Under the pieces are notes generated by a model. The model searched no databases. It was given only the letters and a program-made list of their open reading frames with translations, and was not told the origin of the DNA. A DNA stretch of 64,000 bases from Xestospongia bergquistia (taxonomy: Eukaryota; Porifera; Demospongiae; Haplosclerida; Petrosiidae). Shown here in pieces: positions 1-64,000 of the stretch. The translations under genes and the position numbers were made by a program. The first letter of the stretch is position 1. Every line of letters starts with the position of its first letter. Location of the stretch: positions 312,501-376,500 of the forward strand of contig OZ014413.1 in the NCBI GenBank assembly GCA_963965975.1, in the 5' to 3' direction.

Positions 1-2024
1 ATTAGAGCTAAAGTCAGTGAAACAGTCATTACAAAAGAAAGAAAGGGAGATTGAGGAATTGAAATCTAAACTCAAAGAAAAGGAAGGTAAGATGAATACT
101 GAAGTAATGGTATGATTATCAACTTAACAATGTCACTATATGTATTATAATATGTACTATAGAAACTAGTATTATGGAGAGAAAAGTCATACAATCAACT
201 AAACAGTCATCAGGTATGTTAGTACTCATTGTAATGCTATATTGATTAAATAGTTATTCTATTACTTAATTAGAAGACAAAGAAAAAGAGATAGAGACAC
301 TACAGGAGAAAATAACATTGCTAACTTTACAATTAAGTGAGAGAGATGAAACGATCAGTCGGGCAGGATCAGAAGTTAAAACACAATCTAAAATAAGTAA
401 AGCAAAAACAATTGTAATAAAACAATTTAAGTCTGCTTTTAAAAGAAAGGAAGGTAAATTAAAACTTAAACTATAAAGGAATTTATTTCATATCTCTAGT
501 ACCTAGCAGTGTCGACAATGATGATCTACTATTGTCTTCAGTTAAACACTCATCAGGTATAGAGTAAAGTATAACAGTAATGTGTAAAAGTTAACTTAGA
601 TCATCATTAATGTAGTTATCAAGTATCTCTTATAAATTATAGCTATGTGTCCAAATATGGTATTCAAGGATCAAATAGGTATTCGTCAGATAAAGTAATA
701 TAACAGCAAATTAACCTTATTAGAATGAGACCATTATACCAGTGGTAGCCACTTAGTATCGTTCTTGTTATCATATTGATACTAACGGTAGTCTTTCTGG
801 TTCTATTATTTCATAATCATGTTACAAACTAGAAATCTTTCCCACTAGGATCACCAACACTAGACAAACATATTGTAAAAATAGAGAAAGGTCATAACAA
901 TGAATCTAGTGAGAATCTTCTCTTCTTACCTCATCAAGAAGTTAGATCATCAAGTGATACCTCATTAACAGGTAACACATCCTGTCATACATGTAGTCAT
1001 CAGAGTATATCTCCTTTATATTATAGCATACAGTGATGTCCAAACAGAAGATCACACATTATCAACTACAGGTAGATCTAATAATTGCTTAAAAGAAGAT
1101 AAATTATCAGTCAATTACATTAACTGTCTCCTTTTATTATTAGGATATAGTTATATGTCCAGACACAGTAATCAACCATCAAGTGGATACTCGTCAGGTA
1201 TGTGCTAAATATAATTATATAAAGTTTAATTAACTCTATTAGGGTCAGATCCTTCTCACCGTTCTGCTCTCAGCGACCCACATCTTACTGAAGACGTACC
1301 ACGTTATGGTTACCCAGATCACTACTACCCAGCTAGTCACCATCACCGCCATCGTCCCAGTATACCATCCACTCTAACCATTCCTGATGAGATTCCAGAA
1401 ATCAGTGTTCAAACAGCTACACCAGTTATGGAAAATTTTCCCATCAGTCCAACTGGAATAGAGCCCTTTAGTTCAATACCTAATACTCCTCTTGAAGAAC
1501 AAACTTTGATGAAAGCTAGACCTAAAGATCTCCCTATCAGAAGACGTGAGAAGCATCCAACACCAGTTCCCATGCATAATGTAGGAGTTAAATTTGAACG
1601 TCAACGTTCACACTCAATGTCACATTTACAGGATGAGGAAATGACCTTTTCAGGTACTGAGACTGGTGATGATGAAAGAATACATCACAGGGAAAGACAA
1701 TCACAAAAATATGTTGCTGATGATGAATACAGTACTACAGATGATGACATTTTTCCAAGGTTACTTTCAAGAGCTATCAATAAACAGGTCTCTTTGTCTG
1801 AACCAGACTTGACACCTACTCCAGATGTATCTATACCAACTGAAGTACATTTTTCTCCTTTTCCAAGTAAAAGGAACATCAGGTCTGATGACAGTGGCTT
1901 CAGAGATGACAACAAAACGTTTCAAAAGTCTCCTTCAAGTCACTTTGATGGCAGAAAAAAGAGTACCCCATCTTCTATTAATATTATGTTGCCCAGTGAG
2001 GGATCATCTGCTACTCTTCTTTAA
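1..2024 (+). CDS. 3' part of a coiled-coil, low-complexity protein gene (5' end outside window)
   Basis: Reading from the left edge, short exons are joined by GT..AG introns of 40-150 bp. The first exon and the exon at about 274-455 encode Lys/Glu-rich heptad-like sequence (ERE(I)EELKSKLKEKE; EKEIETLQEKITLL), so this part is probably a coiled coil. Further small exons near 165-215, 503-556, 849-971, 1029-1070 and 1145-1196 are Ser-rich. The last exon, from about 1243, encodes a His/Pro/Ser-rich, disordered tail (SDPSHRSALSDPHL, PSIPSTLTIPDEIPE) ending at the stop at 2022-2024. Nearly all introns traced are phase 1. I see no catalytic motif and do not recognise the family. A cytoskeletal or scaffold role would fit coiled coil plus acidic/Ser-rich tail, but that is inference. 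The exon structure is well supported; the function is unknown. Confidence 0.7.
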
Positions 2025-3490
2025 AATTATTTTCTATACTATATATGAAGTATCATCAAATTTTTTAATAAATTCGATATTAATTTTAATAAATGCCCAA
2101 AACATGCAGTAACTTGACATAGAATTACTCAATCTGAAACTAATATGTAGAAGATAGTAACAATAATATGTCCTCATTATTATAATGTATGTTCATGTTT
2201 GATCATGATTTTAATATCAGCCACTAATTAAGAACATTGAGTTTGGGGTCTAACTCTTTTCCATATATAAGACTAAAATATTTTGGAGCACACGTCTTGA
2301 TCTTTAATACTTCAAGCAAGTGGTAGCACTGCCCATGTAGGGATAACCTACATGATGACTTCACATGATGTAAATTACTAATGAACTCATGAACCTATAT
2401 GACAAAGTGAGATAAGTTCTGTACAACATTTTGAACAGAAATTATATTATTGCTGGATCATCTCCAAACTAGTAACAATTAAATAATATAATCAAACAGC
2501 ATTATTAATTATAAAATATTCCCAAGCCCACAACACATTACCTCATATTGCTGGTCATGCACTATATAGGACAGCAATGGTAGATAACCTTAGAAGGGAG
2601 AAATAAAAACTGTTAGATGATATTATCAGTGATGTTGTCAAACTAGTAATAACTAGAAGTTGTACAAGTAAAATGAAGTTGTTATTTCGACAAGACTTAG
2701 TTCTTATTAAATCGGTGTCTCTGTTCTATATATGGTGTAATGTTGATGTCATTGTAAATGAGTGGGTGGTATTGATCATGTGATGAAGATATAGGTTTCA
2801 TGAAGTGGGTGTATTGAAGACTAATATGGAAAAAATTAAAACAGACACTGCTGTTTCCTTTCCTTGCCAGCAATATCTATGGCTTACCTTCACTATAAGG
2901 TATCACAGAGCACAACGTCATACTTGATATTATATCAATAGAGCTCTTATAAGTGTACTGGTAACTTTATTGAGAAGGAATCACTATAAACTTGTAATAT
3001 ATTATTCTTTTAAAACATATTGAATTGATCTGGAAAAAATTTAAAGTTAATATTACAACTTCTCAAAGTATATAACTGACAATTGTTGATAACCTTATCT
3101 TAACTTCAATGTAAAATATACATTAAATAGAAGTAGTTAGTATTGAAACTATGATACTATGTGTACAACATATACAATATATTGAATTGGCTGTCGGTCA
3201 AAAGGTTTGTTGGTTCCAAAAATCTTTAAAACTATTTTAGAGAATTTTAATAATAGACTTTTTCAGAAGTCAATAACTCTCTATAGCAACCACTGTTGTC
3301 ACCTTTATCACTTGTGTAATGTACCCACTTCAAACAGTCTACATCCTTGAGATCTCAATGAGCTCAAAACATGTTAGAACACAGAAGCTCTAGAACACAG
3401 TGTCCACATCATTCATTATTAGTCTGGTAATCATATAACTGCTGGGAATAAGGTGACCTTGCGACTGCTGACAAGATGTGAGAGAGTTTG
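2025..3490. other. AT-rich intergenic region
   Basis: No open frame or RNA gene is recognisable. From about 3220 onward the sequence belongs to the 2.6-kb repeat unit of the FAS1 array: the stretch with TCTATAGCAACCA and the block ending GAAGCTCTAGAA recur upstream of the second and third array genes. It is therefore probably the promoter-proximal end of the first unit. Confidence 0.6.
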
Positions 3491-3491
3491 C

Positions 3492-3499
3492 TATAAAAG
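3492..3499 (+). promoter_or_regulatory. TATA box of FAS1-array gene 1
   Basis: TATAAAAG lies 102-109 bp before the ATG at 3601. The same position before gene 3 (8818-8825) carries TATAAAAA, and gene 2 has the weaker CATAAAAAG at 6159. The flanking 5' leader (GGTGGAGAAAAGAGAGAA) is conserved in all three, which fits a shared core promoter. The transcription start was not observed. Confidence 0.5.
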
Positions 3500-3600
3500 G
3501 GAGAGTCTTTTGTTGATGCTACAGTCTACCATTTGGTGGAGAAAAGAGAGAAGCTAGAAACTCAATTGGATAATCTTCATAGCACTGTACTAGTGTCATC

Positions 3601-5241
3601 ATGAAACTATCACTCGGAATTGTCATTCTTGGATGTCTTGTAGCTACATCTGTAGCTATACATATTGGAAATGGTGATATCAAGGCTGGAGATCCCTGTA
3701 CTCCTTACTGGTATGAACCTTGTGGAGAGAAAATGCTTGTATCAGAGGAAGTACATCCATGTACTGACTGTGAAGGGTAAGTATTTATATAATCCTCATA
3801 TAATAACATATATTGTGTTTTATTCTCTAGTCCTAATGTTTGCAAGACATTGAGAACTTACAGAAAACATTTCTACAGTTATGTTTATGAAAAGCATTGT
3901 CACTATAGTTACTGGTATGGTCAATATTGCTAGTAAGTCAATAACATTAATGTTAACTCTATTACTTTATGATACTCTCTTCTTTGATAGTTATGAATGT
4001 ACTCGTACTGATAGCTGTAATGTTGAGAAGAACTATACTCATACTGAGTATCATTGCTGTGAAGGATTTACTACCTCACCTTCTGGTAATGACTATCATC
4101 ACTACTTTCATAAAGACAGTCCAATGTACTTAAAGAAACATGGCTGTCCTCGAAGTGAGTTATACTATATACCAATGTACTATTGATTACTGTATTCTCT
4201 CTTACTGAAGCTCTTGAAAATTCCACTTTGGACTGTTTAGAGGAACTTGGTCTAACAGAGTTTGCTAGTCTCTTTAGTGGACTAGATCTTGAGGATCAAC
4301 TTGGATCAACAGATGATGACATGAAATTCACAGTCTTTGCTCCTCCAAATGAACTTATTACTAACTCTAATTTGGGGAGTCTCCCATCTTCTGATCTTAA
4401 GATTGTCCTTGGATCTCATGTTGTTAAAAGAGAGATCTTATCTGTTGAGTTTTTTGATGGACAGAAAAAGAGGTCACTGTCTCCTGGACGATTTATACAT
4501 GTCACAGAAATCTATAAATGGAATCACAATACTAGCAGTGATGAGGTACATTTCTTGTCTCTTAACTAACCATTATTATTATTCCTTTATTTCTTTTATT
4601 AGGAGACTATCTTTATCAATGGTAATGAACTAGTTATAAAAGATGCTTGTATCGCTAAAAATGGTATTGTACATGTCATTGAAGGAATTATTGATAGTTC
4701 TAACAAGACAATTGCTGAGATTGTTCAAGACTCATCAGAACTCACTACATTAGAATCTCTTTTAGTGAAAGCTAATCTCCTTAATTACCTCAAGCAGCAT
4801 TCTCTTTTAACACTATTTGCTCCAACAGATGCAGCATTTATAAAAGGTAGCTGTGATCTGGGTCTTAATATCACTCGATGTCTCTTAGCTGATGAGAACA
4901 AATTAAATCTCGAGAAGTTCCTCAAATATCACATCGTTTGTGGAGCTGAGTATAGCAAATCCCTTGTCCAACGAGGTCAAGTAACAAGTGTGGCTTGTTA
5001 TCGGTATAGATCTTGGTATTATTATTATTATTATTATGAGTGTGAGAAGATTGAAATCAAAGAAACTGATAATGGTATTGCAGTTGGTAAAACAGGTTCT
5101 ATTATAGAACAAGTTGATATCCCAGCTAGTAATGGTGTTGTACATCTAATCTCTCTTCCACTAGTCCATCCAAAGTTGAATCTCACCACACTATGTGCTG
5201 ATTATACCATCAATTGTAACACTACTATTAATCTTAATTAA
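3601..5241 (+). CDS. Secreted EMI + 2xFAS1 protein, array gene 1 (TGFBI/periostin-like)
   Basis: Five exons (3601-3776, 3831-3932, 3991-4154, 4211-4545, 4603-5241) join in frame to 471 codons. A signal peptide comes first (MKLSLGIVILGCLVATSVA). Next is a Cys-rich EMI-type module: CTPYWYEPCGEK, then PNVCKTLRTYRKHFYSY, then CTRTDSC..YHCCEGF..GCPR. That order (PNVC, CCEGF, GCP) matches the EMI domain of TGFBI/periostin. Two FAS1 domains follow, with FTVFAPPNE/LTLFAPTDAAF and NGIVHVIEG/NGVVHLISLP as the H1 and H2 motifs. Only two FAS1 copies are present, against four in the vertebrate proteins. The second FAS1 carries a Tyr run (RSWYYYYYYYECEK) between two Cys. There is no membrane anchor, so a secreted matrix or adhesion protein is likely. 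The start is chosen by homology among the paralogues. Confidence 0.88.
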
Positions 5242-6157
5242 TATATAATGAGTTTATGTTTATCTTTTTACTAATATCTTTAAATTTTTGTTGACACCAT
5301 TATTGATAGGAGTATTAATGAATCTTAAAATTAAGTGTTTATTTTGTTGATTTCTAATTCCCTTTATATAACTAAATGTCACTATAATGAAATAACATTC
5401 AATTTTGTTGATTATCAGGTCACATGATTTAAATATTGTAGTCATATGCAGTGTACCTTGTAGAGACAACTCTATGGAAGTACAGTTATGTGTGGATATT
5501 TCAGAGGTTAGGTTACTCCATTACTCAACTGATGATCCACATTTCAAAATTTGGTCATTGCCAAGTGGGCAGGCAAATATTAAAATTAGTCAGATTGAAC
5601 TACAGACCCTCCTAGGGATATACTGACTACCACCTCAGATATTATGATGGAAGCAGAAAACTGGTCTACAACACAAATGAGGTGTTCATTGCCTTTTATA
5701 TTCTTTTACAAATTACTAATGGAACAAGTTTGGTAACCTTAACAAGCTATGAATTATTAAATAAATAGTCATGAATATTATTAGTATTATATTATACCTC
5801 ATGGTTTGTTGTGATTTACAGTTGTCATTAGTTTGAACTGATGTCATAAAATACTTTTATTTGGTTGTTTTTATTATTTAAAAGTATCACTGATTTCAAA
5901 AGTATTTAAAACTATTTTAGAGAAATCATATAATAGACTTTCAAAAGTCAACAATACTCTATAGCAACCATTGTTCTCGCCTATATCACATGTTTAAAGT
6001 ACCCACTTCAAACAGTCTATATTCTTAAGATCTAAATAACCTCAATCATTTTAGAACACAGAAGCTCTAGAATGTAGTGTCCACATCAATGAGGTAATCT
6101 TATAACTGCTGGAAATAAGACAATCTTCTAACTGACAACAAGTTGTGAGATAGTTAG
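5242..6157. repeat. Intergenic part of tandem array unit 1
   Basis: The sequence is nearly identical to 7901-8810 and partly to 10544-11110: shared blocks include CAGGTCACATGATTTAAATA and GGTTTGTTGTGATTTACAGT. No gene is seen. A short degenerate frame (clearer at 10819-11019) runs through it but is broken here. Confidence 0.7.
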
Positions 6158-6267
6158 CCATAAAAAGGAGAGTCTATTGTTGATGCTTCAGTCTGTCATT
6201 TGGTGGAGAAAAGAGAGAAGCTAGAAACTCAATTGGATAATCTTCATAGCACTGTACCACTGTCATC

Positions 6268-7900
6268 ATGAAACTATCACTCGGAATTGTCATTCTTGGT
6301 TGTCTTGTAGCTACATCTGTAGCTATACATATTGGAAATGGTGATATCAAGGCTGGAGATCCCTGTACTCCTTACTGGTATGAACCTTGTGGAGAGAAAG
6401 CACTCCTGTCAGAGGAAGTACATCCATGTACTGACTGTGAAGGGTAAGCAATAATATAATCTAATATTTATTGTTATTATATTCTCTAGTCCTAATGTTT
6501 GCAAGACATTGAGAACTTACAGAAAACATTTCTACAGTTATGTTTATGAAAAGCATTGTCACTATAGTTACTGGTATGGTCAATATTGCTAGTAAGTCAA
6601 TAACACTATATGTTAACTCTATTACTTTATGATACTCTCTTCTTTGATAGTTATGAATGTACTCGTACTGATAGCTGTAATGTTGAGAAGAACTATACTC
6701 ATACTGAGTATCATTGCTGTGAAGGATTTACTACCTCACCTTCTGGTAATGACTATCATCACTACTTTCATAAAGACAGTCCAAGATACTTAAAGAAACA
6801 TGGTTGTCCTCGAAGTGAGTTGAACTATATACCAATGTACTTTGATTACTGTATTTCTCAATTACTGAAGCTCTTCAAAATTCCACCTTGGACTGTTTAG
6901 AGGAACTTGGTCTTACAGAATTTGCTTGTCTCTTTAGAGGACTAGATCTTGAGGACAGGCTTGGAACAGATAATGGCACAAAATTCACAATCTTTGCTCC
7001 TCCAAATGAACTCATTACTAACTCTAATTTGAGAAGTCTCTCATCTTCTGATCTTAAGGTTGTCCTTGGATCTCATGTTGTTAAAAGAGAGATCTTATCT
7101 GTTGAGTTTTTTGATGGACAGAAAATAAAGTCACTGTCTCCTGGATGTTGTTATATACATGTCACAGAAATCTATAAATGGAATCATAATATTAGCAGTG
7201 ATGAGGTACATTTCTTGTCTCTTAACTAACCACTTTACTCCTTTATTTCTTTTATTAGGAGACTATCTGTATTAATGGTAATGAACTAGTTATAAAAGAT
7301 GCTTGTATCGCTAAAAATGGTATTGTACATGTCATTGAAGGAATTATCGACAGTTGTAAATATAACAAGACAATTGCCAACATTGTTCTCGAGATGCCAG
7401 AACTCACAACATTAGAATCTATTTTAGTGAAAGCTAATCTCCTTCAATATCTCAATAAATCACATCCTCTTTTAACATTATTTGCTCCAACAGATACAGC
7501 ATTTCAAAGAGCTAGCTGTGATCTGGATCTTAATATCACTCAATGTCTCTTAGCTGATGAGAACAGATCAAGCCTCAAGAAGTTCATCAATTATCACATC
7601 GTCTGTGGTGCTGAGTATAGCAAATGTCTCATCAAACGAGGTCAAGTAACAAGTGTGGCTTGTTCTTGGTACAGATCTTGGTATTATTTATATTACTATG
7701 AGTGTGAGAAGATTGAAATCAAAGAAACTGACAATGGTATTGCAGTTGGTAAAACAGGCTCTATTATAAAACAACTTGATATCCCAGCTTGTAATGGTGT
7801 CGTACATCTAATCTCTCTTCCATTAGTCCATCCAAAGTTGAATCTCACCACACTATGTGCTGATTATACCATCAATTGTAACAATATTAATCTTAATTAA
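6268..7900 (+). CDS. Secreted EMI + 2xFAS1 protein, array gene 2
   Basis: This is a tandem copy of gene 1 with the same five-exon layout: the first exon is 6268-6443 and the last is 7259-7900. The signal peptide (MKLSLGIVILGCLVATSVA), EMI module (YECTRTDSC, YHCCEGFTT, HGCPRS) and two FAS1 domains (FTIFAPPNE; LTLFAPTDTAF; NGVVHLISLP) are conserved. Differences from gene 1 include an extra Cys in FAS1-1 (SPGCCYIHVTE instead of SPGRFIHVTE) and a shorter Tyr loop (RSWYYLYYYECEK). The extra Cys may affect disulfide pairing (inference). The ATG is placed by alignment with genes 1 and 3. No membrane segment is seen after the signal peptide. Confidence 0.87.
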
Positions 7901-8817
7901 TATATAATGAGTTTATGTTTATCTTTTTACTAATATCTTTAAATTTTTGTTGACGCCATTATTGATAGAAGTATTAATGAATCTTAAAATTAAGTGTTTA
8001 TTTTATTGATTTCTAATTCCCTTTTTATAACTAACTAGTTATTATAATGAAATAACATTCAATTTTGTTGATTATCAGGTCACATGATTTAAATATTGTA
8101 GTCATATGTGGTGAACCTTGTAGAGACAACTCTATGGGAGTACAGTTATGTGTGGATATTTCAGAGGTTAGGTTACTCCATTACTCAACTGATGATCCAC
8201 ATTTCAAATTGGTCATTGCCAAGTTGGCAGACAAACATTAAAATTAGTCAGATTGTACTACAGACCATCCTAGGGATATACTGACTACCACCTTAGATAT
8301 TATGTTGGGAGCAGAAAACTGGTCTACAACACAAATGAGGTGTTCATTGCCTTTTATATTCTTTTACAAATTACTAATGGAACAAGTTTGGTAACCTTAA
8401 CAAGCTATGAATTATTAAATAAATAGTCATGAATATTATTAGTATTATATTATACCTCATGGTTTGTTGTGATTTACAGTTGTCATTAGTTTGAACTGAT
8501 GTCATAAAATACTTTTATTTGGTTGTTTTTATTATTTAAAAGTATCATTGATTTCAAAAATATTTAAAACTATTTTAGAGAAATCATATAATAGACTTTT
8601 CAAAAGTCAACGATACTCTATAGCAACCATTGTTCTCGCCTATATCACATGTTTAAGGTTGCCACTTCAAACAGTCTATATTCTTAAGATCTAAATAACC
8701 TTAATCATTTTAGAACACAGAAGCTCTAGAATGTAGTGTCCACATCAATGAGGTAATCTTATAACTGCTGGGAATAAAACAATTTTCTAACTGACAACAA
8801 GTTGTGAGGTAGTTTGC

Positions 8818-8825
8818 TATAAAAA
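8818..8825 (+). promoter_or_regulatory. TATA box of FAS1-array gene 3
   Basis: TATAAAAA lies about 80 bp before the ATG at 8905, in the same context (GTTTGCTATAAA) as the gene 1 element. Roughly 25 bp of the gene 1 leader between this box and GTCTGTCATTTGGTGGAG is missing here, so the TATA-to-ATG spacing is shorter. Confidence 0.45.
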
Positions 8826-8904
8826 TAGTCTGTCATTTGGTGGAGAAAAGAGAGAAAATAGAAACTCAATTGAATAATCTTCATAGCACTGTACTAGTGT
8901 CATC

Positions 8905-10543
8905 ATGAAACTATCACTCGGAATTGCCATTCTTGGATGTCTTCTAGCTACGTCTGTAGCTATACATATTGGAAATGGTGATATCAAGGCTGGAGATTCC
9001 TGTACTCCTTACTGGTATGAACCTTGTGGAGAGAAAGCACTCCTATCAGAGGAAGTACATCCATGTACTGACTGTGAAGGGTAAGTGTTTTTATAATCCT
9101 GATATATTAGTATTTATTGTTATTATATTCTCTAGTCCTAATGTTTGCAAGACATTGAGAGCTTACAGAAAACATTTCTACAGTTATGTTTATGAAAAGC
9201 ATTGTCACTATAGTTACTGGTATGGTCAATATTGCTAGTAAGTCAATAACATTAATGTTAACTCTATTACTTTATGATACTCTCTTCTTTGATAGTTATG
9301 AATGTACTCGTACTGATAGCTGTAATGTTGAGAAGAACTATACTCATACTGAGTATCATTGTTGTGAAGGATTTACTACCTCACCTTCTGGTAATGACTA
9401 TCATCACTACTTTCATAAAGACAGTCCAAGATACTTAAAGAAACATGGTTGTCCTCGAAGTGAGTTATACTATATAAAAATGTACTATTGATTACTGTAT
9501 TTCTCTATTACTGAAGCTCTTCAAAACTCCACCTTGGACTGTTTAGAGGAACTTGGTCTTACAGAATTTGCTAGTCTCTTTAGAGGACTAGATCTTGAGG
9601 ACAGGCTTGGAACAGATAATGGCACAAAATTCACAATCTTTGCTCCTCCAAATGAACTCATTACTAACTCTAATTTGAGAAGTCTCTCATCTTCTGATCT
9701 TAAGATTGTCCTTGGATCTCATGTTGTTAAAAGAGACATCTTATCTGATGAGTTTTTTGATGGACAGAAAATAAAGTCACTGTCTCCTGGACGATTTATA
9801 CATGTCACAGAAATCTATAAATGGAATCATAATATTAGCAGTGATGAGGTACATTTCTTGTCTCTTAACTAACCACTTTATTCCTTTATTTCTTTTATTA
9901 GGAGACTATCTGTATTAATGGTAATGAACTAGTTATAAAAGATGCTTGTATCGCTAAAAATGGTATTGTACATGTCATTGAAGGAATTATCGACAGTTGT
10001 AAATATAACAAGACAATTGCCAACATTGTTCAAGAGATGCCAGAACTCACAACATTAGAATCTATTTTAGTGAAAGCTAATCTCCTTCAATATCTCAATA
10101 AATCACATCCTCTTTTAACACTATTTGCTCCAACAGATGCAGTATTTCAAAGAGCTAGCTGTGATCTGGATCTTAATATCACTCAATGTCTCTTAGCTGA
10201 TGAGAACAGATCAAGTCTCAAGAAGTTCATCAATTATCACATCGTCTGTGGTGCTGAGTATAGCAAATGTCTCATCAAACGAGGTCAAGTAACAAGTGTG
10301 GCTTGTTCTTGGTACAGATCTTGGTATTATTTATATTACTATGAGTGTGAGAAGATTGAAATCAAAGAAACTGACAATGGTATTGCAGTTGGTAAAACAG
10401 GCTCTATTATAAAACAACTTGATATCCCAGCTTGTAATGGTGTCGTACATCTAATCTCTCTTCCACTGGTCCATCCAAAGTTGAATCTCACCACACTATG
10501 TGCTGATTATACCATCAAATGTAACAATATTGATCTTAATTAA
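8905..10543 (+). CDS. Secreted EMI + 2xFAS1 protein, array gene 3
   Basis: This third near-identical unit starts 2637 bp after gene 2. It encodes a signal peptide (MKLSLGIAILGCLLATSVA), the EMI module (TPYWYEPCGEKALL; NVCKTLRAYRKHFYSYVY; HCCEGFTTSP; HGCPRS) and two FAS1 domains. The second FAS1 exon is almost identical to that of gene 2, including ASCDLDLNITQC and the RSWYYLYYYECEK loop, which suggests recent duplication or gene conversion. FAS1-1 keeps GRFIHVTE, like gene 1. The stop is at 10541-10543. A secreted matrix protein is inferred from the domain content and the lack of any anchor. Confidence 0.87.
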
Positions 10544-11457
10544 TACTTAATGAGTTAATGTTTATCTTTCTACTGATATCTTTAAAATTTGTTAACAATA
10601 ATTATTATACAGGTATTAATGAATCTTAAAATTAATTGTTTGTTTTATTGATTTACAATTCCTTTATATAACTATTCACTATAGTGGAATAACATTCAGT
10701 TATGTTGACTATCAGGTCACATGATATAAATATTGTAGTCATTTGTGGTGTACCTTGTAGAGACAACTCTTTGGAAGTACAGTGATGTGTGAGAATACTG
10801 TTAAATTTTCTATAATGAATGGCTAGTTCAGAAGGTCAGAGAGCTGCCAATTCACTTTTCAAATTGGTCCTTGCCAAGTGGGCGGGCAATATTAAAACTA
10901 ATCAGACTGTAAATGTCCCTAGGAATATACTGACTACCATTCAAGAGATCATGATGGAAGGGTCCACAACACAAGTGAGGTTTTCATGTACTTATTATAT
11001 TCACATCAGAGACTTTTAAATTTTGGTACACCATAACAATCTATGAATATTATTAAGTAAATAAATTACTAAGTCATGAATATTATCATATTGTTTGTCA
11101 GTATTTAACAGTTGTCATTAGCTTGAGCTGATGCAATACAAAAACTTTAGTTACATTACATTAAAAAGCTCTTAATAGTACTACTGTACTATAACCTTTT
11201 ATATAAGAAAGTACAGCACTGTCCATACCACTCTGTACCACACCTTACAAACAATTGTGTATGACAAGATATAATATCAACAATCTACATATGACTAAGT
11301 CTCCATTGTATAAACAACACATTTCAATCTATTGTCTTGTGCTGTGTAGGGAGTTCATGTAGAATAAACTGCTATTCAATCCTTTAAACAATAATATGGT
11401 AATTAATATCTCTCTACAAAAGATAACATCAGACAACTTCACTTGACTTAGCCGATT
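10544..11457. repeat. Degenerate array spacer with a residual reading frame
   Basis: The left part matches the spacers after genes 1 and 2 with more divergence. It holds a 66-codon frame (10819-11019; MASSEGQRAANSLFKLVLAK) that corresponds to broken sequence at 5520-5626 and 8180-8280. It has no recognisable domain and no conserved start in the copies, so I treat it as a relic rather than a gene. Confidence 0.5.
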
Positions 11458-11625
11458 ATGAAAGAACTCGTCAGTCTTATTTCTTTCTGCTATGTTGTTG
11501 TAACAATTGTAGCTATAAAGGATGGAGATCCTTGCACTCCAAGTTGGTCTCAAGCTTGTGGAGAGAAGATCCTTTTGCACGAGGAAGTACATCAATGTGC
11601 TGAATGTAAAGGGTAAACTATTACC

Positions 11626-11659
<34 letters not shown>

Positions 11660-13049
11660 AACTTATACTAATATATGTTATGTTCTATTTAGTCCTAATG
11701 TTTGCAAGATATTGAGTACTTACAAGAAACATTTCTATAGTTATGTCTATGAAAAAAAGTGTTATGGTCGAGGTTTTTGCAAGTAAGTTAGACATTTAAT
11801 ATTACTTCTTTCCTTTTGTCCTTATTAGTCTTAAATGTACTCGTACTGATAAATGTTATATTGAGAAGAATGTTACTGTCACTAAATATAAGTGTTGTGA
11901 AGGATTTGCAGCTGTACCTGGTAATCAAGACTACTACCATAGAGATACCAATAAATACCTGAAGGACAATGGTTGTCCTAAAGGTGAGTCATTGGGTTGT
12001 GTCAGATGCTTTGTCATATCCTTTCATTACATATTTAGTTATTCAAAATTCCATTTTGGATTGTTTAGAGGAACTTGGTCTTACAGAATTTGCTAGTCTC
12101 TTTAGAGGACTAGATCTTGAATATCAATCTGGATCAACAAATGATGACACAAAATTCACTGTCTTTGCTCCTCCAAATGAACAATTGGTGAGCTCTAATT
12201 TGGAATATCTCTCGCCTACTGATCTTGAGATTATTCTTGGATCTCACATTGTTAAGGAAGAGATTTATTCTGTGCAATTGTTTAATGGACTAAAAAAGGA
12301 GACATTGTCCGCTAATCATTATATTTATGTTAATAAGAGGGTTACTAATAATGATGACAAGGTACCATACTATGCATTTACTATATATTAGTATAGTTTT
12401 CTTGTAATAGGAGACAACTATCTTTATCAATGGCAACAAACTAACTATCCAAGATGCTTGTATTGCTATAAATGGAGTTGTACATGTCATTGAAGGAGTC
12501 ATTGACAGTTCTAATGAGACGATTACTGACATTGTCCAAGACTCTCCAGCACTCACTACATTAGAATCACTTTTAACAAAAGCCGACCTGCTCAAACATT
12601 TGAATATACCAAATTCTTTGGTAACACTTTTTGCTCCAACAGACACTGCATTTCAAGTAGGTAGCTGTAACCTGGGTCTTGATATTGTAAAGTGTCTTTT
12701 ATCCAATGACAATAAATCAAGTCTTAAAGATTTTCTTTTATATCATATCATTAATGGAGTTGAATATAGTGAGCCTCTCGCCCTACAAGATGATGTCATA
12801 AGTCAGGCTTGTTATCAGGTGAAATCTCCGTTTTCCAGGAACATGTATTCTACTGAGTGCATTAAGATCCCAATCACCACTGATCAGAATCAAATTAGAG
12901 TCGGTACCTCAGCTGTTATAGAAGAGGGGGACATTCCAGCTAGTAATGGTGTCATACACCATATCTCCCTTCCTCTTGTCAATACACAATTGGATCTGAC
13001 TATTCTATGTGCTGGTTTTATTCCCAGTAATTGTGATTATATTTATTAA
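11458..13049 (+). CDS. Secreted EMI + 2xFAS1 protein, array gene 4 (divergent)
   Basis: It has the same exon plan as genes 1-3 but clearly diverged coding sequence. Exon 1 starts at 11458 with a signal peptide (MKELVSLISFCYVVVTIVA), then CTPSWSQACGEK. EMI exons begin near 11693 (PNVCKILSTYKKHFYSYVY) and 11829 (KCTRTDKCYIEK, YKCCEGF, NGCPK). FAS1-1 starts near 12040 (NSILDCLEELGLTEFASLF) and FAS1-2 runs to 13049 (VTLFAPTDTAF; NGVIHHISLPLVN). The Tyr-rich loop of genes 1-3 is replaced by VKSPFSRNMYSTEC, still bounded by Cys, so the loop is the most variable part. The first intron contains an inverted TAA/TTA run (about 11626-11660). Confidence 0.85.
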
Positions 13050-13363
13050 AAGTTATAGTTTTGTCTACCCTTTCTTCAAATATTTGCTGACAACTAATAA
13101 TTTTTTATTTACAATATAAACATTGGGTGTTGTCAAATTTAGATATATACATTAATTATATACCAATTATGGTAGGTAAAAATAACTACCCACATGGTTA
13201 CCTCATTGGAATGTGAGTAGGTGTAGTGGTTGCCATTTTTCCAACCACAACTCACCCTGTGTTAACCTTATTAGTATTAATACAGCTATCTTTTAAAAGA
13301 ACAAATCACTCAATAACTGGCATCAGTAGACCCTCTACCATCATCAAACTATTGATTATCATC

Positions 13364-14967
13364 ATGAAACTTCTTTCTTCTATAGTTCTTGGCTGTTTTA
13401 TTGTTACATGTGCAGCTAAACAGGCTGGAGATCCTTGTATTCCTTACTGGCAAGAACCATGTGGAGAGAAAACCCTCCTATCAGAGGAAGTACATCCATG
13501 TACTAATTGTAATGGGTAGGTATTAATACTTATTGATAATTCTTGTTATATTAAATTCCATAGTTCTAATGTTTGTAAGACAATCACAACTTACAGGAAA
13601 CATTTTTATAATTATGTCTATGAAAAGAAGTGTTACTACAGGTTTTGGTATAGTCGACGCATTTGTCGTGGGTGAGTAGAGATTATTAGAACATACCATT
13701 ATTCTGTCCTCCCTTTTCAGATTTCGATGTACTCGTACTGATAGCTGTAATGTTGAGAAGAATATCACAGTCACTGAATACCACTGTTGTGAAGGATTTA
13801 CTTCTGTACCAAGTAGCAATTACCATTATTTTTATCATAAATGTAGTCCACAATACATAAAGAAGTACGGATGCCCTCGAGGTAAGTATATAGTGTATGC
13901 TTTTATTGTTTACTGTATTTTTCTCTTATTGAAGCTCTTCAAAATTCCACTTTGGACTGTTTAGAGGAACTTGGTCTTACAGAATTTGCTAATCTCTTTA
14001 GTGGACTAGATCTTGAGGATCAACTTGGAACAGATAATGGCACAAAATTCACGATCTTTGCTCCTCCAAATGAACTCATTACTAACTCTAATTTGAGAAG
14101 TCTCTCATCTACTGATCTTACGATTGTCCTTGGATCTCATGTTGTTAAAAGAAAGATCTTTTCAGTACAGTTTTATAATAGACAGAAAAAGAGGTCATTG
14201 TCTCCTGGACGATTTATACATGTCACAGAAATCTATAAGAGAAATGATAACAACACTGACAAGGTACAATAGATATAATGTATTGTTATACTGTAGTATT
14301 ATTTTGATAGGAAACTATCTTTATCAATGGTAATGAGCTAACTATAAAAGATGCTTGTATTGCTAAAAATGGCATTGTACATGTCATTGAAGGAATTGTT
14401 GACAGTTCTAACAAGACAATTGCCACTATTGTTCAAAACTCATCAAAACTCACTACATTAGAATCTCTTTTAGTGAAAGCTAATCTCCTTAATTCCCTTA
14501 AGTGGCGTTCTCTTAAAACACTATTTGCTCCAACAGATGCAGCATTTCAAAAAGGTAGCTGTGATCTAGGTCTTAATATCACTCGATGTCTTTTAGCTGA
14601 TGGGAACAAATCACATCTCAAGAAGTTCCTAAAATACCACATTGTTCGTGGAGCTGAGTATAGCAGACCCCTTGTCCAACGAAATAAAGTAACAAGTCTG
14701 GCTTGTTATTGGTACAAATATCGACACAGATATTGGCACAGATATTGGCACAGTGGATATAGGTACAAGAAATGTAACAAGATCCTTATCACTGTTGGTG
14801 ATGATGCTATTGGTGTGGGTACTACTGGAGCTGTTATAGAACAGGGGGACATCCCAGCTAGTAATGGTGTTATACATCATATCTCACTCCCTCTTGTCAA
14901 TCCACGACTGAATCTAACCACACTATGTGCTTGTTTTACTGCCAATAATTGTGACACTATTAATTAA
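13364..14967 (+). CDS. Secreted EMI + 2xFAS1 protein, array gene 5
   Basis: The signal peptide MKLLSSIVLGCFIVTCAA is followed by AGDPCIPYWQEPCGEK. A longer upstream in-frame start at 13226 exists, but the paralogues align from 13364. EMI exons give NVCKTITTYRKHFYNYVY, RCTRTDSCNVEK, YHCCEGF and YGCPR. FAS1-1 (from about 13937) keeps GRFIHVTE. FAS1-2 ends at 14967 with NGVIHHISLPLVN. Its Cys-bounded loop is the most elaborate in the array (CYWYKYRHRYWHRYWHSGY, then RYKKC), rich in Tyr, Trp, His and Arg and built from a short internal repeat (RYWH twice). A secreted matrix or adhesion protein is likely; a cation-binding or cross-linking role for the loop is only a guess. Confidence 0.86.
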
Positions 14968-15771
14968 CACTTACAGTTTTGTCTACCCTCATTTGAATGA
15001 TTCAATTATAAATTTTGCCGACAATTTTTTTAGTTGTAAATACATGTGCTAGTAATGATAATGTTGCCCGATTTAGAAATAAAGTTATTCCTTTTTTGAT
15101 TTAAACAGAACTATTTAGACACTTAAATGAGAAAATGCTACATGAACTACTCACTTTTAAATCTATTTATCTACTTAAACATTACATGTACATATATGTA
15201 CATGTAATGACATGATGGTGGTTTAATGGAGTTAGGTGGGACAGATGACATTAAGATGTCACACACCCAGTCTACAAAGGAAACATTTAATGACATACAC
15301 TAACCACAACTATTAACAACACCCAATACAATATGGGGCTGGGTGCTTTCAGTGTATATTGACTTTATTGTTTGTGTACTAAAGTATTGCCAATAATGTT
15401 AGGTGTTGGCTCAACTACTTGCAACCCGTGCTAATGAAGCATTAGTTCAAAGGTGATTCCTAATGAGTATAATCCTCTGAAGATTATATAAAAGTTTGTC
15501 CTGCAAATGTGGGTTGCAGTCACTCTGTCTTTACTCAGTTTACTGTTTTTACTGTTCCTCAAGGAGAAGTAGTGGGGAGTCACTGCTCTGTATTGCTTTA
15601 TTCCCATACTTGGATTGTTGCACCTACTCCTTAAGTGGGTGGATATAACAATAATTCTTTTATAAACCAATTACATACCATAGTAACTGCCACCTATCAT
15701 TCCTTTAAAACACCTTGTCAAGGTCATTTTCTGCAGATTACTGCAAGACTACAACAAGTATAGTCGCGACA
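14968..15771. other. Intergenic region before array gene 6
   Basis: No gene is seen. A perfect palindrome built on TACATGTACATATATGTACA lies near 15183-15210. The sequence is not part of the 2.6-kb repeat unit. Confidence 0.5.
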
Positions 15772-17573
15772 ATGAAAAGACTACTGATTCTTGTTCTGGT
15801 CGGATGTATCATTGTACCAGGACTTGCTACATATGGTAAGCATACTGGAGGAAAGTGTTATCCTGGTATACGGAGACCCTGCGGAAAGACAATGTTGATC
15901 GACGAGAAGATATCTCCATGTACTCACTGTACTGGGTAAGTGTTATGACTGATTTGTAGTGTGTAGTGTCTTTGTATTAAGTGTTGTGATAATGTTTATT
16001 TTCTTTTTTCCATTTTTAGATATAATGTTTGTAAGGCAACAAGAACTTATACCAAATATTATTATAGTTATGTTTACAAGAAATACTGCAGAAAGGGCTG
16101 GTGGTATAAATGGCATTGCAGGTAAGGAGATGAGAGTCTTATTTTTAGCATATTTTTAATTTGTTTTCTACATTATTCTAGCTATAGGTGTGTTCGTACT
16201 GATAAATGTGATTACAAGAAGACTTACACATGTAATGAGTACAAATGTTGTCCTGGTTTTACTACAGCACCTAGTCCCACTGACTATCATCATAATCTCT
16301 ATAGTAGAAGCGCATACTATTTGAAAAAGAATGGATGTCCTAGAGGTAAGAGAGACATGTTGTAAGGCAATGTTAACTTAATTTTTGTATCTCTTCCTTG
16401 TAGCTATTATTAATACAACACTTCAATGTTTGAAAGAGCTTGGGCTTACAGAATTTGCCAAAGCTCTCTCTGGACTCAACTTGGAGACATTACTTGATAC
16501 AATTAATAGCAATAACTTTACTATTTTTGCTCCTACAGATGAAGTATTGATGTCTTCAGGTATTGACACACTCTTACCAACAGATCTGGAGACGATCCTG
16601 AGATCTCATGTAGTAGGAAAATTGGTTCCTGCAATAAAATTGACAAATGGTCAAAAAATAGCTAGTTTGAGTCCAGGACGATTTATACATGTAACTGAAG
16701 TTGAACTTAAAAAATGGAATAAGTGGAGGTATTATTACTATGAGGTGAGTTTGCCAATAGTAACAATATAATAACATATAGTAGTATTAGAGGTCAACTT
16801 GTAAAAAGAGTAATTATACAATGATAAATATATTTCTTGTATAAATGTTAGTATAATTACAATTATTATATGTGTGCCTTTCTGTCTGTCTCATTATATA
16901 GCGTATCTTTATTAATGGTAATGAATTAATTGGTCGTGATGCTTGTGTAGCAGTTAATGGTATCGTACACATCATCAAAGGTGTCATTGATAGCTCAAAC
17001 AAGACTGTTGGTGATATTGTTAGAGAGTCTGCTAATCTGACTACTTTGGAGACATTGTTAAAGTGTGCTAACCTCCTAGATGATCTTGATAAGCCACTCC
17101 CTTTGATAACCCTCTTTGCACCAACAGATCAAGCCATTGAAACAGCTATCTCTGACCTTGGTCTGGATATTGTGGCCTGTCTCAAAGCTAAACCTGATGC
17201 TTTGAAGAAATTTCTACTTTACCATTTAGTATGTGGTGCTGAATATAGTACGATATTAGTTGAACTAAGGAAAGAACTGACAACAAAATCGTGTAAAAAA
17301 CATCACTATTATCGTTATTATTATTACAAGAAAAAGTACTATACTATTTGTAAGAAAGTCTCTGTTTCTGTCCTTGATGACGGAGGGATTGCTATAGGAA
17401 AAACAGGTGCTGTTATCACACATTTGGACATTCCTGCTAGTAATGGTCTTGTTCATTACATCTCTCTCCCACTTGTTAATCCATGGCTTAATCTTCCCAC
17501 TTTGTGTGCTGGTTTCCCTTCTAAGAGAAGTTTCCTACCTCCTCCTCCACCTTTGGTCTATCCACCCCCATAA
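15772..17573 (+). CDS. Secreted EMI + 2xFAS1 protein, array gene 6 (most divergent)
   Basis: The signal peptide MKRLLILVLVGCIIVPGLA starts at 15772. EMI-type sequence spans three exons: KCYPGIRRPCGKT; NVCKATRTYTKYYYSYVYKK; RCVRTDKCDYKKTYTC, YKCCPGF, NGCPR. CCPGF is closer to the vertebrate EMI ending (CCPGY). FAS1-1 (16403-16744) and FAS1-2 (about 16901-17573) follow, with FTIFAPTDE, SPGRFIHVTE, ITLFAPTDQ and NGLVHYISLPLVN. The Cys-bounded loop in FAS1-2 is Lys/Tyr/His-rich (KKHHYYRYYYYKKKYY). Unlike its siblings it ends in a Pro-rich tail (FLPPPPPLVYPPP). Two introns are longer than elsewhere in the array. Confidence 0.86.
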
Positions 17574-17689
17574 CTAGTGACTGTAATTACATTATTAGTT
17601 GTTATCATAACCACATGTTTGACTATATACTTGTATATGTCAATTTTTATATGTTACTTTATGTTATGAAATGATATAAAAAGATGATG

Positions 17690-18180
17690 TATATTTACAT
17701 GTATTTCTTGTTCATTTTTTGCTGGTCAAGTTAAAAAAAGATTTTACGAAAAATTATATTTCATTTCTTAACACTATGATATTACAAGATCATGTACTAC
17801 AATAAGAGATAATAGCCTTTAATAGGATATAAACACGTACATGTTTGTATATATACATGTACATGTTTATATATGTACATTTATTTAAGTAATTGGGTTG
17901 GCGTAACAAGTCAAAATAAATTAAGGTTCTACCACCAGTGAGGTTGTTGTCGGTAACAGTTGTAGATTCCCACCTACTCACACGAAATCATTTAATTATA
18001 TACAACATTTAAATGTACCTTCATTGTACTGGTCTCTTTGTGTATTGAATTCTGTGTAAACAGATTCAGCAATTATATACTGTGTAAACAGATTCAACAA
18101 TAAATGAATAAGGACGTCACTGACCACATTATCATTAGTGTCATCTTGTTCATCAAGAAATTTCAGTGGATGGAGTTGAA
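17690..18180 (-). pseudogene. Decayed partial copy of the NEK-like gene 3' end
   Basis: 17690-18060 resembles 19580-19940, which is the last exon and 3' flank of the NEK-like gene (shared blocks include CATGTACTACAATAAGAG and TGTACCTTCATTGTA). 18115-18180 resembles part of its penultimate large exon (20446-20522; shared ATTATCATTAGTGTCATCTT). The material between those exons is missing and the frames are broken, so it is a truncated duplicate. Confidence 0.7.
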
Positions 18181-18863
18181 TATTAATGAGAACTTTCTAT
18201 TTATCAATCCTTCAGAGAGAAGACGGTTTGCAAAAGGTGTTATGACTTGATTTGCTACTAGTGATCAGATCAGCCATTTGTAATTCAAAAGCCTCACATT
18301 CATAATCAGGACAGCATTATTGAAGACCATAGCCCAGCCCATCATACACCCACATATATGAATAAAATATTTTTAGCAGTGAATAAATTATTAGAGTAAT
18401 TGTTTCATAATGTTCTTTTTAAATCTAATCTATTCAATTATGAATGTATTAACTGTTATATAAACAGTCTAAAATTGACCCTATATAATTAGCTAATTGT
18501 AGCTATGACAAGGTAAATCAACAGCCATTGAAAGTTATCCAAAGCTGGAACACTTGAGGAACTAAAGGAGCTGTTATAATTTAGATAGAAGGAACAAAAG
18601 AATGAAGAAGAGTGCTTAGGTAATGATTTTTATTTCTTAAGCCGGCTATAAAATTGAAATATGATAAAATTTATTATAATTAGTAGTATTTTCCTAGTTT
18701 GTTTAAGTAGGACTAGTTTTATTCTTGGCCCTTAAAAGTATAGTTTTAGTTTTGATTATTTTAAGTCATCGATGTTAGTAATCAGTTCATAGTTGCCATT
18801 AATGAGATTCATAGTACTGATCGACGCGCCCCACAAGAGAATGAAGACAAAATCGTACGTACA
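18181..18863. other. AT-rich intergenic region between NEK relic and GC island
   Basis: Nothing convincing was found. A fragment near 18545-18585 reads GTLEELKELL before a stop and might be a decayed exon, but it has no start or splice context that I trust. Confidence 0.35.
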
Positions 18864-19254
18864 TATAAAAAGAAACTTGAACAGTCCTGAGTGCCAGTGT
18901 GTTGTGGGCCAGCGTTCTGCAATACATCAGACCTCTGAGATGGTTACCAGCATACTCTACGGAGTATCCGAAAGGCCGACTAGGATAGGGCTGGTAGTCT
19001 CCCTTTAAACGAGATGAGGCTGGTGTATTTGTGGTTCCCGGTTCCTGAATGCGAAATTCCCTAAGAGCTGGAATCCCGTACGGCTGGTTTTAAGTTAGGG
19101 CGACGCTCCAGCCAGGATTACCTCGCGAAGACGAGGGTTACCAAGCCAGGTGGCGGTCCCAGCTAGCAATAGCAGGGAATCCTGGAGCCTAAGTGGAAGC
19201 CTGAGTGGGTGAGCGAGTAGGAATCGTTTGGGCAACACACAAGGGTTTTTTTTT
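18864..19254 (+). ncRNA. GC-rich structured island, candidate Pol III RNA (or SINE)
   Basis: About 350 bp of clearly GC-richer sequence sits in an AT-rich gap. TATAAAA at 18864 is followed after about 25 bp by the island, which ends in a run of nine T (19246-19254). That is the layout of a Pol III type-3 gene (TATA near -30, T-run terminator). Inside are compact hairpins: ATACTC-TACG-GAGTAT (UNCG-type loop) immediately followed by CC-GAAA-GG (GNRA loop), enclosed by ACCAGC pairing with GCTGGT, plus CTCG-CGAAGA-CGAG and a GGCTGG/CCAGCC stem. I could not match it to rRNA, SRP, 7SK, RNase P/MRP or tRNA by eye. A non-tRNA SINE is the main alternative. Confidence 0.35.
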
Positions 19255-19846
19255 AATTAATTTAAATAAATAATTTTTTATATAATAAAATTATTTTTAA
19301 TTGGTTTAATAGATACATTAAAATCCTGATATTGAGAATCTCATAAAAACTTAAAGACATGATATTTAAGACACATCAGTATCATTATGATTGAAGTCAT
19401 AATACCTGACCACTAATATAGATTTTATTTTATTTTTTAGGAACAATTTATATTCACATTATTTATATCTTTAAGTGTCTAGGTAGCCTGTAAAGAAACA
19501 CCATACTTTAATGTGAAATTAATAATGTTGTTTTTCATGTTACTTTTTATTTATAAAATAAATACATTTACATGTATTTGCTGTTCAAAACATGATGTAC
19601 ATTTACATGTATTTTTTGTTCATTTTTTTGCCAGTCAAGTTAAAAAAAATTGTATGAAATTTTATTTCTTAACATTATGATATCACAACATCATGTACTA
19701 CAATAAGAGGTAATAGGTTAGAAACATGTACATGTATTTAAGCAATTGGGTTGCCGTAACAAGTCAAAATAAGTTAAGGTTCTACTTCCAGTGAGGTTGC
19801 CGTTGGTAACAGTTGTACATTCCCACCTTCTTACAAAATCATTTAA

Positions 19847-22800
19847 TTATATACAACATGTAAATGTACCTTCATTGTAGTCATCTCTTTGTGTATTAAA
19901 TTCTGTATAAACAGAGTCAGCAATGACTAAATGAATAAGGGCGGGAAAATGTTGTGAATGCTCCTCCCCTATTAATGAGGTCAGCTCAACTAATGGAAAG
20001 TCATCTTCACTAACTTCATCATCATCACATTGAAATTCCTATGATAGAGAACAAGGTATATCATCTATCCATTCATTAATCCATCCATCCATCAGTTTAT
20101 CTATTCATCTATCCATACTTGTATTAGAGTATATGCTTGTCTCAAACTTTCCAACCCGATTGCCTCCTCGAGTGTTTCTCTCATTGTTTCTAATTTACCA
20201 AATACTTTAAAATCATCCGATAACTGATAAGTATTAACAGGACTCTCATTATCTGAGTCTTGCCAATCCTCTTGAATTAATGAAGTGGAATTCCTACCTT
20301 TGTCTCCCTCATCAGAATGAGCGATGTCATTAGATTTGATTTTAGTAGGTGGAGGAGAGGATACTTCTTTGTAAACTTTTTGTAATGTTTGGATCATTTT
20401 TTCAAGATCCTCATCCTCGTTATCTTCATTTTCATCTTTGTCTTCGTCACTGACCACACCCACATTATCATTAGTGTCATCTTGTCCATCCTTTTCCAAA
20501 GAAATCTCAGTGGGTGGAGTCGACTCCATTTCCTTATCTGATGATTCATCTTGGTCACTATAATTTGAGAGAAAGAACAAGGGGAAGACCCTCGTCATTA
20601 AACATTATATTACAAACATACTTTGCAAAAAGGACTCTCAGATCAGGCAATGAGCATGTCCGAAGGATCTACAGACAGACATATTATGTAAATACATGTA
20701 CATATACATCTACCTTAACACTTGTATCAAATACTCCAAATTTAATAGAGTTAGTCAATGAAGTATTAGTTGTATTGTGACCACAAGAGGTGGTATCATT
20801 TAGCATTATTGTTACTATATCTTCTTTCTCTCTCTCTTCCAGTTCAGCTTCATATTCCAGCAATACATCATCTTCATTAGCAGCTGGTATTAAGGGGCTA
20901 CTATGTTTCTAGGATAGAGAGATGATTATTAATTTATATTGTTCCATTCATACATACTAGTGGTATCTCAGGTTCTTCCAGTAAAATGTTGTCATTATTA
21001 TCTCCTTTATTCTCCTCCAAATCCTCAATGGACAAGGAAGGTTCCTCAACAGATGTAGACACACCCACTTCATTACCAGCATTAACTGGATCTTCCTTTA
21101 CAATGTTGGTAGTAGGCATATCTTTATTTTTATCTTGTGTAGGCGGTGCCTCCTTTCCTTCAATCCATGCTTCTTTAATAACAGGAACACTACCATCAAT
21201 TGGACAAGGCTTAATTCCCGATGTCTCTTTCTGTTCTGGCTCCACCCCCTCATTACTTGATGATGACTCACTTTTAGCTGGTGCCTCAGATTTTGGTTCT
21301 ATCTTCACAGGCTCACTGACCACACCCACTTGATTATTATCTTGGCTAACAACAAAAGTTTCCCCTCCTCCTTTATTTTCTAATTCAGTGTGTGAGAAGT
21401 CAACTTTTCCAAATATAACTACAGTCTCTCCTTTTTGTGTTGACTCAGGAGTAACGATATCAGTAGGTACCACATTAGGACGTGGTGCGTTCCCTTCATC
21501 CCATACAGCACGAGGTAACTCAGGAGGATGCTCAAACACAACCACAGATTGAGTTTCTAATATTATTTAATAGTTATTAATAGTTATTAATAGTTATTAT
21601 ATATTGTTTACCTTCCTTAATTTTACTTGTCGCTTCCTGTTGTACTAACGATATGGGTGTGTCAGATACCGCCCACTGTTTACGAGGTGGTGAGACATGA
21701 GTCACTTGAGAAACTCTCTCTCGTTGCTTCAGCTCAACCTGTTCACGAAGTTTGACTGCCTCTAGTTCAGCTTGTGCCTATATACATATGCAATATATAT
21801 ATATATTATGTATAAAGCTTACTTTTAATGCAGCTATCTTTTTTCTTCTTGCTTCAGGATTAACAACTGGTACTGGAGTGGGTGGAGCTTGGTTGCCATG
21901 GTGAAAAATGGAGACTCGTTGCTGTATTCGTTTACGTTCTTGAAAGTTTTGTCTACGTATAGCTTCAAGACGAGCTAAATACTCCTATTAATATTAATAT
22001 TAATTGATGTTATTAATTAAGGCTATTAAATATCAGTGGTTACTTACTTGTTCAGCTTTATTGGATGGCTGTCCCTTATTATTGTTACGAACAGCCACAC
22101 CCTCTTTAGGTTTAGCCACACCCATGATATGACCTTCGGCTTTTACCTTATTGGCAGCTGCTTCCATTCTTAATTGATGAAAATTGGAGACAACTTCTTG
22201 ATGAGGTTGAAGTTCATTCTCCTATAAATCATTATTTGTTATATTATTAAATAGTTTATACCTTTCCTCCTTTTATTAGTGGTTCCTCCTTCTCTTGAGG
22301 TTCTGCTAATGTATTCTGCCAATTAATGGAAGCTCTTTGTTTAGCCTGTTGTATTCTGATCATCTAAAGATAAATGAATAAATGGCCATACAAATAGACA
22401 GAGAGATAAATAGACAGACAACAGATAGACAGATGGACAGATAAACAGGCAGACAACAGACAGACAGACAAACAGACAGACAGATATACAAACAGACTAA
22501 CAGACAGACAAACAGGCAGACAGACAAACAGGCAGACAGACAGACAAATAGACAGACAGACAAACAGACAGACAGACAAAAAGATGAATATATTACCTCT
22601 TGTTTCTTCATTTGCTGGTCTAGTTTCATTTGAGCTTCAACTTTTTTCTGTTTAATAATCTCCTCACGTTGTACTCTAGCTTTCTCTTCTAACTCCTTCT
22701 TCTTCTCAGCCAAACCAACAGACTATAATAGATATATACAAGACAGTAACCATAGCAACAATATGTACTCACTGGCCTCCTTGGTCCTGCAGGATTGTGG

Positions 22801-24380
22801 GAGGGACCATTAGGTTTAGCTTTGGGTTTTAAAACAACTCTTCTCTTATCGTCAGAAGCTCTCCTCTCACCATATACTCCTACAGGATCATAATGATGAC
22901 CTTGAATAGCTAGAGAGAGAGAGAAAGAGTAAAATCATTAAATATTGCTCTACCTAGTTGAGCAGGTTGCTTCTGCGGGAGTGGTCTTGATACAGGTTCC
23001 ACCTTCTTTTTATGAAGCACAGTATGACTAAACTCTTCAGCTGCAACCTAATGGATAAACGATATAAAAATGGATGCATAAAACACGATTTACAGTTTCA
23101 GATAATAATTTTTCTATTCTTTGTTGAATAAATGGAAGTCGTAATATTGAGTTAATTGAGGGACGATCACGTGGGCGGTTCTTTAAACAAGAGTCAACTA
23201 ACTGACGAAGTTCTCGACTATAACATGAAGGAAGAGGAGGATAGGAACCTCTAGAATAAAAAAAAGACCATTACTGGATTGTTTATTCATTCATTTCAGA
23301 CTATCTATCCATCATCCATTATTCATATTTACCTAACTATCTTCATTATAAGGTTACGCAAATTTCCAGCTTCAAACTATATAATAAATATAATAATAAT
23401 ACATGTAATAATATATGTAATAGTACATAAAATAATACATGTAATAGTAGTACATATAATAGTACATGTACTATTATATGTAATAATAGTACATGTAATA
23501 ATACATGTATGAGTAGTACATGTAATTGAATGTAATTTACAAGTACATGTATTTTCATGTATTCTAATCTACTTACTGCATGTTTAAGAGTTGTCAGTTC
23601 ATATAACACACAGCCAAGTGCCCATATATCACTGTAATTAAATGGGTGTGGTCAAAGAGAGTAGGTCTTCATTAATTAATTAATTAATTAATTACCTTTT
23701 ATTATTATAGGGTTTATTCTCACATATTTCAGGAGATAGATAATATGGTGTACCAATACAAGTACGAGCTAATTCTACAGTACTGTTTAATACTCTAGCG
23801 ATACCAAAGTCTCCAAGTTTGACCACACCCTTTTTTGTGAGGAAGACATTTTGTGATTTGATGTCTCTATGAAGAATTTTCCGGTCGTGGACATGTTTTA
23901 ACGCCAGACATAACTGGACAAACCAGTTTAAGATTTTATCTTCAGGAAATAGTTGACCACGTTGATTATTAATATGTTTATAGAGGTCACCTTAATAATG
24001 AAAAAAATATTATAATTAGTTAATAAAAAGGGGGCTTACCTCCGTCACAATAGTCCATTACAATGTGTAAAGAACCTTTTTCTAAAATAAATGGACAAAT
24101 GACATTTAAAATGGATGCATATTATTAACAATGTGTACATCATATAGAAATGGACACGCCCCCTACCTTCAAATGAGTCTTGATAAGCAACAATATTAGG
24201 ATGTTTCATTTGTGACAATACTTTCACTTCCTTCCTGGCCTCGTCACGTTCCCGTCGATTCATTTTAACAAAATTAATTTCCTTAATGACATAATGCTTC
24301 CCATCTTTACGACCTTTAACAAGTAGGGCCTGACCAAAAGACCCCTCCCCTATTTTACGTACTCTAATATACTGATCCAT
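19847..24380 (-). CDS. NEK1: NEK1-like NIMA-related serine/threonine kinase
   Basis: About 18 exons on the minus strand. Exon 1 (24167-24380) gives [20 protein letters not shown], with VIKEINF as the ATP-binding lysine. Exon 2 (24040-24081) gives [10 protein letters not shown]. The next exon (about 23696-23992) carries [16 protein letters not shown] and the activation segment [11 protein letters not shown]. The kinase ends near 23095 ([13 protein letters not shown]). A basic, Glu/Lys-rich coiled-coil region follows ([20 protein letters not shown], about 22595-22722), then long acidic exons (20955-21560, 20140-20600). The last exon reads [20 protein letters not shown], which resembles the NEK1 C-terminal ILHLVMADGAY, and stops at 19847-19849. 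Kinase plus basic and coiled-coil tail is the NEK1 architecture; a ciliary or DNA-damage role is known for the family, not shown here. All catalytic residues are present. It is divergent from the cyclin gene at 24735. Confidence 0.9.
22380..22585. repeat. CAGA/CAAA tetranucleotide microsatellite in NEK intron
   Basis: About 200 bp of ACAGACAGACAAACAG-type repeats lie inside a NEK intron. They create spurious minus-strand Cys/Leu/Ser/Val-rich frames that are not genes. Confidence 0.9.
23385..23535. repeat. Palindromic ACATGTAATA repeat cluster in NEK intron
   Basis: Many copies of TACATGTAATA and TAATAGTACATG in both orientations span the intron between kinase exons 4 and 5. The self-complementary units could extrude hairpins. 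No coding potential is inferred. Confidence 0.8.
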
Positions 24381-24734
24381 TATTCTGATGGAGATCTACT
24401 GAAGACGTGGTAAGTGGCGGGAATAGTTTGTTTTTGGTCATCAAAGAAAGGTAACGCCTCTCAACGATAATACAGGTGGTACCCCACCCACGTTTTGTTG
24501 CATTAAAAATATTTGCAGAATTAATCTTGTCAGTGAGTAACTGCAAAGGAAGATTGTTATTTCTCTGTTGTTTTTGTCGTTTTCTTTACTTTCAAGACGA
24601 TTTCTCTACCAAACTATTACCGAATACAAAAGCATTATATAAACGAGACCTTGAAAGCCTCCTATATCCACTAGAGAGATTCCTATTGAAGTGTCAAAGT
24701 ATTTAGGATCAGTGTTGATAACAGTGGATCAGTA
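24381..24734. promoter_or_regulatory. Shared intergenic region between NEK1-like and cyclin genes
   Basis: The 354 bp between the two divergent start codons must hold both promoters or a bidirectional one. I see no TATA box and no clear factor site. This is positional inference. Confidence 0.4.
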
Positions 24735-27528
24735 ATGGCTAAAAACAAACCTACATCATTTTATCCTCCTGATAAAGTGAAGAAAATGCCTTCACTTTCG
24801 TATGGCGAAGAATTGGCTCACTTACAAATGTCACTTGAAGAAGAAGCCAAGAGCAATTGCCAAGTTATTATGCATGCAGAGGTAAGTAGTATGAAACTAT
24901 GTAATGAATGATTGCAGTAATAGAGGAATGTATTGATATATAGATAGTATGTATAGATAGATAAATAGAAGAATTAAAATTTATAGAGAAAGTGGAAGAA
25001 AGTTTTAACTTTCAATTAACTTAAAGTGATATTATTATGGTATAATGACTAGGGGCAAGAAGGCTCGGAATTTGCTACAGCTAGTGAGAGAGATCGTATG
25101 GTCTGTTGGTTACAAATGTTAACTCAAGACCTTCAGTTTAATAATGATATATTCTATCGTAGTTCATCATTACTGGACACATTTCTGTCTACAGTCAAAG
25201 TAAGAGAAAATAATTCTTAAAATATATATTAGTAGTATATAATGTTACATCTACTGTGTATAGTATTACATTGTGATATGTAAAGTTTTTATACAATTTT
25301 ATGAACTATTCCATCTTTTATTGTATCATATATTTGAGATAAATCATATATTATACTAAATACAAGGACTGTTTTAATTCTGTGTCCAATGAGAGAACAT
25401 TGTCATAGATTTGTGTTTAAATACAATCAATACAGTCCATACTATTAACGTACTAGTAATATTGTGTTATTGATACTCCTATGAGAGTAGAACACTCCAA
25501 ACTATAATATCATATTTCACTGAACATCAAACATTTCACTATATGTTATTGATTATCAGTTATTATTTCTAATAAACTATCTTTTTAAAATAAGTCTCTA
25601 AGAATAGTTAAAGAATTTATGGTATGCTAATACTGTTGCTTATAAGTCACACCTGAATACATAAAAAGCTTGAATATATTTAGTTAAGGAAAGTTAACAA
25701 CACATACATCATTCTCTAAATGTAATAATCCATTATAATATTACATTACTTTTATCCATATTTGGTCACATGAAGACTGGTTGTGGAAAGCTGTTAGTTC
25801 GATTTTAAATAAAGTTATTTAAATGACTTGTTTCATCATTTGATGTAATCATATTATAAGAAGTGTTTGAGATAACTAGTTAACACTTTAACAACTAATA
25901 ACATGATCTGTAACTTACTGTATATAATATTTTTAATTGTGTTTCAATAACTTCAAGTCATTAACACATTTATTTAGATTTGTTTATCGCTCACTAACAG
26001 ATAATATATTCTGTGACTATTGAACTAGTGTTGTGTTCTCACAATGTCAGTTCATAGAGATACTGTCTATGGTACAAGTGATATAAGTAGTTTTGAATGT
26101 CTATTATTTGTTCTCACTGCTGACATAAAAAATTGAAGACATCTCTGGTTTGTTTATGATGACATTGCCATATATGGTATGGTATTATAAAGATGGTGTT
26201 ATGTTCCTTTCTATTTAATTTAATAATGTATTATATTACTATGTATCCATTGTTTAATTGTGTTTGTCCATTTTAGGTCAGACATCGTTATGTTCATTGT
26301 GTTTCTGCCGCTAGTTTCTTTATTGCAGCAAAACTTGAAGAGAGTACTGAGGTATGTATCCATCTGTCCATTGAGCTCACCATCCATCCATCCATTCAAT
26401 AATCTATCTATCCATTCAATAATCTATCCATCCATTCAATAATCTATCCATCCATTTAGTCTGTTATAACATTACTGGATACACTAGTTGATAAATATGG
26501 ATGTGAATGTACTAAAAAGGACATACAAAAAATGGAACTTATAATAATGCAAAAACTGGAATATCAATTGACACGCCCAACAATACAAGATTTTATTAAA
26601 ACAGTAAGTACCGCCCACACACATAATATAATATATAATATACTATATCATATTGTATTAATAATAGATGTATTTATATATATACTATATTATATTGTAC
26701 TAATAGATATTCTTTATTTTTTATAGTTTCATTCATTGGCTATTAAAAGTCACTTATTTCAACTTCCTTCTTATCTCATGTTTAATACACATCTCATTCA
26801 TCTTTATCAATGTGCTCAACATATTGTGTGTAATCACAAGTTAATGAAATATAGGGTAAGTTAATGGAGATGTCTCTCTCACTCTCTCTCACACACACTC
26901 TAGCCTTCGATGTTAGCTCTTGCTGTTTTGGGATGCGATTTAAAGTTACTGGACTGTGACTGGTTGTCCACCATATTGTCACTTCAGACTTTAGCACAGG
27001 TATTTATTAAGATATACATACATATATATAGAACAGAATTAAAGGACAAAAGAACAGAGCTCTTGCTATGTTGCTATTACTCTGAGTTTGATGATCGCAT
27101 AACGCATGAAACTTGGAGTAACAGCAACATAGCAAGAGCTCTGTTCTTTTGTCCTTTAATTCTGTTCTAACCCGCTCTGTCTAAATGATATTGAGCACTC
27201 TTCAACAGACTTAGATACTTCAGTATACATATATATATCCATTTAGGTACGTGGTGGAGAGCTTTCAGTATGTTATGAAGCAGTTGCAGCAGAATACCCT
27301 CAAATTGTCCGAAAATATCCTCTTCCAAGTTCACCTACTCCTCCCCCTAAACCTCCACGACAAAAATGGCGACATATTGTACTGGGTGTCCCAGATGACT
27401 ATGATGAAGATGATGATGAAGATGAAGAGAAAGAGGAAATACAAAAGGAAAAGCGGAAATCACGTCGTAAACACAAGCGTCATTATCGTCCACCTCTTAG
27501 TAGAACTATTAATGTAGCAATTATATAA
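24735..27528 (+). CDS. Cyclin I/G-like protein
   Basis: Exon 1 begins MAKNKPTSFYPPDKVKKMPS at 24735. The following exons (about 25053-25200, 26276-26370, 26459-26604, 26727-26853, 26903-27000, 27247-27528) encode a cyclin box: RDRMVCWLQMLTQDLQF, SLLDTFLSTVKVRHRYV, SAASFFIAAKLEES, then IQKMELIIMQKLEYQLTRPT. The spacing and wording (WL..L, LLDRFLATVK, FFLAAK, MERIILDKLNWDL) match cyclin I/cyclin G rather than A/B/D/E cyclins. A second cyclin fold (HLFQLPSYLMFN, MLALAVLGCDL) follows. The C-terminus has a Pro patch (SPTPPPKPPRQKW), an acidic run and a basic tail, and stops at 27526. Intron 2 (about 1.1 kb) is unusually long for this window, and intron 6 carries a foldback element at 27030. The CDK partner cannot be read from sequence. 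Confidence 0.85.
27030..27168. repeat. Foldback element with 53-bp inverted arms in cyclin intron
   Basis: The arm 27030-27082 (starting AGAACAGAATTAAAGG) is repeated inverted at 27116-27168 with one mismatch that I see, separated by a 33-bp loop. It lies wholly inside the last cyclin intron. It could be a miniature foldback transposon or give a long hairpin RNA when the intron is transcribed. Confidence 0.9.
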
Positions 27529-27997
27529 TGTATTGTGTTGACTTGAGTGTATTGTAATTGTGAACATGTATTTAATCACTGGTATTTTTGGGGTTAATTC
27601 CTTTAATTGTGTGTAATTAAACTCATCAACTTTGTCTATATATTACAGATAACTACCTAAATATATAACACTATTTACTTGTATCTAATATATCAACACA
27701 AAAGTGCTTTATCACTATCTCTGTAGTAAAGTAGTTAGTTATTAAACTGGATATCAGTAATACTTTGTCATTTAAGGGGACACTATATAGACACAAGGTG
27801 TTTCATTCAACAGAACATGATGTTCTTAATATTAAAAGGTTACAATAATTTAGAGCTCTTTAATATTAACTAGTCTATATATTATATATTCAATGATATA
27901 TTATAAATAAACTTGAGTTAATAAATTATATAAAAATTATATTTTTAAAAGGTACATTAATTGAAGAAAGAAAAAATGTCGTGACAAATGAAATAGT

Positions 27998-29460
27998 TTA
28001 TTTACAATATCTATCGGCTTTCATTTTGACTCTCCTATAAAATGTGATCATGTCATATGACAATCACATGATCTCAATATACCTGTCTAATAATGCTTCA
28101 TGGAGTTTTCCAGCACCAATTGCGTCATATAAACCATCTCTACTCTCATCACAAACATGCAACTTATGATCTTTAAAACTTTGAAATTTTTTCCTATTCA
28201 TATAAAAAGAGACAATAAGTACATGTATTTTGTGATAAAATTATAAATTACAAAGGTTTCAAAAAACAGGTTTAAAAAACAAGTTATACTTACACAAATC
28301 CTGTTTCAAATGATTCCATATCTTTTGATGCTTTACTGTATTCCTTCTCTAAATCAGTTTTAACTTTCTTTATTAATGGGACATCAGTGCGTAACTAATA
28401 TTAAGAAATAATACCATTAAATTATATTGAGTAATTATTACATGGAATGCTATTAATATATTATATAATATATATCATATAACAATATATATTACATATA
28501 TTATATAATATTATATAATACATTACATATATTATATTTTATTGATACTCAATATTGCAGTATTAAAATCCTTACTGTCATTATTTCTCTTTCCTTAGCT
28601 TTCTCACTGACAGCCATAATTCTATCATCACTAGTAACTGTTAGAAATCTATGATTACAACCACTAAGAGCAAATTTATCCTACAAGAAAATAAAGATAA
28701 TAATCTCACATATCACACACACACACACACACTCACATCTTCAAATACTGGCTCCCATTGTTCTCGTAAAGCCACTGCTTCAGATTTACCGATCACCTCA
28801 CCAGCACTATTAACACCAAGATAACGTCCATAACCTGATTTAAGAGCAATCTTATTCTCTGATAACTGAACTAATGTAAAAATCTCTGCCTCATCAGGAC
28901 CATCCTCTATAATAAAGATAATAGTTATACAATAAAAGATTATTGTATTGTTATTAACAATAATAATTGATATATTAAAATGTATATACATGTATTTCTA
29001 CCTTCACTTCTGGATTCACCAATAGCAAAATATCCAGTATCCTAAACATGGATATTAACAGGATATTAATAGAATATTAACAGGATATTAATAGGATATT
29101 AACAGGATATTAATAGGATATTAACAGAAATATTTTTATGCTAGACAATTTTTAATTATAACAATTATTTAGCTCCACCCACCAATGCAATGAGATATTG
29201 TCCATTGTACATCTCCAAAATAACACGATCTTTCATTTCCTCTATTGAACGTATTTTGCGCCACTTCCCTAACAAACAAATAAATAAACAAACAAGCAAA
29301 TATATGTACATGTACCATGTCTGACTGCTCCAGGCTCTTTCATCCATTCCTCTATCATTTCGTCTTTGTCTTTCTTTCTTTTCTTTTTCCTCTGACCAGA
29401 TGACCCTTTGTTACCTTTAAGTTTTAACTGACCCCCTTTCACAGCTGTATATTCAGCCAT
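27998..29460 (-). CDS. FRG1: FRG1 homologue (actin-binding, spliceosome-associated nuclear protein)
   Basis: Eight exons run from [19 protein letters not shown] at 29460 to the stop at 27998-28000. After a lysine-rich N-terminal stretch ([18 protein letters not shown]), which is a likely nuclear signal, comes the beta-trefoil (fascin-like) core: [51 protein letters not shown]. The C-terminal region [39 protein letters not shown] matches the FRG1 ending. Length and order correspond to the whole human protein. FRG1 proteins act in RNA processing and bind actin (family knowledge). The last exon is only 36 nt, after an intron with a GTATAT donor. AT-rich short introns carry TATATAATAT runs. Confidence 0.93.
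29040..29130. repeat. Short tandem repeat (AGGATATTAA units) in FRG1 intron
   Basis: About six copies of a 14-16 bp unit (AGGATATTAACAGGATATTA) lie between FRG1 exons. It has no coding meaning. Confidence 0.8.
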
Positions 29461-30114
29461 ATTTATCTCAGTGTACGTCAGTATACCCCCGGATACTATG
29501 ACTTAGTCGACTATGTATAATATCCGGGTAGATATACGGAATTCAATTTTATTTCCAAAAAATTGAAACAAAAAGAGAAATAAGATTATTTATTATTATA
29601 AAAATATACAGTATTTGAAGATTTTTATTTTAATGGATCCCTTGGGTATACCAGTAACATTTCAGTTGTAGAAGAAAAGAGAACTTTAAAACTGACCTAA
29701 TTGAACTGAGCACAATAATATATTACATAAACACAATGAGAGTATGTTGTTAACATTTTAACACAATAACTTTTAATAAACATAAGTTATAATTATTATA
29801 TAATATTATGCAATAAACTAAACCTTTTCATGTGAGAACATTGAAATGTTCTCAAAGTATTTTATAAGAAGACATATGACAAAAAACTTACAACATATTA
29901 GACAAAACCAAATATCTTTGATGTGTGACAGAACAAACAATGGAGTGGAGCGTAATAATTCAAAGTCTGTAAAGTAATAATTGGAAATGAAAAGAAATTT
30001 GTTAAATTCTTTAAAAAAAGGTTCTATTTTCATATGACGATGAAGAATGTATCACTTCAAAAAACTAGAGATAGTTGAGAATATAAGTTTCAAGACAAAG
30101 AAAAGAGGAAGGTG
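29461..30114. other. Intergenic region between FRG1 5' end and p300 3' end
   Basis: It contains the FRG1 promoter region near 29461-29540 (GTAGATATACGGAATTC nearby) and the presumed p300 3' flank. No gene is recognised. Confidence 0.5.
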
Positions 30115-33100
30115 CTAGGATGACGTATGTGGGTCCTTGCTATAAAAAGTTCTCGATCCTAGTAACCAATGTTGACTATTGTTGTTATTATTATTGGTGT
30201 TAGCGCCATATTGATATGGAGGCCCGCCCACCATTGATGGGTCTGCCATGCCCATATTTGGATCCATAGGTGGACGATATTGAGTCATCGATATTGGTCT
30301 CATTTGTTGAGGATTCATTTGATTAACTATTGATTGCTGGGGTACTCCCATATTAATCTGACGCATAATAGGTTGGGACATCATGGTTGGTTGTTGATAT
30401 TGTTGCCGTGGTCTCATATACTGTGGTGGAGGTTGTCCCCCAGGCATACTATATTGTTGATATTGTCCGGGCATTGGTCGCTGCATCATATGAGGTGGTA
30501 AGTGAGGATGTTGTGGGGGACCTGTGGTCATTGGGCCTGTCGAGTGACCATGGAACATTGGTACTTGTGCTGGCATTCTGTGACTAGGCATCATGGTACT
30601 ATGATATTGTGGATGACCAGCGTACTGGTTAGGTGCCATCGGAGACAATGTATTCATCATTGGGCCTCCTTGCGGCATCACCCCCGGCATCATATTAGTA
30701 CGAGGCATTGGACGAGGTTGCATAGGACTTTGATAAATGGGTCCACGGGGAACACCCATAAACTCTTGTTGTATTTGAAGGGCTTCTTGTTCACGTTGCT
30801 GGTGTTTCAACATATTAATAACACGTGGTAAATAGTCGGGATGTCTTTGTAAATATTCCTTAGCTTTAAACTTATCCTGAGGTTGTAATGATGTAAGAGC
30901 ATTGATAAGTGTCTGAGTTGTTTCTGTCATGTTCTGCTGAGCCTGCTGGATTGGTGTTGGTTGAACTACAACATTAGGGGCTCCACTTTCAGCAGGTTTT
31001 GTCATGGGTGTTTGAGGTGTTACAGGAACAAATGGAGTAGCTGGGTTAGGCAAGGAGGCGGGGCTAGGTGGGACGGTGGTTGTGTTAACTGGTGTATGAG
31101 GATTAGGGGAACCTGCAGCTACCATTTTTCCGGGAGTAGGGACTGCGGGTACATGAGGAGTAGCAGGTGAGGGAGCCGATTTAGGAGCTTCTTCATTTGT
31201 AGGTGGTGAAGGATTTGATTGGTTCATCTTGTGTATTCTCCGTTGAGCTAGTTGGAAACTCCTGTCCTGTTCTCGCTGACGTCTCTGCCTCATTTTTTGC
31301 TTCAATGTGGCACATATTGGCACAGGACATTTTGCCTCTTTACACTCCTGGGCGTGGCTAGCACACATTCGGATAAAGAAATTGCAAGCACTGCATTTTC
31401 CAGATGCTCTCATTTTACAATCTCTGGCATGACGTAGCAGTTGTTTCATCTTGATACAGAGTGGTTTAGAACAAGTGTGATCTCGACATTGACAGGCATG
31501 GATAAGAAACTCATTTCGTCTTTTAAAGAGCTGTGCTCGATTAGCTATTGTATTCTGTGATGTTTTTTCATCATCTCCCATATTAAAGCCAAGTTTTTCC
31601 ATAGGATGGTCATGACCAAATGTAGCATAACATGTTTGACATAAATCATAATCCTACAGGAAAAATGGATACATGAGTGTTAGTAATAGATGAATAAATG
31701 GAAGTATGGATGCATAATAGATACTTGTATAGATACATAGTTAAATAAATGGACAAATAGATATATTAAATGGATTAATAAAAATATTAGATCAGATCAG
31801 ATGGTAGTGCATATACTTACATCACACTCTTTACAATGCCATCTAAATTCAACATCAGTATGGCAATGATTACACGTGTAGACAAATCGATCTCCTTGGT
31901 TATGTAACTCGTATAACATAGCCATTGTAGAGTATTTAGCACGACGGAGTGATGAGAACTCCCAGTGTTTCTCACGTGCTAAGTTCAAGAATGCATCTCT
32001 ACCATCCATGAGTTCACATGTTACTAGAGAATCAGGGTCTCCTGTCACTGGAAGTGGTGAGGTTGCTTGAGGAGGTTGTAAGAACACAACAAAGAAGACC
32101 TAAAAAGGAATTAGATTTTTGTAAGTATGTTCATCTATCAATCTATATGTCTATTTATCCATTCATCTGTCCATGTATCCATTACCTCTTTATGTTTGTC
32201 CATTGTTTGATATATTTTTTGAGTCAAATCATCTCCACTAATTAGAGGGTTAACCTTTTTACTACTTTTAGTTCTTGTAGCTGCTTTTTTACTTCCTTTC
32301 TTATTTTTAGTTGTACTTCGCTTACCAGCTTTCTTTGATCCAACACGTTGTTGCTGTGAAAGGGTTAAAAATGATTTCATATTTTAAAACAGGTCTCTCT
32401 CTCTCTCCCTCTCCCTCTCCCTCTCCCTCTCTCTTCCTCCTTACATCACCAGAAGCTTCACAAGCCTTTCTTTCCTCTTCTTCCTGATCCAATTCTTTTA
32501 TTGTCTCCTCGATAACATTGGGCCAAAAATCTCCTTCAAAATACGGTATCTCTGTTACCATGGTGATCTCCTCTTCAGTACAATACTGAAAAATGTCTTG
32601 AAATTGGTGGATTACATTATGTTGTGCTGCTCGTTCTAACATATTACGATACCATTCTACAAGACGTTTTGGTTTAGGTATTTTTTGCTCAATTGGATGA
32701 CAATGGAAAATATAGTCATCTCCTTCACCAGGTGGACACGCCCATATATGAGCAGTCTGGTAACTAAGGGTGTGGCAAATAATAATAATAATAATAACAA
32801 TACAAACAGTTGCATAACTCTAATTAATTAACATCACCATGGTGATACAGTATGAATAAATAATTAGGTACTTACCCATTTTGTTTGCAAAATTCTAGGT
32901 AGCCAATGAGAATTTCATGATATACTAAAGTACGATATTGTTTGGGACGAAAAAAGTGAACACTGTCCAGGTAAGAGATATAGACACGCCTACAAAAACC
33001 AACAAAATTAAACATTATTCTAATGAATATTAATAAATTTACCTTGTGTTAGGGGCGGGGCAATCAGAGCCATATTCCTGTACATGCATACCAAAGAAAC

Positions 33101-36100
33101 AAACATCTACTCCATCAATTTCCTCAAAGACAAAGAGAGCTTTAGTTCTATATGGAAACTGACTAGGAAAACCAGAAAACCTCTCCACCATACCTGTAAT
33201 GTTAAATAAAAGGGTGTGGCTTTGTGGGTGTGGTCTTACCTAGTCTGGTATCAAGGAATTTGTTTGAGGAAGAAACTACTCTGATGGTAACCTGTGCTCC
33301 ATCAGCATTGACTTGATGATGTAGGAAATTATTTACACGTTCTTCTAAGAAACTACCAAGTCTAGTAGGTGGTAAGCCTATAGAGTATATAATAAAATAT
33401 TGACTATAATTTTTCCAATTTGTATTCATTTACAATTTCTATATATCCATGTTGTCATCTATCCATCCATTCAACCATTCTATTTATTTTATGCAGCCAT
33501 TTTATAATCCATCCGTCCATTTGTTTCTCTGTCCATCCATTCTTTAATCCTTACGTTTGGCTACAAATCTGTTATCTCTCCTTTTACTTCCTCTTAAGCA
33601 ACCATCACATTGAAATCCTTCTGGCCATATTGCTTCATGATACAACACACATATTTTATGAAATTGTCGCTTACAATGAATACACTCAACAAACCTAATT
33701 AAAAAAAGATCATGTGATAATCACGTATTATATGTAGTAGACACGTGACATGTCATGTGACTTACGGTTCAACTCCGACAGAGTCATTTTTCATTTCCTT
33801 AAAAGCTCCTTTGGGTATTTGGTTCATGTTGGCTCCTTCATCGTTAACGGCAACACATTCTCCCGGAATTTCTTGGAAACATTTTGTACAATAGACATAA
33901 CGACTAAAGGGAGATATGAAAGACTGAAACCTAATCTTAGACTCAGACCTAATCTTAGTCTTAGACCTAATCTTAGACTCAGACCTAATCCAAGTCTCAA
34001 TCTCAAACTAGCATATTCTTAGAAATATAACTGTACATTGATTCTCAAGACTTAGCTTGAGAATCCCCTCTAATATCAGCTAGTCTCATACTCATACTGG
34101 GTAAGACAGATCTCAGTCTCACATTAGTCTCAGACTCATACCAGTAGGATCATATAAATTTAGTCTCAGACTCATACTAGTACAGGTTTCAGTCTTACTT
34201 GCTCTGGTATCCATAATAAGGGGAGTCACGTGGAATAGGACACAGTTTACCATAACAATATAACACTTGAGGATGGAACACGTGCTATAAAAATAAGAGA
34301 TAATTAATTTATTAACATTAATTATTACAGGGTCATTACAAAGTAAAAGTGAAAAGTAATATAATGTAATTGAAGGGGTGTGGTCTATCACCTTTTGTCC
34401 ACAACAGTATCCAAGCCTTTTCATTGCGTCATCAATATATTCATTGAAGACTTCCGCTAACTTTGAGCAAAACTTGTAGACTCGTGATGTCTTCTTATTA
34501 TAAGTCCAAGCATTGTCAAACATTAACATCATGTCATTACAGAACTAGTGTAGGAGAACAAAGGAGTAAATTGTTTATAATTACTACTAATTGTTGTTTA
34601 TTTTCAAATATGTAAAAGTATGTTGTTCTAATTAATGCACACCTCCCAAGGTGTAGTGTATTCTCCCAATTTTAATTTGTTGTCAATTATTGAAAGATCA
34701 ATAGGGTTTTTGATAATATCAAAGTAGTCCTATAATAGACAAATAGATTTGTAAAATGGATGAATAAAAGAAGATAACAAATATATTGTAATATAATATG
34801 AATGGATGGTCATGAGTATATGTATGGACACACATACTGTATAAATAGACAAATAACATTTAAAATGGACACACACTTACAGGAATTCCTAGTGCATATG
34901 GATCTACAGGTTTCTGGAATGGATAAGCTTCAGGATCTTGATACCATACAGCATTAAATACTGGACGGAATGTCATCTCTATCTCCTCTGCTGTAAAGAC
35001 CTATTTTAATATAAAATATATTATGAGAGGGCTCCTATTATTAATGTATATTAATTAAGTGCTCCTGTTAGTAATTAATTACCTTAATTAAAGTAGGGTC
35101 TGGTTTAACTTTGTGACTGGGCTTTGATTGAGAGGGTTCTTCAGAAATTGGCAAAGGTGACGATATAGCAGGTGGGGCCTCAGTAATACTCTCCCTTCGA
35201 ACAGAGGCATGCTTAATACTTGAAACTACAGGGAAAAATATGAATTATCACATGACAATTGTATTATATCACAGGATAATCTCATTATATCACACAAAAA
35301 TCACATGGTAACTGTAACACATCACAGAATAATCACATGACAACAATATTATATCACATGACAATATTTTACCTGATTGAGGCGATTGTGACACACTAAC
35401 TGAAGGATTATGAGAGGACATCTCCATCGGCTCTTGTTTGATATCATAAACTGTAGGAACAGAATCCATTTTAGTATCGGACTCAGTTTTAATGTCAGCT
35501 GGAAGAGCAGCTGGGGGTGGTTGTCCTGATAGAGTAGTGTTCTCTGATAACATCTTAGAAGCCAAGGAGTCAGAAGGAAGGTTATTGGTGGTCATTGAAG
35601 GCGAAAAGGAGGAACTTGGTAAGGATGGGACAGGGGCAGTTGACATGAGCATTTTGAGGACTTCACTTTTTTTATTTTCTCCATTATCAGAGTGTGGTGT
35701 GGGTGGGAATTGTAAAGAAGGGTTGGACGAGAGGGAGTCATCCAATGGAGATACTAAAGGCACTAAAACAATACATTACTAAATTAATTAGAGTTAATTA
35801 AAGGAGCTTACTATTAGGTTGTGAGGATGGAGTGGGTTGAGGAGTGTTGAGGAGGTGACCACTCCCATCACCTACACCATTAACGAGGGGACCTATTGAA
35901 ATATGAATAATTCATGAGATGATCACAATTACATCATCAGGTGTCCATAAATATATCATTTATTTGTCCATCCGTCTTTTTATCTATCCATTTCTCTCAC
36001 CATTTCGTCTGTTCTTACGTTTCTCGTCTAGTTCTTTCCTGATCCGATAAATTCTCTCGGCTAATTTCTGATAATAGTCCTCCTATAATCACAATATTAA

Positions 36101-39100
36101 TAATAATATATATATGATTATGGGGTCATACCCTGCTGCTAGCTGTCTCAAACATGGATCTCTCTACCCGTACAGCATATTGGTAAAGACTAGCGACTCG
36201 ATTATCAACAGGTACTTGACTTTCAGGTACAGGATAGATAGCTTCAACCCTATACAATATATCATATAAGTAATGACTCTATTGTGTGTCCATTAATCCA
36301 TCCATCCATCATTCTATTTGTCCATCAGCTTACAGTTTTTTAATGAGATGATTTCGTAGATCAGAGTTGACCTCTGAATGCCAGTTTCTAGATACTATTC
36401 CACTAAACAGATAGAATATTAATAATAAAATATTATTATAATTAACGATAGGGGCTTACCCTTGAGGAGGGGGAGGAGGATATGGTTGAGGTTGTCTAAG
36501 AGGTACCCCGCCCCCTCCCATCATAGGATGTTGTTGATACATTGGTCTATTGCTGTAATCCATTCCTATAAAACAAATGGATAGATAATATATTGTACTA
36601 TGGATGGACAGTTTAACATACAAATGCATGATAAAAAATGGATACACAATACAGATTAAATAGATGCATAATTAATACAATGGATCCATGACAGGTACAA
36701 TATTATTAAAATGGATGCCTAATCAATTAAATGGATGAATAAAATACAAAATGGATATATACTTGTTACAATGGACATACCGGACTTTCCATTAGACACA
36801 AGATGGCCGGGACCAGTTGAATATTGAGAACTAGGGCCCATCATACTGGCGTGGACAGCACCTGCTGGAGACGGAGGTATCCCGACTCCTCCATTAGGAT
36901 CAAGAGGTCCCCCTACCATGGGTACACGTGTTGACGTCTTAAGAGGCAGACAAACTGGACATTCAGGTTGTGTACAGTTCTTCCAATGATAGATAATTTG
37001 ACGTGATGAGGCACAATGTGCAACTAAAGGGTTAAAATATAATAATTATCCCTGTCATTATAGAGTTAAATATTCAGTCTTTGCATTTATGTTTACAGGG
37101 TTAATTTAAGGGCTTGCTTTTGCAAAAAAGGTAAACTCCAGCAATTATTGTATATTATTAACACCTAGTCTAGTGCAACATTAAGGGTAAGCCCCTGTGT
37201 TAATTGAACATACTCTTTCTATTACAATGGGTGAACTCCCATTATAATTATTACTAATAACTTACAATCACAGTCTCGTCCAGCCTGACAACCTGTCATG
37301 TGATTTAAAACATTCTTCATAGTACGACAGTGAGGTAAAGCACAAGGTCTAAAGGTACCATGAAGTTGCTGTTCTTTCTCTCTCTGTTGACAGCGATGAG
37401 CATGAAGGAGCAGTACAAGTTGTTGCTGAATGAGTTTTCTTTTCTCTGGGTCATTACTGGCTGATGATGCTTGTGGCATGTTGGTAACTGGTTGTGGAGG
37501 TCCACCTCCTGGAGGACCTGATAACTGAGGCTAAAAGGTGAGGAAGTAAAGGGGAGAGTTACTGAATGATACTAAAGTTGCTAAGATAAGTATTGATATT
37601 CACTAGTCTGGAAGATAGTTGTATCTTAGGTCACTATAATGTATTGTTCTATAGTTTATATGATATAGTAATGGTAGCTTAACTACTAATACATGTACAT
37701 TTTAGGTCAAAGTCTTCTCCTGACAAAACAATCTCTTTTATTTCCATGCACTTATACAATAAAGTTATGATACCTGTTGTTGTTGGGGGGATTGTTCTGC
37801 TGATAGTCCCACAGATCCTGGACCTGGCATAGGAGGTCTATTAACAGAAGACATTTGAGGCATGGTGCCAGGATTAGGTGGGTGTGGCATCATGTTGGCT
37901 GGGTTAGCGTGGACCTGCTGCGGCTGAACTACAGAGAATCTTGGATCTACTGGATGTTGGTTCATTAAGTGAGAGGGTGGGGTCTGGTGAGGTACGTGTG
38001 GGTTCATGTGAGGTGTAGCAAATCGGGGTACCATTCTTGGAGTTCCCATGCCAACATTAGGATTATAAGGACGTTGAGAACCTTGAGGATATCCAGGCAA
38101 ACGGCCATCCATTTGTCCAGCCATCATGCCTGGAGGTGTGGTCATATGGTTGCCATGGTTATACATGGTACTGTTTGTCATATGATGATAGGGTGTTCCA
38201 ATACTGGCTGAGGGTGCCATTAGGGACGAGGACGAGGGAACAGAGATAGAGTGAGTGGGAGAGGCAGAAACCGAGGGTAAAGGAGGGGTAGGATCCCCTG
38301 AGGTACTAATAACAGCATTTGGAGGTAGCGTGGAGTTTCCAAGATGAGTGTTTAGTTGATTAGAAATCCCAATGCTGGGAGGTGGAGTCACAGAATTACT
38401 TATATTATTCAAAGAGGGCGTGGCTAGATCACCAGGATTTCCTAGCTGTCCCATATTGACAGGTTGGGGATCAATGTTATTAGAAGGAATTTGAGCTCCG
38501 AGAAATGCACTACTGTTCATATCATTTATGTCATTTAGTTCATCTGGAAGGTCTAGGAGCTGTACTAACATTTCTGTAGATAAATGGATGAATAGATGTT
38601 TAAATGGATACATGAATAAATGAAATGGATAAATACAAAGAAAAAGGAATAAACACATTAAATTGTTAATAGTATTATTTAAATTTCAAAAAAATTAACC
38701 TAAATTTTTAAAATACTTAAAAATTTTTAAAGGTAACTTTTAATATAATGCAATGGCTTTTCTGTTAAACATTATTACATAGCACAGAAGCATATAAGCT
38801 GTACTTGAAACTAACTATCAAATATAACAATATAGAAACTATATATAATATTATTTGATTATTGCTAAAGCAAGCAAAAATTATTTTCAATAATAAATTG
38901 AGGAAGCTGTAGCAGTCTCGATATTATTGCTGACAAAGATCAGATATTAAATTCTATTCCTATTATTTATCTCAATTCTAAAGAGTTTAAGTTAAAGAGC
39001 AAATAGAAATGACTTGTAATATCGCGTACAAACAAATGCTCTTCGCTAATATACACAGACAACAATGGCCGTGTGTAGCCAGCCCGGCCCACATCGAGGA

Positions 39101-39199
39101 TATCTAAAACCTGCTTTACTTACCACTTTCGCTCATTCTAGCTCTTTTTGATGGTGGTACACCAGGAGCACTGGTGTCTGCCGGGGTCTGCTCTGCCAT
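30115..39199 (-). CDS. EP300/CREBBP: p300/CBP lysine acetyltransferase, transcriptional coactivator
   Basis: A full-length family member on the minus strand, starting [20 protein letters not shown] at 39199. Domains in order: [11 protein letters not shown] receptor-interaction-like region (38573); TAZ1 (37530-36930; [35 protein letters not shown]); KIX (36400-36020; [31 protein letters not shown]); bromodomain (35000-34385; [34 protein letters not shown]); RING/PHD (34290-33545); HAT (33530-32100) with [19 protein letters not shown] and [10 protein letters not shown], which keep the Trp and Tyr equivalent to human W1436 and Y1467; ZZ and TAZ2 (31920-31220); NCBD-like helix region ([17 protein letters not shown]) in a long Pro/Gln/Met-rich tail. 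All key modules are present, so an active nuclear enzyme is expected. Only this one of the three p300-derived loci has the bromodomain-HAT core. Confidence 0.95.
32395..32441. repeat. CTCTCC microsatellite in p300 intron
   Basis: A run of CTCTCCCTCTCC lies beside the exon encoding the HAT C-terminal acidic segment. It is a simple repeat only. Confidence 0.85.
33920..34200. repeat. Minisatellite of CTTAGACTCAGACCTAAT-type units in p300 intron
   Basis: A degenerate run of about 18-bp units (TTAGACTCAGACCTAATC and CAGTCTCA variants) sits between two RING/PHD exons. It produces Leu/Arg-rich spurious frames on both strands. Confidence 0.75.
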
Positions 39200-39688
39200 C
39201 ATCAGTAGCACTTTGCCCACAGCAAGAAAGTGTACACCATCGCAAAATAAACGCAATCGCTAAAGTATGAAGTTGGTAATTTAGGCTTTCCAGTGGATAG
39301 TTTTCCCTCAAAATCCTTGAAATACTTCTCAAAAGAATCAGAGAGAAAGTTGATGTGACTTTTGACGGAACGTACTCGTTAGATACCTCAAGGAAGATAG
39401 GAGAACTTCCCTAACTCACGCCTCTCACAACTGACAATATCTCGACAAAAACAGATTGGCGCTCACTGGTCTTCACAGAGAAGACACTAATACAATAGGT
39501 CAATATCTAGAAGAACAAACTAGCTACAATCAAAGCTGACAAAGGCTCCTTCTAAGCTCTGTCACTGGACTTCCCGTCTAGGAAAAGGTAGCCATTTTGT
39601 TGTGGTTTACTTTGTAAAGACGAAATGTGCACGGAAGTATCCGGATGTCCGCAAGTATGTTTACTCTTTTTGCTGTTTTGCACACGTG
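39200..39688. promoter_or_regulatory. Divergent promoter, p300 / AMDHD2-like (copy 1)
   Basis: It separates the p300 start (39199) from the AMDHD2-like ATG (39689). An ETS-type core CGGAAGT at 39632-39638, followed by CCGGATGTCCGCAAGTATG, recurs at the same place in copies 2 (48345) and 3 (63235). Conservation through duplication suggests a real promoter element. Factor identity is inferred from the motif. Confidence 0.5.
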
Positions 39689-40725
39689 ATGCCACCCACA
39701 GCAACAGCCAACACAGCAAATGAGTTCCCCATCAAGTAAGGGAGTCAAGGTTCATAATAATGGTGGGTAAACTGTAAGCTAAGTGAAAATGATTTGTGGT
39801 AAACTTGTAAAAACAATAGAAAGCCATGGTCTTTATTTGGTGGTGTACTGTGAGCATATGTCATCAATATTAGTGTTATTATTAATGATAATAATAGGGT
39901 CATATCTTATTAGAATGTTACAACTGAATAAAAACATTTACATGTTTTTAAAATTTAATACTATTGTTGTTTAGGTTTGTCGGGTAATAATGTGATACGT
40001 TATCGTAACTGTCAAGTCTTAATGGGCGGGGTTTTAAAGCTAGGAGGGTTCGAGATGGTCAGGTGATCAATCCTATGGTGTTGTTTTATCAAGAGCGTCA
40101 TCAACCTGAAGTGATAATAGAGTGTGATGAATTAATAGCATCACCTGGTTTTATTGATTTACAAGTTAATGGTATAATGAATAGATGGATGAATGGACAA
40201 ATGGAAGATGAATGGATGAATGATTGCATTTAATAGATGAATTGTAAATAAATAGATATTAATAAATATTTATTTCTTATATCTTGTTTATAGTTCCACT
40301 AAAGGACAAAAGAAAGTATTAAAAGATTGTATCACTGTATAAGTTCATATTGTCCTATATTAAGCTACATCATCACTAGAATCTTTTGAAATGGTAAGTA
40401 CATTCAAATGTATTTACCATAATATAACTTGTTATAATATCGATATTATCAATGATGAACAACCAACAATGTTAGGTATGAAAAATGGCATACATTGAAG
40501 GATGGATATATGAATGGACAGATAGACAGTATATGGACACATAACTACATGTACATTTCATAATAGACAGTATGTACATGTACATTTCCTTATTAGGTAA
40601 ACAGTGTGGAACGTTTAATAATAAAGAGAAGAAAGGAGCTACAATGAAGAATATACTTAGAACATCCTATTCTAGATTTATAGATAACATTCTTGTTATC
40701 TCACCTTGGTCCCAGTCTATCATAA
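39689..40725 (+). pseudogene. AMDHD2: AMDHD2-like (GlcNAc-6-phosphate deacetylase) pseudogene, copy 1
   Basis: Translated pieces match the N-terminal half of the deacetylase: NCQVLMGGVLKLGG, then after a frameshift VRDGQVINPMVLFYQERHQ, then ELIASPGFIDLQVNG (human ILAPGFIDVQINGG). Further on, TSSLESFEM and NNKEKKGATMKNILRTSY match the region after the HLEGPF motif. The frameshift near 40050, others near 40360, and the absence of the catalytic C-terminal half show it is not functional. The enzyme normally acts in amino-sugar catabolism. A complete gene may lie elsewhere. Confidence 0.75.
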
Positions 40726-41350
40726 TATAATTTAGTTATATTGTTTAATGTAATATATGTTATAAAATTTTTAGTTCATTTTAAAGCTAACAAACTTCTT
40801 TTGAAGGCAACTGATTTAAAACTGGCCTAGCAAACTTTTCCACATTTAGAATGGATGATGAGAGAATGACAGGAATATGATGAACTATACTGACTTCAAC
40901 TTTAGTACTAGTTGTATTATAGTAGGACACTTCAACAAATTTTAAAGATCAGTTGATGTAATTTACTCTAGTTATTCAATGAACACTATTATTGTAATGA
41001 TATCATTAAATTGTGTGTATTTATATATATATATTATTTTTATATATTTTCTATGAATAAAAATTAAAGTGCTATGCATAGTGATTACTATAGTTAACAT
41101 CAGATAAAAAAAACAATTAATAATTATTAATAATAATAATAAATCTTAATAAGTTTGCGCATGCGCAAATCGTGATGCTTCCTGTAGTAGCTAGCTCCAC
41201 CCCTATACTACTATTTGCAAAATATTTCACAGTAACCCTCAAATAAACACAAAATTAGCGACATTTCTGCATTTGTAGACACAGTTTGCTGAGTCATAGA
41301 TTGTAAATAAGGTCATGTGATATGTTTCCTTTCTTCAACTAGCTCATCAC
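40726..41350. other. Intergenic region shared with copy 2, with NRF1-like site
   Basis: The sequence matches 49440-50110 (blocks around TCATTAAATTGTGTGTATTT and GTAGCTAG.TCCACCCCT). Apart from the palindrome at 41156-41167, nothing functional is seen. Confidence 0.5.
41156..41167. promoter_or_regulatory. Palindromic NRF1-type site
   Basis: TGCGCATGCGCA is a perfect match to the NRF1 consensus (YGCGCAYGCGCR), unusual in such AT-rich DNA. It is retained at 49897-49908 in the duplicated block. The gene it serves is unclear. Confidence 0.45.
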
Positions 41351-41354
41351 AGTG

Positions 41355-41695
41355 GATCAGTTCCTGAAAACAATATATATTCTAGTATTTGCATAGCAGC
41401 TGCCTCATTACTGGCATCCAGGTTGTCCTTTATAATTGTTCAAGGTCAACTTTCTACATGATTTTAAACTGGCTACAACACAGCCATAATTTCAATGATA
41501 GTGGAGCCCCATATCTCAGTAAAACTATATATTATGATAAATATGCATCTTATTTTATTTAAACAGTATATATTCCAGTATTTGTGTATTATGAGTTGCC
41601 TCATTCATGGCATCCAGGTTGTCTTGCATAAATGTTGAAGATAAACCTTTTGCATGATTCTAAATCTGGCTATAACAGTAATACACATCACAGGT
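41355..41695. repeat. Diverged tandem duplication of about 205 bp
   Basis: 41361-41480 and 41565-41695 share CAGTATTTG.., TTGCCTCATT, GGCATCCAGGTTGTC and TGCATGATTCTAAA-like blocks. No gene is associated with it. Confidence 0.6.
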
Positions 41696-41731
41696 AGTAA
41701 TAGTTATATTACTAGTTAGTATATGTAGACA

Positions 41732-41792
41732 CAATGGAGAGAGAAGTCAGTTTCCTACGTTGTTCTAAGGTCAGTCATTCTCCTACTACACA

Positions 41793-41835
<43 letters not shown>

Positions 41836-42250
41836 GATCTATATAGCTCAGTAGTTATGTGGAGTTCAACAAGATGATACATGGACTACAACAGTCTATA
41901 CATGGATACAACAGAGGAGAGTCAACATCTACTAAGTACATTACCTGTGTATGTCAGTACTACTATGAGATAATAATACTATATACTGTACTATATGATC
42001 AATTACTGTAGGAAAGGAACATGTACTGAATATAACTTTTATCAGACATTAACAATAATGTTGAATCAAGTACTCAAGTATGTCACATGATCACTTGTTA
42101 TATAATTGTCTCTCTCTCTCTCTCCTATCATTGTTGTCTCTGTAGTAATCCTCATGTTGAAATACAACATCAAGAACTGTTAACTATATATCAATGGTTT
42201 TGTCTTAATAGACCATACACATTACAGGTAATAATCACTAGTTATATTAC
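41732..42250 (+). pseudogene. Exon-like fragments of an unrecognised gene
   Basis: Short open segments bounded by plausible splice signals read MEREVSFLRCSK, then SYVEFNKMIHGLQQSIHGYN (41849), then GTCTEYNFYQTLTIMLNQVL (42015), then NPHVEIQHQELLTIYQWFC (42150). The phases do not join with the donors I can see between the second and third segments, so it is either decayed or my exon limits are wrong. The family is not recognised. An AT dinucleotide run (41791-41832) sits in the first intron. Confidence 0.3.
41791..41832. repeat. AT dinucleotide microsatellite
   Basis: About 20 TA units in a row. Confidence 0.9.
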
Positions 42251-42999
42251 TAGTTAATATTACTAGTTATTATCAACTATTTCTGACAAAGTCTCATACG
42301 CAAAGAGGAGGAGGAGGGAATAGTTCATCCTAAACTGCTCCAGCTGCTCTTGGCTATGTAAGTACTCCATATAGTGTTCATACTAGTATATAATATATAT
42401 TAATAGTAACTATGATATCTATAATGATTGATATGTTAACACTTAACATCATTTACTAGTTAACACTATCTCTCTATAGACCACACCTACCCTCTTGTAA
42501 AACTCCTCTCTGTCCTCTGTCCACTCCAGCTCCTTTATTAGGGTTTATATAATGACCACCTAGACTACATCAGTAGAACATAGATTAGTGTTGTTACAGT
42601 TAAATTCGTGATCACATTATAATTCATTATTAGCTGAGGGCATTGACAAAGCTTCAAGATATACAATTAGATTTACTTATGGATAAATTAATTTAAGAAT
42701 GTAGTCCAACATATTATTTCTCCCATAAAATTTTGTTCTCAATTGTGAAGTTTTGTACAATATATATGAATGGCTTCATTCCTTTTAATCCATTATATAA
42801 ATTTAGAAACATTGAATGTTATAAATTAAGTATCCTAATAATAAAAATAAAATAGAATTTTAATATAATGTTTATCACAACCTGTTCCACTTCTGATGTG
42901 ATTTCAAGAAATTCTAAATGTAAACAAAGTGGGAATGATGATTAGTGAGAAATGTAATGTCCAAATGCTAAATATGAAATATGACATATTGACATACCT
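42251..42999. other. AT-rich region downstream of the TAZ2-KIX-Roc chimera
   Basis: No gene is recognised. It probably contains the 3' UTR of the chimera: a donor-like AAAG|GTATGT follows directly after its stop, so the UTR may be spliced. Confidence 0.4.
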
Positions 43000-45900
43000 T
43001 TAGTTTGTATATGACATAATTTCATCAGCTATGCCATTTCGGTTAAATTTCACTCTTAAAATATCCACAAATTTAGTCAAAATACCAGCATCATACTTGA
43101 CACGATCCCTTATATCATCAAGAATAGTTTCAAGACGGTCCTCATTTGTATCTCTACTGGATTTGTCTTTTACTCTCTTGTAAACATCCTCAGAGATGAT
43201 TTCTTTTGCAAAGAGCTTCCTTGCCAGAACAAAAGGATCAATAGTTGATTCAACAATAATGTCAGTACATTGAACTAAAGCTCTTACAGCCTTATCAGAG
43301 TTCAGAATAACATTATCTATAGTAATAAAATATTTTAGAGTATAAAATATTATGACAAGGGGAGGCTAATTAGAAGTTATCAATGAATATGATCAACATT
43401 AATCTTATGAAATTACATACCTGTATTGTCAGAAGTCACAGCAACATACTGTTCAGGCTCTAAAGACAATACGTCAGGATCTAATAAACAACATTTAGTT
43501 TACAGTCACATACAAAGTTATAATATACATAGGATACATACCTACAATGCTTGGTAGGTTATGTGTAGTACCTGACTATACAAAAGAGTTCTTTATTGTT
43601 TTATATGTGTGTATATCAAAGGCACTGCCTGGACAACATTGGTCATAATTGTACAGTGAAATTGATATTAAATGGGATGTGTCATCTGGTAGATCACAGG
43701 TACTTGTTGTGCCAATAAATCAAACAAAAATTAAAGCAGTCAAGATGAAGTCTCATATATTGATAAAGCACTTCAACTTGTATTCAATCAACTACTTGAC
43801 TATAGATACCTCTAATGCTTCTTCTGTAATACATGCAGATAGTACTTTAATTTATTACATACAATAGTCAAAAATTTAAGGTATATTTAATATTAAGAAT
43901 TTAGTGAACCATTTTGAAAATATATAGTATAACTAAGTGAAACAAAAATATATTAATTTAGATGCTACCACTATATTACAAGACACTATTTTGGGTTGTA
44001 TAAAATAACATAATATGTACATACCTTTTGGTAAAGTCACAATCTTATTAGATTTAGTACAACGAGCTTCTAGGCTTCTAGATCTTAAAATAGCAGCATG
44101 ACAAGGTTGTTGAGAACAAGGACAAAAAGAACCCTTTTTGGGTTGAATTTCACTCTTGAATTGGCGTTTCATAATAGTATCTGATAAAATAGAGTCAATT
44201 TGTTTCTCGAGTCTTGCTTTGTCCTCAGGACATTTAAAGTAAACTTCATAACAATCATTTGATTCTACAAAAACTACTTTCTCATTTATATCAAAGTGAT
44301 TCAATGCAATCACATTAGCATACATTGGTGATGTAGTATCAATTGACCAAACTGAATTATCGAAAAAAAAATAGGGGTTATCCAAGAGTTGACTCATATC
44401 AGAGTCATCTACAGTAACTGTTAATGTTGTTGATAAGAGGTTGACAATCATAGCACAAAAAAGACCAAGTGGAGCTCCATTCTCAAAGTAGTAGAGCAGA
44501 GAGGACTGGTTGAAAGGACTAAATTGTGATGGATCTGTTAGTGGTAATAATGCAGGCATAAAGAACTGATCTGCAGATATTTTTGTTGCTGTAAGGAGAT
44601 GTTCAAATATTTCTAGAAGCTGTGAACTAAAATCAGGAAATGATCTAGATATATGTAAACTTTTCTCTAATTTAATAAAAACGTCTTTTGAAATAATCCC
44701 CTTTTCTGCAGCAATACTACAATGATGTGATCCTGGACCAATTGAAACATTATTTCGTATTTTACAGACTAGTACAACCAGTTCACTGACAATTTCAATC
44801 AGTCTGTTGGGGAAAACAAACACTAAATCAGATACTCCTTCATAGTACAAGATAGTATTGAGGAGATGAAAAAATTTTAGAGCACTTTGCACTTCTTCTT
44901 CTGTGAACCCTAATCCTGTACCAATAGCTGTGCACTCACCTAATGAGAGTACTCCACAACCTTTGTTGGCATTTTTACACAACAAAATTTCAAATGCATA
45001 CCAACTTAATGGAATATCTACTTCAAAAGCTTGTTCTCTTAATTCAGCACGAATCTCCTTAATTACTGGATCATCAAAGATTTTACGAGAAGCCTTACGA
45101 CCATCAACTTCATGCAAAATCTTTTTACTTGTTGCATCACGATAGAACAGGTTGCTCTCTACAGAATGAAATATCTGGGCAAGTTTTTCTTCTTTCTCTT
45201 CAATAGTTTCCACTTTTTCTCTGTTCTGTTGTTGTTTACAATCATAATCATCTCGATGAGTAGCAACAGTAATAAGGGCTACTTTTTCTGGTATCTTGAT
45301 TATATTTGAAAGGTCACTAGTGCCCGAAACTAATTGTTGTTGATGACCACTTGAAGTAACCATAAGTGTAAGACGCCTTAGAAGTGTTTCAACAGATGGA
45401 GAATAGTCACTTACACAATAACGTCCGTCTTCACATTGTAAGTCAGTAGATGATTGATTAGAAAGATCTTCAGCTAGATTAGTAACTAACATAAGAACTG
45501 ATACACATGGTACAAATGCTTGTACTAACTGTTGAAATTGTATTTGACCTCCACAATCAATGAAATAGAGCCATTCTTTATGACATGTTAACTTGTTCAC
45601 CTTAATATAAGCCTTCATTACAATATCACATAATTCCCTCGTTACATTGTCTCTATGTGTGTCATGCTTAAAAGAAGACTGATGAACTGAAACATTAGAA
45701 CTAGTAAATTGACTAAATGAAGATTTAGAAAGCACAGATAAAGGTATTGAAACAATGAGACTTGTTACAGCAGTAGATTGGTAGTTATTACTATGTTGTA
45801 GCACATCTTGTAGCTGATCTTTAATTTCACTAACAAATTTTTTAACCATAGTATCATGATCTACTAATTCCCAATGATACTCATCACTTTGCTGACCAAA

Positions 45901-48296
45901 ACGACTCATTGAAAATTCTCCAACAGCAATTTGAGGAGACTCAATACAACCTGTACTGATGTTACTTGTGTAGGGTTTTGAGAGAATTAGACATTTTACT
46001 GACGTTTTACCAGCTCTAGCTGGACCTTGTATAACAGCTTTAGTAATTCTAGTTTTAATAGATCCACTTTTTTTAAGACCCTTACGAAGATATTGATCTA
46101 ATAAAACCATCCTCCTGTCTTGTTCTACAAGAGGAATACAATGTCCATAAATTCATCATCATTCATATCATTTATTCATTCATCCGTCCTTTTATCTATC
46201 CATTATTCTCACCATTTTGCCTGTTCTTCCGTCTCTCAGCCAGTAATTTCCTGATCTGATAAATTCTCTCTTCTAATTTCTGATAATAGTCCTCCTATAA
46301 TTACAATATTAATAATAATATATATATGATTATGGGGTCATACTCTGCTATTAGCTGTCTCAAACATGGATCTCTCTACACGTACAGCAAATTGGTAAAG
46401 ACTAGCGACTTGATTATCAACAGGTACTTGACTTTCAAGTATTGGATAGATAGCTTCAACCCTATACAATATGTCATATAAGTAATGACTCTATTATATA
46501 TCCATTAATAAATCCATCCATCATTCTATCTGTCATTAGCTTACAACTTTTTAATGAGATGATTTCGTAGATCAGAGTTGACCTCAGAACGCCAATTTAC
46601 ACCACTAGGTGGTGAAGGTTTTGATTGATTTACTTTCCATATTCTCCGTTGATCTAGTTGGAAACTCCTGTCCTGTTCTCGCTGATGTCTCTGCCTCATT
46701 TTTTGCTTCAATGTAGCACATATTGGCACAGGCACATTTTGCCTCTTGGCACATTTTGCCTCTTCACACTCCTTGTTGTGGCTAGCACACATTCTGATAA
46801 AAAAATTGTGAGCACTGCATTTTCCAGATGCTCTCATTTTACAATCTCTGGCATGATGAAGCAGTTGTTTCATCTTGATACAGAGTGGCTTAGAACAAGT
46901 GTGATCTTGACATTGACAGGCATGGATTAGGAACTCATTTCGTCTTTTAAAGAGCTGTGCTCGATTAGCTATTGTATTCTGTGATGTTTTTTCATCATCT
47001 CCCATATTAAAACCAAGTTTCTTTCTTAGATGGTCAACTGTAGCATGACATGTTTGACATAAACCATAATCCTGTAAGATAAATGGATACATGAGTATTA
47101 GTAATAGATGAATAGATAAACAGATAGATAGATGGGTAGTAAAATCATAATTTATAGATTAAAAATATTAAAAATAGCACTGAGACAAAAAGGTCTATTT
47201 TTTGGTTTGGTGCAATGAATTACTCAAAACATTCTTTGTTGTATTTAAAATCTTTCCAATGAAACGAAAAATTACACACACATTGAGGTCTAGTTTGGTT
47301 CAAAGTTATTCTGTTTATGTTACACATTAGGACAAATGTTTGATAAGTAAGTAAAAACTGTACCATGATGTATAATTGACTTCTATAACACACACAAGGT
47401 TAATAAGTGTTCAAGGAGATTAAAAACTCATAAGCTAAATGTATTTGCCAAGATTGCTAAGATATTTGTAAACCTGAAATCAAATGATTTCATTGGTCAG
47501 TTTGGTACAAACATGGTAAAACTATTACTTAGAACAAAGTCCAATCATTGCTGATTTGGAAACTTTTGTGCATGTAAAGCTTGGTATGGAGCCTATACAC
47601 AACAACAAATAAAAAGGCTTATCCTTTGGACTGAAACTCTACATCAATAAAACTATAGTAGCTTTAAAATAATTCTATTATGGCAAGTAAATAAAAAGCA
47701 TGTCAACAAAGCTTTGCAGCAAAGAAAATGTAGGTAAAGAAATAAAGCATGGAAGGTTTAGTCCTTCCGCTTTTGGACCTTTTTTAGTCTTAGGAATAAT
47801 AGCTTGTAGAGAAGAGTACTAGCACTACTTATATCATACTCATTTCAATGTCACTGTAACTCCACAACATGACAATGATTACAAATGTACCTCTTTAAAA
47901 TCATCAGGAACAGAGAGTACACTCTTTTCTTTATCAGGTGAAAAGATAGTAGAAGCCGAAACTGATTCTGTAGCATTTGATTTACATGATGAATTCGATT
48001 GTCTCATTTTGTGTTTTCTCTTTGTTGATGAGAACTGGGGGTCACTCAATGGAGATCCTAACGGCAGTATTATGAATTAATTAGAGTTATTAAAGGGGCT
48101 TACTGTACCTTTGATCATGTGATGTTGATGTGGTCGGTCATAATCCATGCCTACAGTAACAAAATGAACAGATATTATAGAAGGTATACCAAACAGATAC
48201 ATTAAACCTACTTTTCTCGCCACATTCACTCATTCTGGGCCTTTTTGATGGTGGCACACCAACTTCACTGGTGTCTATAGAAGTCAGCTCCGCCAT
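43000..48296 (-). CDS. Chimeric p300-derived (TAZ2-KIX) + Roc-COR GTPase + death-fold-like protein
   Basis: Nine exons: 48212-48296, 48109-48150, 47891-48057, 46545-47071, 46344-46461, 46213-46294, 44025-46124, 43421-43480, 43000-43316. They sum to 3498 nt (1165 codons plus stop) with every phase matching. The start ([20 protein letters not shown]) is the p300 N-terminus. Exon 4 gives the end of ZZ and a TAZ2 ([17 protein letters not shown]), fused inside the exon to KIX ([13 protein letters not shown]). Exons 5-6 finish KIX (DYYQKLEERIYQIRKLL). Exon 7 is Roc-COR: P-loop GPARAGKTS, switch [16 protein letters not shown] in the THxD position typical of Roc, then COR-like [14 protein letters not shown]. 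Exons 8-9 add a helical tail ([23 protein letters not shown]), possibly death-fold. Bromodomain and HAT are absent, so it cannot be an acetyltransferase. Location and partners are unknown. Confidence 0.8.
47072..47890. other. Long intron of the TAZ2-KIX-Roc chimera
   Basis: At 819 bp it is much longer than its neighbours. It joins the diverged exon ending DDFKE to the TAZ2 exon in phase 0. No transposon ends or open frames were found in it. It marks where p300 exons between the two were lost or replaced (inference). Confidence 0.5.
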
Positions 48297-48396
48297 CAAA
48301 ATTATTCAACGAAGAATACGCCCAAAATCCACCAATTTAATGCACGGAAGTATCCGGTCCGGATGTCCGCAAGTATGTTGCTATTTTGCACACTTG
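48297..48396. promoter_or_regulatory. Divergent promoter, chimera / AMDHD2-like (copy 2)
   Basis: This is a shortened version (100 bp) of the p300 promoter block, with CGGAAGT at 48345-48351 followed by ATCCGG and GGATGTCCGCAAGTATG. Copies 1 and 3 share it. Confidence 0.5.
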
Positions 48397-49436
48397 ATGC
48401 CACCCACAGCAACACCCAACACTGCAAATGAGTTCCCCATCAAGTAAGGGAGTCAAGGTTCATAATAATGGTGGGTAAAACTGTAAGCTAAGTGAAAATG
48501 ATTTGTGGTAAACGTGTAAAAACAATAGAAAGCCATGGTCTTTATTTGGGGGTGTACTGTGAGCATATGTCATCAATATTAGTGTTATTGTTAATGATAA
48601 TAATAGGGTCATATCTTATTAGAATGTTAAAACTAAATAAAACATTTATATGTATTTAAAATTTAATACTATTGTTTAGATTTGTCAGGTAATGTGATAT
48701 GTTATCGTAACTGTCAAGTCTTAAGGGGCGGGGTTTTAAAACTAGGAGACATATGGGTTCGAGATGGTCAGGTGATCAATCCTGTGGTGTTGTTTTATCA
48801 AGAGCGTCTGAAGTGACAATAGATTGATTAACATCATTGTAGGTGCGGCTGGGCCTACAACAATGTCAGGAGTTGATAGGTAGACACGCCCATTAATGGT
48901 ATAATGGATGAATGGACACACAGAGAATAGATAGATGAATGATTGCATTTAATAGATGAATTGTAAATAGATATTAATAAATATTTACTGACATCTCTTA
49001 TGTCTTGTTTATAGTTCCACTAAAAGACAAAAGAAAGTATTAAAAGATTGTATCACTGTATAAGTTCATATTGTTATATTTTAAGCTACATCATCACTAG
49101 AATCTTTTGAAATGGTAAGTACATTCAAATGTACTTACCATAATATAACTTGTTATAATATCGATATTATCAGTGATGAACAACCAACAATGTTAGGTAT
49201 GAAAAATGGCATACATTGAAGGATGGATAGATGAATGGACAGATAGACAGTATGTGGACACATAACTACATGTACATTTCATAATAGACAGTATGTACAT
49301 GTACATTTCCTTATTAGGTATACAATGTGGAACATTTAATAATAAAGAGAAGAAAGGAGCTACAATGAAGAGAACAAGCTATTCTAGATTTATAGATAAC
49401 ATACTTGTTATCTCTCCTTGGTCCCAGTCAATCATG
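48397..49436 (+). pseudogene. AMDHD2: AMDHD2-like pseudogene, copy 2
   Basis: In this copy the first segment is intact (NCQVLRGGVLKLGDIWVRDG, then QVINPVVLFYQERL). It then runs into TGA because the codons for HQPEVIIECDELIAS-PGFIDLQ are deleted or replaced. Later fragments match copy 1. The lesion differs from copy 1 (frameshift) and copy 3 (nonsense), so the copies decayed separately. Confidence 0.75.
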
Positions 49437-49896
49437 ATATAATTTAGTTATATTGTTTAATGTAAATTTTTAGTTCATTTTAAAGCTAACAAACTTCTTT
49501 TGAAGGCAACTGATTTTAAAATGGCCTGGAAAACTTTTCCACATTTGGTTACTGTTCTTTGTCTGCTCAGTTGGATGATGAGAGAATGACAGGAATACGA
49601 TGAACTATACTGACTTCAACTTTAGCTGTATTATAGTCTTGTTAATAAGTAGAGATATTATAATTTTACATTAGTAGTAATGATGTTTTATAACAAATTG
49701 TAAAGATCAGTTGATACAATTTATTCTAGTTGTTCAATGAACACTATTATTGTAATGTTATCATTAAATTGTGTGTATTTATATATATTTATTATTTTTA
49801 TATACTTTCTATGAATAAAAATAAAAGTATTATGCATAGTAATTACTATAGTATAACACAGAACGTCAGATATAAAAAATAATTAAGTATAAGGTT

Positions 49897-49908
49897 TGCG
49901 CATGCGCA
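49897..49908. promoter_or_regulatory. Palindromic NRF1-type site (duplicate copy)
   Basis: TGCGCATGCGCA again, in the same surrounding block as 41156-41167. The flanks differ at several positions while the 12-bp core is identical. Confidence 0.45.
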
Positions 49909-50345
49909 GATATCCTTGATACTTCCTGTTGTAGCTAGTTCCACCCCTGTACCACTATTTGGAAAGTAACCTAATACAAAATTAGCAATAAAAAAAGAAA
50001 ATGTATTCGTGGGCAGTTTCCTGAGTCATAGATTGTAAATAAAGTCACGTGATATACTTCATTTCTTCCATGGACCACAACACAACCGGCACATCATAGT
50101 GGATCAGTTCCTGAAACCTTCCAGTATTTGTGTATTATATTGTAGATTCCTCCAAACCTCAACTATTTCTGACAAACATTATGATCAAGTAAACACTTAT
50201 TTTATGATAACAACTAATACACTAGTAATAGTACTAAGAGAGTACAGGATATATATATATATACACATATATTTTATATATATGTATATATTCAGAATAA
50301 CAGAAAATACAACTAGTTTAATAAATCTATTCCAGCAATATATTA
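49909..50345. other. Intergenic region 3' of the ZU5/Death gene
   Basis: The sequence is shared with copy 1 as far as GTGGATCAGTTCCTGAAA (50098), then diverges. A TATATA-rich stretch lies near 50250-50290. No gene was found. Confidence 0.5.
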
Positions 50346-53300
50346 TCACTCAATATCAAATTCTATGTTTATATTCAGCTTCTCTTTAATATTGTCAGTC
50401 CATTCTTCAGCTATACTACTAGCTGCTCGTTTGTGTGGACCTCCTTGTTTAACTAAACTTTGTAAAAATAAGTGACAATGTTTCAATAACTTGTGACCAT
50501 CACGTATGAAGTCCATGCCTGACTTGAATTCTCTCATCATGTCATTAAAATTTGCTGTATCTTTGGTTGTTTCAGATATTAGACCATGAGAATACATGTC
50601 TACAGCAAATGATTTAATAGATGCCTTCAGCAATCCATCCAAAGCAGACTGATACTTGGTAAGAACATCTTGTATGATTTTTCTAACTTCTTTAACTTTA
50701 TCACCAGATAATGCTGGGTCTTTGGAAGAAGCAGCACTTTCAACTTTTGCTATAATATAATATAAATTAGTATGTTAAAAATGTAGAATGGATTCAATTG
50801 TTTCTCTTACTTTTATCATGTCTTGGTCTTAAAGATAAATTGATACAAATCTCAGTATACTGTTCCACTCCTAATACTGGAACTTTGTAATGGAGTCTCT
50901 TTGCTGTGTCATTTCCTTCATCTGCATACACATCTACTAAACATGATGGAGGCTCCATACATTTGTCACTTCCAAACTTTTTAATGGAAGTATATTTCAG
51001 CTAAACAAGAAATTATATGATTTGATTAGTAACACTGTTTTTTAAATAACATCAGAAGATGATACAAGAGACTCATAATTTGATAATGGATTATTTCATG
51101 ACACAACTAGACATACTATATACATATTTACAACTAAAGATTTAAGTTACAGTAATTAATATAAGATAGATTTCTTACCATCAGAGGTCGCCTCCGAGGT
51201 CTAATTTCCCAACCATGAGGAGTCTCATCATGATATTTTTGAACATCAAACTCAATATCAGTTTGTGAATTTAGTGTTAAATCAATAATCTGATTTTCCT
51301 CAGCATGAGGATGATACTTCTTAACATACTGCAATAAAATTATACATGGAAATCATATACAATATGATATTATTACCTGCTGTAGTGCATTAAGATTTTT
51401 TACAACAGTGAACATAACTTCCCATTCCAACATAGCTTTCTCCTCATAATAAACTTTACAGAAAAAAGCCAAATCACCTCTTTTAGCTGGTTTAGCTTCA
51501 GCTAAATGCACACATTATATCAATTTACAATTAATAATGTTTGCTTCCATACCATTTTGTGACACAATCTTAGTTTTTGGTAATGGCTTATGTCTAACCT
51601 CATCATCACTTTCAGTTTCTATAATGTATATACAAGAAAGATCAATAAATACCTACATTATCAAAGACATGTTTACCTGAATCTTTCTTATCATCATTTG
51701 TTTCATCAGTAACCTCTTTTCTTGATTCTGTAAATAAGCAAACACATCATTCAAAGCATCTGATGGGTAGATAGATGCATTTACCTTCATAATTAGAAAT
51801 TTGTAGACCATTTTCATTTGTTTTGGGGTCTATATAAACATTTGTTTCACCATTTTCACTGATACATGGGTCCTCAATTTTCTGTGAGCTACTATCTTCT
51901 TGATCTGATGTGTTCTCTTCTTCGAATTCGCTGTTATATGAGTTTAGCAAACTACTGTCTTCTTCATCTGATGTGTTCATTTCTTCCTCTTCTTCACTTT
52001 CTATCATGGAAATACCAATTAGACTAAACTGGGAGAGAGAAATGGAACCATATTGGCTTTCTGGAGTAAAATGACCTCCTGGAAGAAATTTAAATTGAAA
52101 GGGAAATGTTACATCATTGAATGGTGCTCTCACAAACTGAAGAGAGTTACATTGTTCTAGTGTCTCTAGTAACACACAATGTTGTATATTGACAGTGAGT
52201 GGTTTTAGTAGTGGCTTTGAAATGGAAATAGCATAAACAGCACTAACAAGATCACTGTCTTCAGGGAATTCAAATTCACCACCAGCAAGAGCAGTGATAG
52301 CCACTTCACAAGTCTCTGATGGAGGGAGTATTCCTTCAGGTGCAGAAAATGATATTCCATATTCCTCCCAGTAAAAAGATTGAGGATGACTACTCCCTCG
52401 GAGAAGAAAAATAGTGTCTCCAGCTGGAACTATACCTTTGAGGTCATAAACAATTAATAAACATAAAACTTGTAATTATACGACTTGTTGGTTCTCATGC
52501 ACTTAGTCTAGCAATATTTAATTTCTTGGTATAAAACTGACTCAGAATTTGGTACTAGAGAGAGAAGAATAGATTTGACAAATTAAATGGTCCATTACCA
52601 AATATTCTATCCTCATCTTCCCTCTAATTTCTATACTGAGAAATATTAGTCTAAATACTGAGATATAGTGATGTACAGATGACTTGATTTAAGTAAAGCA
52701 TTAATGAGAAATCACTTTTACTTTCTGTGACAGTCGGTATCTTCTGTTTGAGTATGTCTAATTCCTCTCTAAGAGCTAATAAGAGAGAGTAACTATTTAA
52801 GCTCTATATTTGCCTGATATGTTGTCATAGAAACTTAAGTTGTATGTCCACACTCAACACTTTCAAGAACAACAAGTGTATTTCCTTTTGCACAAAGTTT
52901 TATGCGCGCTAGTGCTACCAAAGTACTTATTGTCAATGATACAATGTCACTAGAGCCTTTTTTTCTAGTACAGGACTATAGTACAGTATCATTATGACAG
53001 TTGTATGTCATATAATTGTTTTGGTCACATGTTATGCATACATGCTCATTGACTTAGTTTTATTCAAACAAACAAAAATTAACTGTGCATGTTATATATC
53101 AATCACATGATGTAATAGTAGAAGCAGCTATTATATTCAGTGAGGAAATAATTAGTAATAACACTGTACAATGTGATAGGTATATATATAGCCATATACT
53201 TCTTAATATCTCCTTTACTGAACACTGGTTTATATATAACTATAATATATAGTATGTAGGTTACCTGATTTATCATTGGATTTGGTAGAGATCTGTTCAC

Positions 53301-54033
53301 TAGTGTCAATAACAATACTCTCCTTCTCTTGTAGAGCATGCAAATCTGATAATAAAAGATGAATGGAGAAATAATGTTTTGCTTAACTGATAAATCACAG
53401 CTAAAGTTGACAGTCATATATAACATACCAGGAATGACCTCTTTCTTGCCAAGATAAAATAAGGCCTCTTCAAGTTGTGTCAATGTACCTCCTTTTAGAG
53501 CCCATTCTTCTAATAAGCACATCATTTGTTCTGAACAATTTCCTTCACTCTTAATATCAGTCAATACAGACTGATCTATATTAAGTTGTAGACCAAGTTG
53601 TTCCCAGTTCTCTTGTACTGTTTCTAGAACAACTGCTAACTTGGGAAGATAACTGGAAATATCTGATATGATATAATGTATGGTAAATGAAGTACTGAAT
53701 TGTAACATTTTAAACCTGTATTCTTTAGGAGCTGTTGTTTATATTCTTGAAGTTTTGTCTGAAGTGTTGTTATGATCTCTTGACTCTCTTTTTTTTCTTT
53801 AGTAACAGCTACTAGTCGATGATTAAGTTGAGCTATATATCTATCCTTCCCTTGTCTTATATTATGTAAGTCTTGATGACTAACAGTACCTATAATAATC
53901 AGTGAAGAAATTGTTAGTGAAATATAGTCTTGGATCTAAGAGTGGCAACAGATAATATGGCAAAGCAACTAAACAATTCAGGACTTGTAAAAAAAGACAA
54001 ACCAAACAAGTCAATAATGTGTCCTCGATACAT
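50346..54033 (-). CDS. Coiled-coil + Death domain + ZU5 protein
   Basis: Twelve exons (from 54003-54033, 53716-53889, 53429-53662, 53265-53345, 52722-52775, 51785-52435, down to 50346-50749) sum to 2211 nt (736 codons plus stop) in a consistent frame. The order is a short start (MYRGHIIDLF), a coiled coil (YIAQLNHRLVAVTKEKKESQ), a Death-type domain (NWEQLGLQLNIDQSVLTDIK, CLLEEWALKGGTLTQLEEAL), a linker, and a ZU5-type beta domain (YWEEYGISFSAPEGILPPSE, VAITALAGGEFEFPED). An acidic Ser-rich linker, a conserved-looking but unrecognised region (DLAFFCKVYYEEKAMLEWEV) and a helical C-terminus follow. ZU5 with Death domains occurs in PIDD, UNC5 and ankyrins; here the order is unusual. Start exon 1 is the weakest part (GTTTGT donor). 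Upstream exons of the neighbouring chimera have compatible phase, so a longer read-through transcript is possible. Confidence 0.75.
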
Positions 54034-54081
54034 CTTGTGGTGACAGCTGTGTCATAGAAACTTAATTTGTATAGCTACTAC

Positions 54082-55850
54082 TAGGCTTGTGCGATAATAG
54101 TGAAAACTGTATTACAATAATAGGCATTATTATCACAATAATCATGACAATAACACCAATAATTAACACCTTAATTATAGTACGTAATTTTCTCAACTTA
54201 CTCCATAAACTTTAATAAAGGATTAAAATGTAATTATATCTGTATTAAACTAATAAGCATACAATAAATGTACAAACAATTAAAATGTAATTATGTAATA
54301 AAATATATAAATGATGAAATATGTAATAAACTGATAGGCTAATGAATATACAGAAATAACGATGTATATGATTACATTCAGTCAAGATTTTGAGCTTGAA
54401 AAAATAGTATATTTACATTCTCAGAAAAGTAAATAAGTTTGTTTTGAATTGACTACATGACCTGTTATACTAAACTCCCTTTTCCAATGGCACAGAAGTG
54501 GCAGGGATGCAAAGATATTTTTAAGCTACCTTTACCAGAATCAAGAATTATGAATCACATTTCTTCCACCAACTGAGAGGGTTCTGGTCAGAAGACTCAG
54601 AACAGCTATCAATACACAAGTATTTTTCAACTTCTTTGTAAGCTGCTTTTCTTGGATCCTCTTCTATTGTTGGTTCACAAATATCCTCCAATACAGTAAT
54701 GAGACCACCCTCCTTTCTTTGCCATTTTTCTAAGCACTCTTGATCTGTACTTTCTCTAAGATATTCTGCTTCCTCTTCTATGATTTCCTTCCTATTAGCC
54801 TCAGATAAGAAAGACAGCGTCTTCAAGCAAAGATCAAGGAACAAGCTTTGTCAATAAAAGCTGTTCCAGATGGATCAGTGTAATATGCTTTGAGACCATT
54901 GAGGATGGCTTTCTTCAGTACCCTTTTCAGACGACTGTCTAGGGAGCATCAACAAAGTGCTTGTTAATAAGCTTGTATAGTAGTGACCTCACTACTGACA
55001 ATGTAACCCAGTTCTTAACTCCCATCAATTCAGTGATGTACAAATAGCTACATAACATCCAAAAATGTTTCCATTGCAGTGATTCTACATCACTTGGTAT
55101 CAGTTCTGTGTTACGTATCTCAAGAAGAGCAGCACACAATGGTCACTGTTGTTTCAAGATATGCTCAACCGTATGATAAGATGAATTCCATCTTGTTGGA
55201 ACATCCTAGACCAGATTCTGCTCAACATGTATGGTGGAGGTCTTTCTGTTTTTGATGGAGAACATTCATGGATTTTACCGAGTGATGGAAATGGTTACCA
55301 AGTGTGTGGTCTGCCCTAAAGCTCTGGCAATCTCGGGAACCACCATTGGTTTTTGGATTCCTAAATGAATGGTGTGAGCAAAGCATCTTACATGTGGCCA
55401 GTCAAGATTATGAAGTGCTGAAAACAATTTTTCTAACATTATCTGTAGTAGCTGCACTGAGATTAGTCACTGATAACTGCCAGTAAGCAAGTATATCTTC
55501 TAGGCCTGTAGCTAGATTGTCAGCAGTACTAGTGTGGTCAGTTATACATCAGCTGTCTCTAAAAGATGACAATGGATCGTCCACTGGGAATCAAGACTGA
55601 TATAATTGTGGTTTGCCCGAGAGCTCCATTCATCAGATGTAAAGGCAAAGTACTCTCTAGCAATTTCCTATCTCGTGCAGGAAACCCGAAGTACAAGACT
55701 TTCAGCTTTTCTTAAAAGTAAATACTCAGCCACAGAACAATACTATCAGTGTAACACGTGGAAACCATTTATGCATGCACAGTATTATTGCAATATTAAC
55801 ACTAAAGAACAATAATCGTTATGTCATATCGCAATTATCGCACACACCTA
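54082..55850 (-). mobile_element. Decayed hAT-family DNA transposon
   Basis: Terminal inverted repeats TAGGCTTGTGCGATAAT (54082) and, on the other strand, TAGGTGTGTGCGATAAT (ending 55850) bound 1769 bp. The flanking octamers GCTACTAC and GCTACCAA agree at 6 of 8 positions, like an old 8-bp target duplication. Minus-strand fragments are hAT/ZBED transposase: DWPHVRCFAHTIHLGIQKP (about 55390), ITELMGVKNWVTLSVVRSLL (about 55030) and a C-terminal AAYKEVEKYLCIDSCS..NPLSWWKK, the hAT dimerisation signature. Stops and frameshifts separate them, so it is inactive. It sits 12 bp from the stop of the TAZ1-Roc chimera and 48 bp from the ATG of the ZU5/Death gene. Confidence 0.85.
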
Positions 55851-55862
55851 GCTACCAATAGT

Positions 55863-58800
55863 TTATTCAACAATAATGTCAGTACATTGAATTAGAGCTC
55901 TTTTAACCAAATCTGAAATATTTGCATTGTATAAATTATTATAATAAGGGAAGATAATTAGGAGTTATCAGTGAACATGATCAAAATTAAATTTATAATG
56001 ACATTACATACCTGTAATATCAGGAGTCACAGCAACAATATGTTGAGGTTCTAAAGACAATCTCTCAGAATCTACAAAATTTCAAAGTACAGTCACAAAT
56101 AAAAGTTATAACATACACTCCATGCATACCTACAACTATTAGTAGTTTATATGTAGTATCTGACTATATAGAATAATTCTTTATTGTTCAATGTGAGAAT
56201 ATCAAAGGCAATGCTGCACATCATTGGCTATAATTAAAATTGAGGGGAGGTGTGGTCTGGCATCAATGTGATACTTGTCTCATGCTTTTTTGTAATGCAT
56301 GTAAAAAGTATTTTAATCAATTACATATAATCAGGTGGGACTTATTACATTTCACTCAAGATTAAGGACTTCAAAATTTAAGAGATATTTAATATTAAGG
56401 ATTTAGTGAACCATTTTAAATTATTAGTATAACTAAGTAAAATCAAAATGCACTTAGATGCTACCACTGTGTTATGAGACATTATTTTGGGTTGTATAAA
56501 ATTACACAATATGTACATACCTTTTGGTGAAGTCACAACCTTATTAGATATAGTACAGCGCATCATACAAGTTCCTCTAGGTTTTAAAATAGCAGCATGA
56601 CGAGGTTGTTGAGAACAAGGACAGAAAGTGGCTTTTTTGGGTTGAATTTCAGTCTTAAATTGACGTTTCATAATAGTGTTTAATAAAATAGAGTCAATTT
56701 CTTTCTCGAGTCTTGCTTTGTCCTCAGGACATTTAAAGTAAACTTCATAACAATCATTTGATTCTACAAAAACTACTTTCTCATTTATATCAAAGTGATT
56801 CAATGTGATCACATTAGCATACATTGGTGATGTAGTATCAATTGACCAAACTGAATTATCAAAAAAAAAGTAGGGGTTATCAAAGAGTTGACTCATATCA
56901 AGGTCGTCTACATTGACTGTTGTCAATAAAAGGTTGACTATCATAGCACAAAAAAGACCAAGTGGAGCTCCATTCTCAAAGTAGTAGAGCAGAGAGGACT
57001 GGTTGAATGAACTAAATTGTGATGGATCTGTTAGTGGTAATAATGCAGGCATAAAGAACTGGTCTTCAGACATTTTTGTTGCAATAAGGAGATGTTCAAA
57101 TATTTCCAGAAGCTGTGAGCTAAAATCAGGGAATGATCTAGATATATGTAAACTTTTCTCTAATTTAGTAAAAACAGACTTTGAAATAATCCCCTTTTTT
57201 GCGGCAATACTACAATGATGTGATCCTGGACCAATTGGAACATTATTTCGTATTTTACAGACCAGTACAACCAGTTCACTGACAATTTCAATCAGTCTGT
57301 TGGGAAAAACGAACACTAAATCAGATACTCCTTCATAATACAAGATAGTATTGAGGAGATGAAAAAATTTCAGACCACTTTGCACTTCTTCTTCTGTGAA
57401 CCCTAATCCTGTACCAATAGCCATGCACTCACCTAATGAGAGTACTCCACAACCTTTGCTGGCTTTTTTACACAACAAAATTTCAAATGCATACCAACTT
57501 AATGGAATATCTACTTCAAAAGCTTTTTTTCTTAATTCAGTACGAATCTGCTTAATTACTGGATCATCAAAGATTTTACGAGAAGCATTACGACCATCAA
57601 CTTCATGCAAAATGTTTTTACAAAATGTTGCATCACGATAGAACAGGTTGCTCTCTACAGAATGAAATATCTGGGCAAGTTTTTCTTCTTTCTCTTCAAT
57701 AGTTTCCACTTTTTCTCTGTTCTGTTGTTTACAATCATAATCATCTCGATGAGTAGCAACAGTAATAAGGGCTACTTTTTCTGGTATCTTGATTATATTT
57801 GAAAGGCCACTAGTAACTAATTGTTGTTGATGACCACTTGAAGTAACCATAAGTGTGAGACGCCTTAGAAGTGTTTCAACAGATGGAGAATAGTCACTTA
57901 CACAATAACATCCGTCTTCACATTGTAAGTCAGTAGATGATTGATTAGAAAGATCTTCAGCTAGATTAGTAACTAACATAAGAACTGATGCACATGGTAC
58001 AAATGCTTGTACTAACTGTTGAAATTGTATTTGACCTCCACAATCAATGAAATAGAGCCATTCTTTATGATTTGTTAACTTCACATTACCATAAGCCATT
58101 TTTATGATATCTTGTAATTCCGTTGTTACATTGTCTCCAGGTACGTCATCCTTAATTGAAGACTGATGATGTAAAGACGAAACTGGTACTGAAACATTAG
58201 AATCAGTAATTTGACTAGAAACAGTACTTTGAGTGGGTTTGCTAAATTGTTGTAGTCTTTCTCTGGCATCATCATTTTGTTTTATAGCTAGTATCACATC
58301 CTTAAGTTCTATTCCAAATTTTTTAACCATGGTTTCATGATCTACTAATTCCCAATGATACTCATCACTTTGCTGACCATAACGACTCATTGAAAATTCT
58401 CCAACAGCAATTTGAGGAGACTCAATACAACCTGTACTGATGTTACTTGTGTATGGTTTTGAGAGAATCAGACATTTTACTGATGTTTTACCAGCTCTAG
58501 CTGGACCTTGTATAACAGCTTTAGTAATTCTAGTTTTTATAGATCCACTTTTTTGAAAGGCTTGATGAAGATGATGTTGATCTAAAGAAGGCAGACAAAA
58601 TATATATATAGTGAACTACATAGTAAATGTAGAAATAATATTGATACTTATAGTACATAGTAATAAGCTAAGTTTAAAGGAATGTCAGAATGGTGACAAA
58701 AGCGTTACAAACAATTTGACCAGAGTTCCAACGGAATTGAAAACACTAAAAAGCCAACACAGTCTGTTATCTAACTACAGATCAGTAGCAAAGAGATTTC

Positions 58801-61800
58801 TGCTTTCTAAAGCTTTCTAAATACATCATTACTACCAAACATATAACTGTTTGTTCACACTTATGTACACTGTAAAAATTAAATTGTTATTCTAACAATT
58901 ACTTTGTAGTTTACATCAGTGGGTTACTATGGAATATAGAATTTTTGTGAATTACTCATTATGTAATTTGTTGGCATGTAAAAGTACAACATACCAAAAA
59001 ATTACACAATGAGTAATTCACAAAAATTCTATATATCATAGTAATCCACCAATGTAAACTACAAAGTAATTGTTAAAATAACAATTTATTTTTTACAGTG
59101 TATAGCTATGATACTGTGCTCTAAGCTTGAAAGTTAACTCTGAATCATTTTTGAGAAATCAATGAGACAGACATACCCACCAACACCTACACACAAAAAT
59201 TGGCAAAGCAATTGATCATAAGAATCAACAAGATCTGAGTATCTGAGTGATGATAATGTGATTGATATAGTAACCACATGAAAATGATAGGGAGCATAAA
59301 GTCATATACTGATATTTGATGTGTCAATAGTTAGAGCAAAACAATAAAGTCAGATCTGTTGTATTGATGCTTGATTTGATAAATTTATTAGAAACCCTTA
59401 GCTTGGTGTATAAAAACCTGTATCTGAGGTAATTGTTTCATGATCATTAGTGTAGCATATGGTGAACAATAGATATCAATACTGGTACAATCAGTATCCT
59501 GAAATATGTATTTTTAAAGTGCTTTACAGAGTGACTCATTACATAGCTGTCTGTGGCACTGTGTTTAAGATGATGACAGGAAAAGGTAAGGTCACAGAAA
59601 ATTGCTCAAGATCAAAGCTTTAAGAATACTAATTTTGCTCATGATTCTAACTTGATTGCTTAATTGCATCTCAAAGAGTAATCTTTTATTGTATTAGCAT
59701 TGCTAGTGTCACATAAACAACTTGCTATGTTACTGTTGCTATATAACTTAGTATCAGTCTCCATGGTATTTATAAAGAAACCTTGTGCTTTTGGCCCTTG
59801 GTTTATAAATGCCATAGAGACCTTAACTTTTTATATAACCTATATATATAAAGAAATGGAAACAAATGAATTACAAACAAAAATAAACAAAACTAAATCA
59901 AAGAATGAGTAAAAAATTCAATAATACAATGACTTACTGAATTCTAATGGTGATGATGTCCTAAGGGGCATACATACTGGACATTCTGGTTGTGTGCAGT
60001 TCTTCCAGTGATAGATAATTTGACGTGATGAGGCACAATGTGCAACTAAAGAGTAAAGTATAATAATAAAGAGATGATACACATCATTATATAGAAACAA
60101 TAATTAGTATTTGAATTTGTGATTAAAGGGTTAAATTTAGAGATAGAGCCTTGTTCATAATTAAAATTGAACAAGTAATGTATAAGATCCTGTAATAACA
60201 AACCTATTCAATGTACATAATGGGTAAACTCCCATTATAACTATTACTAATAACTTACAATCACAGTCTCGTCCAGCCTGACAACCAGTCATGTGATTTA
60301 AAACATTTTTCATAGTACGACAGTGAGGTATAGCACAAGGTCTAAAGGTACCATGAAGTTGCTGTTCTTTCTCTATCTGTTGACAGCGATGAGCATGAAG
60401 GAGCAGTACAAGTTGTTGCTGAATGAGTTTTCTTTTTTCTGGACCACTATAAACTGATGATGCTTGTGGCATAGTGGTAACTGGTTGTGGAGGACCACCT
60501 CCTGGAGGACCTGATAACTGAGGCTAAAAGGAAAAAGTGAAAGAGATAGTTTTCTAGAGTTTAGTAATGACAATAGCTAAGTCATAATGATAAGTACTGA
60601 CATTTACTAGTCTAGATGGTAGCTATCCTAGGTCACTGTGGTAAGTACTGATGTTCACTAGTCTAGAGCTTACTAATGGTAGCTATCCTAGGTCACTGTG
60701 GTAAGTACTGATGTTCACTAGTCTAGAGATTACTAATGGTAGCTATCCTAGGTCATTGTGGTAAGTACTAATGTTCACTAGTCTAGAGATTACTAATGGC
60801 AGCCATCCTAGGTCACTGTGGCAAGTACTGATGTTTGGTATTCTTACACTATACTAATGTTCACTATCTTAGTTTCTGATAATTATACTAACAAATACTT
60901 GTAGGTCAAAGTACAATGCATGCAGGCCTAGCAATCACAAATAATAGGCATGTTCATATTCAATTCAGTTCTAATAGGTTTATATCTATAAACTGACTTA
61001 ATTCAACTTTCAACAATGTGCATTGTGTGTTAATGATGTTGATACACATTCCAACTAAATTGAATCCACTTTATAGGAATGGTCTGAACATATACAGTAA
61101 TATGATTAATATCTTGTATAAATTCAACTTAACAAAACACACTGTCCATGCACTCATAAAATAAAGTTACGATACCTGTTGTTGTTCTGCTGGCAATCCC
61201 ACAGTTCCTGGACTCAGTATATAAAATAAAAATAATAAAATAAATTGAAGTTTATTTACAATGCATTATCAAACAAGGCAAGATCACTTAAGTTATTTGA
61301 TTGAAATTGTCTTAATCACAATTACAACATTTACATGAAATGTTGAACTTTTCACACAACAACTGTACTATATCACATGATTAGCAATATGACAACTGCT
61401 CACATCATACAACAATCACATGACAACTATATTATATCATATGACAATCTAATACCTGACTGAAGTGATTGTGGCACACTAGCAGAGGGATTATGAGAGG
61501 GTGTCTCCATGAGCTCCTCATCATGTGTAAGCACTAGAACAAGATATTAATGTATTAATTAGAGTTAATTAAAGGAGCTTACTATTAGGTTGTGAAGATG
61601 GAGTGGGTTGAGGAGTGTTGAGGAGATGACCACTCCCATCACCTACACTATTAACAAGGGGACCTAATGAAATACGAATAATTCATGAGATGGTCATTAA
61701 TTAAGTCATCAGGCTGTCCATAATTTTATTCATTTATTTGTCTACTTTTATCTATCCATTTCTCTTACCATTTTGTCTGTTCTTGTCTAGTTCTTTCCTG

Positions 61801-63136
61801 TTAGTGTTAGCGCCATATTGATATGGAGGCCCGCCCACCATTGATGGGTCTGTCATGCCCATATTTGGATCCATAGGTGGACGATATTGAGTCATTGATA
61901 TTGGTCTCATTTGTTGAGGATTCATTTGATTAACCATTGATTGTTGGGGTACTCCCATAATCTGACGCATAATAGGTTGGGACATCATGGTTGGTTGTTG
62001 ATACTGTTGCCGTGGTCTCATATACTGTGGTGGAGGTTGTCTCCCAGGCATACTATATTGTTGATATTGTCCGGGCATTGGTCGCTGCATCATATGTGGT
62101 GGTAAGTGAGGATGTTGTGGGGAACCTGTGGTCATTGGGCCTGCCGAGTGACCATGGAACATTGGTACTTGTGCAGGCATTCTGTGACTAGACATCATGG
62201 TACTATGATACTGTGGATGACCAGCATACTGGTTAGGTGTCATTGGAGACAATGTATTCATCATTGAGCCTCCTTGCGGTATCACCCCCAGCATCATATT
62301 AGTACGAGGCATTGGACGAGGTTGCATAGGATTTTGATAAATGGGCACACGGGGAACACCCATAAACTCTTGTTGTATTTGAAAGGCTTCTTGGTCACGC
62401 TGCTGGAGTTTCAAGGTATTTATAACACGTGGTAAATAGTCGGGATGTCTTTGTAAATATTCCTTAGCTTTAAACCTATCCTGAGGTTGTAGTGATGTAA
62501 GAGCATTGATAAGTGTCTGAGTTGTTTCTGTCACATTCTGCTGAACCTGCTGGATTGGTGTTGGTTGAACTACAACATTAGGGGCTCCACTTTCAGCAGG
62601 TTTTGTCATGGGTGTTTGAGGTGTTACTGGAATGAATGGAGTAGCTGGGTTAGGCAAGGAGGCAGGGCTAGGTGGGATGGTGGTTGTATTAACTGGTGTA
62701 TGAGGATTAGGGGAACCTGCTGCTACCATTTTTCCAGGAGTAGGGACTGCGGGTACATGAGGAGTAGCAGGTGAGGGAGTTGATGTAGGAACTTTTTTGT
62801 TTGTAGGTGATGGATTTGATTGACTCATCTTGTCTTTTCTCTTCTGAGAAGGTAATGATGAGTTTGATAAGAACTGAGGGTCACTCAATGGAGATCCTAA
62901 AGGCAATATTAATGAATTAATTAGAGGTATTAAAGGGACTTACTGTACCTCTGATCATGTGATGTTGATGTGGTTGGTCATAATCCATGCCTACAGGAAC
63001 AAAATGGACAGATATTATAGAAGGTATACCAAACAGATACATTAAACCTACTTTTCTCGCCATATTCACTCATTCTGGGCCTTTTTGATTGTGGCACACC
63101 AACTTCACTGGTGTCTACAGAACTCAGCTCCGCCAT
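55863..63136 (-). CDS. Chimeric p300-derived (NCBD-TAZ1) + Roc-COR GTPase
   Basis: Eleven exons: 63052-63136, 62949-62990, 61769-62896, 61583-61663, 61456-61533, 61176-61207, 60259-60523, 59938-60045, 56521-58581, 56012-56071, 55863-55912. They sum to 3990 nt (1329 codons plus stop) in one frame. The start ([20 protein letters not shown]) is p300-like. Exon 3 carries the p300 C-terminal region ([20 protein letters not shown]) fused at its end to the KIX-end sequence ([10 protein letters not shown]). Exons 4-6 are p300 linkers. Exons 7-8 form TAZ1 with its zinc ligands kept ([24 protein letters not shown]). Exon 9 is Roc-COR ([19 protein letters not shown]). The helical tail of the sister gene is cut by a stop (IIVE then TAA). 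TAZ1 now follows NCBD, the reverse of p300. Exon 6 depends on the acceptor TCCAG|GA; otherwise translation could start at 60472. Confidence 0.78.
58868..59100. mobile_element. MITE with full-length inverted arms and TA target duplication
   Basis: CACTGTAAAAA at 58868 is mirrored by TTTTTACAGTG ending at 59100, flanked on both sides by TA (58866-58867, 59101-59102). The two halves are complementary almost throughout (TTTGTAGTTTACAT with ATGTAAACTACAAA; AGAATTTTTGTGAATTACTCAT with its complement). It lies in the 1.36-kb intron between the TAZ1 and Roc exons of the chimera. TA duplication suggests a Tc1/mariner-type source. Confidence 0.88.
59103..59937. other. Remainder of the intron joining p300-derived and Roc exons
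   Basis: No exon or gene is supported. This intron spans the junction where p300 sequence ends and Roc sequence begins. The donor lies in a diverged stretch (SSPLEF) that is not in p300. Confidence 0.5.
60601..60840. repeat. 60-bp minisatellite, four units, in chimera intron
   Basis: The unit, with core GGTAGCTATCCTAGGTCACT and a TTCACTAGTCTAGAG junction, repeats exactly every 60 bp four times, with a few substitutions. The corresponding p300 intron (near 37600-37650) has one diverged unit (CACTAGTCTGGAAGATAG, TTAGGTCACTATAATG), so the array expanded after duplication. Confidence 0.9.
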
Positions 63137-63291
63137 CACCAGCGATTGTTTATAGTGAACTTTTATTTCCAAATTATTCCACGAATAATTAGTATAGTTG
63201 TCGGATATTCCTAAAAACCCAGCTATTTAAATGTACGGAAGTATCCGGATGTCCGCAAGTATGTTTACTCTTTTTGGTGTTTTGCACACGT
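63137..63291. promoter_or_regulatory. Divergent promoter, chimera / AMDHD2-like (copy 3)
   Basis: The conserved block CGGAAGT (63235-63241) plus CCGGATGTCCGCAAGTATG lies between the divergent ATGs at 63136 and 63292, as in copies 1 and 2. Confidence 0.5.
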
Positions 63292-64000
63292 GATGCCACC
63301 CACAGCAACAGCCAACACAGCAAATGAGTTCCCCATCAAGTAAGGGAGTCAAAGGTTCATAATAATGGTGGGTAAAACTGTAAGCTAAGTGAAAATGATC
63401 TGTGGTAAACTTGTAAAAACAATAGAAAGCCATGGTCTTTATTTGGGGGTGTACTGTGACCATATGTCATCAATATTAGTGTTATTGTTAATGATAATAA
63501 TAGGGTCATATCTTATTAGAATGTTACAACTGAATAAAACATTAATATGTGTATTTAAAATTTAATACTATTGTTGTTTAGATTTGTTGGGTAATAATGT
63601 GATACGTTATTGTAACTGTCAAGTCTTAAGGGGTGGGGTTTTAAAGCTAGGAGACATATAGGTTCGAGATGGTCAGGTGATTGATCCTATGATCTTGTTT
63701 TATCAAGAGCGTCATCAACCTGAAGTGATAATAGAGTGTGATGAATTAATAGCATCACCTGGTTTTATTGATTTACAAGTTAATGGTATAATGAATAGAT
63801 GGATGAATGGACAAATGGAAGATGAATGGATGAATGATTGCATTTAATAGATGAATTGTAAATAAATAGATATTAATAAATATTTATTTCTTATATCTTG
63901 TTTATAGTTCCACTAAAGGACAAAAGAAAGTATTAAAAGATTGTATCACTGTATAAGTTCATATTGTCCTATATTAAGCTACATCATCACTAGAATCTTT
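63292..64000 (+). pseudogene. AMDHD2: AMDHD2-like pseudogene, copy 3 (runs off window)
   Basis: It reads NCQVLRGGVLKLGDI, then TAG where copy 2 has Trp, then VRDGQVIDPMILFYQERHQ, then ELIASPGFIDLQVNG. A single nonsense codon is the main lesion seen before the window ends. It is otherwise nearly identical to copy 1 over 63720-64000. A complete gene to the right cannot be excluded. Confidence 0.65.

What the first reader, a model, noticed from the sequence alone, without database searches (positions are those of the whole stretch)
43000..48296. p300 TAZ2-KIX modules spliced in frame onto a Roc-COR GTPase and a helical death-fold-like tail
Nine exons with matching phases give an open 1165-codon frame whose first six exons derive from p300 and whose next exon is Roc-COR ([19 protein letters not shown]). 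I know of no described protein joining p300 KIX/TAZ2 with a Roc GTPase. The junction lies between the KIX-end exon (..KNRQN, phase 1) and the Roc exon (EQDRRMVLLDQ), using the original p300 donor.
Basis: partly seen in the sequence, partly recalled or inferred. Interest (0 to 1): 0.93.

Follow-up and report, generated by a model that had tools for sequence, protein, structure and literature searches.

The report
p300 docking domains fused to Roc-COR-CARD
In a sponge-like genome, pieces of the gene for the master co-activator p300 have been shuffled and joined in frame to a cell-death-type signalling protein, in more than one version, which looks like bait built into an immune receptor.

Summary

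It is not isolated. An apparently intact p300 lies next door. A second chimera (63136-56.5 kb) joins other p300 pieces (C-terminal Q-rich region, TAZ1) to Roc-COR, also in frame. A third copy just outside the window is frame-shifted. ORFs from other, unnamed assemblies carry the same TAZ2-KIX junction (P0122, P0126) or other p300 mosaics (P0130-P0132); some list contigs of the same length as Roc-COR ORFs. Some related Roc-COR exons follow SH2-kinase (5) or Ras-like (10) exons, of 43 considered; only 2 of 5 SH2-kinase joins look fully open.

Best reading: a Roc-COR-CARD death/immune switch with p300 docking surfaces as bait or sensor. The gene structure is well supported; expression and function are inferred, and selection on TAZ2/KIX is not demonstrable between copies.

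The parts
48212..48296 (-). Exon 1: p300-like start [27 protein letters not shown]; contains a basic PPSKRPRM stretch (nuclear signal by recall of CBP/p300)
   Evidence: 76.7% DNA identity to the p300 start at 39201-39099
48109..48150 (-). Exon 2 (MDYDRPHQHHMIKG), resembles the p300 exon before KIX ([18 protein letters not shown], from about 36560)
   Evidence: resemblance by eye only
47891..48057 (-). Exon 3 (GSPLSDPQF...KRKHKM...); a similar start is seen in copies 2 and 3 and in P0130-P0132
46545..47071 (-). Exon 4: end of ZZ, TAZ2 (with a 6-aa insertion and a C-to-H change against p300) and the start of KIX, fused in one exon
   Evidence: same junction in P0122 and P0126
46344..46461 (-). 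Exon 5: KIX middle
46213..46294 (-). Exon 6: KIX end, with the p300 donor ATG|GTGAGA (phase 1)
44025..46124 (-). Exon 7: Roc-COR ([19 protein letters not shown]), acceptor TTGTAG (phase 1)
43421..43480 (-). Exon 8: linker (DPDVLSLEPEQYVAVTSDNT)
43000..43316 (-). Exon 9: predicted CARD (six helices) and stop
48341..50116 (-). Upstream region, similar to the p300 upstream region (41369-39628, 81.9%)
30115..39199 (-). Resident p300 gene in normal order (TAZ1 37.2 kb, KIX 36.4-36.0 kb, bromodomain and HAT exons by eye, TAZ2 31.6 kb, Q-rich end): source of the modules. Apparently intact; no full gene model was built
61769..63136 (-). Second chimera, exons 1-3: p300-like start (63136-63052), 62990-62949, and 62896-61769 fusing exon 3 to the p300 C-terminal Q-rich region (62841-61801, 94.3%) and the KIX end with its donor
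59938..61663 (-). Second chimera, middle exons: 61663-61583, 61533-61456, 61207-61176 (acceptor corrected by eye), then TAZ1 in 60523-60259 and 60045-59938
   Evidence: (zf-TAZ E 1.5e-5)
56521..58581 (-). Second chimera, Roc-COR exon (acceptor CTTTAG, phase 1); its CARD remnant near 56.07-55.84 kb has stops

Best explanation
A chimeric gene, placed behind a copy of the p300 upstream region, encoding p300 TAZ2-KIX docking modules (no HAT, no bromodomain) in front of a Roc-COR GTPase and a CARD. It belongs to a large Roc-COR family. Proposed working: the TAZ2/KIX surfaces act as bait for proteins that target p300 (or as a sensor of activation domains). Binding changes the GTP-dependent state of the Roc-COR part. 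The CARD then recruits CARD partners and starts a death or immune response. Shown here: gene structure in the DNA, domain identities by sequence or predicted fold, in-frame joining, two differently built p300 chimeras in the window, and the same exon junction in other assemblies. Inferred: expression, bait function, GTP switching, CARD output.
For: In-frame nine-exon gene. The KIX-to-Roc gap is only 88 nt, the p300 donor is kept, and either Roc acceptor is in frame. Second chimera with other modules (Q-rich end, TAZ1), also in frame to the end of Roc-COR. TAZ2-KIX single-exon junction in 2 of 7 hits, both from other assemblies. Other p300 mosaics in 3 of 10 hits. P0131 and Roc-COR P0002 both list a 9,666-base contig; P0126, P0130 and Roc-COR P0005 all list 757,004. 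CARD fold, Roc-COR fold. Roc exon constrained between copies 1 and 3 (omega 0.28, bootstrap 0.19-0.42). Related Roc exons with SH2 (5) or Ras-family (10) hits just upstream among 43 considered. TAZ2 is a known viral target: adenovirus E1A binds CBP TAZ2 (PMC7698142, passages read).
Against: No transcript or protein. Between copies 1 and 3 TAZ2+KIX shows no detectable constraint (omega 0.88, 0.38-3.5); the nearby intron 3 is 98.5% identical, so the exons differ more than the intron. The Roc exon of copy 2 is less constrained (omega 0.54-0.58 against copies 1 and 3). Copy 3 has a frameshift in TAZ2 and an early stop in its CARD; copy 2 has a broken CARD. In copy 1 a TAZ2 cysteine (a zinc ligand by recall) is His, and 6 residues are inserted in the last zinc loop. 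Of 5 SH2-kinase plus Roc pairs only 2 look open throughout, and they lie in one tandem cluster. No fused protein was seen among the 120 of 150 hits listed.
Confidence: 0.5

Rival explanations
1. By-product of an unstable tandem array: unequal recombination around p300 produces chimeric gene copies that are mostly decaying, and copy 1 is one whose frame happens to be open.
For: Copy 3 frame-shifted, copy 2 CARD broken; omega of TAZ2+KIX near 1 between copies 1 and 3; in TAZ2 copies 1 and 3 share a one-base difference from p300, and copy 1 also carries a 17-nt tandem repeat.
Against: Two chimeras with different p300 pieces are open through their junctions up to the end of Roc-COR; the TAZ2-KIX junction is open in two ORFs of other assemblies; the Roc exon is constrained between copies 1 and 3.
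Confidence: 0.27
2. Internal regulator rather than pathogen sensor: the protein competes with p300 for host activators (p53-, CREB-, Myb-like) and couples their level to CARD signalling or damps transcription.
For: KIX groove residues are largely kept in the alignment (groove positions recalled); p300-like upstream copy and basic N-terminal stretches; no HAT in the Pfam scan.
Against: The p300 pieces differ between copies and assemblies, which a fixed regulator would not need; some related Roc exons follow unrelated modules (SH2-kinase, Ras).
Confidence: 0.17
3. Two genes: a Roc-COR-CARD protein started at the ATG inside exon 7 (..DRRMVLLDQ), with p300-derived exons as promoter and 5' UTR or a separate short protein.
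For: An in-frame ATG exists at the start of exon 7; the database ORF P0001 begins there, which only reflects ORF calling. Copy 3, frame-shifted upstream, could only work this way.
Against: 88-nt gap; phase match at both possible acceptors; the corresponding start is missing in P0003 (..EQNRWLASLDQ) and in the second chimera.
Confidence: 0.06

Closest known systems
p300/CBP co-activators
   Same: N-terminal start, TAZ2 and KIX are copied from the p300 gene of the same window
   Different: TAZ2 before KIX in one exon; the Pfam scan of copy 1 shows no bromodomain or HAT; followed by Roc-COR and CARD
Roco (Roc-COR) proteins such as LRRK1/2 and bacterial Roco
   Same: Roc motifs and Roc-COR fold
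   Different: No LRR or kinase found in copy 1; N-terminal p300 modules and C-terminal CARD. Brown algal ROCOs, proposed as candidate immune receptors with exon shuffling, have LRR-ROC-COR as the only arrangement reported (PMC11378527, passages read)
CARD-bearing sensors such as Apaf-1 and NLRs
   Same: Predicted CARD fold; nucleotide switch plus CARD resembles Apaf-1 in concept
   Different: Roc-COR instead of NB-ARC/NACHT (recalled); docking modules instead of LRR or WD repeats
Plant NLRs with integrated decoys (NLR-ID)
   Same: A switch-plus-output core joined to copies of host proteins suspected to be effector targets (PMC5067614, abstract and outline read)
   Different: Different core proteins, animal genome, no pathogen ligand known
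Sponge TRADD-N/death-fold architectures (Amphimedon)
   Same: Sponge death-fold proteins with many lineage-specific architectures, some with kinase or SH2 domains (PMC8195603, section 10 and passages read)
   Different: TRADD-N based; no Roc-COR or p300 module named in the section read

Membership tests
Roco (Roc-COR) proteins | Roc GTPase motifs followed by COR | tested here: met
   [14 protein letters not shown] and THRDD present; fold matches LRRK1, Roco, LRRK2 with E down to 7.7e-12; Pfam COR-A below its cut-off for this copy, above it for many other places in the genome
Roco (Roc-COR) proteins | GTP binding and hydrolysis, dimerisation | not testable with these tools
   needs biochemistry
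p300/CBP co-activator | KIX and TAZ domains | tested here: met
p300/CBP co-activator | bromodomain and HAT | tested here: not met
   absent from the Pfam scan (E up to 1) of the 1165-aa protein
CARD proteins | six-helix CARD fold | tested here: met
CARD proteins | binds CARD partners / caspases | not testable with these tools
   needs biochemistry
Integrated-decoy receptors (by analogy) | module derived from a host hub protein, fused to a receptor-like core | tested here: met
   p300 origin by DNA, fusion by frame; that the core is a receptor is inferred
Integrated-decoy receptors (by analogy) | different hub modules on related cores | tested here: inconclusive
   SH2 5 and Ras-family 10 of 43 Roc exons; frame, donor and Roc exon all open in 2 of 5 SH2-kinase loci; Ras-like frames not followed
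Integrated-decoy receptors (by analogy) | binds a pathogen effector and triggers a response | not testable with these tools
   no ligand or assay

The most novel reading that the evidence does not exclude
An animal counterpart of plant integrated-decoy receptors: a Roc-COR-CARD death switch onto which copies of hub proteins that pathogens attack (p300 docking domains, Src-like SH2-kinase, Ras-like GTPases) have been fused repeatedly, with the p300 bait rebuilt from the resident p300 gene in each lineage.
Probability: 0.28. Interest if true: 0.95.

Novelty: new variant of a known kind. Interest (0 to 1): 0.85.

Why it matters
Word searches of the held library for Roc-COR with KIX, for sponge with Roc-COR and KIX, and for CREB-binding protein with sponge, tandem duplication and gene fusion returned no paper on such a protein. 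If the bait reading is right, animals without adaptive immunity use the integrated-decoy logic known from plants, on a different receptor core. The captured hubs would then point to what sponge pathogens attack. It also offers a natural system in which one hub gene is repeatedly copied, rearranged and refitted to a death switch.

Tried and rejected
Considered and rejected: the TAZ domain as TAZ1 (the PDB match is p300 TAZ2). The C3:2.557 Mb TAZ/KIX locus as another chimera: it shows TAZ1 then KIX in normal order; no Roc-COR, and no HAT, was seen in the 6.6 kb held. A candidate exon near 43823 was dropped because it runs into a stop in the needed phase (read by eye). PDB sequence search with the Roc exon gave nothing; the fold search did. 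Pfam gave no family for the CARD exon. An alpha-actinin-like reading of the ORF upstream of the C7:1.507 Mb Roc exon was a guess that Pfam did not support. Literature searches with no hit or only unrelated listings; some searches gave the papers cited and others known only from the listing. Foldseek rows of low probability (viral, kinase and other) were ignored.

Held: L036 and L038 are open on both sides with a GTAAG donor in phase 1; L031 is open on both sides but reads GTCAGT at the donor; the kinase frame of L037 is interrupted before the linker; the Roc exon of L048 is interrupted.

Counts: the 43 Roc exons were typed from the 84 rows (fragments merged, rows weaker than about 1e-100 that were not pieces of a listed exon left out). 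23 of 81 SH2 rows and 20 of the Ras rows (162 matches, not all listed) were typed; the other listed rows were compared by eye. The tree used 28 of 30 loci (two dropped for length). The Roc structure used 49 rows, 48 of them chosen from the 120 listed hits. The CARD alignment used 19 rows from 20 fetched loci; the copy-3 CARD with a stop was left out. TAZ2 codons around the length difference were left out of the dN/dS counts.
Full report
Check of the observation. The nine-exon model on the minus strand was rebuilt base by base. All eight introns are GT-AG, every phase matches, and the product is 1165 aa without internal stops. Pfam finds KIX (E 3e-19), a TAZ zinc finger (E 1.5e-6) and only a sub-threshold COR hit. 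PDB sequence matches assign the TAZ to p300 TAZ2 and the KIX to CBP/p300 KIX. At DNA level the TAZ2 part is 87.9% identical to the TAZ2 exon of the p300 gene in the same window. The KIX part, with its donor and the start of the next intron, is 90.3% identical to p300.

Surroundings. An apparently intact p300 lies at 39199-30115 in normal order (no full gene model built). The upstream region of the chimera resembles the p300 upstream region (81.9% over 1.86 kb). A second chimera starts at 63136: p300-like start, an exon joining exon 3 to the p300 C-terminal Q-rich region (94.3% identical to the resident p300) and to the KIX end, further p300 exons, a TAZ1, then Roc-COR. With the acceptor ..GTCCAG|GAACTG for its sixth exon (my correction by eye of the 38-nt piece printed, same frame) the frame is open through Roc-COR. 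Its CARD remnant has stops. A third copy, in L016 at 7567-2396 (C3:383.6-378.4 kb), has the architecture of the first but a frameshift in TAZ2 and an early stop in the CARD.

Other assemblies. A search with the TAZ2-KIX exon gave 7 proteins among 16 candidates: the window's own, the copy-3 ORF, two with the same TAZ2-KIX junction (P0122 at 82%, P0126 at 62%), and three TAZ2 ORFs without KIX. A search with the odd exon of the second chimera gave 10 proteins among 2118 candidates, one of them the window's own. P0130, P0131 and P0132 join the same exon-3 start to p300 Q-rich sequence and then to the exon before KIX, an order not seen in the three copies here. Over 196 shared columns P0130 is 86% identical to the p300 ORF P0129 and 76% to the window's chimera; the window's chimera is 91% identical to the window's p300; the two p300 sequences are 87% identical to each other; P0131 is 79% identical to both the window's p300 and its chimera. 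This fits copying from the resident p300 in each lineage, or conversion, but that P0129 and P0130 come from one genome is not shown. Equal contig lengths tie P0131 to Roc-COR P0002 (9,666), P0126 and P0130 to Roc-COR P0005 (757,004), and P0124 to Roc-COR P0004 (583,368); that equal length means the same contig is inferred. None of these assemblies is named, so they may be of the same or of other species. The only named relative seen is Amphimedon p300 (P0062), so 'sponge' is an inference.

Related Roc-COR genes. Among 43 near relatives of the Roc exon (the three p300-type copies included), 5 have an SH2 hit 1.2-1.3 kb upstream and 10 a Ras-family hit within 0.6 kb, on the same strand; chance expectation is below 0.1 each if independent, which tandem copies are not. 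One such upstream ORF is a full SH2 plus tyrosine kinase (kinase E 1.6e-94). Its linker ends ..NNQFTEI-G in phase 1 and the Roc acceptor is phase 1. L036 and L038 are open on both sides with this donor. L031 is open on both sides but reads GTCAGT at the donor. In L037 the kinase frame is interrupted before the linker, and in L048 the Roc exon is interrupted. DFG reads NFG in L031 and L048. Ras-like frames were not followed through. In the Roc tree (28 rows) the three p300-type exons form one group with full support, and the SH2-kinase rows lie among Ras rows.

Selection. Copy 1 against p300: omega 0.31 (0.18-0.52) for TAZ2+KIX. Copies 1 and 3: 0.88 (0.38-3.5) for TAZ2+KIX and 0.28 (0.19-0.42) for Roc-COR, 0.50 for the CARD and 0.13 on few changes for exon 3. 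Copy 2 against copies 1 and 3: 0.54 and 0.58 for Roc-COR. Intron 3 between copies 1 and 3 is 98.5% identical, less diverged than the coding parts, so either mosaic ancestry or fast change of the docking modules is at work; the data do not separate these. Copies 1 and 3 share a one-base length difference from p300 in TAZ2. Copy 1 carries in addition a 17-nt repeat, so its frame is open with six extra residues.

Interpretation. I take it as well supported that a p300-Roc-COR-CARD gene exists in the sequence and that such chimeras arose more than once in different builds. The function is inferred. E1A binding to CBP TAZ2 is documented (PMC7698142, passages). Plant receptors carrying copies of suspected effector targets are documented (PMC5067614, abstract and outline). 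ROCO genes have been proposed as immune receptors in brown algae (PMC11378527, passages). Sponge death-fold proteins with many architectures are documented (PMC8195603, section 10 and passages). On this basis a bait or sensor on a CARD switch is the most economical reading of docking modules without enzymatic p300 domains, changing from copy to copy. Decaying by-products of an unstable array remain a serious rival. Word searches of the held library for Roc-COR with KIX, or sponge with Roc-COR and KIX, returned no paper.

Noticed in passing
L016 7995-9831 (+), window 40009-40233 (+), about 48742-48948: ORFs resembling N-acetylglucosamine-6-phosphate deacetylase (name recalled from motifs; one piece gave no Pfam family) lie divergent to the p300-type starts; first-exon-like remnants sit upstream of other p300-type copies, so the duplicated unit may include a two-way promoter.
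   Followed up: partly
C3:2555866-2562500 (L012, L069): A second, divergent p300-like locus with TAZ1 and KIX in normal order; no HAT seen in the 6.6 kb held.
   Followed up: partly
C6:1.53-1.69 Mb (L025, L026, L028-L038, L041, L048): Tandem cluster of Roc-COR exons preceded by Ras-like or Src-like SH2-kinase exons; two of five kinases read NFG instead of DFG.
   Followed up: partly
window 50346-54850 (-): Gene fragments with a Death domain (53103-53738, Pfam E 5.8e-7) and a region that looked ZU5-like by eye without Pfam support, between the two chimeras.
   Followed up: partly
exon 4 of copy 1 (47071-46545) and its counterpart in L016: In TAZ2 of copy 1 a 17-nt tandem repeat on top of a one-base difference shared with copy 3 leaves copy 1 open and copy 3 shifted.
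   Followed up: yes
window 47890-47073 against L016: Intron 3 is 98.5% identical between copies 1 and 3 while the coding exons after it are more diverged.
   Followed up: partly
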